Source of the DNA: Cinnamomum chago
Lineage: Eukaryota > Streptophyta > Magnoliopsida > Laurales > Lauraceae
Length of the DNA: 64,000 nucleotides
Assembly (NCBI GenBank): GCA_038049695.1
Contig: CP142456.1
Coordinates: 44,062,001 to 44,126,000 of the forward strand
Reading direction: 5' to 3'
Of this stretch, positions 1-64,000 are shown in pieces. A program made the translations under genes and the position numbers. Position 1 is the first letter of the stretch; the number at the start of each line of letters is the position of its first letter. A model generated the notes under the pieces. It was not told the DNA's origin. It was given only the letters and a program-made list of their open reading frames with translations, and searched no databases.

Positions 1-737
1 ATCACATGTTTAGAGCTAATCCATTTCATACAACTTGTGTAACTTTGATATCATTAACAAGTTGTTACTTTTGACATGTGATTGCATTACTTCCTCAATC
101 ATAAATGTTTTTGAGCTAAAACTTTCAAAAGCCTTAGGCATACATTTATGAGCTTTCATTTACTAAATGATTGAGGATCACACACACACACTTCATTTGT
201 TTTCATCTTTGCATTCATAGTGTGAGTGTGTATTTGTATTTCACTTCCATATCCGCCTATTATAAGAGGCATTGTAATGAGCTTAATTGAATCTCCATCA
301 AGTGTATTAAAGACACTATTTTAGTGAGATAACCAACCTTGTGGTTGAAGAGGTTATTGCTTAGCCTATAAAAGCATAGTGTATAGGTTGATGTTAAGCC
401 TTGAAAAACATCATTGTAAGGTTATTGCTTAGCCTTGGAAAGCATATTGTAAAGGTTATTGCTTAGCCTATTGAAAAGCATAAATAGTGGAAATCCGGTG
501 GGGTGTTGGATCACAAGCCGGTAGTGGATGTAGGCATTGAGGCCGAACCACTATAAATACTTGTGTAATGGTGATTGCTTTGTGGTGATTCTTTTGTTAG
601 CTTCCGCATCTTGTATGTTTAATCATCACATGTGACTAGTTTGTTTTAAAGAAGTTAAAATTGATTAAAATTGGTCATAGTTGAAGCTCACCCTATTCAC
701 CCCCCCTCTAGGGTTCGGATCCCCATGGAATTACAAG

Positions 738-749
738 TGGTATCAGAGC
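738..749 (+). other. Primer-binding site (tRNA-iMet type), E1 unit 1
   Basis: TGGTATCAGAGC lies 2 bp after the LTR end, matching the 3' end of plant initiator tRNA-Met. The same site recurs at 5232-5243 and 9726-9737. It is absent after the last LTR (14217 onward), confirming that this LTR is the terminal one. Confidence 0.9.
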
Positions 750-883
750 GGGTTACTCCATTTTAGGGCTTAACAACCCGGAGTTGATCCTTGCTAGATT
801 TGAACCCTAGTGTTGTGTTTTTAATGCATATCTTTATGATGATTTCCACTATGTTTGAAAATGATATTTCCCTAGCCTCATTG

Positions 884-3185
884 CACCACTCTTAGTCTTT
901 TTCAAGTTATATCTTTAAGAGTTGGTGAGTCCTCAAAGTGATCTCTCAAGGACACCTTTTCAAGACCTTAGGTGTATTTTCAAAGGTAGACTATTTGAGT
1001 AACCTTAAGGCCTTGATACCCCTAGACCAACCTATGCTTTTTAGTTATATCTTTTTGTTGGTCATGTTACATTTGCATTTTGTTTCTTTAAAGTCACATC
1101 TTTTAAAATGCAATGTTTCTTTGTGATCATTTGATTTTGTCTTCATGATCTTTTAAGTTATATCTCATGGTTTTCAAAATCCTTTGATTGCAATTCTTTC
1201 ATGATGGATTTGCATGTTGTTCATTTAGTTATATCTCTTGTTGTGCATATCTATTCATGATCAATTGATTGTGATTACAAATGCTTTCATAGCTAGTTTT
1301 TCATGATCAATTGATGTTGGAAAATCATTTGATGATTGTCATAGTTATATCCTTTTTGGAAATCAAATGATTTGAAGCAACTTTAGTTTTCCATTGATTT
1401 ACAAGTTATATCTTTTGATATGGAAAATTTGTAAGTGTCTATTGTTTTTACAAATTGAAAACTTTACAATAGTACACTTCTTGTTTTTCAAAATCACTTG
1501 CTCTTAATTCTATAAATGATCCTTTGTTGGAATTTCATACATTGAAGTGATTTGAGAAACTTTGGAAAATGTTCTAAGCTTTATTAGTTATATTTATAGA
1601 AGCATTTTCCTTGAATTTATTTCCTTGTGCCTAACTATGATTATATCATTTGGAAGGAAATAATTTTTACAAACAATTTGCATCTTTGCTCATTTAGTGA
1701 CATTATTTATGCAAATTGATTTTGTTGTCTTACATTGCATGGTTGGATATGGTTTCATTGATTTGCATGTTTGTGCCTATTTTGGTATATAGTTTCTTTA
1801 ATGCAAATTAATGAGTGTTTATGTGCTTTATAGTAAAATCTTGTATTTGAGCTTTTTAAGTGCATTTGTGATTTTATGTGCTAAGTTCATTTGGTATAAA
1901 CCTCATATCTATTGTCCATTGCATTGTAAGCTTAGTACATTTGCTAAGAGTGGAGATGTTACATGATAGATTGATCCTTTTAACCTCATACCTTCTTGTG
2001 CTTAATTAGTAATATTCTTTTTAATGATTGGTATGAGTTAGATCTTGAGTGTTGATTAATCCTCTCTATGCAAATGTCAAATTGTTCTATGTATGGTTGT
2101 GGTATTTATTATATTTGTTGAAACCTTACTAGAACTAAAATCCATCCTCTATGCACTCATGTCATATCTTTTTGGATGGTTATGATGTTGATTCATGTAT
2201 TTTCTCTAAGTGATATCTTCCTTATACATGTCTCAACCTCATAGTAGTGCCTTGATCATATGAAACTCTTTGAAATCCATTCCTCATATTTCTATGTGTT
2301 TGATGGATAACTTAGATGTTGAATTCATATGATTTAGTCACTTTATAAATTGCATGCATTTCAAAGTCATATCCTTGTGCATTGCAATTTATCTTGTTCA
2401 TCACTATACTCAATAGTTATATCTTTAAAAGTGATGAATATGCATTTATGATGCTTGATGGAATTTTGTGTTTGCCACATTCTTGCTCTTTATCATGTTA
2501 TCAAATTCAATTGGTTTCAATTGGTATAATGTTTGATTGATTTGATTTCTTGTGAATGTGATAAATCTTGTGTGCATTGGATTGAACTTGATAAGTAATA
2601 TGATTGTTCCATGTCACACACCATTAGCATCATAATGCTCATGTTGCCACCTCTCTTGCTCATATAGGTATATCTCATGACCACCATGTTTATGTGTTCA
2701 TAATATTGGTTGGTTATTAGTTGAGGTTGGCTTCATGTTTGAATTTCATTTCACTCAATTTGCACTTTAATAAGTCATATTTATTGATTGAATGAAATGA
2801 TTTTCAAAATCTTACATAGCATATGTTTTTCATAAGTTATATTGATTGATGCTATGTTTGAGTAAACCCCATATCATGGATAGCTCTAATTTGGATTTCT
2901 CATGATAGTTATATTTCTAAATCCATTTTAGAGTGATTGATTTATTAAGTCATATCCTAAATCTCAATTGGTATTCTTTGTTTGTTCAATTGATATCCAT
3001 GATTGCTTTTCTCATTTGACCTAGCTCTCTTTTGGTAATTTGATCATATTGTGCTTTATAGTTAAATGAATCTAATCCTTTCTTTGAAGTTGACCCTCAC
3101 TTGGTTAAACCATCTTCTTCTTGTACCTAATAGTTAAATCTTTGTCAAGAGTTTGACAAAAGAAGAGAATGGATTGAGGGGGAGT
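884..3185 (+). repeat. Array of short inverted repeats with AGTTATATC-like loops (E1 interior; also 5378-7679 and 9872-12173)
   Basis: No coding sequence is evident. The stretch is a run of short inverted repeats with arms of 7-15 bp and spacers of about 20-35 bp, and most spacers hold a variant of AGTTATATC. Examples (left arm/right arm): 884-894/916-927; 1025-1031/1057-1063; 1075-1081/1105-1111; 1322-1333/1362-1373; 1387-1394/1420-1427; 1564-1571/1603-1610; 1617-1626/1654-1663; 1674-1683/1709-1718; 2397-2405/2430-2438; 2814-2822/2849-2857; 2884-2898/2919-2933. Each stem has its own sequence; the loops share the motif. The remnant of the gag C-terminus survives only near 950-1020. Confidence 0.85.
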
Positions 3186-3676
3186 GTAAACCTTCATAGG
3201 AAGTATTAGTTGTGATCAAATTGACCATTGGAATGCCTTTGAGCCCTTAGAGACTACTATCTCACATGATAGCCTGTTATGCATTTCATTTTCGATTTCA
3301 ATTGTTAACAGGTGCTACTAATGGTATTTTCCTTGTTTCATGTGTGTAGGTACCTTTGCAATTTAATGGCAAAGGGGGAGAAATTATGCAAGTTCTCAAA
3401 AGGGTGAAGAGAAAGTCCAAGCTTCCAAAGGGGAGTGTTGTGTATGATCTTCTACAAAGGGAGAGAATGCATACCTTGCCAAATGGGAGAAAGAGGCATG
3501 GTCAAAGGGGGAGAGCAAATAGAAGAAACAAAGCTTGGAGCTAAAGAATATGCTTGGCTAAAGAAAGAAAGATTGGAGAATGATCAAGCACCAAGCATCA
3601 TGAAGAATGAAGAAAAGAGCCCAAGCTAAGAGAAGCATCCAAGAAGATTTCAAGACTTGTCCAGCTGAGGGGGAGC

Positions 3677-5229
3677 TGAAGATTTCATTCTCTGATACCA
3701 GAAGTTAAACCACCAAGTAGGCTCTTCCTTTCTTAATCATATGTTTGCATGCTTTTGTTTTATTTTTGGTAAATCATTTCTAGCATGTTAAACTATGTTT
3801 GTGTTGTGTCCTTAACATATTTTATGTTTTGAGTTGATTTATTGTTTTGGATACAACACCATATGATTCAATCCAAGTAGTACTTGAATTGGTAAATCAA
3901 AGTAGATCATGTTAATGAAAGAAACTTGGTAAATCATATGTAACATGATTCCTATACTTGGTTGAATCTTTGGTTGTTGTTTTCCATCATAAGAAAATCA
4001 CTTTCAAAAGTATCTTATGTTTTGGACTCAACTTCTTTACAAATCATATGTTTTCATGTTTTGTTTTATCATTGGTAAATCTTGTAACATGTTAACCTAT
4101 GATGTGTTGTATCCTTAGCATGTGTTATATTTTGAATAGATCTATTGTTTTGGATACATCACCATTGATTCATCAAAGTAGTACTTTATCTTTGGTAAAT
4201 CTAAGTAGATCATGTTAATGAAATATGTAACATGATTCATATACTTTGTTGAATCATTGGTTGTTGTTTTTCCATCATAAGAAAATCTCTCTCAAATGTA
4301 TCTTATGTTTTGGATCCAACATCATTACAAATCATATGTGCATTATTGTTTTAAAGTTTCACAACTTGCATCACTTTGATAGGTAAATCATTTTCAAGTT
4401 GTCCTTATAATTACATATGATTTGTCCCCTCTTTTCAATCAAATCTATTTTTATGTTTTGAGCTTCATTGATGATTTGATTGACATCCCTATGCATCACA
4501 TGTTTAGAGCTAATCCATTTCATACAACTTGTGTAACTTTGATATCATTAACAAGTTGTTACTTTTGACATGTGATTGCATTACTTCCTCAATCATAAAT
4601 GTTTTTGAGCTAAAACTTTCAAAAGCCTTAGGCATACATTTATGAGCTTTCATTTACTAAATGATTGAGGATCACACACACACACTTCATTTGTTTTCAT
4701 CTTTGCATTCATAGTGTGAGTGTGTATTTGTATTTCACTTCCATATCCGCCTATTATAAGAGGCATTGTAATGAGCTTAATTGAATCTCCATCAAGTGTA
4801 TTAAAGACACTATTTTAGTGAGATAACCAACCTTGTGGTTGAAGAGGTTATTGCTTAGCCTATAAAAGCATAGTGTATAGGTTGATGTTAAGCCTTGAAA
4901 AACATCATTGTAAGGTTATTGCTTAGCCTTGGAAAGCATATTGTAAAGGTTATTGCTTAGCCTATTGAAAAGCATAAATAGTGGAAATCCGGTGGGGTGT
5001 TGGATCACAAGCCGGTAGTGGATGTAGGCATTGAGGCCGAACCACTATAAATACTTGTGTAATGGTGATTGCTTTGTGGTGATTCTTTTGTTAGCTTCCG
5101 CATCTTGTATGTTTAATCATCACATGTGACTAGTTTGTTTTAAAGAAGTTAAAATTGATTAAAATTGGTCATAGTTGAAGCTCACCCTATTCACCCCCCC
5201 TCTAGGGTTCGGATCCCCATGGAATTACA
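3677..5229 (+). mobile_element. LTR of E1 (equivalent copies at 1-735 partial, 8171-9723, 12665-14216)
   Basis: The 3' end is fixed by the PBS that follows (PBS at 738-749 and equivalents) and by the clean break to foreign DNA at 14217. The 5' end is inferred. A GAGGGGGAGC purine tract at 3667-3676 is followed by TGAAGATTTC, giving a TG...CA LTR of about 1.55 kb. Related LTRs (E2, E3) start with TGTTAGGG, and their first several hundred bases are absent here, so the boundary could be different. The body shares the GGTAAATC hairpins, the TTAGCC repeats and the terminal C-tract plus CTCTAGGGTT with E2 and E3. Confidence 0.7.
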
Positions 5230-8200
5230 AGTGGTATCAGAGCGGGTTACTCCATTTTAGGGCTTAACAACCCGGAGTTGATCCTTGCTAGATTTGAACC
5301 CTAGTGTTGTGTTTTTAATGCATATCTTTATGATGATTTCCACTATGTTTGAAAATGATATTTCCCTAGCCTCATTGCACCACTCTTAGTCTTTTTCAAG
5401 TTATATCTTTAAGAGTTGGTGAGTCCTCAAAGTGATCTCTCAAGGACACCTTTTCAAGACCTTAGGTGTATTTTCAAAGGTAGACTATTTGAGTAACCTT
5501 AAGGCCTTGATACCCCTAGACCAACCTATGCTTTTTAGTTATATCTTTTTGTTGGTCATGTTACATTTGCATTTTGTTTCTTTAAAGTCACATCTTTTAA
5601 AATGCAATGTTTCTTTGTGATCATTTGATTTTGTCTTCATGATCTTTTAAGTTATATCTCATGGTTTTCAAAATCCTTTGATTGCAATTCTTTCATGATG
5701 GATTTGCATGTTGTTCATTTAGTTATATCTCTTGTTGTGCATATCTATTCATGATCAATTGATTGTGATTACAAATGCTTTCATAGCTAGTTTTTCATGA
5801 TCAATTGATGTTGGAAAATCATTTGATGATTGTCATAGTTATATCCTTTTTGGAAATCAAATGATTTGAAGCAACTTTAGTTTTCCATTGATTTACAAGT
5901 TATATCTTTTGATATGGAAAATTTGTAAGTGTCTATTGTTTTTACAAATTGAAAACTTTACAATAGTACACTTCTTGTTTTTCAAAATCACTTGCTCTTA
6001 ATTCTATAAATGATCCTTTGTTGGAATTTCATACATTGAAGTGATTTGAGAAACTTTGGAAAATGTTCTAAGCTTTATTAGTTATATTTATAGAAGCATT
6101 TTCCTTGAATTTATTTCCTTGTGCCTAACTATGATTATATCATTTGGAAGGAAATAATTTTTACAAACAATTTGCATCTTTGCTCATTTAGTGACATTAT
6201 TTATGCAAATTGATTTTGTTGTCTTACATTGCATGGTTGGATATGGTTTCATTGATTTGCATGTTTGTGCCTATTTTGGTATATAGTTTCTTTAATGCAA
6301 ATTAATGAGTGTTTATGTGCTTTATAGTAAAATCTTGTATTTGAGCTTTTTAAGTGCATTTGTGATTTTATGTGCTAAGTTCATTTGGTATAAACCTCAT
6401 ATCTATTGTCCATTGCATTGTAAGCTTAGTACATTTGCTAAGAGTGGAGATGTTACATGATAGATTGATCCTTTTAACCTCATACCTTCTTGTGCTTAAT
6501 TAGTAATATTCTTTTTAATGATTGGTATGAGTTAGATCTTGAGTGTTGATTAATCCTCTCTATGCAAATGTCAAATTGTTCTATGTATGGTTGTGGTATT
6601 TATTATATTTGTTGAAACCTTACTAGAACTAAAATCCATCCTCTATGCACTCATGTCATATCTTTTTGGATGGTTATGATGTTGATTCATGTATTTTCTC
6701 TAAGTGATATCTTCCTTATACATGTCTCAACCTCATAGTAGTGCCTTGATCATATGAAACTCTTTGAAATCCATTCCTCATATTTCTATGTGTTTGATGG
6801 ATAACTTAGATGTTGAATTCATATGATTTAGTCACTTTATAAATTGCATGCATTTCAAAGTCATATCCTTGTGCATTGCAATTTATCTTGTTCATCACTA
6901 TACTCAATAGTTATATCTTTAAAAGTGATGAATATGCATTTATGATGCTTGATGGAATTTTGTGTTTGCCACATTCTTGCTCTTTATCATGTTATCAAAT
7001 TCAATTGGTTTCAATTGGTATAATGTTTGATTGATTTGATTTCTTGTGAATGTGATAAATCTTGTGTGCATTGGATTGAACTTGATAAGTAATATGATTG
7101 TTCCATGTCACACACCATTAGCATCATAATGCTCATGTTGCCACCTCTCTTGCTCATATAGGTATATCTCATGACCACCATGTTTATGTGTTCATAATAT
7201 TGGTTGGTTATTAGTTGAGGTTGGCTTCATGTTTGAATTTCATTTCACTCAATTTGCACTTTAATAAGTCATATTTATTGATTGAATGAAATGATTTTCA
7301 AAATCTTACATAGCATATGTTTTTCATAAGTTATATTGATTGATGCTATGTTTGAGTAAACCCCATATCATGGATAGCTCTAATTTGGATTTCTCATGAT
7401 AGTTATATTTCTAAATCCATTTTAGAGTGATTGATTTATTAAGTCATATCCTAAATCTCAATTGGTATTCTTTGTTTGTTCAATTGATATCCATGATTGC
7501 TTTTCTCATTTGACCTAGCTCTCTTTTGGTAATTTGATCATATTGTGCTTTATAGTTAAATGAATCTAATCCTTTCTTTGAAGTTGACCCTCACTTGGTT
7601 AAACCATCTTCTTCTTGTACCTAATAGTTAAATCTTTGTCAAGAGTTTGACAAAAGAAGAGAATGGATTGAGGGGGAGTGTAAACCTTCATAGGAAGTAT
7701 TAGTTGTGATCAAATTGACCATTGGAATGCCTTTGAGCCCTTAGAGACTACTATCTCACATGATAGCCTGTTATGCATTTCATTTTCGATTTCAATTGTT
7801 AACAGGTGCTACTAATGGTATTTTCCTTGTTTCATGTGTGTAGGTACCTTTGCAATTTAATGGCAAAGGGGGAGAAATTATGCAAGTTCTCAAAAGGGTG
7901 AAGAGAAAGTCCAAGCTTCCAAAGGGGAGTGTTGTGTATGATCTTCTACAAAGGGAGAGAATGCATACCTTGCCAAATGGGAGAAAGAGGCATGGTCAAA
8001 GGGGGAGAGCAAATAGAAGAAACAAAGCTTGGAGCTAAAGAATATGCTTGGCTAAAGAAAGAAAGATTGGAGAATGATCAAGCACCAAGCATCATGAAGA
8101 ATGAAGAAAAGAGCCCAAGCTAAGAGAAGCATCCAAGAAGATTTCAAGACTTGTCCAGCTGAGGGGGAGCTGAAGATTTCATTCTCTGATACCAGAAGTT

Positions 8201-11200
8201 AAACCACCAAGTAGGCTCTTCCTTTCTTAATCATATGTTTGCATGCTTTTGTTTTATTTTTGGTAAATCATTTCTAGCATGTTAAACTATGTTTGTGTTG
8301 TGTCCTTAACATATTTTATGTTTTGAGTTGATTTATTGTTTTGGATACAACACCATATGATTCAATCCAAGTAGTACTTGAATTGGTAAATCAAAGTAGA
8401 TCATGTTAATGAAAGAAACTTGGTAAATCATATGTAACATGATTCCTATACTTGGTTGAATCTTTGGTTGTTGTTTTCCATCATAAGAAAATCACTTTCA
8501 AAAGTATCTTATGTTTTGGACTCAACTTCTTTACAAATCATATGTTTTCATGTTTTGTTTTATCATTGGTAAATCTTGTAACATGTTAACCTATGATGTG
8601 TTGTATCCTTAGCATGTGTTATATTTTGAATAGATCTATTGTTTTGGATACATCACCATTGATTCATCAAAGTAGTACTTTATCTTTGGTAAATCTAAGT
8701 AGATCATGTTAATGAAATATGTAACATGATTCATATACTTTGTTGAATCATTGGTTGTTGTTTTTCCATCATAAGAAAATCTCTCTCAAATGTATCTTAT
8801 GTTTTGGATCCAACATCATTACAAATCATATGTGCATTATTGTTTTAAAGTTTCACAACTTGCATCACTTTGATAGGTAAATCATTTTCAAGTTGTCCTT
8901 ATAATTACATATGATTTGTCCCCTCTTTTCAATCAAATCTATTTTTATGTTTTGAGCTTCATTGATGATTTGATTGACATCCCTATGCATCACATGTTTA
9001 GAGCTAATCCATTTCATACAACTTGTGTAACTTTGATATCATTAACAAGTTGTTACTTTTGACATGTGATTGCATTACTTCCTCAATCATAAATGTTTTT
9101 GAGCTAAAACTTTCAAAAGCCTTAGGCATACATTTATGAGCTTTCATTTACTAAATGATTGAGGATCACACACACACACTTCATTTGTTTTCATCTTTGC
9201 ATTCATAGTGTGAGTGTGTATTTGTATTTCACTTCCATATCCGCCTATTATAAGAGGCATTGTAATGAGCTTAATTGAATCTCCATCAAGTGTATTAAAG
9301 ACACTATTTTAGTGAGATAACCAACCTTGTGGTTGAAGAGGTTATTGCTTAGCCTATAAAAGCATAGTGTATAGGTTGATGTTAAGCCTTGAAAAACATC
9401 ATTGTAAGGTTATTGCTTAGCCTTGGAAAGCATATTGTAAAGGTTATTGCTTAGCCTATTGAAAAGCATAAATAGTGGAAATCCGGTGGGGTGTTGGATC
9501 ACAAGCCGGTAGTGGATGTAGGCATTGAGGCCGAACCACTATAAATACTTGTGTAATGGTGATTGCTTTGTGGTGATTCTTTTGTTAGCTTCCGCATCTT
9601 GTATGTTTAATCATCACATGTGACTAGTTTGTTTTAAAGAAGTTAAAATTGATTAAAATTGGTCATAGTTGAAGCTCACCCTATTCACCCCCCCTCTAGG
9701 GTTCGGATCCCCATGGAATTACAAGTGGTATCAGAGCGGGTTACTCCATTTTAGGGCTTAACAACCCGGAGTTGATCCTTGCTAGATTTGAACCCTAGTG
9801 TTGTGTTTTTAATGCATATCTTTATGATGATTTCCACTATGTTTGAAAATGATATTTCCCTAGCCTCATTGCACCACTCTTAGTCTTTTTCAAGTTATAT
9901 CTTTAAGAGTTGGTGAGTCCTCAAAGTGATCTCTCAAGGACACCTTTTCAAGACCTTAGGTGTATTTTCAAAGGTAGACTATTTGAGTAACCTTAAGGCC
10001 TTGATACCCCTAGACCAACCTATGCTTTTTAGTTATATCTTTTTGTTGGTCATGTTACATTTGCATTTTGTTTCTTTAAAGTCACATCTTTTAAAATGCA
10101 ATGTTTCTTTGTGATCATTTGATTTTGTCTTCATGATCTTTTAAGTTATATCTCATGGTTTTCAAAATCCTTTGATTGCAATTCTTTCATGATGGATTTG
10201 CATGTTGTTCATTTAGTTATATCTCTTGTTGTGCATATCTATTCATGATCAATTGATTGTGATTACAAATGCTTTCATAGCTAGTTTTTCATGATCAATT
10301 GATGTTGGAAAATCATTTGATGATTGTCATAGTTATATCCTTTTTGGAAATCAAATGATTTGAAGCAACTTTAGTTTTCCATTGATTTACAAGTTATATC
10401 TTTTGATATGGAAAATTTGTAAGTGTCTATTGTTTTTACAAATTGAAAACTTTACAATAGTACACTTCTTGTTTTTCAAAATCACTTGCTCTTAATTCTA
10501 TAAATGATCCTTTGTTGGAATTTCATACATTGAAGTGATTTGAGAAACTTTGGAAAATGTTCTAAGCTTTATTAGTTATATTTATAGAAGCATTTTCCTT
10601 GAATTTATTTCCTTGTGCCTAACTATGATTATATCATTTGGAAGGAAATAATTTTTACAAACAATTTGCATCTTTGCTCATTTAGTGACATTATTTATGC
10701 AAATTGATTTTGTTGTCTTACATTGCATGGTTGGATATGGTTTCATTGATTTGCATGTTTGTGCCTATTTTGGTATATAGTTTCTTTAATGCAAATTAAT
10801 GAGTGTTTATGTGCTTTATAGTAAAATCTTGTATTTGAGCTTTTTAAGTGCATTTGTGATTTTATGTGCTAAGTTCATTTGGTATAAACCTCATATCTAT
10901 TGTCCATTGCATTGTAAGCTTAGTACATTTGCTAAGAGTGGAGATGTTACATGATAGATTGATCCTTTTAACCTCATACCTTCTTGTGCTTAATTAGTAA
11001 TATTCTTTTTAATGATTGGTATGAGTTAGATCTTGAGTGTTGATTAATCCTCTCTATGCAAATGTCAAATTGTTCTATGTATGGTTGTGGTATTTATTAT
11101 ATTTGTTGAAACCTTACTAGAACTAAAATCCATCCTCTATGCACTCATGTCATATCTTTTTGGATGGTTATGATGTTGATTCATGTATTTTCTCTAAGTG

Positions 11201-14200
11201 ATATCTTCCTTATACATGTCTCAACCTCATAGTAGTGCCTTGATCATATGAAACTCTTTGAAATCCATTCCTCATATTTCTATGTGTTTGATGGATAACT
11301 TAGATGTTGAATTCATATGATTTAGTCACTTTATAAATTGCATGCATTTCAAAGTCATATCCTTGTGCATTGCAATTTATCTTGTTCATCACTATACTCA
11401 ATAGTTATATCTTTAAAAGTGATGAATATGCATTTATGATGCTTGATGGAATTTTGTGTTTGCCACATTCTTGCTCTTTATCATGTTATCAAATTCAATT
11501 GGTTTCAATTGGTATAATGTTTGATTGATTTGATTTCTTGTGAATGTGATAAATCTTGTGTGCATTGGATTGAACTTGATAAGTAATATGATTGTTCCAT
11601 GTCACACACCATTAGCATCATAATGCTCATGTTGCCACCTCTCTTGCTCATATAGGTATATCTCATGACCACCATGTTTATGTGTTCATAATATTGGTTG
11701 GTTATTAGTTGAGGTTGGCTTCATGTTTGAATTTCATTTCACTCAATTTGCACTTTAATAAGTCATATTTATTGATTGAATGAAATGATTTTCAAAATCT
11801 TACATAGCATATGTTTTTCATAAGTTATATTGATTGATGCTATGTTTGAGTAAACCCCATATCATGGATAGCTCTAATTTGGATTTCTCATGATAGTTAT
11901 ATTTCTAAATCCATTTTAGAGTGATTGATTTATTAAGTCATATCCTAAATCTCAATTGGTATTCTTTGTTTGTTCAATTGATATCCATGATTGCTTTTCT
12001 CATTTGACCTAGCTCTCTTTTGGTAATTTGATCATATTGTGCTTTATAGTTAAATGAATCTAATCCTTTCTTTGAAGTTGACCCTCACTTGGTTAAACCA
12101 TCTTCTTCTTGTACCTAATAGTTAAATCTTTGTCAAGAGTTTGACAAAAGAAGAGAATGGATTGAGGGGGAGTGTAAACCTTCATAGGAAGTATTAGTTG
12201 TGATCAAATTGACCATTGGAATGCCTTTGAGCCCTTAGAGACTACTATCTCACATGATAGCCTGTTATGCATTTCATTTTCGATTTCAATTGTTAACAGG
12301 TGCTACTAATGGTATTTTCCTTGTTTCATGTGTGTAGGTACCTTTGCAATTTAATGGCAAAGGGGGAGAAATTATGCAAGTTCTCAAAAGGGTGAAGAGA
12401 AAGTCCAAGCTTCCAAAGGGGAGTGTTGTGTATGATCTTCTACAAAGGGAGAGAATGCATACCTTGCCAAATGGGAGAAAGAGGCATGGTCAAAGGGGGA
12501 GAGCAAATAGAAGAAACAAAGCTTGGAGCTAAAGAATATGCTTGGCTAAAGAAAGAAAGATTGGAGAATGATCAAGCACCAAGCATCATGAAGAATGAAG
12601 AAAAGAGCCCAAGCTAAGAGAAGCATCCAAGAAGATTTCAAGACTTGTCCAGCTGAGGGGGAGCTGAAGATTTCATTCTCTGATACCAGAAGTTAAACCA
12701 CCAAGTAGGCTCTTCCTTTCTTAATCATATGTTTGCATGCTTTTGTTTTATTTTTGGTAAATCATTTCTAGCATGTTAAACTATGTTTGTGTTGTGTCCT
12801 TAACATATTTTATGTTTTGAGTTGATTTATTGTTTTGGATACAACACCATATGATTCAATCCAAGTAGTACTTGAATTGGTAAATCAAAGTAGATCATGT
12901 TAATGAAAGAAACTTGGTAAATCATATGTAACATGATTCCTATACTTGGTTGAATCTTTGGTTGTTGTTTTCCATCATAAGAAAATCACTTTCAAAAGTA
13001 TCTTATGTTTTGGACTCAACTTCTTTACAAATCATATGTTTTCATGTTTTGTTTTATCATTGGTAAATCTTGTAACATGTTAACCTATGATGTGTTGTAT
13101 CCTTAGCATGTGTTATATTTTGAATAGATCTATTGTTTTGGATACATCACCATTGATTCATCAAAGTAGTACTTTATCTTTGGTAAATCTAAGTAGATCA
13201 TGTTAATGAAATATGTAACATGATTCATATACTTTGTTGAATCATTGGTTGTTGTTTTTCCATCATAAGAAAATCTCTCTCAAATGTATCTTATGTTTTG
13301 GATCCAACATCATTACAAATCATATGTGCATTATTGTTTTAAAGTTTCACAACTTGCATCACTTTGATAGGTAAATCATTTTCAAGTTGTCCTTATAATT
13401 ACATATGATTTGTCCCCTCTTTTCAATCAAATCTATTTTTATGTTTTGAGCTTCATTGATGATTTGATTGACATCCCTATGCATCACATGTTTAGAGCTA
13501 ATCCATTTCATACAACTTGTGTAACTTTGATATCATTAACAAGTTGTTACTTTTGACATGTGATTGCATTACTTCCTCAATCATAAATGTTTTTGAGCTA
13601 AAACTTTCAAAAGCCTTAGGCATACATTTATGAGCTTTCATTTACTAAATGATTGAGGATCACACACACACACTTCATTTGTTTTCATCTTTGCATTCAT
13701 AGTGTGAGTGTGTATTTGTATTTCACTTCCATATCCGCCTATTATAAGAGGCATTGTAATGAGCTTAATTGAATCTCCATCAAGTGTATTAAAGACACTA
13801 TTTTAGTGAGATAACCAACCTTGTGGTTGAAGAGGTTATTGCTTAGCCTATAAAAGCATAGTGTATAGGTTGATGTTAAGCCTTGAAAAACATCATTGTA
13901 AGGTTATTGCTTAGCCTTGGAAAGCATATTGTAAAGGTTATTGCTTAGCCTATTGAAAAGCATAAATAGTGGAAATCCGGTGGGGTGTTGGATCACAAGC
14001 CGGTAGTGGATGTAGGCATTGAGGCCGAACCACTATAAATACTTGTGTAATGGTGATTGCTTTGTGGTGATTCTTTTGTTAGCTTCCGCATCTTGTATGT
14101 TTAATCATCACATGTGACTAGTTTGTTTTAAAGAAGTTAAAATTGTTAAAATTGGTCATAAAAGAAGCTCACCCTATTCACCCCCCCTCTAGGGTTCGGA

Positions 14201-14216
14201 TCCCCATGGAATTACA

Positions 14217-15325
14217 ATATCTATGTTTATACCTGTTTTTAAATGATACCCGATTTGTTAAGTATCCATGCTTTGAAATATGTTTCAAATGACACTTGTT
14301 TGCCAGATTCCTATGTTTATACCTGTTTTAAATGATTACCCGATTCGTTAAATATCCATGCTTTGAAATATGTTTCAAATGACACTTGTTTGCCAGATCC
14401 CTACGTTTATACCTGTTTTAAACGATATCCGATTTGTTAAATATCCGCATTTCTACATAGGTTTCAAATGGACATTGGTTTTGCTAGACTGCTATGAATA
14501 CCTGGTTTGTTGTATACTTATATTTTTACTTAAGTTTCAAATGAACGTTGTTTTGCCATACCACTATAATTATACATGTTTTAGACGAACACCCGATTGT
14601 CAAATATCTATGATTATAGATGATGTAAACGAACACATGTTTTATTAGATAGTCATGTTTTACCCATGCTTGAAATGAATACAGGTTTTCCCCGAGATTC
14701 CCGACTTTGCACCCGTTTAATTATATGCAGCATTTGATCGAATAGCATGATTTATCTTATGTTTTATTCTTCAGTATATTTGTTATCTCTTCATCCACCT
14801 TCCAGACCGTCGTGTCTGACCCACTACTTTTGGTACTCAGGTTCAGATTTCTTCTCCCCGAGTTGAGTGTTTTATTGGCTGTGGAGCCATGCCTTGCAGG
14901 TTGGTTTGTCGGCTATGTCATGTAGACATTGAGCTTGACATCGGAGCTACGTCACATTTGGGTAGTAGTTTATAGCTTATTGTTGTATGGCTTTTATTAG
15001 CCTTTTCTTGGGACTCTTAATTAATGTACATTGATAATTGTAACTTGAACATATTTGGGAATGTAATATCCTGTTACTGTCAGCTCTGTAATTTATTGTG
15101 ATGGTTACTCCAGTCTGATATGATTCTTGATATATTGGTTATATGCTAAAGGTTGAGTGCGACGCGGAATCCGATGGCCACGGACTTCGGGTCGCAACGC
15201 CACAAAAGCTTCCGCAAAATATTCAAAATGTGTTGTCTTCACACACGCGGATCTTGGGAGAAGTAAAATACATTTATGCTTTAATCCCATTCCCGCCCCC
15301 GAGGTTTCGGTTCGGGGGCGTGACA
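14217..15325 (+). mobile_element. 3' part of an L2-family LTR, plus orientation
   Basis: The segment ends in GGGGGCGTGACA, as does the reversed solo LTR at 28969-33282, whose left 1.3 kb is its reverse complement. It shares a block around 14808-14845 (CCGTCGTGTCTGACCC) with the L2 copy near 38960. The E1 array interrupts its upstream part. It begins with the 90-bp repeats annotated separately. Confidence 0.75.
14221..14690 (+). repeat. Degenerate tandem repeat, about 90-bp unit, inside the L2 LTR
   Basis: The word CTATGTTTATACCTG recurs at 14221 and 14311, and as CTACGTTTATACCTG at 14401, giving a 90-bp period. Later units are shorter and more diverged, to about 14690. The reverse complement of the same repeat fills about 29640-30240. 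Confidence 0.8.
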
Positions 15326-16574
15326 ACAACAAATGAGGAGTCTAAAACTCCATTCAAACAACCTCAAATCTCTAACAACATCCATCCCATTCTCCTCCAT
15401 CAACAACACATTCAATACAAGGAAAGGAAGAAGGAAACCATTTCACATAAGATGCATTTAGAACAAAACAAGAAGAATTAAATACTATGAACCAACACAT
15501 CTCTATGACCATAAATGCACCATTAATACTACCATGGACATTTATTTCAAAACAAAGCAATAAATAGGCATAAGTGGGAAAATACCAAAACCATTGAAAA
15601 CTTATAAAATTCAAATCATCCACTTGCCTTAAGTCTCTATTCAAGCAAATCAAGCTCTAACAAGTCTTCCAAGCCAATGGTCCAAGCTACAAGCAACAAT
15701 CCCAAAATAAAACCCTAAAAGAGTCAAAACATAGCATGGGAAGGAAGAAGCTTCAATAACAAGGATGGAGATTCTCTTAAGTTAGGAGAACACAATTCTA
15801 CAAGAAGAGAAGGGTTACTTACTTGCAAGGTCCTCTAATGGACAAGGTGAGCTCAAAGGGAGTCTTGTAATGGAGGGTTTTCTCTAGCAATGGTACCAAT
15901 AGAGAGCTATGGTGATGAGGAAGAAGGTGATGATCTCCTCCTCTCATTGTGCAAGGTTGGTGGTTGGTTTGGTGATGGAAAGGAAGAGCAAGAAGAAGGC
16001 AATGGAAAACCCTAGATTCACTCTCTTGTGCTGGAAAAAGGAAATGGAAGGGAAAAAGGTTTCCTTATACACAAATGGGGAGTGGGCTCCACCACTAGAA
16101 ATCTAATTGGGCTGGATTCATGGCTTTCGGGACTTCTAATGAATTCGACGAAGAAAAGAAAAGTGATCTTCGAAATATCTAGTTTCCAAAAAGTATATGT
16201 TTCGCGGGTTTCGGGAATATCAAGTTTTGGGTACAGATTTTGTGCACAGTGACTGTTTTGCCCTCAAGGCTATGAAATCGGGTTTCGGGATCTCGAACGG
16301 AGACGGGATCAACATAAAAGTTGTAGGGATTAACAATACCAATAAGATGAGATTAAAACAATGAATGTAAAAATCTCCGATAAATCTTCAAGCGCATGCA
16401 AGGTCATGAAAAGGAACCCCCAAAGGGTCCCACTAACACAAGACAATCAAAATTCCCCAAAAACTATTTCAAAAGCTATTCCAAACCCAACTTAACCAAA
16501 ATCACTAATTAAGCTTAGAACTAACACACGGCTTAATTAGTACTAATCGAGTTCTCTCGGGTCGGGGTCTTACA
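15326..16574 (-). mobile_element. 5' part of an L2-family LTR, minus orientation
   Basis: Read on the minus strand it starts TGTAAGACCCCGACCCGAG at 16574, the same start as the TSD-supported L2 LTR at 25976. It runs through the same leader, which includes a block around 15825-15910 shared with 32510-32600. It is truncated at 15326, where it abuts the 3' end of the plus-orientation fragment. No coding sequence is visible. Confidence 0.7.
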
Positions 16575-17394
16575 CTAAACTTCCCTATTATCACAAGTAA
16601 GCCCCTCCATCTATATCCATGGATCAATTGGACATGTCCACCAAATTAGATCCATATCTTATTATCCTTGAGACCCAATTAATTATAGTAATCATCAGTA
16701 CTATCCAATTAACTCTTAATTGAGATGGGTGCGCACTTACTAATGATAAATCTATTAATTGGCAGAAGGGGATAATCTAGATAGATTTATTTCATCTTAA
16801 CAATTGAATGTTCCCACAGTCCTACTACCATGTACCCAAGACACAGAGGTATTGACCTACAGTTGGCTTCACTCATTGGTGACTCAAAGCAAATGAATAG
16901 ATAGAAACTTGAGTTCATTAATGTCTCAAGATTGAAGCCTATTGCTAGGGAATTATGAAAGCAAATCTTAAAGTATAGATAGTGTTTCATAAGGTGCTTC
17001 TCATGGTCCTTCAATACATCTAATGTACCAGCACCATGATCTAGAATCTTACATTCTGATGATCGAGACAAATCACACTATCTCATAGTGATCAAAGTAC
17101 TGCAACCTTATCAGATGAGATGCCCATTCTCATCACCGTTTTGAATCAATTTAAGTATAGGATTTGTGTTATATGTCTCCCGTATGTGGACCTCATCCAC
17201 ACACATGTGTCACATCTAATATACTTGTGGGCTCCGATTTATCTCATGAACAATCATGTCATTCATATTGGTTATGTGCAAGAAAGTATTAAAACACCAT
17301 TCATCTCATGAAAGTAAAGCATAATTATATTGATAAATAATAAAATAAATCATTTATTACATCATCCACTGGATTGAGACCATATAATCTAACA
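16575..17394 (-). mobile_element. LTR fragment of a Copia-like element, minus orientation
   Basis: On the minus strand the segment starts TGTTAGATTATATGG at 17394 and has no coding content. It lies between the L2 fragment and the Copia gag remnant. I could not identify a matching second LTR, PBS or TSD, so it may be a solo LTR or a truncated piece. Confidence 0.45.
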
Positions 17395-18039
17395 GCATCT
17401 ACATCTCTCATTATGTCGATTGAATCATCTCGTATTCCAATGTTAACTAGTGAAAATTCCTCAGATTCGAAGGAGAAAAGTCTCCTTACATTAGGGTGCA
17501 TGGATTTGGATTTAACACTTCATATGGATGAACCACCTATCCCTACGGAAACAAGCACAAATGCCGAAAGGGCCTCATATGAGCGATGGAAGTGGTCAAA
17601 TCGCCTAAGTTTAATGCTCATTAAGTCCCATGTTGCCGAAAGGACCTCAAATCACTCCATATTGCCAAATATCATGCAGGGTTTAACCAACCGAAGGAAA
17701 CCAACGCAAAGTGAGTGCCTTATCTATTCTGGAAACAAGAGAAGTTCGCAAGTGGACTCAACTAAGACCTTCAGACTTGTCTTAAAATCAAGCTTTGTTC
17801 TTGAACTGGAAAGAAACTTTTTATATTCCATCATTCTCTAAAAATCTCATTTCTGTTTCCAAACTTATTCCTTATGGTTTTAGTTTCAGCTTTGTTGGGT
17901 CTACTTTTAGTTTGATTAATGACTCAGTTGTTATTGGCGATGGAACTCTTGTTCATTGTTTATAGAGACTTTCATTACATCCCACATTTGATCATAACTT
18001 TTTAACCATGCATAATAGTGTTGCACTAAGCGTTAATTT
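17395..18039 (+). pseudogene. Copia gag and protease-side remnant
   Basis: Translation from about 17374 to 17680 gives a Copia-type gag segment (LTLGCMDLDLTLHMDEPPIP...KWSNRLSLMLIKSHV). The reading then jumps to a protease-to-integrase linker with the typical ISVSKLIPYGF phrase. Most of gag, including the CCHC knuckle, and the protease active site are missing, and the frame is broken several times. It is dead and belongs with the integrase and RT remnants downstream. Confidence 0.7.
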
Positions 18040-18907
18040 ATGGATGAAATGTCCTCTATGCTTTGGCACAGGAGACTAGAACACATCTCCATAGAGAGAA
18101 TCAGAAGATTACTAAATGATGGAGTCCTTGAGACTCTTGATTTTTCTGATTTCGGTATTTGTGTGGATTGCATAAAAGGTAAGCAAACTAACAAAACCAA
18201 GAAAGGTGCAATGAGGAGTTCAGAAATATTAGGAATTGTGCATACTGGCATATGCGGATATTTCCCCACTCCATGTCTTAATGGTTAGAAATACTTCTTC
18301 ACATTCATAGATGATCACATACGATTTATGTATCTCCATCTGCTATTTGAGAAAAGTGAGGCATTGGAAGCCTTTAAAACTTATAAAGCAGAAGTAAAGA
18401 AACAAATTGGAAAAATGGTCAAAATTGTGAGAACAGATAGAGATGGAGAATACTATGGAAGATACACTAGTGAAAGATAAAAACTAGGTCCATTTGTGAA
18501 TTTTCTTAAGGAACATGGCATTAATGCTCAGTATACGATGCCATGCTCACCACATCAAAAATGGTGCAGTTGAAAGGAGGAATCGTACGCTCTTAGATAT
18601 GGTGAGGAGTATGATTAATTACTCATCCCTCTCAACATCTCTATGAGGCCTTAAAGACCATTGTGTACATCTTAAACATGGTTCCTTCCAAAGTTGTTCC
18701 TAAAACACCTTTTGAGTTATGGAAAGGTTGGAAACCAAGTTTAGGACATATGCACATTTGGGGTTTTCCAATTAAGGTCAGGGTGTATAATCCATAAGAG
18801 AAAAAGTTGGACTTGAAAAAAATTAGTGGTTATTTCATTTGTTATGTAGAAAGGCCCAAGGGATTTAGATTCTATTGTCCTTCTCACACACTGAACATTG
18901 TTGAAGC
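18040..18907 (+). pseudogene. Copia GAG-pre-integrase and integrase core, disrupted
   Basis: The first 82 residues carry the pre-integrase zinc-finger region (LWHRRLEHIS...CVDCIKGKQTNKTKKG). After an in-frame TAG at about 18286 the catalytic core continues (FTFIDDHIRFMYL, then VRTDRDGEYYG). Further stops or frameshifts occur near 18478, 18570 and 18620. A later frame resumes at 18807 with the C-terminal fold (SGYFICYVERPKGFRFYCPSHTLNIVEA). The reading is then cut by the solo LTR at 18908 and continues at 22261 (DARNARFLED). Clearly non-functional. Confidence 0.85.
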
Positions 18908-21900
18908 AGTTAGGGATTTTGTATATTGCAATTTAATGGATGCACTATCACTTTCACTTGCATCTGATATCGCACAGTCATGCATTGAATTCAAAACCGT
19001 GACATCTGGAAACTAGTCATGCATGTGCATTTGATTTTCACAATCATCACTCTGCATGTTTTCGAACTTGGATGCACTTTTAACGACTGTTTGGTTCATG
19101 CATGCCCATGAGCTTTTGAGTAAGAACAATTCAGGCACATTAGGATCATGATTTGTTTATATATCTCGGATTTTTAGAATCATGAGACCTAGCATGGATT
19201 CACTTGACATTGAGTTCCCAAATAGAAAAGTAGGATTTTTCAAATGTTGGAGGGAACCCCTTTCGATCGGCCCCTGTATCCGATCAACTGGATCAACTAG
19301 TCGTTGAAATATGACTGTTGGATCCAGTTGACCTGGGTCTCAGAATGTTGACCGGGTCAACTAGCTGTTGGGATTTTTCTTTACATACTCCAACTCATTC
19401 CACACTGTGAGAGGTGACTTTGGCTAAAACTTTGGAGCTATTTTGAAGTCTAAGCAAGTGGAATAAGTTGAGAAGGCTAGAAGAACAATCGAAAGTGAAA
19501 AGGCTTGAGCTACATATGTATATCTTTCCAAGTTAATCTTGAAAGTCCGTGATCCGAACCCTAGAGGGGGGTGAATAGGGTGAGCTACAAGTTAGTGACC
19601 AATTATGACCAATTTTAACTTCTTTAAAATTAACTAGTCACAAGTGATGATTATCAAACAAAATACGGAAGCTAATAAAAATAATCACCACAAAGCATTC
19701 ACCATCACACAAGGATTTATAGTGGTTCGGCCTCAATGCCTACATCCACTACCGGCTTGTGATCCAACACCCCACCGGATTTCCACTATTTATGTTTTTC
19801 AATAGGCTAAGCAATAACCTTTACATTATGCTTTCAAGGCTAAGCAATAACCTCTACATTATGCTTTTCTTAGGCTAAGCAATAACCTCTACAACCAATT
19901 GGTTGGTTATCTCTCTAAGTAGTGTCTAGAATACACTTGATGGAGATACAATTTAGCTCAACACAATGCCTCTTAATTAGGCGGATATGAAAGTGAAAAT
20001 CTAATACACACACACACACACTATGAATGCAAAGATGAATGCACAATGTGTATGCATGATGTCCTCAATCAATTTGAAAATGAAAGCTCATAAATGTATG
20101 CCAAAGGCTTTTGAAAGTTTTAGCTCATAAAAACATTTATGATTGAGGAAAGAATGCTAATCACATGTTAAAAATAACTTGTAAAAGAAATACCTATGTA
20201 TTCTAAACAAGTTGTGAAATTCTAAGAACAAAACATGTGATGCATAGGGATTTCAATCAAATTAACAATGTAGCTTAATATGTGTATGCTATAAGCATAA
20301 AACACAAAAATAGATTTGATTGAAGTTAAGGGACAAATCATATGTAATTATAAATTCAACTTGAAAATGATATACCTATCAATGCTAAACAAGTTGTGAA
20401 ACTTTAAAACAAAAGTACATATGATTTGTGAAGTTGTTGAATCCAAAACATAAGATAGATTTGACAGTGATTTTCTTATGATGAAAAACAACAACCAAAG
20501 ATTCAACCAAGTATAGGAATCATGTTACATAAAATTTCAAAGATGTTTTCATTAACATAATTTACTTAGATATACCAATTTAAGTACTACTTGAATTGAA
20601 TCAAGGTGATGCATCCAAAACAATAAATCAATTCAAAAAACATATACATGTTAAGGACACAACAAATCATAGTTTATAATGCTAGAAAAGATTTACCAAT
20701 AATTAAAGAAAAGCATGAAAACATATGATTAAGAAAAGTAAAGCTTACTTAGTGATTTAACTAAATTCCCTTACCTCATTTCGCTTTGATTGGCCTCAAA
20801 ACACCTCAAGGAGGGCCTCTTTGTTCCTCAAAATTTTCAAATGAATGAACCACTATTTATACCCAAGAAATGGGTTTCTGCGAGTGCCCAGTCGACCTGG
20901 CTTCAAACGGTCAGAAAAATGACCGTTGGAAGAGCCAACGGCTCTTTGCCCAGGTCGACCCCATGTGTGCTCGGTCGACTGGGTCCATGGGCTCGGTCGA
21001 CCGAGCACACTGCTGGTCGACCCAGGCCCAGGGACCAAATTTCCCAAAAATGCATTTTCCAAAGAACTTCTTTGAGGAGGATTTTTGGGCCACTGAATCA
21101 AGCTTGAAATCATGTTTTAAATCAATCTAAGAGGTTTTAAAACATGAAACATAAAAAGCCTAAAAAGGTTTTAAAGATTTAAAACTCATAGGCTTGCTTG
21201 ATTTCTAAAACTTCTTTTCAAACAAAAATGCATCCAAGTTATAAAAAAAAACAAAACATGCATAAATCAATATTTTTACAAGTCTTAAAAACAATGTATG
21301 TATAAATCAAGATTTCAAGATTTTCTAAATCAATGCATATGTGTGTAAATCAAATGATGCTAAAATGTTAATGCATCCATCAAATTGCAATATACAAAAT
21401 CCCTAACAAATCTTTGGTTTTCATGATTTTGAAACCCATGCTTGTTCAAGTCTTTTAAAATCCATTTTAACATAATTTCTAGTATTGACTGAGTTGGTTT
21501 GGAAACATTGATCATATAGGTAGATTAGTTTGTTTTTGCAAACATCTAAGTCACAAATCACATGTGTTCTTTGGTTTTCAAATTACATACAACTTGTCTA
21601 CTTTGAATGGCATATCATTTCAAGTTGTTCGTCTTGACTCACATGTGGTTAGATTATTACTCCAATCGTAATTTCTGTGCTTAGACTCTTAAATGCATCA
21701 AGCATTCATTTAGGAGCATTACTTTTAAAATTGATTGAAGTAAACATTCATACACATTGAACACTCACCTTAGCTACTTGTAAGTGTATGTGTGAGTTGT
21801 AAATTAACTTTTACATTAGCCTATGATTAGAGGCAATGTAATGAGCTAAACCTGTAACTCCTTGAGTGTATTTTGGACACAACTGAGACATAAAATCTTT

Positions 21901-22260
21901 AGGCTTGTAATGGTCGGGTTGTTGCTTAGTCTAGAAAAGCATCATTGTTTAGGTTGTTGTTAAGCCTTAAAAACATCATTATAAGAGGTTAGTTGAAAAG
22001 CATAATATTGAGTTAGTAGAGTGTTGGTGGGGTGTATGAACACATGCCGGGAGTGGATGTAGGCATTTGGTCAGAACCACTATACATGGTTGTGTTGTAG
22101 CTATTCTTGTGGTGATTGTTCTCCTTATTTGCTTCCGCATAATTATTTTGTTCATCACAAGTGCTATATTGTTTAAAGAAGTTAAAAATTGGATTAATTG
22201 GCATAATTTGTGTAGCTCACCTTATTCACTCCCCTCTAGGGTTTAGATCCCGAACTTTCA
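18908..22260 (+). mobile_element. Solo LTR of the E family, plus orientation, itself interrupted
   Basis: It starts AGTTAGGGATTTTG (the family start TGTTAGGG with one change) and ends GAACTTTCA. Flanks GAAGC (18903-18907) and GATGC (22261-22265) are a 5-bp TSD with one mismatch inside a continuous Copia reading frame, which is strong support. No interior or PBS is present. Without the nested copy it is about 1.48 kb. Its promoter palindromes are decayed, for example GTTGACCGGGTCAAC at 19347-19361. Confidence 0.85.
19540..21408 (-). mobile_element. Solo LTR of the E family, minus orientation, TSD AATCT
   Basis: On the plus strand it begins TGAAAGTCC and ends CCCTAACA, the reverse complement of the family ends. 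Perfect TSDs AATCT flank it at 19535-19539 and 21409-21413. Its 1869 bp match the E2/E3 LTR size. Reverse-oriented GTCGAC palindromes (20890-21020), TTAGCC repeats (19790-19900) and the C-tract (19563-19572) are all present. Open frames over the palindromes at 20790-21130 are not genes. Confidence 0.93.
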
Positions 22261-23481
22261 GATGCAAGAAATGCAAGGTTTCTTGAGGATAGTGACATTA
22301 GTGGGAGTGAACAACCTCAAAATTTATTTTTTGAGGAAATGCGGGTTCCTCAAAATTCAATTTTTGAAGAAATACGTGTTCCAATTATTGTGCCCGTAAG
22401 TATAGAACGATTAACAATACTTCAAGACAACCCACAAAAATGTCATTACGAAAGAATAGAAAATTCAAGAGACACAACCTCATTTTGATTTAGAGTTACG
22501 TCAAATGGACGTGAAAACAACCTTCCTTAATGGGGAACTTGAGGAAGAAGTGCACATGAGTCAACCGGAAAGATTTTCTTCACCTAAAGATGGCCACTTG
22601 GTTCGTACACTCAGAAAATCCATATATGGACTAAAATAGGCCTCAAGTCAATGGTATTTCAAATTTCATGGTGTCATTTCTTCATTCGGTTTTACGAAGA
22701 ACATTGTTGATCAATGCATATACCTTAAGGTCAGTGGGAGAAAATTCATTTTCTTAGTCTTATATGTGGATGATATTCTTCTTGCTAGTAGTAACTTGTG
22801 CTTGTTATATGAGGTTAAACAGTTTTTTACGGAGAACATTGATATGAAGGATATGGGTGAAGCCACTTATGTCATTCGCATAGAGATTCATAGAGATAGA
22901 TCCCTTGGGATATTAGGGTTGTCTCGAAAAGCCTATATCAACAAAGTTCTAGAGAGATTTCAGATGAAAGACTGTTTACCTATTGTTAAGGGCGATAAGT
23001 TCTGTCAAGACCAAGGTGCGAGAAGTGATTTAGAATTGGAAAAGATGAAAATCATTCCTTATGCATCTGTGGTTGGATGTCTGATGTATGCTCAGGTCTA
23101 CACAAGACCGGACATTGGATTTGCAGTTAGAATGTTAGGTAGATATAAAGTAATACGGGTATGGATCACTGGAGGGCTGCAAAGAAATTAATGCGATATC
23201 TGCAAGGCACCAAAGATTACATGCCTGCATACAATTGGACAGATCATGTAGAAGTCATCGGGTGTTCAGATTTAGACTTTCTAGGATGCCTCGACTCTAG
23301 AAAATCTACGTCGGGATATGTATTTGTTCTTATAGAAGGTGCTATTTCGTGGAGAAGTGTGAAACAGATATTGACCGCTTCTTTTACTATGGAAGCAAAG
23401 TTTATAACATGTTATTTAGCTACTTCATATGCTAAGTGCTTAATTTGTTATGTAGGTTTAAGAAACCATTTAGTTTGGTAA
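22261..23481 (+). pseudogene. Copia reverse transcriptase and RNase H, disrupted
   Basis: After the solo LTR the linker resumes, then a large deletion near 22490 removes the RT N-terminus. From about 22505 the RT reads DVKTTFLNGELEEEVHMSQPERF and IYGLK, a TAG stop at 22637, then the catalytic YVDDILLAS at 22764-22790. The frame continues to about 23150. A frameshift there leads into RNase H (HWRAAKKLMRYLQGTKDYM, DSRKSTSGYVF), which is truncated at the end. The domain order integrase-RT-RNase H is Copia-specific. Dead copy. Confidence 0.9.
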
Positions 23482-23817
23482 TTGCAATTACATTTTGATG
23501 TTTCCTGCTATGTCTGTCATCTTATAATTTGTATACATAAAGGCCAAATGAATGACAAATTGCCCTTTTGGACAATAAAGTAGGACCTAAAATGAACTTT
23601 GATGGCCCATTCATAAAGAGTAATGTCTCATCAAGTGTTCATTTAGAAGGAATCAATGATATTATAATACTTGAAAGGTAATATTTGATTTAGAGATTAT
23701 TTACGGCCATGATTTGTACTTTGAAACTCTTTATTTGAACATTCAGTTTCTTGAAAACATTGGAAGGGGATAAAAACTGACTTTAATGTTTGTGTCAATT
23801 TGGGCCAAGTGGGAGAA

Positions 23818-24620
23818 TGTAAGACATGTCTCATTTGGAGACATATGGGCCTAGTTTATGTTGCCCAATATTGCCACTAGCGCATTAAGCCCATTAACAG
23901 TTATGGAACTTCCCTAACCTATCTGCAGTTATCAAGTTAAAATATATTTAAGAATAACTACTCATTCTCTCTGTTACGGTAATTCTCTCTTTGATGAGAA
24001 GAGGGTGTGAGCATTCTTCTTGAGAGGGTCCATAATCTAGCAAGGAAGAAAGCTTGTGATTCAATCAACATCATACATAAAGAAGTCTTACATAGTAGGG
24101 GTGCACAAAAAATCCGTTGATCCGTAAATCCGATCCAATTCTCGGAATTTTATCAGATCCGAAGGTAAACGGATTGGTGACGTATTGAAAATTTTGTAAT
24201 CCATTAGCAACGGATCGGTGGCGGATTCCACCCTCAATCCGCGGATTCAATCCGATCCGATTTGTTGACATTAAATATAAATAAAAAAATATAAGGGGTC
24301 TAAATATAAATTAAGATGTCTAAATATAAAATAAGAAAAAAAAATTATGGGTCAAAATGTAAATTTTTTACAACATGTTTGATATTTTCTTTTAACATTA
24401 GATTGAACGGATTAATCCGATCCAATCCGATTAGATCCGGTCCTCTACGGATCAGATCGAATCAGATTTTAAGAGACACGGATTGGTGACGAATTTCAAA
24501 TCCGTCAATCCTTATTGCATAGATTAGAAGGCTGGTTTTTCCCTTCAACAAGATTGAAACCTTCAGTGATCTTCAAAGGCCAGAAAATGAAACAATCTAA
24601 TCAACATGGCAGAAGGTAAA
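23818..24620 (+). mobile_element. Copia 3' LTR, with an internal insertion
   Basis: A purine tract (AAGTGGGAGAA, up to 23817) precedes TGTAAGACATGTCTC, the usual layout of a polypurine tract and 3' LTR start. The right end is not clear; 24620 is an estimate. A small hAT-like insertion sits inside. No matching 5' LTR survives upstream. Confidence 0.55.
24095..24526. mobile_element. Small hAT-like non-autonomous element or fragment
   Basis: It starts TAGGGGTGCAC, a common plant hAT terminus, and carries many copies of ATCCGATCC-type words in both orientations and a repeated GGATTGGTGACG (24173 and 24480). Flanks ACATAG and GCATAG resemble a decayed TSD. A clear right TIR is missing, so the assignment is tentative. 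The open frame at 24071-24271 is an artefact of these repeats. Confidence 0.4.
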
Positions 24621-25291
24621 TTCCTTGTTTTCTACATTAAATACTGATAATTTTTGTCAATATCCACTAGATATTTGATTGAGAGGTCAGGCATTTCACA
24701 CTAACATAACAAGGGTAGAGGTAGGAAATACAAGTGCATCTACGGATGTCCAAGTTTTAAAACAAATGGATAGGCTGTCAAATGTGTTTTTTATCTGCGT
24801 ATTTTAAAGCCAGTTGTCTCAAAACGACAAAGGGGCATGTTAACATATTTGATGAACTTTTTGACAAAATGTATCAGAAATGAGTATAGAAGGTTCAGTG
24901 CACACAACAGATAACATAATAGTGCATTACAAAAAGAGAAAAAGAAAAAATACAACGGGGCATACATCCAGAACAAAAATAATCAGGTTGCTCAAAGTTT
25001 CTATGTTCTTTCATCAGCTGTCTCTCAAATTTATTCGTTCCTTCATCAACAATACCACCATCAAAGCACATGAAGCAAAATGCCACCATCCAAAACACCA
25101 GAAGCAAAATGGAGGATAAACGGAACAACAATGCCACCATCCACAGCACCTGAAGCAAAATCGAGGAACAAAAGAACATGTGTATCCATTTGTCAGCCAA
25201 AAGCAGGATATTAGCAAACTGAGTAATAGTTTTTCATTAGATGATATAGACATTCAACTTGAAGATTTTGAATATTAAATATATATTTTTT
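24620..25291. other. Stretch without a recognisable gene
   Basis: AT-rich sequence between the Copia LTR and the Mutator transposase C-terminus. A short repeated word (ACCATCCA..CACCAGAAGCAAAAT-like) occurs near 25065-25160. Because it lies just 3' of the minus-strand transposase it may hold that element's 3' end, but I recognise no TIR. Confidence 0.4.
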
Positions 25292-25537
25292 TTACCAAGG
25301 AGCATCAGTGTGCATATAAACGCTGGATACCATGAACTTGCACCTTGTTCCACCCACTAAGCTTTCTCCTCCGTTGTTAGGTATGTTCGTTTGCATAGGA
25401 CCTCTGGTAGAATCAGCTTGACTCGCATTAATCAGTTCTTTGCGAGTCTTTCTATTGTGGCCAAAGTGACCACACAAACAACACTTCATAGTTTGCTTTC
25501 TTCGATGTTTGATGCTATGAAGACATGAAAGGCTCAT
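25292..25537 (-). pseudogene. Mutator-like transposase, C-terminal zinc-knuckle piece
   Basis: The minus-strand reading has CCLCGHFGHNRKTR, a CX2CX4HX4C knuckle of the MuDR/MULE C-terminus with the last Cys replaced by Arg. The coding sequence continues upstream only after skipping solo LTR O1: the break at CTCAT (25533-25537) is duplicated at 42574-42578, where the preceding part (HIIHPLPDKRMWEQTSANPIMPPHY) is found. It is the 3' third of a pseudogene whose other pieces are at 42579-43186 and 59395-60130. Confidence 0.8.
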
Positions 25538-27098
25538 TGTAAGGACCCGTTCCTAGAAATACCTAGTGGGACCCAATTTGAACAAGTCAACCATAGGTTA
25601 TCCTATTTAATAGGTGATTGGTAGGAGTAGTTAGTAACTCCCATTATTTTAGCCTAGGTTATAAGGTTAAGGTCCCTGTGAGATTAATAGTGGTTTTCCT
25701 ATAATTAATTAGCCGATTAGAGACCTTAGTTGTAATCTTAATTATAGATGGGTTTTCCTTAGAGAGTTATGCAATTAATCTTAGAATGACCCAACTACCC
25801 ATGGCCTAGCCCATTAGCCCATTAATTATATGAGGGCATTCTAGTCTTTCCTACCCCACCTTTTCCCTCCTTTTTGGAAATCCTAATACCTTAAATGACC
25901 TTGGCCTCTTTTATTGTCAACCAAATAAACATGGGCACTTTTGTCATAATAAATAGCCTACCTTTATAGCCCTTATGTAAGACCCCGACCCGAGTGAACC
26001 CGATTAGTGTTATTTAGTTATGTTTTAGTTCTAAGCATGTTTAGTGGATTTTGGTTAAGTTGGGTTTGGAATAGCTTTTGAAATAGTTTTGGCGAATTTT
26101 GATTTGCTTGTGATTAGTGGGGCCCTTTGGGGGTTCCTTCTTTATGACCTTGCATGTGCTTGAGGATTTATCGGAGATTATTGCATTCATTTTTTTTATC
26201 TTGTTTTATTTGTATTGTTAATCCCTACAACTTTCATGTTGATCTCGTCCCCGTTCGAGATCCCAAAACCCGATTTCATAGCCTTGAGGGCAAAACAATC
26301 ATTGTGCACTAAATCTGTACCCAAAACATGATATCCCCGAAACCCGTGAAACATATACTTTTTGGAAACTAGATATTTCGGCGATCATTTCTTCCTTCTT
26401 CGTCGAATTCATTAGAAGCCCTGAAAGCCAAGATTTCAACCTTTAAATGTCGTAAGTAGTGGGACCCATTCCCATTTGCTTATATAAGGAGAACCCATCT
26501 TCCTCATTCCTCTTTTTCCAGCACAAAAGGCAGCCTAGGGTTTCTTGCAACCTTTTTCTTCTTCTTCTTGCTCTCTCCATCTCAATCTCCTACTAATTTT
26601 GCACCAACATCAAAATGGAGGTCATCATTCTCTTCCTCAACTTGCAAGCTTTCTTTTGATACCATTTGTTGAGAAACCTATCAATTTTGAGACTTCCTTT
26701 GAGCTCACCTTGCCCATTTGGAGAACCTACAAGTAAGCAATCTCCTCCATCTTCTAGTTTGTGTTCTTCTAGTCCTAGAGAAGCTTCATCTCCGTTATTG
26801 TGAGTTCTATCTTCTTCATTCATTGTTTGACCCATTTTAGGGTTTGTTTTGGGGGTTTTGTTTGTGCTTGTAGGATTCTTGAGAGAGCCTTGTTTAGTAG
26901 CTTGATTTCCTTGATTAGAAGACCGAAGGCAAGTGGATGAGTTAATATTATGAGCTTTCAATGGTTTTCATGAGGAATGTGGTTGATTTGTCATTTTCAT
27001 TCATATTTATTAACTTGCATTGATTTTGAAATAAATGCTTTGAATGAACCTTGCTAAGTCATTTAATGTTTTGGAAACATGTTAGTTAGGGTACTTGT

Positions 27099-28797
27099 TG
27101 TTAGGGATTTTGTATTTGCCATTTGATGGATGCATTAACATTTGAGCATCATTTGATTCACACACTTGCATTGATTTAGAAAATCTTGAAATCTTTATTT
27201 TTCACATGCATTGGTTTTTAGACTAGTAGAAATCTTGATTTATGCATGTTTTGGTTTTAGATATTAGATGCATTTAAATTTGAAAAGAGTTTTATCAAAT
27301 CGAGCAAGCCATTGGATTTAAAGTTACGAATCATTTTAGGCTTTTTGTGTTTCATGTTTTTAAACATCTTAGTTTGATTTAAAACATGTTTCCAAGCTTG
27401 ATTTAATGGCCCAAAAATCCCCTCCTAGAAAAACCTTCAAATATGCAATTTTTGGGAATTTTTGGTCCCAGGGGGTCGACCGGGTAAAGTGTCATTGCCC
27501 TTTTTCAAATGGTCAATTTTATGACCGTTGTGAAGGCCAGGTCGATCGGGGATAGGGCAGGTCGACCGGGGGCACGCAGGAACCCACTTTTTGGGTATAA
27601 ATTGTAGTTCATTCCTTTTCAAAAGTTGGTGATTTTGAAGAATCTTTTGAGGTGCTTTGAGACAAAGAAAAGGGGATGAACTAAGAGAGACCAAAGAGTC
27701 ATTTGGAGAGCTAAAGCTTGGATTAATGAAGTTAAATCTCTAAGTAAGCTCTACCTCTCTTAATCATAGTTTATATGCTTTGTTTAAGTTATTGGTAAAT
27801 GATTTTGAGCATGATAACTATGATGTGTTGAATCCATTCTTCTCTTATTCTTTGATCTAATTAAGATTGGATTCTTCACTTTGTTTTCAATCCAAGTTGT
27901 TTTTAAATCTTCCTTAATCATGCTTAGCCTAAATCTTTGATTTCTTTTATATAGAATGATTCATTTTCTTGGTTGAAACATTACTTGTTGTTTTCATTCA
28001 TTTAAACCTTAGTCAAATTTATTTATTTTTTAAAACAACATTGCACATGCATCACATGTTCTAAGTTAGTCATTTTCATACAACTTGTGAAGCTCTTGAT
28101 TTTCATGTCATTAACAAGTTGATTTTTATACATGTGATTTGCATTAGACTTCAATCAAATCTTTTATGAGCCTTAAAACTTGAATTGCTTTAAGCTATAT
28201 ATTAATTGAGCTTTGCTTTTAACTTGATTGAAGTTATCACACACACACATCATGAGCATACATCTTTGCATTCATTTAGTGTTTATGTGAGTTAGTTTTT
28301 CACTTTCATATTAGCCTATTTAAGGGGCAATTTCATTGAGCTTAAATTGTATCTCTTAGAGTGATCTTTTGTGAAGACACCTTCTTAGAGAAATCTTTCT
28401 TTTGTAAAGGTTATTGCTTAGCCTAAGAAAAGCATTGTGTAAAGGTTATTGCTTAGCCTAGAAAAGCATCTTGTAAAGGTTGTTGTTTAGCCTAGAAAAA
28501 CAACATTGTAAAGGTTATTGCTCAGCCTATTGAAAAGCATAGATAGTGAAAATCCGGTGGGGTGATTGGATCACAAGCCGGTAGTGGACGTAGGCATTGA
28601 GGCCGAACCACTATAAACCTTTGTGTTGTGGTGTATGCTTGTGGTGATTGTTTATATTAGCTTCCGCATCTTGTTTGAGTAATCATCACTTGTGACTAGT
28701 TTATGTTAAGAAGTTAAAATTTGTCTTATTTGGTCACATTTTGTAGCACACCCTATCCCCCCCCCCCCTCTCTAGGGTTAGGATCCCAGGACTTTCA
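27099..28797 (+). mobile_element. E2 5' LTR
   Basis: TGTTAGGGATTTTG...GGACTTTCA, 1699 bp. It has GTCGAC palindromes at 27474-27570, a TATAA at 27596-27600, TTAGCC repeats at 28400-28530 and a terminal C-tract at 28757-28768. Compared with the 3' LTR it lacks about 65 bp between two GTCGACC words, which indicates deletion between repeats. Confidence 0.9.
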
Positions 28798-28799
28798 AT

Positions 28800-28811
28800 T
28801 GGTATCAGAGC
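28800..28811 (+). other. E2 primer-binding site (tRNA-iMet)
   Basis: TGGTATCAGAGC, 2 bp after the LTR end, as in E1 and E3. Confidence 0.9.
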
Positions 28812-28912
28812 CTCGTGCTCTATCTTTTAGGATCAAGTGTTTGGAACTCTTGATTAGGTGTAAAAACCTAGAGTTTAAACCCTAGTGTTGTGCTTTAATG
28901 AAAATCATTAGA

Positions 28913-31900
28913 ATGGATTCCACTATGATAGATTGTTTAGATTCTTGTGTAGATTCTTCTAGACCCTTTGTCACGCCCCCGAACCGAAACCTCAGGGGCG
29001 GGAAATGGGATTAAGCATAAATATATTTTTCTCCCAAGATCCGCGTGTGTGAAGACAACACATTCTGAATATTTTGCGGAAGCATTTGTGGCGTTGCGAC
29101 CCGAAGTCCGTGGCCATCGGATTCCGCGTCGCACTCAACCTTTAGCACATAGCTATTATATCAAGAATCATATCAGACTGGAGTAACCATCACAATAAAT
29201 TACAGAGCTGACAGTAACAGGATATTACATTCCCAATTATGTTCAAGTTACAATTATCAATGTACATTAATTAAGAATCCCAAGAAAAAGGCTAATAAAA
29301 GCCATACAACAATAAGCTATTAACCACTACCCAAAATGTGACGTAGCTCCGATGTCAAGCTCAATGTCTACATGACATAGCCGACAAAACAACCTGCAAA
29401 ACATGGCTCCACAGCCAACAAAAGCACTCAACTCGGGACGAAGAAGCCTGAACCTGAGTACCAAAAGTAGTGGGTCAGACACGACGGTCTGGCAGGTGGA
29501 TGAAAAGATAATAATATACTGAAGAATAAAACATATGATAAATCATGTTATTCGATCAAATACGGCATATAATTAAACGGGTGCAAAGTCGGGAATCTCG
29601 GGGAAACCTGTATTCATTTCAAGCATGGGTAAAACATGAATATCTAATAAAACATGTGTTCGTTTACATCATCTATAATCATGGATATTTGACAATCGGG
29701 TGTTCGTCTAAAACATGTATAAATATAGCGGTATGGCAAAACAACGTTCATTTGAAACTTAAGTAAAAACATAAGTATACAACAAACCAGGTATTCATAG
29801 CAGTCTAGCAAAACCAATGTCCATTTGAAACCTATGTAGAAATACGGATGTTTAACAAACCGGGTGTTCATTTAAACAGGTGTAACCAAGGAAATCTGAC
29901 AAAACTAGTGTTCATTTGAACATATTTCAACGCATGGATATTTAACAAACCGGATACCATTTAAAACAGGTATAAACGTAGGGATCTGGCAAACAAGTGT
30001 CATTTGAAACATATTTCAAAGCATGGATATTTAACGAATCGGGTAATAATTTAAAAATAGGTATAAACATAGATATCTGACAAACCAAATGTCCTTTAAA
30101 GCAAGCTCGGATATTTAACAATTCGGGTATTCCTTTAAAACATGTGTAATCATATAAATCTAGCAAAATCATTGATCGTGTGAAACATATGTAAAAGCAT
30201 GGGTATTCGCCCAACCGGCATTCATTTAAAACATGTGCGGGTACAAAGAACAGGAGGCAATATAATAATAAATGAATTTACATTGGAGAATATTAACACT
30301 TGTTTAAATAACAACTTTCATAAAGGAAACGAATCATTTATCGGAAAGCAAGTAAGCAATATAAAACATGTCGGGTATCCAAGGAATCGGGAACTAGCAA
30401 GATGGCAATCACAAGAAGCTAAGTCCTCTATCACCGAAGTGACAAGAGTATAACGGGACGTTGGTCTCAGTCACGCAAGGTGAGGAGACTCAACGCAAAT
30501 CATATATACAATATAAATATACGGGAACGGGACCACGGTAGCGAACCGGGTATCGGGACGGGACCACGGCAATAACCGGGTATCGGGATCCAAACTGCAG
30601 CTGGCGGGACGGGAGAGGGATTTCCAAGTCGGTGGATCAAACCAACAAGGTATCCAAGCTTAGTGATGCCGACTCATAGGTCAAATAACAAATCGGGACA
30701 TATGCAAGTAAATCAAGTACAATAAATAAACGGGTAAAACGGGGGTGCTCAAGGGCACACTGTCACTTCATATCGGGAAATACATCTCGGGACAAATAAC
30801 TGTTACCAATGTAACTTCAATGCTTTCGGGAACAAGTCATGTGATGCAAATCTCGGGAAAAGAGGTGAAACAATGAACTATAACAATTTCGGGAAAAATA
30901 TTAATTTCAAGATCTATTTAAGTGAATAGGGGTCCCGTATGTCGATTATAATAATTACTTGGTACTCCTTGAGTTTGAAGACATTCCGGGCTCCTTATGC
31001 ACTTTTACTATTTTCACAACTTAAAATGAGCTTATGGGTAGTACTAGATGTTACAATAGCAAAATCAATATTATAAATGGTCCATCCTAGGCATGATATT
31101 AATCCGGAAACATCGAGCAACCGATTCAGTCACCGAAAGGAATAGAATCCGCGATAACCAAGGGAAAGACTTGTGTTTAGATATAAAGAAGATATCGCGT
31201 CGTTCCATCCCGTTCAAGATTGAAATGGATTGAACTTCGATGCCACCGAACCAACCGTGAGGCGTGTCGGCTCAAGACATTCTCACACATGGTCCAACAG
31301 TCCAAAAAGGGTTGCCAAGGTCCCACCTAAAACCAAGAATTAGTGCCTAGATCATCACCATTCTTTCTTTTTAGTTCCCTAGTCTTAGAGACCTTAGATT
31401 AGGGTATAATTGGTCTTAACACTAAGGTATATACCCCTAGGACTCATAGAAAGCCCAAAGGTTTCCAAAAAAAAACAATATCAAATTTCACTGGACTCAA
31501 ACTGAGTCCTCCGATCGATCGGTCGAAATTTCTGTCTCAGTGCATTAAAACAGTTCAATGTTATCCCAACGTGGCCTATGCCAGGCAGACCGCATCGCTC
31601 GAGCGAATCGAAGAGTTCGCTCGAGCGAACTCATTGGTCGAGCGGTTATTTAAATGCGTTCGAGCGACCAAGCTACTGGAAACGCCCGAATCCTTTCCTG
31701 GACAGGTCGCTCGAGCGAAGTGTCATGGTCGCTCGAGCGAACGGTCCAGAAATGGATTCCGGACCAGTTCAGTTGTCCTCTTTCTCTTCCTTTCCTTCCA
31801 ACACATAAACCACTAACCTTTTTATTCCATATTCACTTAAAATCCTCATTAAAACTCCAATGAAAAATTAACTTTAAACACCTCTTTCTTCCCATTTAAC

Positions 31901-34667
31901 AAAAAACCAAACCAAAGGAAAGAATCTCCAATGTATACAAAGGTCCAATTGAGCCAAAAATCTATGGATACACAAAGTCTATTGATCACATTTCCATCAC
32001 AATAGATGATTTAACAAAACTCATTAAATGAGTATCAACTTCAAGTCAATGTAACTAATAAACATAACCATGGATGGCCAAACCAAATCCTATTCCTTAT
32101 AAAACCATATGAGCAAACTTGACCAAATGAAATGCATACCTCTCCAAGAGATTAACAAGATAGAAACAACCATTAATATGCAAATTTCGAAATCCATATA
32201 TAAGTGACAAGGAGCATATGTGCAAGCATGTATTCAATGATCAAGAACAAGAAATAAACTTAGGGTTTTCTCATAAAACTTTGATAACATTAAAATCATC
32301 CATTCATCCACTTGCCTTGGGTTCCAATCTAGCAAATCAAGCTCCTAATCACCTCTCAAGCTCAAGATCCACAATCTCTACAAAAACCCCCAAAACAAAC
32401 CCTAAAATGGGTTAAGCAATGAAATGACAAGGAAACCTTTCAATAATCAAGGTGGAGCTTCTCTAAGGCTAGAAGATTACAAATCTAGAAGATGAAGAAG
32501 AACACTTACTTGGAAGGTCCTCTAATGGACAAGGTAAGCTCAAAGGAAGTCTTGTGAGATGGAGGGTTCTCTTCACAAATGGTATCAATGGAAAGCTTGC
32601 AAGATGAGGAAGAGGTTGGTGATCTCCACTGCTTGATTGATGAACTATTGGTGTGGCTTGGAGATGAAGAAGCAAGAAGAAGAAGAGAAGCACAAGGAGA
32701 ACCCTAGGTTGCTGGTTTGTGCTGGAAAATGAAGAATGGGATGCAATGAAGGAGATGGGTTCCTCTTATAAGCAAGTGAGGTTTGGGTCCCACAACTTAA
32801 AGAACTTGGGTGGCTGAAATCATCTCTTTCGGGACCTCGGATGGATTCGACGAAGAAGGAAGAAATGATCGTCGAAATATCTAGTTTCCAAAAAGTATAT
32901 GCTACGCGGATTTCGAGAATATCGAGTTTTGGATACAGATTTGGTGTGTAATGACTGTTTTGCCCTCAAGGCCAAGAAATCGGGTTTTGGGTTCTCAAAT
33001 GGATACGGGATCAACATGAAAGTTGTAGGATTCCTCAACATGAATGCAACGGGCCAAAAACACAATACGAAACAAATCGGAAAAATCTCACAAGTAAATG
33101 CAAAGCCGAAAAGGGAACCCCCAAAGGGCCCCACAAGCTACCAAAGCACTCAAAAGCCCAAAACTAGAAGAAAAACCATTCTAGCTCACAAACTCAACCC
33201 AACAAATACTAATCCCACTAAAAGAAACTAATCCACAAATAAAACAACACTAATCCAAGAGATTAGGGGTCGGGTTCTCACACCCCTCATTCTTCCATCT
33301 ATTGGAGATTCAAACCTTCAAATAAATGAATCTCAATGTGACTTAAAAGAAGAAGAATATGATGAAAATGAAGATGATCTTCAACAAGCCTATGAAGAAT
33401 TATATACATTATCTTTAAAGCGTAACAAGAAGAATATAAGTTTAAGAGAAGAATCTAAAAGACTAAACAAAGAACTAGTCTCTTCAAAAGATAAACTTAG
33501 AGAGAAAGAAGAAGTTATACAATGTCTAGACTCTAAGTTTATGATCTCTTTAAATAACCTATCTAATATCAAAGATGAACTAAATGAATTAAACATAGGA
33601 AATGATGATCTTAAAAAGGAAAATATAAACCTAAGAGATCTATTAAAAAGGCAAGACAAAGACTTTATCAATTTAGAATCCAAGTTGACAATTTCTATGG
33701 AAAACATGTCAAATGCTCAAAGTAAGTTAAAAACCTTAGAACTTGGATCTAATGTTGTTAATGAACTTAAACTTGAACTAAAACTTGCCAATGAAGAGCT
33801 AAGTAACTATAAGGAAATTGAAAATGAACTTTCAAAAGTCAAAAATGAAAATTCAATCCTTATAACCAAAGTCACTCAACTTGAAGGACATAAACAAAAA
33901 TATGAGTGCAAGTTTACCCAAAGTGAAGAGAGACTTGAAAAATTATTTAAATTGGGTAAATCTCATGGAGATAGGACAGGTCTTGGTTTTGATAAGTGTA
34001 CTTCATATGACCCTAAATTCACCAACACTTTTGTGAAAGGTGAGTCCTCTTTCTCTAGCACTTCTTCTCCCTTGCCCAAAACTAAATGTATTTATTGTGG
34101 CATTGAAGGGCATTTTAGGTTTGAGTGCAAACTAAGAAGAAGCCATGTGTCTAAACCCATCTTTGAACCCAAAAAGGTAGAATCTAAATCTATGAAGGGT
34201 AAGACACTAAAAAACAAGGAAGACTCCAAAAGATTAAACAAGTTAAATCAATTAAAATAGAGTCTCCTAAAATAGATTCTAAAAAGTTTAAACAAGTTAA
34301 ACCAAGTTTAAAAGAATCTATGAACAAAAAGCTTCTCAACCTATCTCCCTTATATCAACCCATGAAAGAACTTTTGAATAAAGTAACAAAGTTAAATTTA
34401 AAATTCAAAAGTCAAATAAAGGGAGAATATAAGAAGAAAAGAAAAATGAACAAATCCCCAAAGAAACAAACTCACCAACATCAAAAGACTAATCACCAAT
34501 CTAAGCTAAATTTAGTAAAATCTAAATATCATGGTGATAAGTTCAAATTGAAAATTTATCAAGTCAAATCTCCTATAGTTGGTGGGACTCCTAAACTAGA
34601 CCTCAAAGTTCAACCCTCTCAAGACCTTAGGTGGATTCCTAAAGTTAGATACTTAGACAAACCTTAA
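28913..34667 (+). pseudogene. E2 gag-like protein, broken by an LTR insertion and a frameshift
   Basis: The start (ATG 28913, MDSTMIDCLDSCVDSSRP) matches the intact gag of E3. It is interrupted at about 28968 by a solo LTR and resumes at 33283 with LILPSIGDSN. The middle is a long Lys/Glu/Asn-rich coiled coil, then a CCHC knuckle (CIYCGIEGHFRFEC, 34087-34128). One A is missing from the run near 34225 compared with E3, which shifts the frame. The C-terminal basic region continues in another frame at 34320-34667, ending WIPKVRYLDKP. It has one fewer 49-residue coiled-coil repeat than E3. No protease or polymerase follows. Confidence 0.88.
28969..33282 (-). mobile_element. L2-like solo LTR inserted in E2 gag, minus orientation
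   Basis: Plus-strand ends are TGTCACGCCCCCG and GGGTTCTCACA. Flanks CCCTT (28964-28968) and CCCCT (33283-33287) form a 5-bp TSD with one mismatch, in a gag frame that rejoins cleanly. The right 1.2 kb corresponds to the start of L2 and the left 1.3 kb to 14217-15325. It carries the 90-bp repeats (29640-30240) and TCGCTCGAGCGA palindromes (31590-31745). At 4.3 kb it is long for an LTR. No PBS or protein domain is seen. Confidence 0.85.
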
Positions 34668-34689
34668 GGCCTTGAACCTCATTGACCAA

Positions 34690-36500
34690 CCTTTCCTTTC
34701 AAGTTAAATCATATTGTTGGTCATGTTGCATTTGCATTTTGTTCTTTCTTAGTTACATTTCTTAAAATGCATTGTTTCTTTATGATCAATTGATTTTGTC
34801 TTCATGCACCATTCTAGTTACATATCATGGTTTTCAAAATCTTTTGATTATAATTTCATCATGTTAGATTTGCTTTTTGCACTCATTGAGTTACATGACT
34901 TGCATTGCATTTCTTTACATGATCAATTGATTGTGATTTCAAAAGCTTTCATAGCTAGATTATTCATGATCAATTGTCGTTGCAAAATCATTTGTGTAGA
35001 TGTCATGGTAAGATTATTTGAACAAATGATTTGAATCAACTTAAGTTTTCCATGGATTTCTAAGTTATACTTTTATATGGAAAATCATTGTTTTGAAAAA
35101 TCAACTTGTATGTGTTTCATTTAAGTTATATCTTTTAAAATACAATGTTGAAAATTGTTCTTCAAAGTCATTCTTTTTATGCTTATTGTTGGATTTTGTT
35201 TATTGAAATGATTTGAAGATTGTATGAATGGAAATGCTCTAAAACATCATTAGTTATAATCATCTAAGCATGTTCCATGTTCTCATTTCCTTTCCTTTTG
35301 GTTTCATCATCTTAGAAATGGAAATGAATGTTGTTTGCATGTTTCCTTACTTGTTTACATTCTTTTATATGCAAATGTCAAATTGTTCTAAGTATGGTTG
35401 TGATATTAGTTATATTTGTAGAAACCATACTAGAACTCTCAAATCCATCCTCTATGCACTCTAGTCATATCTTTTTGGATGGTTATGATGTTGATTCATG
35501 TATATTTTCTTAGTGATGTCATTCTTATACATGTTTCAACTTCATAGTAGTGTTCTTGATCATATGAAACTCTTTGAAATCCATTCCTCATATTTCTATA
35601 TGGTTGATGGGTATCTTAGAAGTTGAATTCATATGATTTTGACACTTTGAAAATTGCATGCATTTCCAAGTTATATCCTTTTGCATTGCAATTTATCTTG
35701 TTCGTCACTATGCTCATTAGTTATATCATTAAAAGTGATGAATATCCATTTATGTTGCTTGATGGAATTTTGTGTTTGTCACATCCTTGCTATTAATCAT
35801 GTTGTCATATTCAATTGGTTTCATTTGGTATAATTTTCCATTGATTTCATATCCAATTGATGTCTTATCTTGTGAATGTGATAGACCTTGTGTACATTGG
35901 ATTGAACTTGATAGTTATATATTTGTTCCATGTCACACACCATTAGCATCATAATTTTCATGATTGCATCCTCCCTTGCTTATATAGGTAAATCTCATGA
36001 CCACCATGTTTATGTGATCATAATATTGGTGGGTTAATTGTTGAGGTAGGCTTCATGTTTGAATTTCATTTCACTCATCTTGCACATTAGTAGTCACATT
36101 TTTTGATTGAATGAAATGATTTCAAAGCTTACATAGCATATGATTTTCATAGTTAAATTATTTGATGCTATGTTTAGTAAACCCCATTTATCATGGATAG
36201 CTCTAATTTGGATTTATCTTAATAGTTATATTCTTTATAACTCCATTTTAGAGTGATTGTTTTAATAGACTTATCTTTGAATCTCAATTGGTATTCTTTG
36301 TCTTTTCCAATTGGTATCCATGATCGCTTTTCGCCTTGACCTTACTCTCTTTTGGTAATTTGATCAAATTGTGCTTTATAGTTAAACGAATCTAATCCTT
36401 TCCTTGAAGTTGACTCTCAATTGGTAAAACCATCTTCTTCTTGAACCAAATAGTTATATCTATGTCAAAAGTTTGACAAGATGAGAGAATGGAGTGTGGG
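34690..36500 (+). repeat. E2 hairpin array
   Basis: Homologous to the E1 and E3 arrays but clearly diverged. Stems are retained: 34985-34995/35022-35032 (perfect 11 bp); TTTTCCAT/ATGGAAAA near 35045-35085; ACATAGCAT/ATGCTATGT near 36133-36176; CTCTAATTTGGATTT with its partner near 36200-36255. Loops again hold AGTTATATC variants. No protein-coding potential is evident. Confidence 0.8.
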
Positions 36501-37043
36501 GGAGTGTAAACCTTCATAGGAAGTATTAGTTTTGATCAAATTGACCCTTGGATTAGCTTTGAACCCTTAGAGATGACTTTCATACATGATAACCTGTTAT
36601 GTATTTCATTTTCGATTTCTTTTGTTAACAGGTGCTACTAAAGGTATTTTCCTTGTCTCATGTGTGTAGGTACCTTTGCAATTTAATGTCAAAGGGGGAG
36701 AGAGCATTCAAGTTCTCTAAAGGGGAAGAGATTGTCCCAGCTTCCTAAGGGGAGAGATTGTATGATCTTCTACAGGGGGAGAGAATGCATATCTTGCCAA
36801 AGGGGGAGAGCTATTAGAAGAAAGAAAGCTTGGAGCTAAAGAAGATGCTTGGCCATAGAGAGGAAGATGAAGAGAAAGCTTGAAGATTGATCAAGCACCA
36901 AGCATCAAGAAGATTGAAGAAAAAGCCCAAGAACCCAAGCTAAGAGAAGAAGCATCCAAGAAGATTTCAAGACTTGTCCAGCTTAGGGGGAGCTGAAGAC
37001 TTGGTGTGTAATTTCAAGGATGAGTAAGTTGCCATCAAATTGC

Positions 37044-37054
37044 AAAGGGGGAGA
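37044..37054 (+). other. E2 polypurine tract
   Basis: AAAGGGGGAGA directly before the 3' LTR start TGTTAGGG at 37056. It is one of several similar purine tracts in the preceding 550 bp. Confidence 0.85.
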
Positions 37055-37055
37055 T

Positions 37056-37751
37056 TGTTAGGGATTTTGTATTTGCAATTTGATGGATGCATTAACATTT
37101 GAGCATCATTTGATTCACACACTTGCATTGATTTAGAAAATCTTGAAATCTTTATTTTCACATGCATTGGTTTTTAGACTTGTAGAAATCTTGATTTATG
37201 CATGTTTTGGTTTTAGATATTGGATGCATTTAAATTTGAAAAGAGTTTTATCAAATCAAGCAAGCCATTGGATTTAAAGTTTCGAATCATTTTAGGCTTT
37301 TTGTGTTTCATATTTTTAAACATCTTAATTTGATTTAAAACATGTTTCCAAGCTTGATTTAATGGACCAAAAATCCCCTCCTAGAAAAACCTTCAAATAT
37401 GCAATTTTTGGTCCCATGGGGTCGACCTGCTGTGTGGCCGGTCGACCGGCCCAGGGGACCCGGTCGACCGACCACGTAGCAGGTCGACCGGGTAAAGTGT
37501 CGTTGCCCTTTTTCAAACGGTAAATTTTATGACCGTTGTGAAGGCCAGGTCGACCGGGGATAGAGCAGGTCGACCGGGGGCACGCAGGAACCCACTTTTT
37601 GGGTATAAATTGTAGTTCATTCCTTTTCAAAAGTTGGTGATTTTGAAGACTCTTTTGAGGTGCTTTGAGACAAAGAAAAGGGGATGAACTAAGAGAGACC
37701 AAAGAGTCATTTGGAGAGCTAAAGCTTGGATTAATGAAGTTAAATCTCTAA
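37056..37751 (+). mobile_element. E2 3' LTR, truncated
   Basis: It matches the 5' LTR from TGTTAGGG to the word CTCTAA and then breaks into sequence that is not E2. It holds a fuller set of GTCGAC palindromes (37420-37580) than the 5' LTR and a TATAA near 37604. Confidence 0.88.
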
Positions 37752-38040
37752 AGCAACATTTTCCTCCTGAAAACACGGTCAGCCTCACAGTTAGCAAGCG
37801 GCTAACCGCGAGCCAACCGACCCATTCGGTTACTTCTCCAGAGAGCAGCATTTTCCTCCTGAAAACACGGTCAGCCTCACGGTTAGCGAGCGGCTAACCG
37901 CGTAACATATTAGCGGCTAACCGCCAACTAACCGAACCATTTCGGTTACATTTCCAGTAACCTGTCTTTCTGTCAGGCCAACCGCGGCTAACCGCCATCT
38001 GACTGCTAGGAAGCCAAAATTACCCAGACAATCATTCCAA
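37752..38040 (+). repeat. Cluster of GCGGCTAACCGC-like words
   Basis: The word GCGGCTAACCGC or its reverse complement recurs about five times, embedded in a duplicated block starting with TTTTCCTCCTGAAAACACG at about 37760 and 37852. It probably belongs to the resumed L2 LTR, whose XhoI-palindrome region starts directly after it. Confidence 0.65.
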
Positions 38041-41000
38041 AGAGCTCCTCGCTCGAGCGATGAGCTTTATCGGTCAAAGGAGATTCACTAGGCAATGTAT
38101 GAGGCCATTTGAGAAAGAAACCATATCACGAAAATGTCATTCGAAGTTTTGGAAATTCAAAGTGTATAAGGAGCCCGAGATGTCCTCAAACTCAAAGAGT
38201 ACCAAATTATTATTAGATCCACATACAGGGTCCTTATTCACTTCAAATAAATCTTGAACCCGATACTTTACCCGAAATTTCAATTGTTTATTGTACTTTA
38301 TCGATCTCGAGATTTATACTACATGCCTTCTTTTCCCGAAAGCATTGAATTACACTTGAAATAGTTACTTGTCTTGAAGTGCATTGCACCACATGAAACG
38401 ACAGTGTGCCCTTGAGCACCCTCGTCCTGCCCGTTTGTTTATTTGTACTCGATTTACTTGCACATGTCTCGATTTGTTATTTGACCTATTAGTCGGCACC
38501 ACTAAGCTTGGATAACCCTGTTGGTCTGATCCACCGACTTAGAGATCCCCCTCTTGTCCCGCCAGCTACAGTTTGGATCCCGCTACCCGGTTATTACTGT
38601 GGTCTTGTCTCGATGCCGCAGATTGCTACTGTGGTTCCCGATGCCCGGCTCGCTACCGTGGTCATGTATAGTATATGTATATGTATTTATAAGATCCATT
38701 GTTTCTCCTCACCTCGAGTGACTGAGATTAGTGCCTAGTTATTGCTCTGTCACTTTAGTGATAGAGGACTTAGCTTCGTGTGGTTGTCATCTTGCTTGTT
38801 TCCCGTTTCCTTGGTTACCTTACATGTTTTACAATGCCTACTTGTATTTGAATAAATGTTTTACTTCATTTATAGAAATTTTTATTTAAACAGGTTTAAA
38901 TGCTTTTGAAGGTAAATTCATTTATTATCATATTGTCATTGTATTTTACCCATTTGCCAAACCGTCGTGTTTGACCCACTCTTTGGTACTCAGGTCCCGT
39001 TGTTGGTTATCCCGAGGAGGCGGTCGGAGAACCGCAGCAGTTAGTCGAGTGGCATACTGATGATGTCATTTAGACATTGGATTGCTAGAGAGAGATAACA
39101 TTTTGGGAAAACTTTTAACCATTCTTTTGGGGAATGGTATTTTGTTTTATATTGGCCTTTGTTGGCCTCTATTTTTGGGGAAATGTAATTAAATGATCTT
39201 TGTATAAACTTTAACTTACCTTTGGGTAACATGCTAATGATCATTGCTCATTCTGATACTTGGTTATACATGCATTATTATCCTGTGGCATGACTTGAAT
39301 TATCAATTTGATTTGCTACACGCTTCCGCACTTAATAGAAATATTCATATATGGTTGTGATATCCTTACCGAGGACACCTGTGGGAAATTAAATAAATGT
39401 ATAGCATTAAACCGATGTGGTACATTATCATCATTAGTGTCCCGATCCTGGATTAGTCTTTCAGGCCTGGTCCGCGGTCGCGACACCTTAGGCCCATTTT
39501 AACCTTCCCCAAATACCCTCATCCTTATCCTATACTTACACTAGCAAGGGGGGGCACCTTGGATGTTTTCCATTCCACCTATTGCTATAAAAGAAACCTA
39601 CTACAAGCTTCCCAAACATTTCCTACACTCTCCCAATCTCATTTCATTACAATTCCCTCCCATCTCTCTCTCTCTAAGTTAGAGATTAGGGTTTCTCTCT
39701 CTAGATCTTGGCCCTCTAATTTCAAGATGCTAGAGCCTCATCTACATCTAGCCATCTACAAGTTAAGGAGCTCATCTCATCTCCTATATCTCTCTTCCCT
39801 CTCCAAGTAAAAGTAATACTCATTCCCTCTTTCCAATTCCCTTGTAGTATAACTCTTTCTCTTAGAATTTCCTTTCTTATGCATTTCTCTCTTTGTGAAT
39901 GGGTGTAGAGATTGTAGATTCAACTATTGGGGTGATCTTAGCGCTATCAGAATGGAGCCCAAACTATTTGAGGAGCTTTCTTCCTAATTAGGCCAGTAGA
40001 CATGCTTAGATTCTCTAATTAAATTGCCTAATATGCTTAAATTGGTAATTACTGTCTTTTATCGTTATTTGGCATGATTTCTGTATCTAGATGGTTGATT
40101 GGATGGTATTATGCATGGATTGATGTTCTAAGGTCCTTTCTTATATGTTATTGGTCATTGATGGATGAGAATCCCCCATTTGGAAGATCAATGGCCTATT
40201 TGTGATGAGATCATGATGTGGGAGGTGTGTTTGATGTTTGGAAGTGATTGGTGAAGATCTGTGAGGTATTTGATAAAGTTTTGATGGAAAATGGAAGAGT
40301 GCGGAATCCTAAAAATATGGATTTCATGTGTACCCAGTCGACCTGGTCACCCAGGCTGTCGATCGGGCACATAGTGGACTAACCCTCAGCTGGGAGCTGA
40401 AATCACGTACAGGGTACAGAACCCAGTGTACCCGGTCGACCGACCACACTGAGGATCCCCTCACCTGTCAGATGTTTGTTATAATGTTCGCAGTGTACTA
40501 GGTCGACCGGAGGACCCTCTAGGTCGACCGAGGACACTGCAAACTCTGTTTTCTGACACCCAGTTAGTTGTCCACTTTCACAGTATGCCAGGTTGACCCG
40601 TGGACCCATGATGTCGACCCGGTACACTGTGAACAGTAATTTTTCGGATTTAGTTTCTTTTTATGATATGATCATGTGTCGGCCCCGTTGACCTTCCATT
40701 TAGACTGTTTGGGATACACTAGACACGAGTCAAGGGCTGGGCTTAACCTTGACCCGTGTAGCCACCTAAGTAGGGTCTTGGGTTGTAAAACGGGACCTAG
40801 TTCAATGGTTATTGATGTCTTATGATGCTAAATACCTACGGGAACACCAAGGATACTTAATAAGCATCTGGGACTCCGTGATCACTGTCTTAGGTGAAGT
40901 GGGACCCTGGACCTTAAGAGAAGGGCAGCGACCACCGATGGATTTGTGATATGTGGTACTTATATTGTGGAAACGGACACTAAGGTCAGCTCGTAGGTCC

Positions 41001-42578
41001 GAACCCTGGATGTAGGCCTCGAAAGGTATTATAAATCAGGGCATTGCACTTAGGCTCTGATCTATGATCATGGTCCGTATTGGATGAAATGTCGGGACAT
41101 TGCACTTGAAGTCCTGACCTGTAATATTGGGAACTTAACAATAGATATTGATTGACGGACTGTATAATGAGATAATACTAATAAAGTGTATAGAGAAGTG
41201 GAGTTTATAAGGGTACACATTATTAACTATTGGGAATCACAAGGATGGATTAACTATACTCGAGCTCCATGCCTCGTACCTTGACTAGTATCATCTCATA
41301 TTAAGGATAATAAGGCTATCCAGATTTGGAGTACCCACACCTAGTGATCTGTAGGATTGTGGACGTACGAGTAGTCTGCCGAGGGATATGATGCCGGCAT
41401 GGACATTGATATTAAGATGTGGTTGAGTACAGTCGGTACCGATGGGTGATTGAGTACCGAGACTGCCAGCATTCAGACCGGGTACATGTGGATGGATATT
41501 GATGTTGATCTGGCACGTAAGAACAATGACTGAGACTTGGCCATGACTATGGATGAGTGTTGAGGTAGATCTAGCATGTAAGACCAATGGCTGAGACTTG
41601 GCTGTGACTATGGACATTGATGGACTCATGTACACTCCTATTCGATGTGACAGCAGCGATGGGTGGCTATCACCACCATGGTTGATGTCCATTGACAGTT
41701 GTTGGGACGACAATGATGGGCTGGCTCAGACCCCCCCCCACGTCCCTTGTATTTCAACTGTGAACGTACCTTTGTGTGCTCTTGTGGACGTATATTGGAT
41801 GTATGATTATTATGTATTGTGGATGTCGTTGTTTGTTGTCTTTAGTTGTCAACATTGTTACGGTTGGATTTGGATACGATGGTTACGTATATAGTAAGGT
41901 TACTTCTACAGGTTGCTTCTGTTACCAGATGACTCTGCTGTGCTTATATGGTTTATATGATATCTTGATGATGATGGCTTCTCTTGTCTACCTAATATAT
42001 TGTATCAAACATTTGTTATGTAAATATCTTGATTATTGTTCATGCACTACACTCTATACCGTTTATGTTGCACTTTGATATTCTATATTATTATCGAGAT
42101 ACTAATCACGCAGGTACAGCTGGGATCAGGTATGGTCTTCTTCTCCTATCTATTTATATAATGTATTTCCATCTAAACATTGCTATTTGCCTAGCTCATC
42201 GAGCCTGACCCAATCCTTGGTGTTTTCAGGTATATTCTCTTATGCTTTCTTTGATTGGTGGTTTGCTTGGCGGCTGATCTGTTGCCGTAGGGTTCAGAGA
42301 ATGATGCAGTTGGTGCATCGAGAGGCGTCTATCATTTAGGTCTCTATTCTTTCCTTTTCTTGTAGCTGGCCGTGTTGGCCTAAGATTGAATAGTTAGTTT
42401 AATTACGGAAAGTACATTGTAATCCCTTAAAGTGAAATAAAATTTTAGGGCTTTGTCCATTTACTTGCTCATATGAGATCCACACTTGATTATATTAATG
42501 GATTTTCCGCATTTCTCAGGTACTTTCTCTTAGTGTCCCGAGATTCGAGGCGCCCGAATCTTGGGGTGTTACACTCAT

Positions 42579-43186
42579 TGGGATCCTTCCTCCTATTTTA
42601 TTTATTTTTTATCGGCTTGGTCACCTCTAATAATGTGGGGGCATAATTGGATTTGCAGAAGTCTGCTCCCACATTCGTTTGTCAGGCAATGGGTGAATAA
42701 TATGCTCACATGTAGCCTGATCTGTATTAAATAAAAAAAATGGGTGACAATATTGTTCAGAGCTCTATCTCCTGCGAGTAATTTCGCTCATAGCTTGTAT
42801 ACATGGAATCTCATCTATTTCCCATCGTCTACATGTACAACTCGTACTTGTAGTGCATATCTTCACCCATCTCTCTCCTTTCAATAATCTCGTACTCATC
42901 ACCCCCGGCAAAGAACATTTCGAAAAAAAGGGGATTGTTCTTGTGTATCATTGAACACTTCTTTATTTTGGGGCAGACAACTCCATCCCATTCAAGACAT
43001 TTTGACCGCCTGATCTGCATATTTACCATCATTTTTTTTTTTTACAAATCCAGTCGATCATATCACATATAGCCAACCCCCTTGATTCTAAGATCATTTT
43101 GTTGAAGTATTTGGTGAAATTATTCTAATTATAGTTTCATGAAGCCATTCCGAAAAATATGCTCATGACCAATTTATCGCCAGAAT
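42579..43186 (-). pseudogene. Mutator-like transposase, middle piece
   Basis: Minus-strand readings include FTKYFNKMILESRGLAICDMIDWI, WDGVVCPKIKKCS and HIIHPLPDKRMWEQTSANPIMPPHY, matching the order of the C-terminal half of MULE transposases (post-catalytic helices, then the SWIM region, then a linker). Several stops and frameshifts are present, and a recognisable intact SWIM CxCnCxH is lacking. It is bounded by the CTCAT duplication of O1 on the left and the AGAAT duplication of L3 on the right. Confidence 0.75.
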
Positions 43187-44489
43187 TGTCACGTCCCCAA
43201 AAATACAACCATGGGATAACATGAAAAATAGAAATAAATATTCATTTTCCTGTGTTTAATACAACACAAGCTTCCAAAAGTGGACCCACATATTGCAAAC
43301 CGTGGTAAGTCAAAATAAATTTCATTAAATTCAACGGAAGCGTTATTCAATTGGTATCCAAGGTTCATAATTAAGATCCAACACCATCATCAGATGAAGA
43401 AATAATAATTAAGTTGCAGAATAAATCAAATAATTACTAAAGAAAAGTTTATCATTAAAGAAAATTCATCTAAAGAAATTCTAAGATGGCGTTCTCTCCC
43501 AGGTAGGCTCAGACGGCTCCGTAGCCATCTCCGGCTCTCACTCAGGTTCGTCAACTGGTTCAAACGCTTGAAACGTTTGACCATCATCCGTCTCCACATT
43601 AGGGTAGGGGTTGGTACCTATGCACCAATAAACAAAGTAAACAGCAAGTACGAAAGCATAATTCATAAATAAAATACAAGATCAATATGAGTAATGACAG
43701 GTAATGATCATAAGAGATTAACAATGGAACAATGATGAAAAGAACGTATAACCTAAATCCAATCTACACAATAGAGCAATACAATAATCAAACAGAAGCA
43801 CTGCTACTGCTTTGGGTGGTCAACCCTAATCATAAAGCGGGAAAACCCGTTCTAAGGCCGGCGGTCATAAACCGGTTCGAAATCGAAATCAAAGGCCGGA
43901 TAAACCGGTTCGAAATTCAGATATTAGAGTGTCCATACACATCGGTGATCAGCCGTCCACATACAACTGCAGTCGTTCGAATATGACCAAATCAATATAC
44001 ATATATATACATATCATAGTAGAATAGACCTAATGATCAGTAATGTTCTTGACACAGAAACCTAAGTCAAAGTGAAAGGCTGGCTGCACAATAATTCATA
44101 ATCGAATATCAAACGAATAATTCAAATAAACCTCTACAATATCTCAATCGATTGCCATGCCACATCACGGTCCATATCAAATCAATCATAAGGTATGCAA
44201 CTAATAGACCAATATCAAACTCAATCATGTATGCGAATCCGAATGTCAAAGAATAATCACAAGCCAATCCTAAGGCACTACAAAAAAAAAGGACTTTTAG
44301 TCTCGCTTTTGAATTGAGCTTTTGTGTCGCTTTTACACTAAAGTGGCACAGTATGGTCTGATGTGTCACTTTAGAGGAGGAGAAACGAGGAGGAGGTTTG
44401 TTGTGTCACTTTTTTACACAAAATAAATCTATGTCTCATTTTATTGTTAAAGTGACATTAGCGGAGCAAATTTTTAAAATAATCCAACC

Positions 44490-44965
44490 TGAATATTGAG
44501 GATGGTTTGCCCCACTAAACAAAAGTAACACAAGAGACGATCGACAGGTGCAAATCATCTCTGCACCCCCATCCCTCCAATCCTCACGCACCTCAGCAGC
44601 CCCATCCCTCCAATCCTCCCCTGCATCATCTCCATTCACACAACCCAGGCGATCACCTTCAGCCCTGCGCATCATCAGCCAGCCTCCCATCTCCATCTCC
44701 ATCGCAGCCATCCAACCTCCTTCTCTCTTCTCTCCTCACCAAACCCGGCCGCCACCCTCTGCTCCATTATCTTCCTCCGCCAGACACAAGCAGCAGCAGC
44801 CCCGGCCCACACGCAGCACCTTCTTCCGCCTCCTCGAGCCGCCCCTGCACCAGGTACACCCCTCCCTCTTCCTGCACACCGCACACACTGCCCATGCACC
44901 ATTCCCCCTCTCCTCTCTCCAACAAAACCCTAAAACGCAACAAATCAAACCACATACAAAGAGAG
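44490..44965 (+). promoter_or_regulatory. C-rich leader upstream of the captured BRCA2-like gene
   Basis: Very pyrimidine- and CCA-rich sequence with a repeated CCCATCCCTCCAATCCTC word at about 44568 and 44602. It ends in AACCCTAAAACG before the ATG at 44966. It looks like a captured 5' UTR and proximal promoter. Long open frames on both strands here are compositional. Confidence 0.5.
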
Positions 44966-46923
44966 ATGAATCCGACTTATCCGACATGGCGAATACTACC
45001 TGATTCCGATAAACAGTTTCGCTGGAGCGTTTGCGATCGAGATGATGAAAAATGCAACAAAACCCTAATCCCCCAACGAAACCCTAAATCTAATCTCCCT
45101 TCAATGTCCGATCTCCTCCTTCAAGGTAATCTTTCTATTCCACCCCTCTTTCTCTCTCAATCTCTGTGTAATCGAAGCTCAGATCAACGTTCTTGCAGGG
45201 CATTCAAGGATCCGCAATGAAAGCGGCACCGAGGACAGCGCTCCAATGTTCCGTACCGGATCGGGTAAATCCGTTACGGTGAAGCACTCTTCAATCCAAA
45301 AGGCCTTGTCTGTTATTGGAGACAGGGATGATGAGATTGCGCCGATGTTTCCAACCAAATTGGGGAAATCCATTGCGGTGAAAGATTCTTCAGTTAGACA
45401 TGCTTTGGATGTAATTGGAGATGGAAATGTTGGAGCTGTGAAAGCTGGTGCAGTGGAGGGATCTTTGGTTGGGAAGGCGGCGCCTGTTATTGGAGGTGGA
45501 AGTGATGATGGCAGATCAATGTTTCGAACAGCATCGGGGAAGTCTGTTGCGGTGAAGGAGTCTTCAATTAGGAAGGCGCTGGCTGTTTTTGGAGATGAAA
45601 GTGACGATGTTGGTGTTGTGCCGATGTTTCGGACTGGATCAGGGAAAGCTGTTGCGGTGAAAGAGCATTCGATGATGAAGGCATCGTCCGTTCTTGGAGG
45701 AGAGATTTCAGATAGAGGTGACAATCAGAACAACCTGGTTTGTTTATTCCTAATTTGCTTTTGTTTTGGCGAGTGATCAGATGATCAGCAACAGAGATTT
45801 TGATAAAGTCATGATCTGCCTTCATCGTCTGGGAATTGGAAATTCTAAGTGGTTCAGGAAACACACATTTATTGGTTAGAAGATCAAATTCTGAGTAACT
45901 GGAAATTTGGAAATGATTTTCCATGAAGTCAAATAAAAACTTGATTTTTTTTTTAAATTCTCATCCTGCTCAGGTTCATTGGCTTCTCCAATTAATGGGG
46001 GGCCTTATTTGGATTTTCTATATTGTTTATCCTGTGGTCTCAATTGTGAATAACCTCAAGAAATGTGGTAATGGGTCATGGGACAATCTTAGCTTTCTGG
46101 TCTGTGGACAGGTGGAATGGGGCCTCTGTTATCTTTCTTCTTCTTTTTTTCCCTATTTTATGTCTATCTATTTTTGTGATTTCCACCAGAACTGCACCAC
46201 AACACATCATTTGGAATAGGAGATAAAGAATGAAGTAAAATAGATGTGTGCCTACCATTACCTGAGATGCCTCATTTCAATTTCAGAGATTTCATTTTCA
46301 GGTGTTGGGAAGCAAATATCACAGTAAGCTGCTCGAGTTTGTTGATCGAAGGTGTTGTATGAAATGCATATGTTAGATGGAGAGCTTTCTTGCTTGTTCT
46401 AGACATCTGGTGACTCAGTTCTCCCTAATTCTGCAGTAATTTGCCAAAGGTTTTGGGTGGAGATTGCACTTGTTCTGACTATGGAGATTGCCTTTTGAAA
46501 GACATTGGACCCTGGAACAATCCAGAAATTACAGGCATTTTGGAGGTTAAGAGTCTCAGTCCTTATAGTGGTTTCTTTAGCTTGAAAAGTCTTATTTTCT
46601 TTTCACATGCTTTGCATAGTTTTGTCATTTCTGAGATGAATTGTTTGCTTTCCACAGGCAATTCTTGTTAAAGAGCAGCACTCTGGCAATGAGGTGACAA
46701 GCAGTATGAGTTTCAAAGAAGCTTTGGTACCTAATATTGTAGACAGCATGAGTTCTTTGTGGAATTTCCTTTCTTAAATGTTTTCTAGAAGCTTTTGAAG
46801 GCATGTATATTTTTTTTCATAATACTGTTATACACGTTTGTTATTTTGCAGGAAAATTTTGATGAGGAAACCAATTTTAAGAGTGAAGGAACTGATAATG
46901 TGTTGTTGGAAGAAGAAAACAAT
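44966..46923 (+). pseudogene. BRCA2-like: BRCA2-like N-terminal gene fragment with BRC repeats
   Basis: Exon 1 (44966-45125) encodes MNPTYPTWRILPDSDKQFRW...SDLLLQ, like the start of plant BRCA2. Removing a GT-AG intron joins it in frame to exon 2 (45199-45737). Exon 2 holds four BRC-like units: FRTGSGKSVTVK (from 45246), FPTKLGKSIAVK (45349), FRTASGKSVAVK (45522) and FRTGSGKAVAVK (45627), each followed by SS..KAL.V.G-type helices. Candidate further exons are 46437-46545, 46658-46726 and 46852-46923, all with AG/GT borders. BRC repeats bind RAD51; BRCA2 loads RAD51 in homologous recombination. The DNA-binding C-terminus is absent. Retained introns mean it was copied as DNA. It lies inside CACTA TIRs, so I read it as a captured fragment rather than the resident gene. 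The phase of exon 3 is uncertain. Confidence 0.75.
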
Positions 46924-47701
46924 GTAAACTTCCACTCTTGATGCCATATTTTTATTATTATTACTATTATACTACTACTAATGCTATTATTATTATTATT
47001 GTTGTTGCCATTGTTGTTGTTGTTGTTATTATTATTGTTATTTATACTTCATGCTAAAAAATGTGATATATGAACATTGATTTGTTTATTAGTAACAGGA
47101 CTACCTGCCAAATTAAAGGCTTAGGATGGGGAAACTTTATTTGAGTGGATACTTTGAATGCTTTTATAAAGAAGGTTTCTAACTCCATACAAAATAGTCA
47201 AACAGCATGTTAAAAAATTCCATCCATGTGCACAAATATGCAAGTTAGAAAAGGAAATAGACCCACTTTGACTTCATGTGGTTGATATGTTGGCAAACAT
47301 GATATTCATATAGTTCATGTTTATCTCAAACGTTAACTGGGATAAATCAAAGTTTTAATCTTTAAAAAATAAGCAGTTTTTTTTTTCTTAGAAGAAAAAA
47401 ATCCCTTTAAAACAGAGTATGAGTTTTTTTTCATTTGGTCTAGCATGTAGCACAAATAGAAATATTGTTTGAATGAATTTTTACAAAGAGATGAAGCAGT
47501 ACTGATGGAAGGTGTACGTTTCTCAACTTCGTGCAATGAATTCTCATAAAGAGATGAATATTAGTATAGTTCTGGAGGGAAGTATTGGTTACTTTGCTTC
47601 ATATCAAATTTTCTTTACTTTGTCTTTGGTTTTGAAATCATCAATAGAGAAATTCATTAAAAAAAGAAGAGGAAACGTCCATGTTGAGAGGATATACCTG
47701 A

Positions 47702-47754
<53 letters not shown>

Positions 47755-47827
47755 GGAAATATTCATGTGTGTGTGTGTTTTGGGACCTCTCAGTGAATTA
47801 AAAACTTGGGACTTCAACCCATGGATG
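46924..47827. other. Non-coding captured or intronic sequence with a microsatellite
   Basis: AT-rich, with ATT/GTT runs (46955-47045) and a (CT)n(AT)n tract at about 47703-47752. Nothing coding is supportable. Probably intron or spacer of the captured gene segments. Confidence 0.5.
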
Positions 47828-48420
47828 TGTTAGGGATTTTGTATTTGCAATTTGATGGATGCATTAACATATTCATATCATTTGAATTTACACTCTTGCA
47901 TTGTTTTAGAAAACCTTGAAATCTGGTTTTATACATGCATTGCTTTTAAGAATTGTAAAAGTATTGTTTTATGCATGTTTTGTTTCTAAACTTGGATGCA
48001 TTGATTTTAGAATTCAAACTCTTTTGAAAACCTAATTCTTTGTGAATTATATTTGGAAAATCAATTTGAGAAGTTAGGTTTATCCATTGCATACATTCAT
48101 CATTTTCAGAATCAGTTTTATATGCATTCTCATTTGAAAAGAGTTTTATCAAATCAAGCTAGCCTTTGGTTTTAAACTTTTGAATCATTTTAGGCTCTTT
48201 GTGTTTCATCTTTTTAAACATCTTAGAACGACTTATAACATGTTATTTAAGCTTGATTTAGTGGCCAAAAAGTTCCCCAAAGAAATACCTTCAAATGTGC
48301 AAAAGTTGGAAATTTTGCAAAAGGGGAGTGACCTGGCAGTGTCGCCGATCGACCGAGACCTGCTTCCCGGTCGACCGGGAACACTGTCGGTCGAGTGGGC
48401 AGTTTCTGAACTGTAACTTG

Positions 48421-48446
48421 ACAACGGTCAGAAATATGACCGTTGT
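48421..48446 (+). promoter_or_regulatory. Perfect inverted repeat with two AACGG (MYB-type) cores upstream of the TATA box
   Basis: ACAACGGTCA, a 6-bp spacer, TGACCGTTGT, 67 bp upstream of TATAAA (48513). AACGG followed by YYA is the core of the plant mitosis-specific activator element bound by three-repeat MYB proteins; the function here is inference. The arrangement recurs at 53931-53956 and in degraded form in other E LTRs (for example 20916-20940 reversed, 27508-27531 and 37515-37541). Confidence 0.55.
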
Positions 48447-48512
48447 GCTTACTCGGTCGACCGAGACCTCTTTGCAGGTCGACCGAGGACTAGCCGTTGG
48501 GCACTTTTTGGC

Positions 48513-48518
48513 TATAAA
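48513..48518 (+). promoter_or_regulatory. E3 LTR TATA box
   Basis: TATAAA about 30 bp downstream of the palindrome cluster. Conserved at the same place in the 3' LTR and as TATAAAT in E2. Confidence 0.7.
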
Positions 48519-49645
48519 GTCCATTCTTTTCCAACCTTTTTCAAGGCTTGACACATGAACCTTTGAGACCATTTTGGAGCCATTGAAAGGGGATGAAGTT
48601 GGAAAGGCTAGAAGGTCATTAGGAGAGCTAAAGCTTGGATTAATGAGTTAAACCACCAAGTAAGCTCTACCTTTCTTTATCATAGTTTACATGCTTGTTT
48701 AAGTTATTGGTAAATGTTTTTATGCATGATAACTATGATGTGTTGAATCCATTCTACCCTTCATCTTTGATATTCAAGATTGGATTCATCACTTTGATTT
48801 CAACCCAAGTTTTGTTTTAAACTTTCTTAATCATGCTTAGCCTAAATCTTTGATTTCTTTTATTGCATGATTATTTCACTTGGTTAAAACTTCCCTTGTT
48901 GTTTTCATTCATTTAATCTTTAGTCAAATTAGTTTTGAAAACAACATTGCACATGCATCACTTGATTAGGCTTAAACACTTTCATACAACTTGTGATCTT
49001 TAGATTTTCATATCATTCACAAGTGTGTAATTGTTCAAGTGATTTGCATAGAACTTCAATCATATCTTTTTGTGCCTTAAACTTTCGAATTGCATTAAGC
49101 ATAAATTGATTGAGCTTAAATTGAATCTCTTAGAGTGATCTTTTGTGAAGACACTTTCTTAGAGAAATCTTTATTTGTAAAGGTTATTGCTTAGCCTAAG
49201 AAAAGCATCTTGTAAGGTTATTGCTTAGCCTAAGAAAAGCATCTTGTAAGGTTATTGCTTAGCCTAGGAAAAGCATTTTGTAAAGGTTATTGCTTAGCCT
49301 AGAAAAGCACATTGAGAGGTTGTTGTTTAGCCTAGAAAAACAACATTGTAAGGGTTATTGCTTAGCCTAGTAAAAAGCATAAATAGTGGAAATCCGGTGG
49401 GGTGATTAGATCACAAGCCGGTAGTGGACGTAGGCATTGAGGCCGAACCACTATAAACCTTGGTGTTGTGGTGCTTGCTTTTGTGGTGATTGTTTTATTA
49501 GCTTCCGCATATTGTTTGATTAATCATCACATGTGACTAGTTTTTGTTAAGAAGTTAAATTTGTTTTAAATTGGTCACAATTGTAGCTCACCCTATTCAC
49601 CCCCCCCCCCCCCCCTCTAGGGTTAGGATCTCAAGGACTTTCAAT

Positions 49646-49657
49646 TGGTATCAGAGC
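49646..49657 (+). other. E3 primer-binding site (tRNA-iMet)
   Basis: TGGTATCAGAGC, 2 bp after the LTR. Confidence 0.95.
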
Positions 49658-49758
49658 CTCGTGCTCTATCTTATATGATCAAGTGTTTGGAACTCTTGAT
49701 TAGGTGTAAAAACCTAGAGTTTAAACCCTAGTGTTGTGCTTCCATAAAAATCATTAGA

Positions 49759-51327
49759 ATGGATTCCACTAGTTTAGACCTTGTAGATTCTTGTGTAGAT
49801 TCTTCTAGACCCCTCATTCTTCCATCTTATGGAGATTCAAACATTGAAATTAAAGAATCTCAACTTGAATTAAAAGAAGAAGAATTTGATGAACTTGAAG
49901 CCTATGAGGAATTGTACACATGGTCCTTAGAGGTTTCCAAGAAAAATAAAAGATTAAAAGAAGAATCTAAAAGGCTAAACCAAGAATTAGTCTCTTCTAA
50001 AAATGAACTTAGAGAAAAAGATGAATTCATAAATTGTGTAGAATCTAAGTTCATGATCTCTTTGAATAACCTATACAATACTCAAGATGAACTTAAAGAA
50101 TTAAAGATAGGTTATGATCATCTTAATAAGGAAAATCTAAAACTAAGAGATCAATTACAAAGGCAAGATAAAGACTTTAACAATCTTGAATCTAAATTGA
50201 CTATCTCTAAGGAAAATTTATCTAATGCTCAAGATGAATTAAATGAGATTAAGATAAATTGTGATGAGCTTAAAAATGAAAATTTGAACCTAAGAGATAC
50301 AATTAAAAGACAAGATGAAAACATTAACTATTTAAAATCCAAGTTGACAATTTCCAATGAAAATTTGTCTAATGCTCAAAGTAATTTAAAAACTTTAGAA
50401 CTTGGATCTAATGTTGTTAATGAGCTTAAATCTAAGTTAAAACTTGCCTATGATGAGCTAAACAATTTTAAGGGAATTGAAAATGAACTAACAAGAGTTA
50501 AAAATGAAAATTCAACCCTTAAAACCCAAGTCACTCAACTTGAAAGTTATAAACAAAAGTATGAGTGCAAGTTTACCCAAAGTGAAGATAGACTTGAAAA
50601 ATTATTTAAATTGGGTAAACCTCATGGAGATAGGACGGGTCTTGGATTTAATAGGAATATGTCACATGACCCTAAATTCACCAACACTTTTGTGAAAGGT
50701 GAGTCCTCATTCTCTAGCACTCTTTCTCCTTTGCCCAAATCCAAATGTGTTTATTGTGGCAATGAAGGACACTTTAGGTTTGAGTGCAAACTAAGAAGAA
50801 GCCATGTGTCTAAACCCATATTTGAACCCAAAAAGGTAGAATCAAAATCTATGAAGGGTAAGACACTAAAAACCAAAGAAGACTCCAAAAAGATTAAAGA
50901 AGTTAAATCATTTAAAATGGAGTCTCCTAAAATAAATTCTAAAAAGTTTAAACAAGTTAAACCAAGCTTGAAAGAATCTATGAACAAAAAGCTTCTCAAC
51001 CTATCTCCTTTATATCAACCCATGAAAGAACTTTTGAAGAAAGTTGCTAAGTTAAATCTAAAATTCAAAAGTCAAGTAAAGGGAGAAAGTAAGAAGAAAA
51101 GAAAAGAGAAACAATCCCCAAAGAAGCACACTCACCAACATCAAAAGACTAATCACCAATCTAAGCTAAATTTAGTAAAATCTAAATATCATGGTGATAA
51201 GTTTAAATTGAAAATTTATCAAGTCAAATCTCCTTTAGTTGGTGAGAAGTCCAAACTAGACCTCAAAGTTCAACCCTCTCAAGACCTTAGGTGGATTCCT
51301 AAAGTTATTTACCTAGACAAACCTTAG
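49759..51327 (+). CDS. Intact gag-like protein of E3 (coiled coil plus CCHC knuckle)
   Basis: 522 residues. Residues 1-95 are acidic (ELKEEEFDELEAYEELYTW). Residues 96-144 and 145-193 are two copies of a 49-residue coiled-coil unit (SKxxIS.ENL.N.Q.EL...NLRD...RQD), with a partial third from 194. The CCHC knuckle CVYCGNEGHFRFEC is at about 330-343, followed by a very Lys-rich tail ending WIPKVIYLDKP. The knuckle and layout are those of a retrotransposon capsid/nucleocapsid protein, and the tail resembles the pre-protease region of Copia gag; the lineage is inference. The start is the first ATG, about 100 bp after the PBS, shared with E2. The frame is intact while all pol is absent, suggesting selection on gag or very recent insertion. 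Confidence 0.9.
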   Translation: MDSTSLDLVDSCVDSSRPLILPSYGDSNIEIKESQLELKEEEFDELEAYEELYTWSLEVSKKNKRLKEESKRLNQELVSSKNELREKDEFINCVESKFMISLNNLYNTQDELKELKIGYDHLNKENLKLRDQLQRQDKDFNNLESKLTISKENLSNAQDELNEIKINCDELKNENLNLRDTIKRQDENINYLKSKLTISNENLSNAQSNLKTLELGSNVVNELKSKLKLAYDELNNFKGIENELTRVKNENSTLKTQVTQLESYKQKYECKFTQSEDRLEKLFKLGKPHGDRTGLGFNRNMSHDPKFTNTFVKGESSFSSTLSPLPKSKCVYCGNEGHFRFECKLRRSHVSKPIFEPKKVESKSMKGKTLKTKEDSKKIKEVKSFKMESPKINSKKFKQVKPSLKESMNKKLLNLSPLYQPMKELLKKVAKLNLKFKSQVKGESKKKRKEKQSPKKHTHQHQKTNHQSKLNLVKSKYHGDKFKLKIYQVKSPLVGEKSKLDLKVQPSQDLRWIPKVIYLDKP

Positions 51328-51339
51328 GGCCTTGAACCT

Positions 51340-52800
51340 CCTTGACCAACCTATTCTTTAATAGTTAAATCTCTTTGTTGGTCATGTTGCATTTGCATTT
51401 TGTTTCTCTATAGTTACATCTTTTAAAATGCATTGTTTCTTTATGATCAATTGATTTTGTTTTCATACACCATTCTAAGTTACACTTCCTGGTTTTCAAA
51501 ATCTTTTGATTATAATTACATCATGTTTGATTTGCTTTTTGCACTCATTTAGTTTTATGTTTTGCATTGCATTTCTACATGTTTAAATTGTTTGTGACTT
51601 TAAAAGCTTTCATAGCTAATTTAGTCATGATCAATTGTTGTTTCAAGTCATTTGCATCTTTGCTTATTTAGTCATTCTTTTTATATGCAAATGACTTTTG
51701 GTTCCATGTATGGTTGTGATCTTAGTTTTATTTTGTAGAAACCATACTAGAACCCAAATCCATCCTCTATGCCTTATAGTCATATCTTTTTGGATGGTTA
51801 TGATGTTGACTCATGTAGATTCTCTTGGTATCATCCTTATACATGTTTCAACTTCATAGTAGTGTTCTTAATCATATGAAACTCTTTGAAACCCATTTCT
51901 CATATTTCTATATGTTTGATGGATATCTTAGATGTTGAATTCATATGATTTTGACACTTTGGAAATTGCATGCATTACCAAGTAATATTCTTTTGCATTG
52001 CAATTTACCTTGTTCATCACCATGCTCTATAGTCATATCCTTAAAAGTGATGAATATGCATTTATGATGCTTGATGGTATTTTGAGTTTGTCACATCCTT
52101 GTTATTAATCATGTTGTCATTTTCAATTGGTTTCATTTGGTATAACTTTCCATTGTTTTCATATCCAATTGATATCTTTTCTTGTGAATGTGATAAACAT
52201 TATGTGCATTGGATTGAACTTGATAAGTAATATGATTGTTCCATGTCACACACCATTAGCATCATAATGTTCATGTTTGCCACCTCTCTTGCTCATATAG
52301 GTATATCACATGACCACCATGTTTATGTGTTCATAATATTGGTTGGTTATTAGTTGAGGTTGGCTTCATGATTGAATTGAATTTCACTCATTCTTGCACT
52401 TTAATAGTCATATTTATTGTTTGAATGAAATGATTTTCAAAACTTACATAGCATATGATTTTCATAGTTATATTGATTGATGCTATGTTTAGTAAACCCC
52501 ATATCATGGATAGCTCTAATTTGGATGTTTCCTAATAGTTATATTTTTAAATCCATTTTAGAGTGATTGTGTTTAATAGTCATATCCTTAAATCTCAATT
52601 GGCATTCTTTGTTTTTCCAATTGGTATCCATGATTGTTTTTCCCATTAGACCTTGCTTTCTTTTGGTAATTTGATCATATTGAGCTTTATAGTTAAATGA
52701 ATCTAATCCTTCTCTTGAAGTTGACCCTCAATTGGTTAAACCATCTTCTTCTTGCCCCTAATAGTTAAATCTTTGTCAAAAGTTTGACAAAAGGAGATAA
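51340..52800 (+). repeat. E3 hairpin array
   Basis: Follows the gag stop directly. Stems include 51645-51657/51685-51697 (perfect 13 bp), CCATCC/GGATGG near 51762-51797, TTCATCAC/GTGATGAA near 52013-52054, ACATAGCAT/ATGCTATGT near 52446-52489 and CTCTAATTTGGAT with its partner near 52514-52564. Spacers carry AGTTATATC or AGTCATATC variants. No reading frame of note exists. It occupies the place where pol would be. Confidence 0.85.
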
Positions 52801-53338
52801 TCGATTGAGGGGGAGTGTAAACCTTCATAGGAAGTATTAGTTTTGATCAAATTGACCCTTGGATTGCCTTTGAGCCCTTAGAGACTACTTCCATACATGA
52901 TAGCCTGTTATGTATTTCATTTTCGATTTCATTTGTTAACAGGTGCTACTAAAGGTATTTTCCTTATTTCATGTGTGTAGGTACCTTTGCAATTTAATGT
53001 CAAAGGGGGAGAGAGTTCGAGTACTCAAAGATCTCCTATTCTTCAAAGGGGAGAGTACCAAAGGGAGAAAGAGGCATGGTCAAAGGGGGAGAGCAAATAG
53101 AAGAAAGAAAGCTTGGAGCTAAAGAAAATGCTTGGTCATAAAGAGGAAGATGAATAGAAAGCTTGAAGTTTGATCAAGCACCAATCATCAAGAAGATTGA
53201 AGAAGAGAGCCCAAGAGCCCAAGCTAAGAGGCGGAGCACCCAAGAAGATTTCAAGACTTGTCCAGCTTAGGGGGAGCTGAAGACTTGTTGTGTTAATTCA
53301 ATGATAAGTAAGTTGTCATCAAATTGCAAAGGGGGAGA
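52800..53338 (+). other. Run of polypurine-like tracts ending in the E3 PPT
   Basis: AGGGGGAG-type tracts occur near 52807, 53004, 53037, 53083 and 53269, and finally AAAGGGGGAGA at 53328-53338, directly before the 3' LTR. The same series is present in E1 (3175, 3371, 3503, 3667) and E2. Only the last should prime plus-strand synthesis in a standard element. Confidence 0.7.
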
Positions 53339-53339
53339 T

Positions 53340-55157
53340 TGTTAGGGATTTTGTATTTGCAATTTGATGGATGCATTAACATATTCATATCATTTGAATT
53401 TACACTCTTGCATTGTTTTAGAAAACCTTGAAATCTGGTTTTATACATGCATTGCTTTTAAGAATTGTAAAAGTATTGTTTTATGCATGTTTTGTTTCTA
53501 AACTTGGATGCATTGATTTTAGAATTCAAACTCTTTTGAAAACCTAATTCTTTGTGAATTATATTTGGAAAATCAATTTGAGAAGTTAGGTTTGTGCATT
53601 GCATACATTCATCATTTTCAGAATCAGTTTTATATGCATTCTCATTTGAAAAGAGTTTTATCGAATCAAGCTAGCCTTTGGTTTTAAACTTTTGAATCAT
53701 TTTAGGCTCTTTGTGTTTCATCTTTTTAAATATCTTAGAACGACTTATAACATGTTATTTAAGCTTGATTTAGTGGCCAAAAAGTTCCCCAAAGAAATAC
53801 CTTCAAATGTGCAAAAGTTGGAAATTTTGCAAAAGGGGAGTGACCTGGCAGTGTCGCCTGTCGACCGAGACCTGCTTCCCGGTCGACCGGGAACACTGTC
53901 GGTCGAGTGGGCAGTTTCTGAACTGTAACTTGCCAACGGTCAGAAATATGACCGTTGTGCTTTCTCGGTCGACCGAGACCTCTTTGCAGGTCGACCGAGG
54001 ACTAGCCGTTGGGCACTTTTTGGCTATAAAGTCCATTCTTTTCCAACCTTTTTCAAGGCTTGACACATGAACCTTTGAGACCATTTTGGAGCCATTGAAA
54101 GGGGATAAAGTTGGAAAGGCTAGAAGGTCATTAGGAGAGCTAAAGCTTGGATTAATGAGTTAAACCACCAAGTAAGCTCTACCTTTCTTTATCATAGTTT
54201 ACATGCTTGTTTAAGTTATTGGTAAATGTTTTTATGCATGATAACTATGATGTGTTGAATCCATTCTACCCTTCATCTTTGATATTCAAGATTGGATTCA
54301 TCACTTTGATTTCAACCCAAGTTTTGTTTTAAACTTTCTTAATCATGCTTAGCCTAAATCTTTGATTTCTTTTATTGCATGATTATTTCACTTGGTTGAA
54401 ACTTCCCTTGTTGTTTTCATTCATTTAATCTTTAGTCAAATTAGTTTTGAAAACAACATTGCACATGCATCACTTGATTAGGCTTAAACACTTTCATACA
54501 ACTTGTGATATTTAGATTTTCATATCATTCACAAGTGTGTAATTGTTCAAGTGATTTGCATAGAACTTCAATCATATCTTTTTGTGCCTTAAACTTTCGA
54601 ATTGCATTAAGCATAAATTGATTGAGCTTAAATTGAATCTCTTAGAGTGATCTTTTGTGAAGACACTTTCTTAGAGAAATCTTTATTTGTAAAGGTTATT
54701 GCTTAGCCTAAGAAAAGCATCTTGTAAGGTTATTGCTTAGCCTAAGAAAAGCATCTTGTAAGGTTATTGCTTAGCCTAGGAAAAGCATTTTGTAAAGGTT
54801 ATTGCTTAGCCTAGAAAAGCACATTGAGAGGTTGTTGTTTAGCCTAGAAAAACAACATTGTAAGGGTTATTGCTTAGCCTAGTAAAAAGCATAAATAGTG
54901 GAAATCCGGTGGGGTGATTGGATCACAAGCCGGTAGTGGACGTAGGCATTGAGGCCGAACCACTATAAACCTTGGTGTTGTGGTGCTTGCTTTTGTGGTG
55001 ATTGTTTTATTAGCTTCCGCATATTGTTTGATTAATCATCACATGTGACTAGTTTTTGTTAAGAAGTTAAACTTGTTTTAAATTGGTCACAATTGTAGCT
55101 CACCCTATTCACCCCCCCCCCTCCCCCCCTCTAGGGTTAGGATCCCAAGGACTTTCA
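53340..55157 (+). mobile_element. E3 3' LTR
   Basis: Nearly identical to the 5' LTR. Visible differences include TTTGTGCATT for TTTATCCATT (about 53592), GCCAACGG for GACAACGG (53932) and an interrupted C-tract (55112-55129). Confidence 0.95.
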
Positions 55158-55311
55158 GGATGTTGGGATTTGTTAAACATGGATCTCACATGTAATAGGG
55201 AGAGTAAAACTTCAGGACATTTTCGGAGCTGGACCCTGTTAGTCCCCTTCATAGTACAGCTTCTTGCATTATCTAAAGCAACTGTTATAATTTATGTTTG
55301 ATTTCTGACAG

Positions 55312-55800
55312 GTAGACTGGAAAGCCCTATCCATTTAGTACGAAAAATGGGCAGTTCTGTTGCTCTAGTGTTCTCCAAAACAGTTGACCCCAAAAATCCT
55401 CTTTACCTCGATGAGGATTCCAAGGGAGAGATAATTGACTGGGAGTTTGGGGTTTCTTCCCTACAGAAGAAGGTACAAGCTGATTCTCAGAGTCTAGAAA
55501 TAACTAAAGATGAATCAAGGGCATCTAAGATTATGCTGGAAGGATCCAATGGGGCTGCTGCTCACAGAAGACGTAAAGATGAAAAGAGTAAAACATCAAA
55601 TGCTGATGGGGAATTATCAGGGTTCAAATTGGTAGACCCAGATGAAATTATAGATCCAGCGACATTGAATAATGAAAACTCCATTGATGAGGAGGATGAT
55701 GATGATGAAAGCAGTTCTGTGTCAAGTGACTCATCTTTGTAGCCATACAATTTGTCAGATGATGATGCAGACTTGGAAAAAAAGTTCTCTCAGTTGGGTG
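55312..55800 (+). pseudogene. TELO2-like: TELO2-like gene fragment captured in the CACTA element
   Basis: After an AG border at about 55311 the frame reads RLESPIHLVRKMGSSVALVFSKTVDPKNPLYLDEDSKGEIIDWEFG, then an acidic stretch (SIDEEDDDDESSSVSSDSSL), a TAG stop at 55740-55742, and PYNLSDDDADLEKKFSQLG in the same frame. The conserved block followed by Asp-rich linker and PY.LSDD is what I recall for Tel2/TELO2, the HSP90 co-chaperone subunit (TTT complex) that stabilises PIKK kinases such as ATM, ATR and TOR. The stop is one base from a Gln codon. Homology beyond 55800 ends abruptly, as expected at a capture junction. Identity rests on motif memory only. Confidence 0.55.
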
Positions 55801-55985
55801 GCGTCATTGTACACTAAGCGCATGGAATTCCGCCCAACAGCAACAGTTGCAAGCGTCTCATATATACGGTAAGGATTTTCCAAGAACTGCGACTGCGTTT
55901 GAACATATTTAGCTCGCAAAATTGCCTCTGGTTCACAGAGAGAGACACGGCAAAGCATATATCCTCACAGAAATTTTTAGTTCCA
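55755..55985 (-). pseudogene. Unidentified captured exon, opposite strand
   Basis: The minus strand reads YMLCRVSLCEPEAILRAKYVQ, then TQSQFLENPYRIYETLATVAVG and NSMRLVYNDATQ without a stop. The composition and lack of low complexity look like real protein. I do not recognise the family. It abuts the TELO2-like fragment and runs against it, which fits capture of pieces from several genes. Confidence 0.4.
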
Positions 55986-56916
55986 AAAAAATGGGCTTGA
56001 ATAAAGGCTTCTTCTAATTACAGGTGTGCCACATAGATTTTTGTCCTGTAAATAGGTCTGATACCAGATGTCTCAATTCCTGATCTTTGAATATTTGTGC
56101 AGAAACAAGCCGACCTCACTTTGTTCTTTAGGTGGGGTGACTTGCAAAATAATGCTTGTTTCACCAATGTCCTTTCCTTTTTCTCTTTGTTCAATCTCTC
56201 TCCAACAGCTTCAACAGGCATGGAAATCTCCATAAGCCCATCTCTTTCAGAATCAAAGCTGCAAAGCTGCCTCCAGGAGTATGCTTCTCAACACATCTCA
56301 CCTCTCTCTCAATTCTAAAATTCATTGCAATCTGCTTTCTATATCAACTTACAAGTTTACTTCTCTGCTTATCAAAGCTACAATGAAAAACACTTTTGGT
56401 AAGATGTAGATCGTGAACATCTTTAGTTGGAATGTTAGAAGTTTTTGAACTTAAAAAGGACATGCCATGTTCATAAATTTTTTATTGGAAGAGGCTGTGA
56501 TGATGATCATCAGTAAGATGATTTTATTTTCAAAAAATTGTTGCATCCAACTAGCATTAAGTGTGATTTCTGACTTGAGCTGGCAGAGCTAGGATAAAAC
56601 AATTTATTTTATTTTATTGGTTTGGGGAGTTTACTAAGCTTGAGCTGTTCTCTTACTATGAGAAGAGGTTTGTGATCATTACACTATTTGCTTGGTTGAA
56701 AAAGGACGAAAAGAATCCACAATTTGTTTATTTTTCCTGTTTTTTTAGTATTTCTTTTTTTCTGAATTTTGTATGCTAATGTAGCTTGAATTCTTTCAAT
56801 TTTTTAAAGTCTTTTGTCCTTTTGAAGATTGCAATACCATTTCTTTGCGTTCTTCTTTTCTAGTTGTGTGTATGTGCAGATGTGGGGTCATGTATGCATT
56901 TGGGAACTGAGAATGA

Positions 56917-57219
56917 ATGGAAAATAATTTAGCCTTACTTTTTCATTACATTGAGGGCAGGAAATCATCTGCAAGAAGCAGCTTCTCTGCACGCTTTGTT
57001 GTGTGTCGTGACCGGCTTACAGGGTGCAAGAGACTCTTTGAAACATCCACTGAAAATTTAGGTACTGAAGACTTCAGCTGTTGCGACAAAGCTGCCCATC
57101 TGATTTCATCACAAGATCTGACAGATTGTTTATCAAATGAACAACAACTTTCAGATGGTTGCCACCACGTTTGTCAGTTACTGCAGTTGATGTGTTCGCA
57201 GATGCTGGAGTTGCTATGA
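56917..57219 (+). pseudogene. Unidentified possible captured exon
   Basis: A 100-residue frame preceded by an intron-like T-rich tract and a TGTGCAG acceptor (56873-56879). It reads CKRLFETSTENLGTEDFSCCDKAAHLISSQDLTDCL. Cys and Ser content and codon use look protein-like, but I recognise no family. It may belong to one of the captured genes. Confidence 0.35.
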
Positions 57220-57619
57220 TGTATTGATTTTCAAAATGTTTCAATTATGATAATTAAGGAATTCATTTATGTGCAAAAGTTCTTGTAAAAGCTTAAAAAG
57301 TTGGGGCTTTTACTTTTCATGTTTTGTGCTGATAGCATTAAGACCTATATTGGTATTGCTGTACAACATTGCCATATTTGTAATTGACACCCTCATATTC
57401 TTTCATGTGGTGAATGGTGAATGGTGATTAATTTCTAATTAATGTGAATGGTGATTAATTTCCATAATGTGAATGGTGATTAATTTCCAATTAATGAAAT
57501 GGTTCTTATTGAATGTTGCTATCTATATTTTTTTGCATATTTTGTAAGGCAGGTTTAGTGATTTGAAAATGTATCCATACTGCAGCATGTTATTAGTAAT
57601 GTATATATTGCATTTTTAT

Positions 57620-57987
57620 TTTTAAAAAAAATGGATGGTATCTCGCTTCTATGGAAACTGTCACAACTGATGACTACTTGTGTCACTTTTGGTCCGAAAA
57701 CAACATATTGATCACTGCTTTTGAAAAGGGAGACAACAAAGTTATCTTTCTTGTGACGCTTTTAAGTTATTTCAGTGTCACTTTTGGGTTTAAAGTGACA
57801 CAAGTAACCATTTTTTTGTGTCACTTTGATAACAGAAACTGACACAACAAATGTATTTCTTGAGACGCTTTTACGAACTTTTAGTGACGCCGGCAGATAA
57901 GACGCTTGCATAGTAATCAGAAAAGCGACACAAACCACTTTTTAAGACACTTTAAAAGTGACTCATTAAGACATTTTTTTTGTAGTG
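57620..57987 (-). repeat. CACTA right subterminal repeats and TIR
   Basis: At least eight GTGTCACTTT, GACGCTTTT or AAAGTGACAC words in both orientations, ending TTTTTTTTGTAGTG. These are the usual transposase-binding subterminal repeats of CACTA elements. Their left counterpart is at 44300-44470. Confidence 0.85.
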
Positions 57988-59394
57988 AGGTCAAACATAA
58001 GGTCTTGTACCCGATAACCACAGGAATCTCTAATAGATAAAAGATCAACACATCCCCTCTCAATCAATGGTGCATAGACCCAATTAAGGGTTTTCCAATA
58101 GAGATGGGTTGAGCCCGATCCATTAGGATTTCCCGAGGTCATATGAAGTACTAAACCCCACGTTAGTAATATACCGTTTGCCCAGACGGTATTTACTCGG
58201 TCCAAAGATCCAATTAATAAAGTACAAAAATATAATTTTAACACAATGAAAACCAAAGTTATCATTTAATATTTAATTTGAAAATAATAATGATAAATCA
58301 CAATCTTAATTTATACTTTTAGAAAACCTAAGGACCCTCATCCAAAACATTTTCCAAATTCAAAATAAACAAAAGGGTCTAATCTGAGTTCATTAAAAAC
58401 TATAGGACCCTTTTTCCAAATTCTAAAAACCAATGGGTGCATGGGAAAGCTCTGACATGTACTGAAGTTATGTCACATGGGAATTCTTTTATCAAAAACA
58501 TGTCCATATCAACCGGTGAACCCCGCCCTCCTTATCCAACACAGAACCCTTTTTCCTATTCATGTACAAGTTGAAAACAAAGCCACACAGAACCCTTCCT
58601 CAAAACGTCAAGCTCCACGCCATGTTCATCAGGGACGTCCGGACAGTGGCCCCACTGGACCCAGTCCCAAATCCACTCCACCAAGTAGGTCGTCTAGCCA
58701 TACATGGCCATATGATCGGGCCAGATCTATGATCCGATCAATCATTGGGTCCCACAACCTGATTAAATACAATTAAAATATTTTCAAAGTAACTCAGCCC
58801 CAAAATTTAAAATCAAAAGATGGTGGCCATATATGTATAAGGTTTCATCACAAAAAGAGAAAATCAAACATTGAGGCATAAAAAGGGATTTCTACATGCA
58901 TCCACACACGAATCAAAGAAGAACACAAGCATTAAATTTACAAATTATGATTAGGTACTTGCCTGAAATCCGCGGTTGAAGGATACGGTCTAGAGATCCT
59001 ACTGCCAAAGCCCAAAGGTGCTAATCCAGAGAAAAGTTGGTAAAGAGAGAGAGTTGTGTGTGAAAATAAAAGAGTGTGGTGGTCTATAAATAGGAAATAA
59101 AAATAAGAGTTGTAGTCTAACTAAAATTCTAAAGAATAGAGTTTGGGTTTAAAAATATATAGGAGTTTGGATTAGAGAAGGATTAGAGTTTTAGTTTGAG
59201 AAAAATTATTCTACTAAAGTGGGCCTGGGTTAACTATGGGTAAGACACATATCCAACAAGCCTACCTCACCAACCTAAGTCTAGCGTGGTCCCCACTTAG
59301 ACTAATCACGTTTTTAATTAAAATACAATCAATTATATAATAATAAAATAATAATTAATATAAATATAATGAAATACCAAAACGTCACAAGAAT

Positions 59395-60130
59395 ATTCTC
59401 TATCCATTGCTTTGCCTGGGAACAAAGCTTCCCAATCTCATTCATAGCAATATCAAGTTTATGTCTCGTATAAGCTCGAGATGCTGACAAAACACTTAAC
59501 GAAAATTTGCATATAGGTGACCCATGCAAAAACTATGGTAACTCGAAGGAAAATTTTTATTTATTGCCTCCACCAATCCCTTCTAGCGATCGCTCGTAAA
59601 AGTAAATCGGTCACCTTGCAATCCCCTCATTAAACAATCAAGGAAGAATAACCAGGTTGATGTGTTTTCAATCTCTACAACTGCAATGGCCAGTGGAAAT
59701 AACTGCTGGTTACCATTAATAGAAATGGCAGTTTCAATAAAACACCCTTATACTTTCCCTTCAAAAAAGTGTCATCTTAGCCAATGAAAGAACGACAAAT
59801 ACCATTCAAGAACCCTTGTATTGAGGCAGAATAAGCGACAAAGAATCCTTTGAAGAAACCGTCATTTTCACCTTCATACTGTACAATGCTTCCAGGATTG
59901 TACTTAAGAGTTGTGCTACACAATGATGGGATAAAACGGAAAGATTCCTCAAAACTCCCACAAATCGTTTTGAGAGCAGACTCCTTCGCTTTCCATGTCT
60001 ATAAATCTGAGATCTCTACTCCATAACACCTGACAATCTCAGTACATAATACCTTCCGTGTCACGGTTACATCTGTCTTTACACAGGCCTCTATCTTCTC
60101 ATCGATCCAACAACTTTAAGCATGTGAGAC
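59395..60130 (-). pseudogene. Mutator-like transposase, catalytic-domain piece
   Basis: The minus strand reads STTLKYNPGSIVQYEGENDGFF, FKGFFVAYSASIQGFLNGICRSFIG, a TAA stop, then DDTFLKGKYKGVLL, the conserved MULE motif around the first catalytic Asp. Downstream it has YTRHKLDIAMNEIGKLCSQAKQWIE near 59410-59480. Stops and frameshifts make it dead. It joins the middle piece at 43186 across the AGAAT duplication of L3. Confidence 0.8.
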
Positions 60131-60440
60131 CATCAATTAGTGTTTTTACTTTTGCATGTTTCATCAAAACAAACAGCAATGATGTGAAACTAATCAATCT
60201 TTAAGTATTTTATATCATGTTTAACTCCAGAGTTATTATGGGATTCGGGACTGCACGACTTTAAAACGCATCATATTGATTTAAAACGTGATTTGACTTA
60301 TAAGCCTAGGGTCAAGCTTTGTATATTTTCGATGTGAGACTTGAATACAGCCTCACGGTGCTAACCGAAGCACTCCACCCTTACACCTGCTGATTCACCT
60401 TTCTTGGCTCACTATACTACTTGACCTGGTTTTGCCTTAA
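60130..60440. other. No gene recognised
   Basis: Sequence between the transposase N-terminal region and the PIF/Harbinger end. It may contain upstream parts of the Mutator-like element. Nothing supportable was seen. Confidence 0.4.
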
Positions 60441-61001
60441 GGTGTTGTTTGGCATTTACGCATGAGATGCGTAAATGCAAATTACATATGTAAATGTTAA
60501 ATATGTAAATGGTGAGTATGTAAGCTTTACACATGCGTTTCTGTTTACGATGTTTGGCAAATAGCACCATTTTCACATGATTTACGCATGTGGTTCATTA
60601 TACCATGTTTGTTTCAAACACATGTAAATGCATGAAAAAATTTGTATGTTATATTTAAAAGTTGAAACAACTAAAAATGCCTGTAGCATTTGGCACCCTA
60701 TATTGATTGTTCTGCCCACTATGGGAACCAATAGATTGTTGAAAGTTTAAATAGAAGTGATTCATTATTTTTAAATTAAATAGGTCTATCGTAATCAACT
60801 AGAAGCTACGCAAAATATAAAACAATGTAAATCAACTACAAATAAATAAAAGTAGCTCATTTCAAACACAACCTACGGTCCACCCAAGATATACCACTGT
60901 CTCTTTACAAAATATAAATTCCCAAAAATATCCTTGTTTCACTTCAAAAAATCTATATATATTTCCTGCAAAAAAATAGAGACAAATCTCTACATATTAG
61001 T

Positions 61002-62440
61002 TTATCGAGCTCTTCTATTAGCATTAGCACTCCACATCTCTAATGCTATCGTATCCCGTAAACGATATGCAAATTGGCTGTCAGACTCTTCATTTACTGT
61101 TTCACCTTCACGATCATCGTTATCGTCAACATCAATGCTCATTGTTTCCCGTCGGTGACGATTATATAATATATCCGTACTGGGATTTCTCGACATGATA
61201 AAGTTGTGTAACACGGCGCATGCATTTACAATCTTCACTTGTGCTTAATAGGATAATTTTGAGGCATATGTGTCAAAATTGGAAACCTTTCCTTCCATAA
61301 GCCAAATGTTATTTCAATAACATTCCTCAACTTCACATGCCGAAGATTAAATAACTCACTAGGCATTCTTGGAGCCAACGCTTGGGGTCCATACTCCTTT
61401 AGATGATAGCAAGTTCCACGATATGGTCCAATGAAACCTCTCCTGTTACTATATCCAACATCTACGAGATAATATTTTCCTATAAAGATAATATGATAAG
61501 TATCAAACATATGTAATATGTTAAATAGATCTATAAAATATAATTTAATAGGTCAATAATATAATATTGGCATCTCAAAATTTCTTATTACCATCTGGAA
61601 TCTGAAGATTATGAACCCCCCCCCCTATTTTGTAGAACATCAGTTAGAACTTTTTTATCATTGGCCGATCCTTTGAAGCTGGCACATACAAATTGAAAAA
61701 GCATGTCAAAACCCACAATGGCCATCACATTCTGCGCAATGAAACATTTTCTACATCGATATCGCTGCTGACTTTAATTGGTACCCAAGCTGTAATATAA
61801 GTGCCATCAATGGCACCAATACAATCCTACACCATTAATAATATGTTAAAAATCTTGTCATAGAGAATAACTCAAAAATATTTATAGTAAAAGTTTATTG
61901 AATTACCTTGAAAACTGGGTAGAACACTGGATTCGTAGAAATTTGAGATGGAGTGGGAGTTTCAGGTCCTGGAATTTTCACATAATCGGGGCATATATAT
62001 AACAATGCGTCTAGAATGGCATTGAAGTACTTGCTTATTGTGTACCCCGAATGCTGGAATCGAATCTGCATTACTCGATTTCGCTCACTATGGCCTACAG
62101 TATTTAGGAAGATGGCTACTTGTTCTTCTACAGACACTTGTCGAGTTGCACGTAGTAACCCTTCTCTTTTTAATAACTCACATAATTCTAGAAAGACACC
62201 GTTCCTCATACGAAGTAAATCGTATGAATTTCGGCCATGACTGTTGATAATGTACTGAACAAATTCATGGCCAGATAGAGATGATTCATGTACTCGCTTC
62301 CTCTTTCTTATCCGCTTTTTTTTATGGCCTTGATCCCATAACAGTAAAATTACAACAATGGATATTACTTCTAATTGCATAAACATCATCTTCATCTTTT
62401 TTATCCATAACTTCTGAACTGTTACATGGTAAATTGACAA
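61002..62440 (-). pseudogene. PIF/Harbinger DDE transposase, frameshifted
   Basis: The N-terminal exon (62440 to about 61908) has LLRATRQVSVEEQVAIFLNTVGHSERNRVMQIRFQHSGYTISKYF. A GT-AG intron (about 61829-61907) follows. Next comes DCIGAIDGTYI (first Asp) and, after a 1-nt shift near 61760, QNVMAIVGFDMLFQFV...GSANDKKVL (second Asp). A second intron probably precedes GKYYLVDVGYSNRRGFIGPYRGTCYHLKEY...RNVIEITFGLWKERFPIL (Glu). Another 1-nt shift at about 61237 precedes VNACAVLHNFI. All catalytic residues are recognisable, but the two shifts suggest a dead copy. Confidence 0.85.
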
Positions 62441-62680
62441 AAATTAGAACATAAAACTACCATAAGTAAATAACACATAACGGTTATCACATGATTAAAA
62501 ACCAATAGTCGCACATCTCAATTGAATAACATTAAAATCAAACTTGAAGATGTACCATGACATAAAATTAACATAACAAAATAATATACCATGACATAAA
62601 ACTAACATAACATTCAAATGTATCATGAGCAAAAAAGCAAACTCAATCCCATTTCATAAAGCAGTTTAGTAACCACTATC

Positions 62681-63020
62681 CTAAATAGAGCTATCTAACT
62701 CCGCCATGAGGAATGCATGGTGCCTATCCTTAGTTGCTAATGCAAGGAATTGACTGGCCACTTGTGGATCCCTAAGTAGCCTAAGCGCCCTCATTTGTAA
62801 AGACTGCTCCAAATCTAACTCCAAAATGACAGCAACTACATCAGCTTGACTTGGCCCTAATTGGGTCATCCTGTCAACAACAAAAATGAGGGTGTTGGTT
62901 AAGTCCTTCACAACATGTACAATATCAACATCAGATTTCGTGTCACCATCTGCTCTATTTTTGTCTCGCACAATGCGTCTAGAACTAACAGTTGAGTGCT
63001 TCTTGGTACGTGGTGCTTTG
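62681..63020 (-). pseudogene. Harbinger Myb/SANT-like accessory protein, C-terminal part
   Basis: The reading upstream of 62681 includes VVKDLTNTLIFVVDRMTQLGPSQADVVAVILELDLEQSLQMRALRLLRDPQVASQFLAL, typical of the C-terminus of the second PIF/Harbinger ORF, the DNA-binding partner of the transposase. The frame is cut at 63021, where an L2-type LTR begins; apparent coding beyond that point is LTR sequence. The N-terminal Myb domain is not in the window. Confidence 0.7.
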
Positions 63021-64000
63021 TGTCGCGACCCCGGACCGGGCCCAAAGGACTGATCCGGGATCGGGACGCTAATGGTGATGATAAGGTAGCACATCATCGG
63101 TTTAATGCCCTACATTCATTTAATTTTCCACAGGTGTCTGCGGTGAGGATTATCACAACCATATATAAACATTTCTATTAAGTGCGGAAGCGTGTAGCAA
63201 ATCAAATATCCAATCCATCTTTAATCACAAAGATGATAACACAAGTATAGTACTGTATCAGAATGAGCAATGATCATTAGCGTGTTATCCAAAAGTAAGT
63301 TAAAGTTCATACAAAGATCATTTAATTACATTTCCCAAAAGTAGAGGCCAATAAGGCATATATGAACAAAATACCAATTCCCAAAAGAATGGTTAAAAGT
63401 TTCCCAAAATGTTATCTCTCTATCTCAAGGGCACACTGTCGTTTCATGTGATGCAATGCACTTCAAGACAAGTAATTATTTCAAGTGTAATTCAATACTT
63501 TCGGGAAAACAAAGCACGTGGTATAAATAAAGTACAATAAGCAATTAGAATTTCGGGTAAAGTATAGGGTTCAAGATTTATTTGAAGTGAATAGGGATCC
63601 CGTATGTCGATCTAATAACAATTTGGTACTCTTTGAGTTTGGGGACATTCCGGGCTTTTTATACACTTTGAATTTTCAAAAACTTTGAATGACATCTTCG
63701 TGATATGGTTTCTTTCTCAAATGGCCTCATACATTGCTTAGTAAATCTCCCTGACATAGAGGGGTTCTCAATGAATAGTCCCAAAACGTTTAAATAGTTC
63801 ATCATTGTCCCAAACATAGCCTTTGACCGACAAAGCTCATCGCTCGAGCGAACCGGAGAGTTCGCTCGAGCGAGGAGCTCTCTGGAATGGTTGTCTGGGT
63901 GGGTTCGCTCGAGCGCAGTTGAGGTCGCTCGAGCGAACTCATTGGCTCGAGCGAAGTTTTACTGCGCTCGAACTAATGACTCTCTGGAACGAGTTCTGGG
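63021..64000 (-). mobile_element. L2-family LTR, 3' part, minus orientation, runs off the window
   Basis: It starts TGTCGCGACCCCGG, the reverse of the L2 end at 39485. It carries the shared block around 63420-63480 (ACACTGTCGTTTCATGTGATG) and TCGCTCGAGCGA palindromes at 63838-63965. Inserted in the Harbinger accessory ORF. The TSD partner lies beyond the window. Confidence 0.82.

Follow-up and report, generated by a model that had tools for sequence, protein, structure and literature searches.

A dense array of sequence-different hairpins sharing one loop word in a non-autonomous, probably Sirevirus-derived LTR element family of Cinnamomum chago

The window, that is, the whole 64,000-nucleotide stretch of the Cinnamomum chago genome analysed here, carries three related hairpin arrays, located in the tandem E units at its start, in el3, and in the intact LTR element el2. 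The main features are as follows.

1..14217, + strand: E tandem array of 3.16 identical 4494-bp units; the 3' end of an LTR closes the array
738..749, + strand: PBS TGGTATCAGAGC of E unit 1; further sites at 5232, 9726, 28800, and 49646
884..3185, + strand: hairpin array of E unit 1, with 24 stems called; exact duplicates at 5378-7679 and 9872-12173
3371..3513, + strand: repeated polypurine tracts (PPTs) 3' of the E array, starting at 3371, 3427, and 3504
3703..5227, + strand: LTR-derived part of the E unit, without the 5' part of U3; more hairpins, some with GGTAAATC loops
34668..36505, + strand: el3 hairpin array; the gag-like ORF is broken into pieces (33232-34260 and 34203-34667), with other insertions 5'
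47828..55157, + strand: el2, intact non-autonomous LTR element; LTRs ~99% identical, TSD GGATG
49759..51327, + strand: el2 gag-like ORF; coiled coil and one CCHC zinc knuckle, without pol
51343..52815, + strand: el2 hairpin array
53328..53353, + strand: el2 terminal PPT AAAGGGGGAGAT and LTR start TGTTAGGG, flanked by the inverted repeat CATCAAATTGCAAA/TTTGCAATTTGATG

The three full E copies were 100% identical and the last was partial; because the units are identical, the arrays at 884, 5378, and 9872 represent one array seen three times, or an assembly tandem of that copy number. Among the copies listed in the initial annotation, those at 5378-7679 and 9872-12173 are therefore exact tandem duplicates, and only the arrays near 34.7 and 51.3 kb are diverged relatives (el2 and el3 were 77–89% alike to E over the longer aligned blocks). 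The order of el2 was LTR, PBS TGGTATCAGAGC, gag-like ORF, array, repeated PPTs, and terminal PPT/LTR. The array had been described as lying where pol should be, which fits the order in el2, but E lacks gag as well. No ORF of at least 120 aa besides gag was found in el2, and none at all in positions 1-14217, where the longest frame within 750-3690 had 73 aa. The longest further frames of el2 and E had 62 and 73 aa, respectively, and ten + strand frames contained no Pfam family above cutoff. In the E units of the window, the ORF body (gag), the terminal PPT, and the 5' part of U3 have all been lost, whereas the tandem E-type copies L014 and L015 (spacing 5200 and 5229 bp, respectively) retain a PPT-LTR junction with the terminal PPT. 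A reverse transcriptase fragment at 22640-23188 was considered as the pol of the family; a related LTR precedes it without an intervening PBS, and the fragment was not assigned to the family.

The gag-like ORF encodes a coiled-coil-like region N-terminal to a single CCHC; no capsid-domain Pfam match was obtained for it, and zf-CCHC scored above cutoff in the homologue P0002 only. Of 8448 first-look candidates in the genome searched (1.06 Gb, 14 contigs), 82 gag matches were scored, many of which are tandem copies. In-frame stops were absent from 56 of the 82, and the open frames measured 522–532 aa in all but one. The pN/pS ratios of the ORF, computed from single-nucleotide changes in 49 copies, were 0.39 for internal branches and 0.52 for terminal ones, showing that it is under purifying selection; together with the open frames, these ratios indicate that the gag-only form is maintained. 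The protein database yielded two gag relatives, without genomic context, among the 7991 candidates sharing most words. The gag relative P0001 was 82% identical, which suggests a related source. Neither the DNA words nor the gag protein recovered relatives in viral contigs, where the five loci that carried the pattern matched E over 16–22 bases only, and no relatives were found in the prokaryote genomes searched.

Several features placed the family close to Sireviruses. The PBS TGGTATCAGAGC downstream of the 5' LTR, which presumably pairs with initiator Met tRNA, is present as in Sireviruses, which use an initiator-Met-tRNA PBS. The PPTs of el2 (53002, 53045, 53082, and 53328) and its terminal AAAGGGGGAGAT/TGTTAGGG junction (AT then TG) also correspond, as do, by eye, the 14-bp inverted repeat CATCAAATTGCAAA/TTTGCAATTTGATG at the PPT/3'LTR junction and the CGG-CCG palindromes CGGTCGACCG and related copies in the LTR. 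Described Sirevirus hallmarks include several PPTs, the last of which abuts a constant attachment site, an inverted repeat spanning the PPT/3'LTR junction, palindromic boxes with a CGG-CCG signature that lie in the LTR upstream of the TATA box, and a CCHC plus a coiled coil (PMC2829016). The Sirevirus gag is large, with a central CCHC and the coiled coil downstream; in el2 a coiled-coil-like region precedes the single CCHC. Sireviruses have pol, while el2 and E have a hairpin array in its place and no pol ORF. The family is therefore filed, on these sequence traits, as a probably Sirevirus-derived, non-autonomous, LARD-like element rather than as a full Sirevirus member. LARDs such as Sukkula are non-autonomous LTR elements with conserved RNA structure (PMC7215508). 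Their trait of zero protein-coding capacity applies to E but not to el2, which has the gag-like ORF, and their conserved structure of the internal-domain RNA has its counterpart in the conserved stems of the E family, with a moderate case for RNA over DNA. The part of PMC7215508 that describes LARDs mentions no hairpin array with a shared loop word, and the relatives of E, unlike LARDs, keep a gag-like ORF.

Inverted repeats (perfect arms of at least 8, loop of at most 60) were counted and compared with 40 dinucleotide shuffles. The E array (884-3185) contained 19, compared with a shuffle mean of 3.8 (maximum, 10); the el2 and el3 arrays contained 11 and 16, respectively, compared with means of 2.3 (maximum, 6) and 3.5 (maximum, 8). 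All three arrays thus exceeded their shuffle maxima. Four control stretches contained 3, 3, 5, and 8 (shuffle means, 2.0–2.9), the last of them (22300-24600) lying above its own shuffle maximum of 6. The excess extends beyond the array, since the E LTR core (9 vs. a mean of 2.3; maximum, 8) and positions 50000-51215 of the el2 gag ORF (9 vs. 2.3; maximum, 5) were enriched too. By a second caller, two controls had densities of 2.7 and 3.8 stems per kb; densities reached 7.9 and 8.8 in two LTRs and 8.0–9.7 in the three arrays when their 3' flanks were included. The stems differed in sequence and were AT-rich, with long loops, mostly >20 nt. The idea of a continuous series of inverted repeats held as to density, but the arms make up only about one-fourth of E and coverage has gaps. 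Local folding of E left 2 of the 24 stems without predicted pairing probability, and folding-energy z-scores (120 nt) showed a modest excess, at −1.4 for E and el2 and −0.9 for el3, compared with −0.4 and −0.3 in two controls. Individual hairpins of the first E unit are listed below.

884..928, + strand: hairpin CACCACTCTTA-loop with AGTTATATC-TAAGAGTTGGTG; 888-922 called, outer pairs beyond a bulge seen by eye
1025..1063, + strand: hairpin GACCAAC..AGTTATATC..GTTGGTC; recurs after gag in el2, el3, L068, L070, L071, and L072
1073..1113, + strand: hairpin TTGCATTTT..AGTCACATC..AAAATGCAA
1322..1373, + strand: 12-bp hairpin, loop AGTTATATC
1617..1663, + strand: hairpin TTATTTCCTT/AAGGAAATAA with GATTATATC in the loop; an example in the initial annotation
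1674..1718, + strand: hairpin CAATTTGCAT/ATGCAAATTG with AGTGACATT in the loop; likewise an example there
2345..2438, + strand: adjacent hairpin pair, loops AGTCATATC and AGTTATATC
2738..2933, + strand: three adjacent motif hairpins (2738-2808, 2814-2857, and 2884-2933)

The two example stems, 1617-1626/1654-1663 and 1674-1683/1709-1718, proved to be exact inverted repeats, while a third one cited, 2884-2898/2919-2933, is present as a 15-bp stem but contains mismatches. By eye, the L069 counterpart of the hairpin at 1025..1063 has one G-U pair.

The motif AGTYAYAT occurred 14 times in E, compared with a mean of 0.34 and a maximum of 2 in 200 shuffles, and 7 and 12 times in the el2 and el3 arrays, respectively (~0.3 expected each), but not once in the E LTR or in two control stretches. 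It has one orientation only: the exact 8-mer AGTTATAT was absent from the − strand of the whole window. The figure of about twenty motifs per unit applies to the degenerate form RGTNAHATY (19), whereas each E unit has 7 exact copies of AGTTATATC. When loops were called blind to the motif, they contained 11 of the 14 AGTYAYAT copies in E (expected fraction 0.27, p = 1e-4), 5 of 7 in el2 (p = 0.006), and 8 of 12 in el3 (p = 0.003), with an expected share of 21–27% over the three arrays. The motif was thus concentrated in loops rather than equally frequent outside them and, given the shuffle comparison of stem density, neither of the two outcomes that the initial annotation had named as counting against it was observed. 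The claim that the spacers share the motif was true of part of the array, as 13 of the 24 recurrent stems had it in half or more of their copies but the other 11 lacked it in most.

The geometry of the motif loops was compared in a set of 45 non-identical, partly homologous loops from E, el2, el3, and L070. The distance from the 5' arm to the motif was 8–12 nt in 32 loops, and that from the motif to the 3' arm was 4–7 nt in 26. The motif flanks (−8 to −1 and +9 to +12) contained ~4% G, whereas G made up 15% of the arms and 17% of outside sequence; the invariant letters of the motif itself are set by the search pattern. G depletion across the motif loops overall was weak (0.115 vs. 0.154 in arms), and the near flanks alone were G-poor. 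By local folding, the motif was more often unpaired than matched 9-mers in E (0.64 vs. 0.46, p < 0.001) and el3 (0.64 vs. 0.47, p = 0.001), and not significantly so in el2 (0.56 vs. 0.49, p = 0.16).

Across the genome, two AGTTATATC words 40–70 bases apart were found at 2443 exact places, compared with 13 for the reversed pattern; these places do not equal elements, since more than one pair is possible per element. A 201-bp piece specific to E gave 1753 candidates, and all 40 that were scored, including the window and tandem copies, were 98–100% identical and lay on 11 contigs. Tandem arrays of the family recur at several places in the genome. Through the more distant gag P0002, we retrieved L070, L071, and L072, in which an array lies downstream of gag, with 19, 20, and 19 stems compared with 8.7, 6.9, and 7.1 in shuffles, respectively. 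L068 (13 stems vs. 4.7; maximum, 8) and L069 (8 vs. 4.7; maximum, 8) retain the first hairpin directly 3' of gag; the motif is not enriched in them, and another ORF then follows.

The gag body was absent from all seven E-type copies that were read, and in all seven the first array hairpin (CACCACTCT... loop with AGTTATATC or a variant ...AGAGTTGGTG) was located at the end of the gag sequence. In the window, the loop and 3' arm of this hairpin (884..928) are homologous to the 3' end of the el2 gag-like ORF, and by eye they align without gaps with the gag codons of el2, L019, and L028. Following loss of the ORF, the former 3' stretch of gag became a motif hairpin, which may have arisen under selection.

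The stems of the array are conserved across clades. Stems were called in a single sequence and variation was scored in other copies, with base adjustment and circular-shift nulls. E stems were scored in the gag clade, and stems of el2, el3, L037, L043, and L064 in both the E clade and the gag clade. Arms were less variable than loops in all 11 comparisons (p ≤ 0.0013) and less variable than outside sequence in 10 of them with p < 0.03 and in one with p = 0.06. In six of the 11, stems called in one of the two clades (E or gag) were scored in the other; the comparisons are overlapping rather than independent. The same single-reference test on gag-coding stems placed arms below loops for five of five references (p 0.00–0.04) and below outside sequence with p values of 0.02–0.21. 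As the gag-coding region is both rich in hairpins and conserved in its stems, constraint on structure may cover the whole internal RNA, beyond the array.

Two apparent signals on recurrent stems were discarded. In 36 and 56 copies, after nine duplicate or overlapping loci were dropped, arms seemed to change about three times more slowly than loops, but this was an artefact: the arm, loop, and outside rates were 0.37, 1.01, and 0.75 in the array and 0.37, 1.03, and 0.70 in the gag-coding control, respectively, an equality ascribed to the caller favouring conserved columns. Changes that preserved pairing made up 86 of 249 in the array and 30 of 79 in gag, with no excess in the array. Pairing was kept by 20 of 39 variants shared by at least three copies, compared with 13 of 67 singletons; this comparison came from recurrent stems and was uncontrolled, and was set aside.

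Substitutions within pairs were used to distinguish between RNA and DNA. By parsimony, 69 changes from A-T pairs led to G-U and 24 to A-C (p = 3e-6 against equal odds), while outside stems A>G and T>C changes proceeded at similar rates (terminal branches, 0.22 and 0.20; internal branches, 0.32 and 0.26). G-C pairs showed no G-U excess (12 vs. 11). Over all pairs, 81 G-U and 35 A-C changes were counted, where a G-U fraction of 0.577 was expected (p = 0.008), and the stem-bootstrap interval of the overall G-U fraction, 0.57–0.83, touches the neutral expectation; the gag-coding control, with fewer events, gave 0.62 (0.41–0.78). Double changes from one Watson-Crick pair to another on internal branches numbered 3 at true pairs and 0 in each of six slid controls, and on terminal branches 2 at true pairs and 0–3 in the slid controls. 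Folding-energy z-scores did not differ between strands. With the G-U excess on one side and the interval touching neutrality, the null result at G-C pairs, and the strand-equal z-scores on the other, the sequence-based case that the structure acts as + strand RNA is moderate.

The initial annotation had envisaged a transcript folding into a string of similar hairpins displaying one motif, and this picture is backed by stem density, loop placement, accessibility, and cross-clade conservation of stems. Our preferred reading, to which we assign a probability of about 0.4, is that the array of this non-autonomous, Sirevirus-derived LTR element acts in cis as a multi-site RNA signal and is bound by a zinc-knuckle Gag-like protein. 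The genomic transcript would fold locally into ~13–24 short hairpins, many of which would expose a UAGUUAUAUC-like word, often ~10 nt past the 5' arm and with nearly G-free motif flanks. Candidate binders are the coiled-coil/CCHC protein of the family itself and the Gag of an autonomous Sirevirus. Retroviral zinc knuckles favour unpaired G, and a zinc-knuckle reading suits the loops because the motif G sits in an otherwise G-poor stretch. Such a protein may bind the repeated loops cooperatively, and the bound RNA would enter a particle or RNP where the polymerase of the partner copies it, so that the array would serve as a putative packaging or protein-binding scaffold. With a signal that is in cis and repeated, copies without any coding capacity (E) could keep spreading, and sequence freed from coding, such as the old 3' end of gag in E, could be turned into further hairpins. 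The abundance of E-type copies suggests that their RNAs may be mobilised in trans, another trait of LARDs. Somewhat doubtful is the wider proposal that the lineage swapped its enzyme genes for a growing, evolvable hairpin array, which a coiled-coil/zinc-knuckle Gag fragment without a capsid would read as a dispersed packaging code; new hairpins would arise de novo where coding sequence has been freed, and derivatives without gag would act as parasites.

Structure may instead have been selected over the whole transcript, for compaction, stability, or escape from silencing or translation, with the loop word being secondary or a site for a host protein. The richness of the LTR and the gag-coding sequence in inverted repeats, the conservation of gag stems, and the many stems without the motif all agree with this explanation, as does the related word GGTAAATC, which does occur in LTR hairpins (by eye). 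However, neither the E LTR nor two controls contain AGTYAYAT, which is oriented and lies in loops, often at a similar distance from the arm; mere compaction requires no oriented, loop-placed motif and is disfavoured, and we consider selection on overall structure an unlikely account, though one to be taken seriously. A mutational origin is improbable. Template switching during reverse transcription or replication could make and perfect hairpins without function, and hairpins have been reported to be created and maintained in one step by this process (Monttinen and Loytynoja 2022, PMC8794818). That the stems differ in sequence and that a gag-derived stretch became a hairpin in E are as expected from it, but it predicts no oriented shared loop word, no slower arms in an independent clade, and no excess of changes from A-U to G-U.

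A role at the DNA level, in which the inverted repeats form cruciforms or are bound by proteins in DNA or cDNA during integration or recombination, would accord with the recurrence of tandem arrays and with folding z-scores that are equal between strands; it is made quite improbable by the asymmetry of G-U over A-C changes, even though this is not seen at G-C pairs, and by the single orientation of the motif. Chance hairpins in AT-rich filler of a decayed element, suggested by the AT-rich stems, the long loops, and the one of four control stretches that exceeded its own shuffles, are very improbable given the shuffle controls, the motif placement, and the conservation across clades. The orientation of the motif and its place in loops disfavour template switching, a DNA role, and chance alike.

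If the array is a cis signal bound by a Gag-like protein, its closest functional parallels lie among viruses. In STNV, MS2, and parechovirus, multiple stem-loops promote assembly via contacts with capsid protein. Such dispersed packaging signals lie mostly inside coding RNA. The array resembles them in that many stem-loops share a motif (about half of the recurrent stems here), with binding putative in our case, and differs from them in being a dense non-coding array within an LTR retrotransposon. The Sirevirus gag/pol boundary carries a motif with an 11-bp stem and a 4-nt loop, as reported in PMC5009743, unlike the array stems with loops of mostly >20 nt. Tandem arrays are known from Cassandra, as LTR-internal-LTR units (PMC7215508), and from the TRIM Wukong (PMC4528315); the E family is tandem like these, but they are miniature elements, and Cassandra has 5S-like LTRs, whereas the units here measure 4.5–6 kb. 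The window gave no Rfam match at gathering score, and hence none to a hammerhead ribozyme or 5S rRNA-like sequence as in retrozymes or Cassandra. Among the titles and abstract openings listed by searches of mainly open-access literature, none described an LTR element with a hairpin array sharing a loop motif. Conserved RNA structure is already known from non-autonomous LTR elements; within the scope of these searches, a dense array of sequence-different hairpins with one loop word appears to be new.

The array bears on how LTR elements empty of coding sequence are recognised and copied. If the array is a recognition code, each genome would hold many natural variants of a single rule, in which the stem is free and the loop word is kept, and, if this is true, the idea of dispersed packaging signals would extend to plant retrotransposons. 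The E family also illustrates the formation of a hairpin on sequence that formerly coded for protein.

LTR-internal tandem arrays arise repeatedly in this family, and 3 to 12 near-identical units of 4.5–6 kb were observed, both in the window and elsewhere in the same genome (G000):

Window 1-14217, tandem LTR-internal array
G000 C6:29404347-29440952, tandem LTR-internal array
G000 C8:54718024-54728681, tandem LTR-internal array
G000 C2:37229062-37283561, tandem LTR-internal array
G000 C1:77729778-77797187, tandem LTR-internal array

At window 3702-3703, the E units (4494-bp repeats of the first array) lack the terminal polypurine tract as well as roughly 870 bp that take in the 5' U3; the counterpart in the intact element el2 lies at about window 53285-54160. 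Despite this loss, the units were amplified in tandem, perhaps from circles.

Inverted repeats also exceeded the dinucleotide-shuffle mean outside the hairpin array (9 vs. 2.3 in both the gag-coding stretch of el2, window 50000-51215, and the E LTR, window 3690-5220), and stems in the gag-coding sequence were likewise conserved. Palindromes similar to the CGG-CCG boxes described in Sireviruses were located in LTRs:

Window 37410-37600, CGGTCGACCG-type palindromes
Window 53845-54000, CGGTCGACCG-type palindromes

A related LTR (window 21560-22255) adjoins the following fragment, and no primer binding site was found between the two:

Window 22640-23188, Copia-type reverse transcriptase fragment (Pfam RVT_2)

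Two other gag copies from the same genome carry an ORF 3' of gag:

L068 1307-1999, ORF after gag, start MARTKQTARRPPKKS
L069 about 1405-2001, ORF after gag, start MARTKQTSRRPSK

The Transposase_32 match of this ORF was under the Pfam cutoff, and a PDB sequence search with the first 30 residues of the L068 ORF returned 0 matches. Both starts resemble the histone H3 tail, ARTKQTARKS. The product of the ORF, a protein of a plant retroelement, may possibly mimic a histone.
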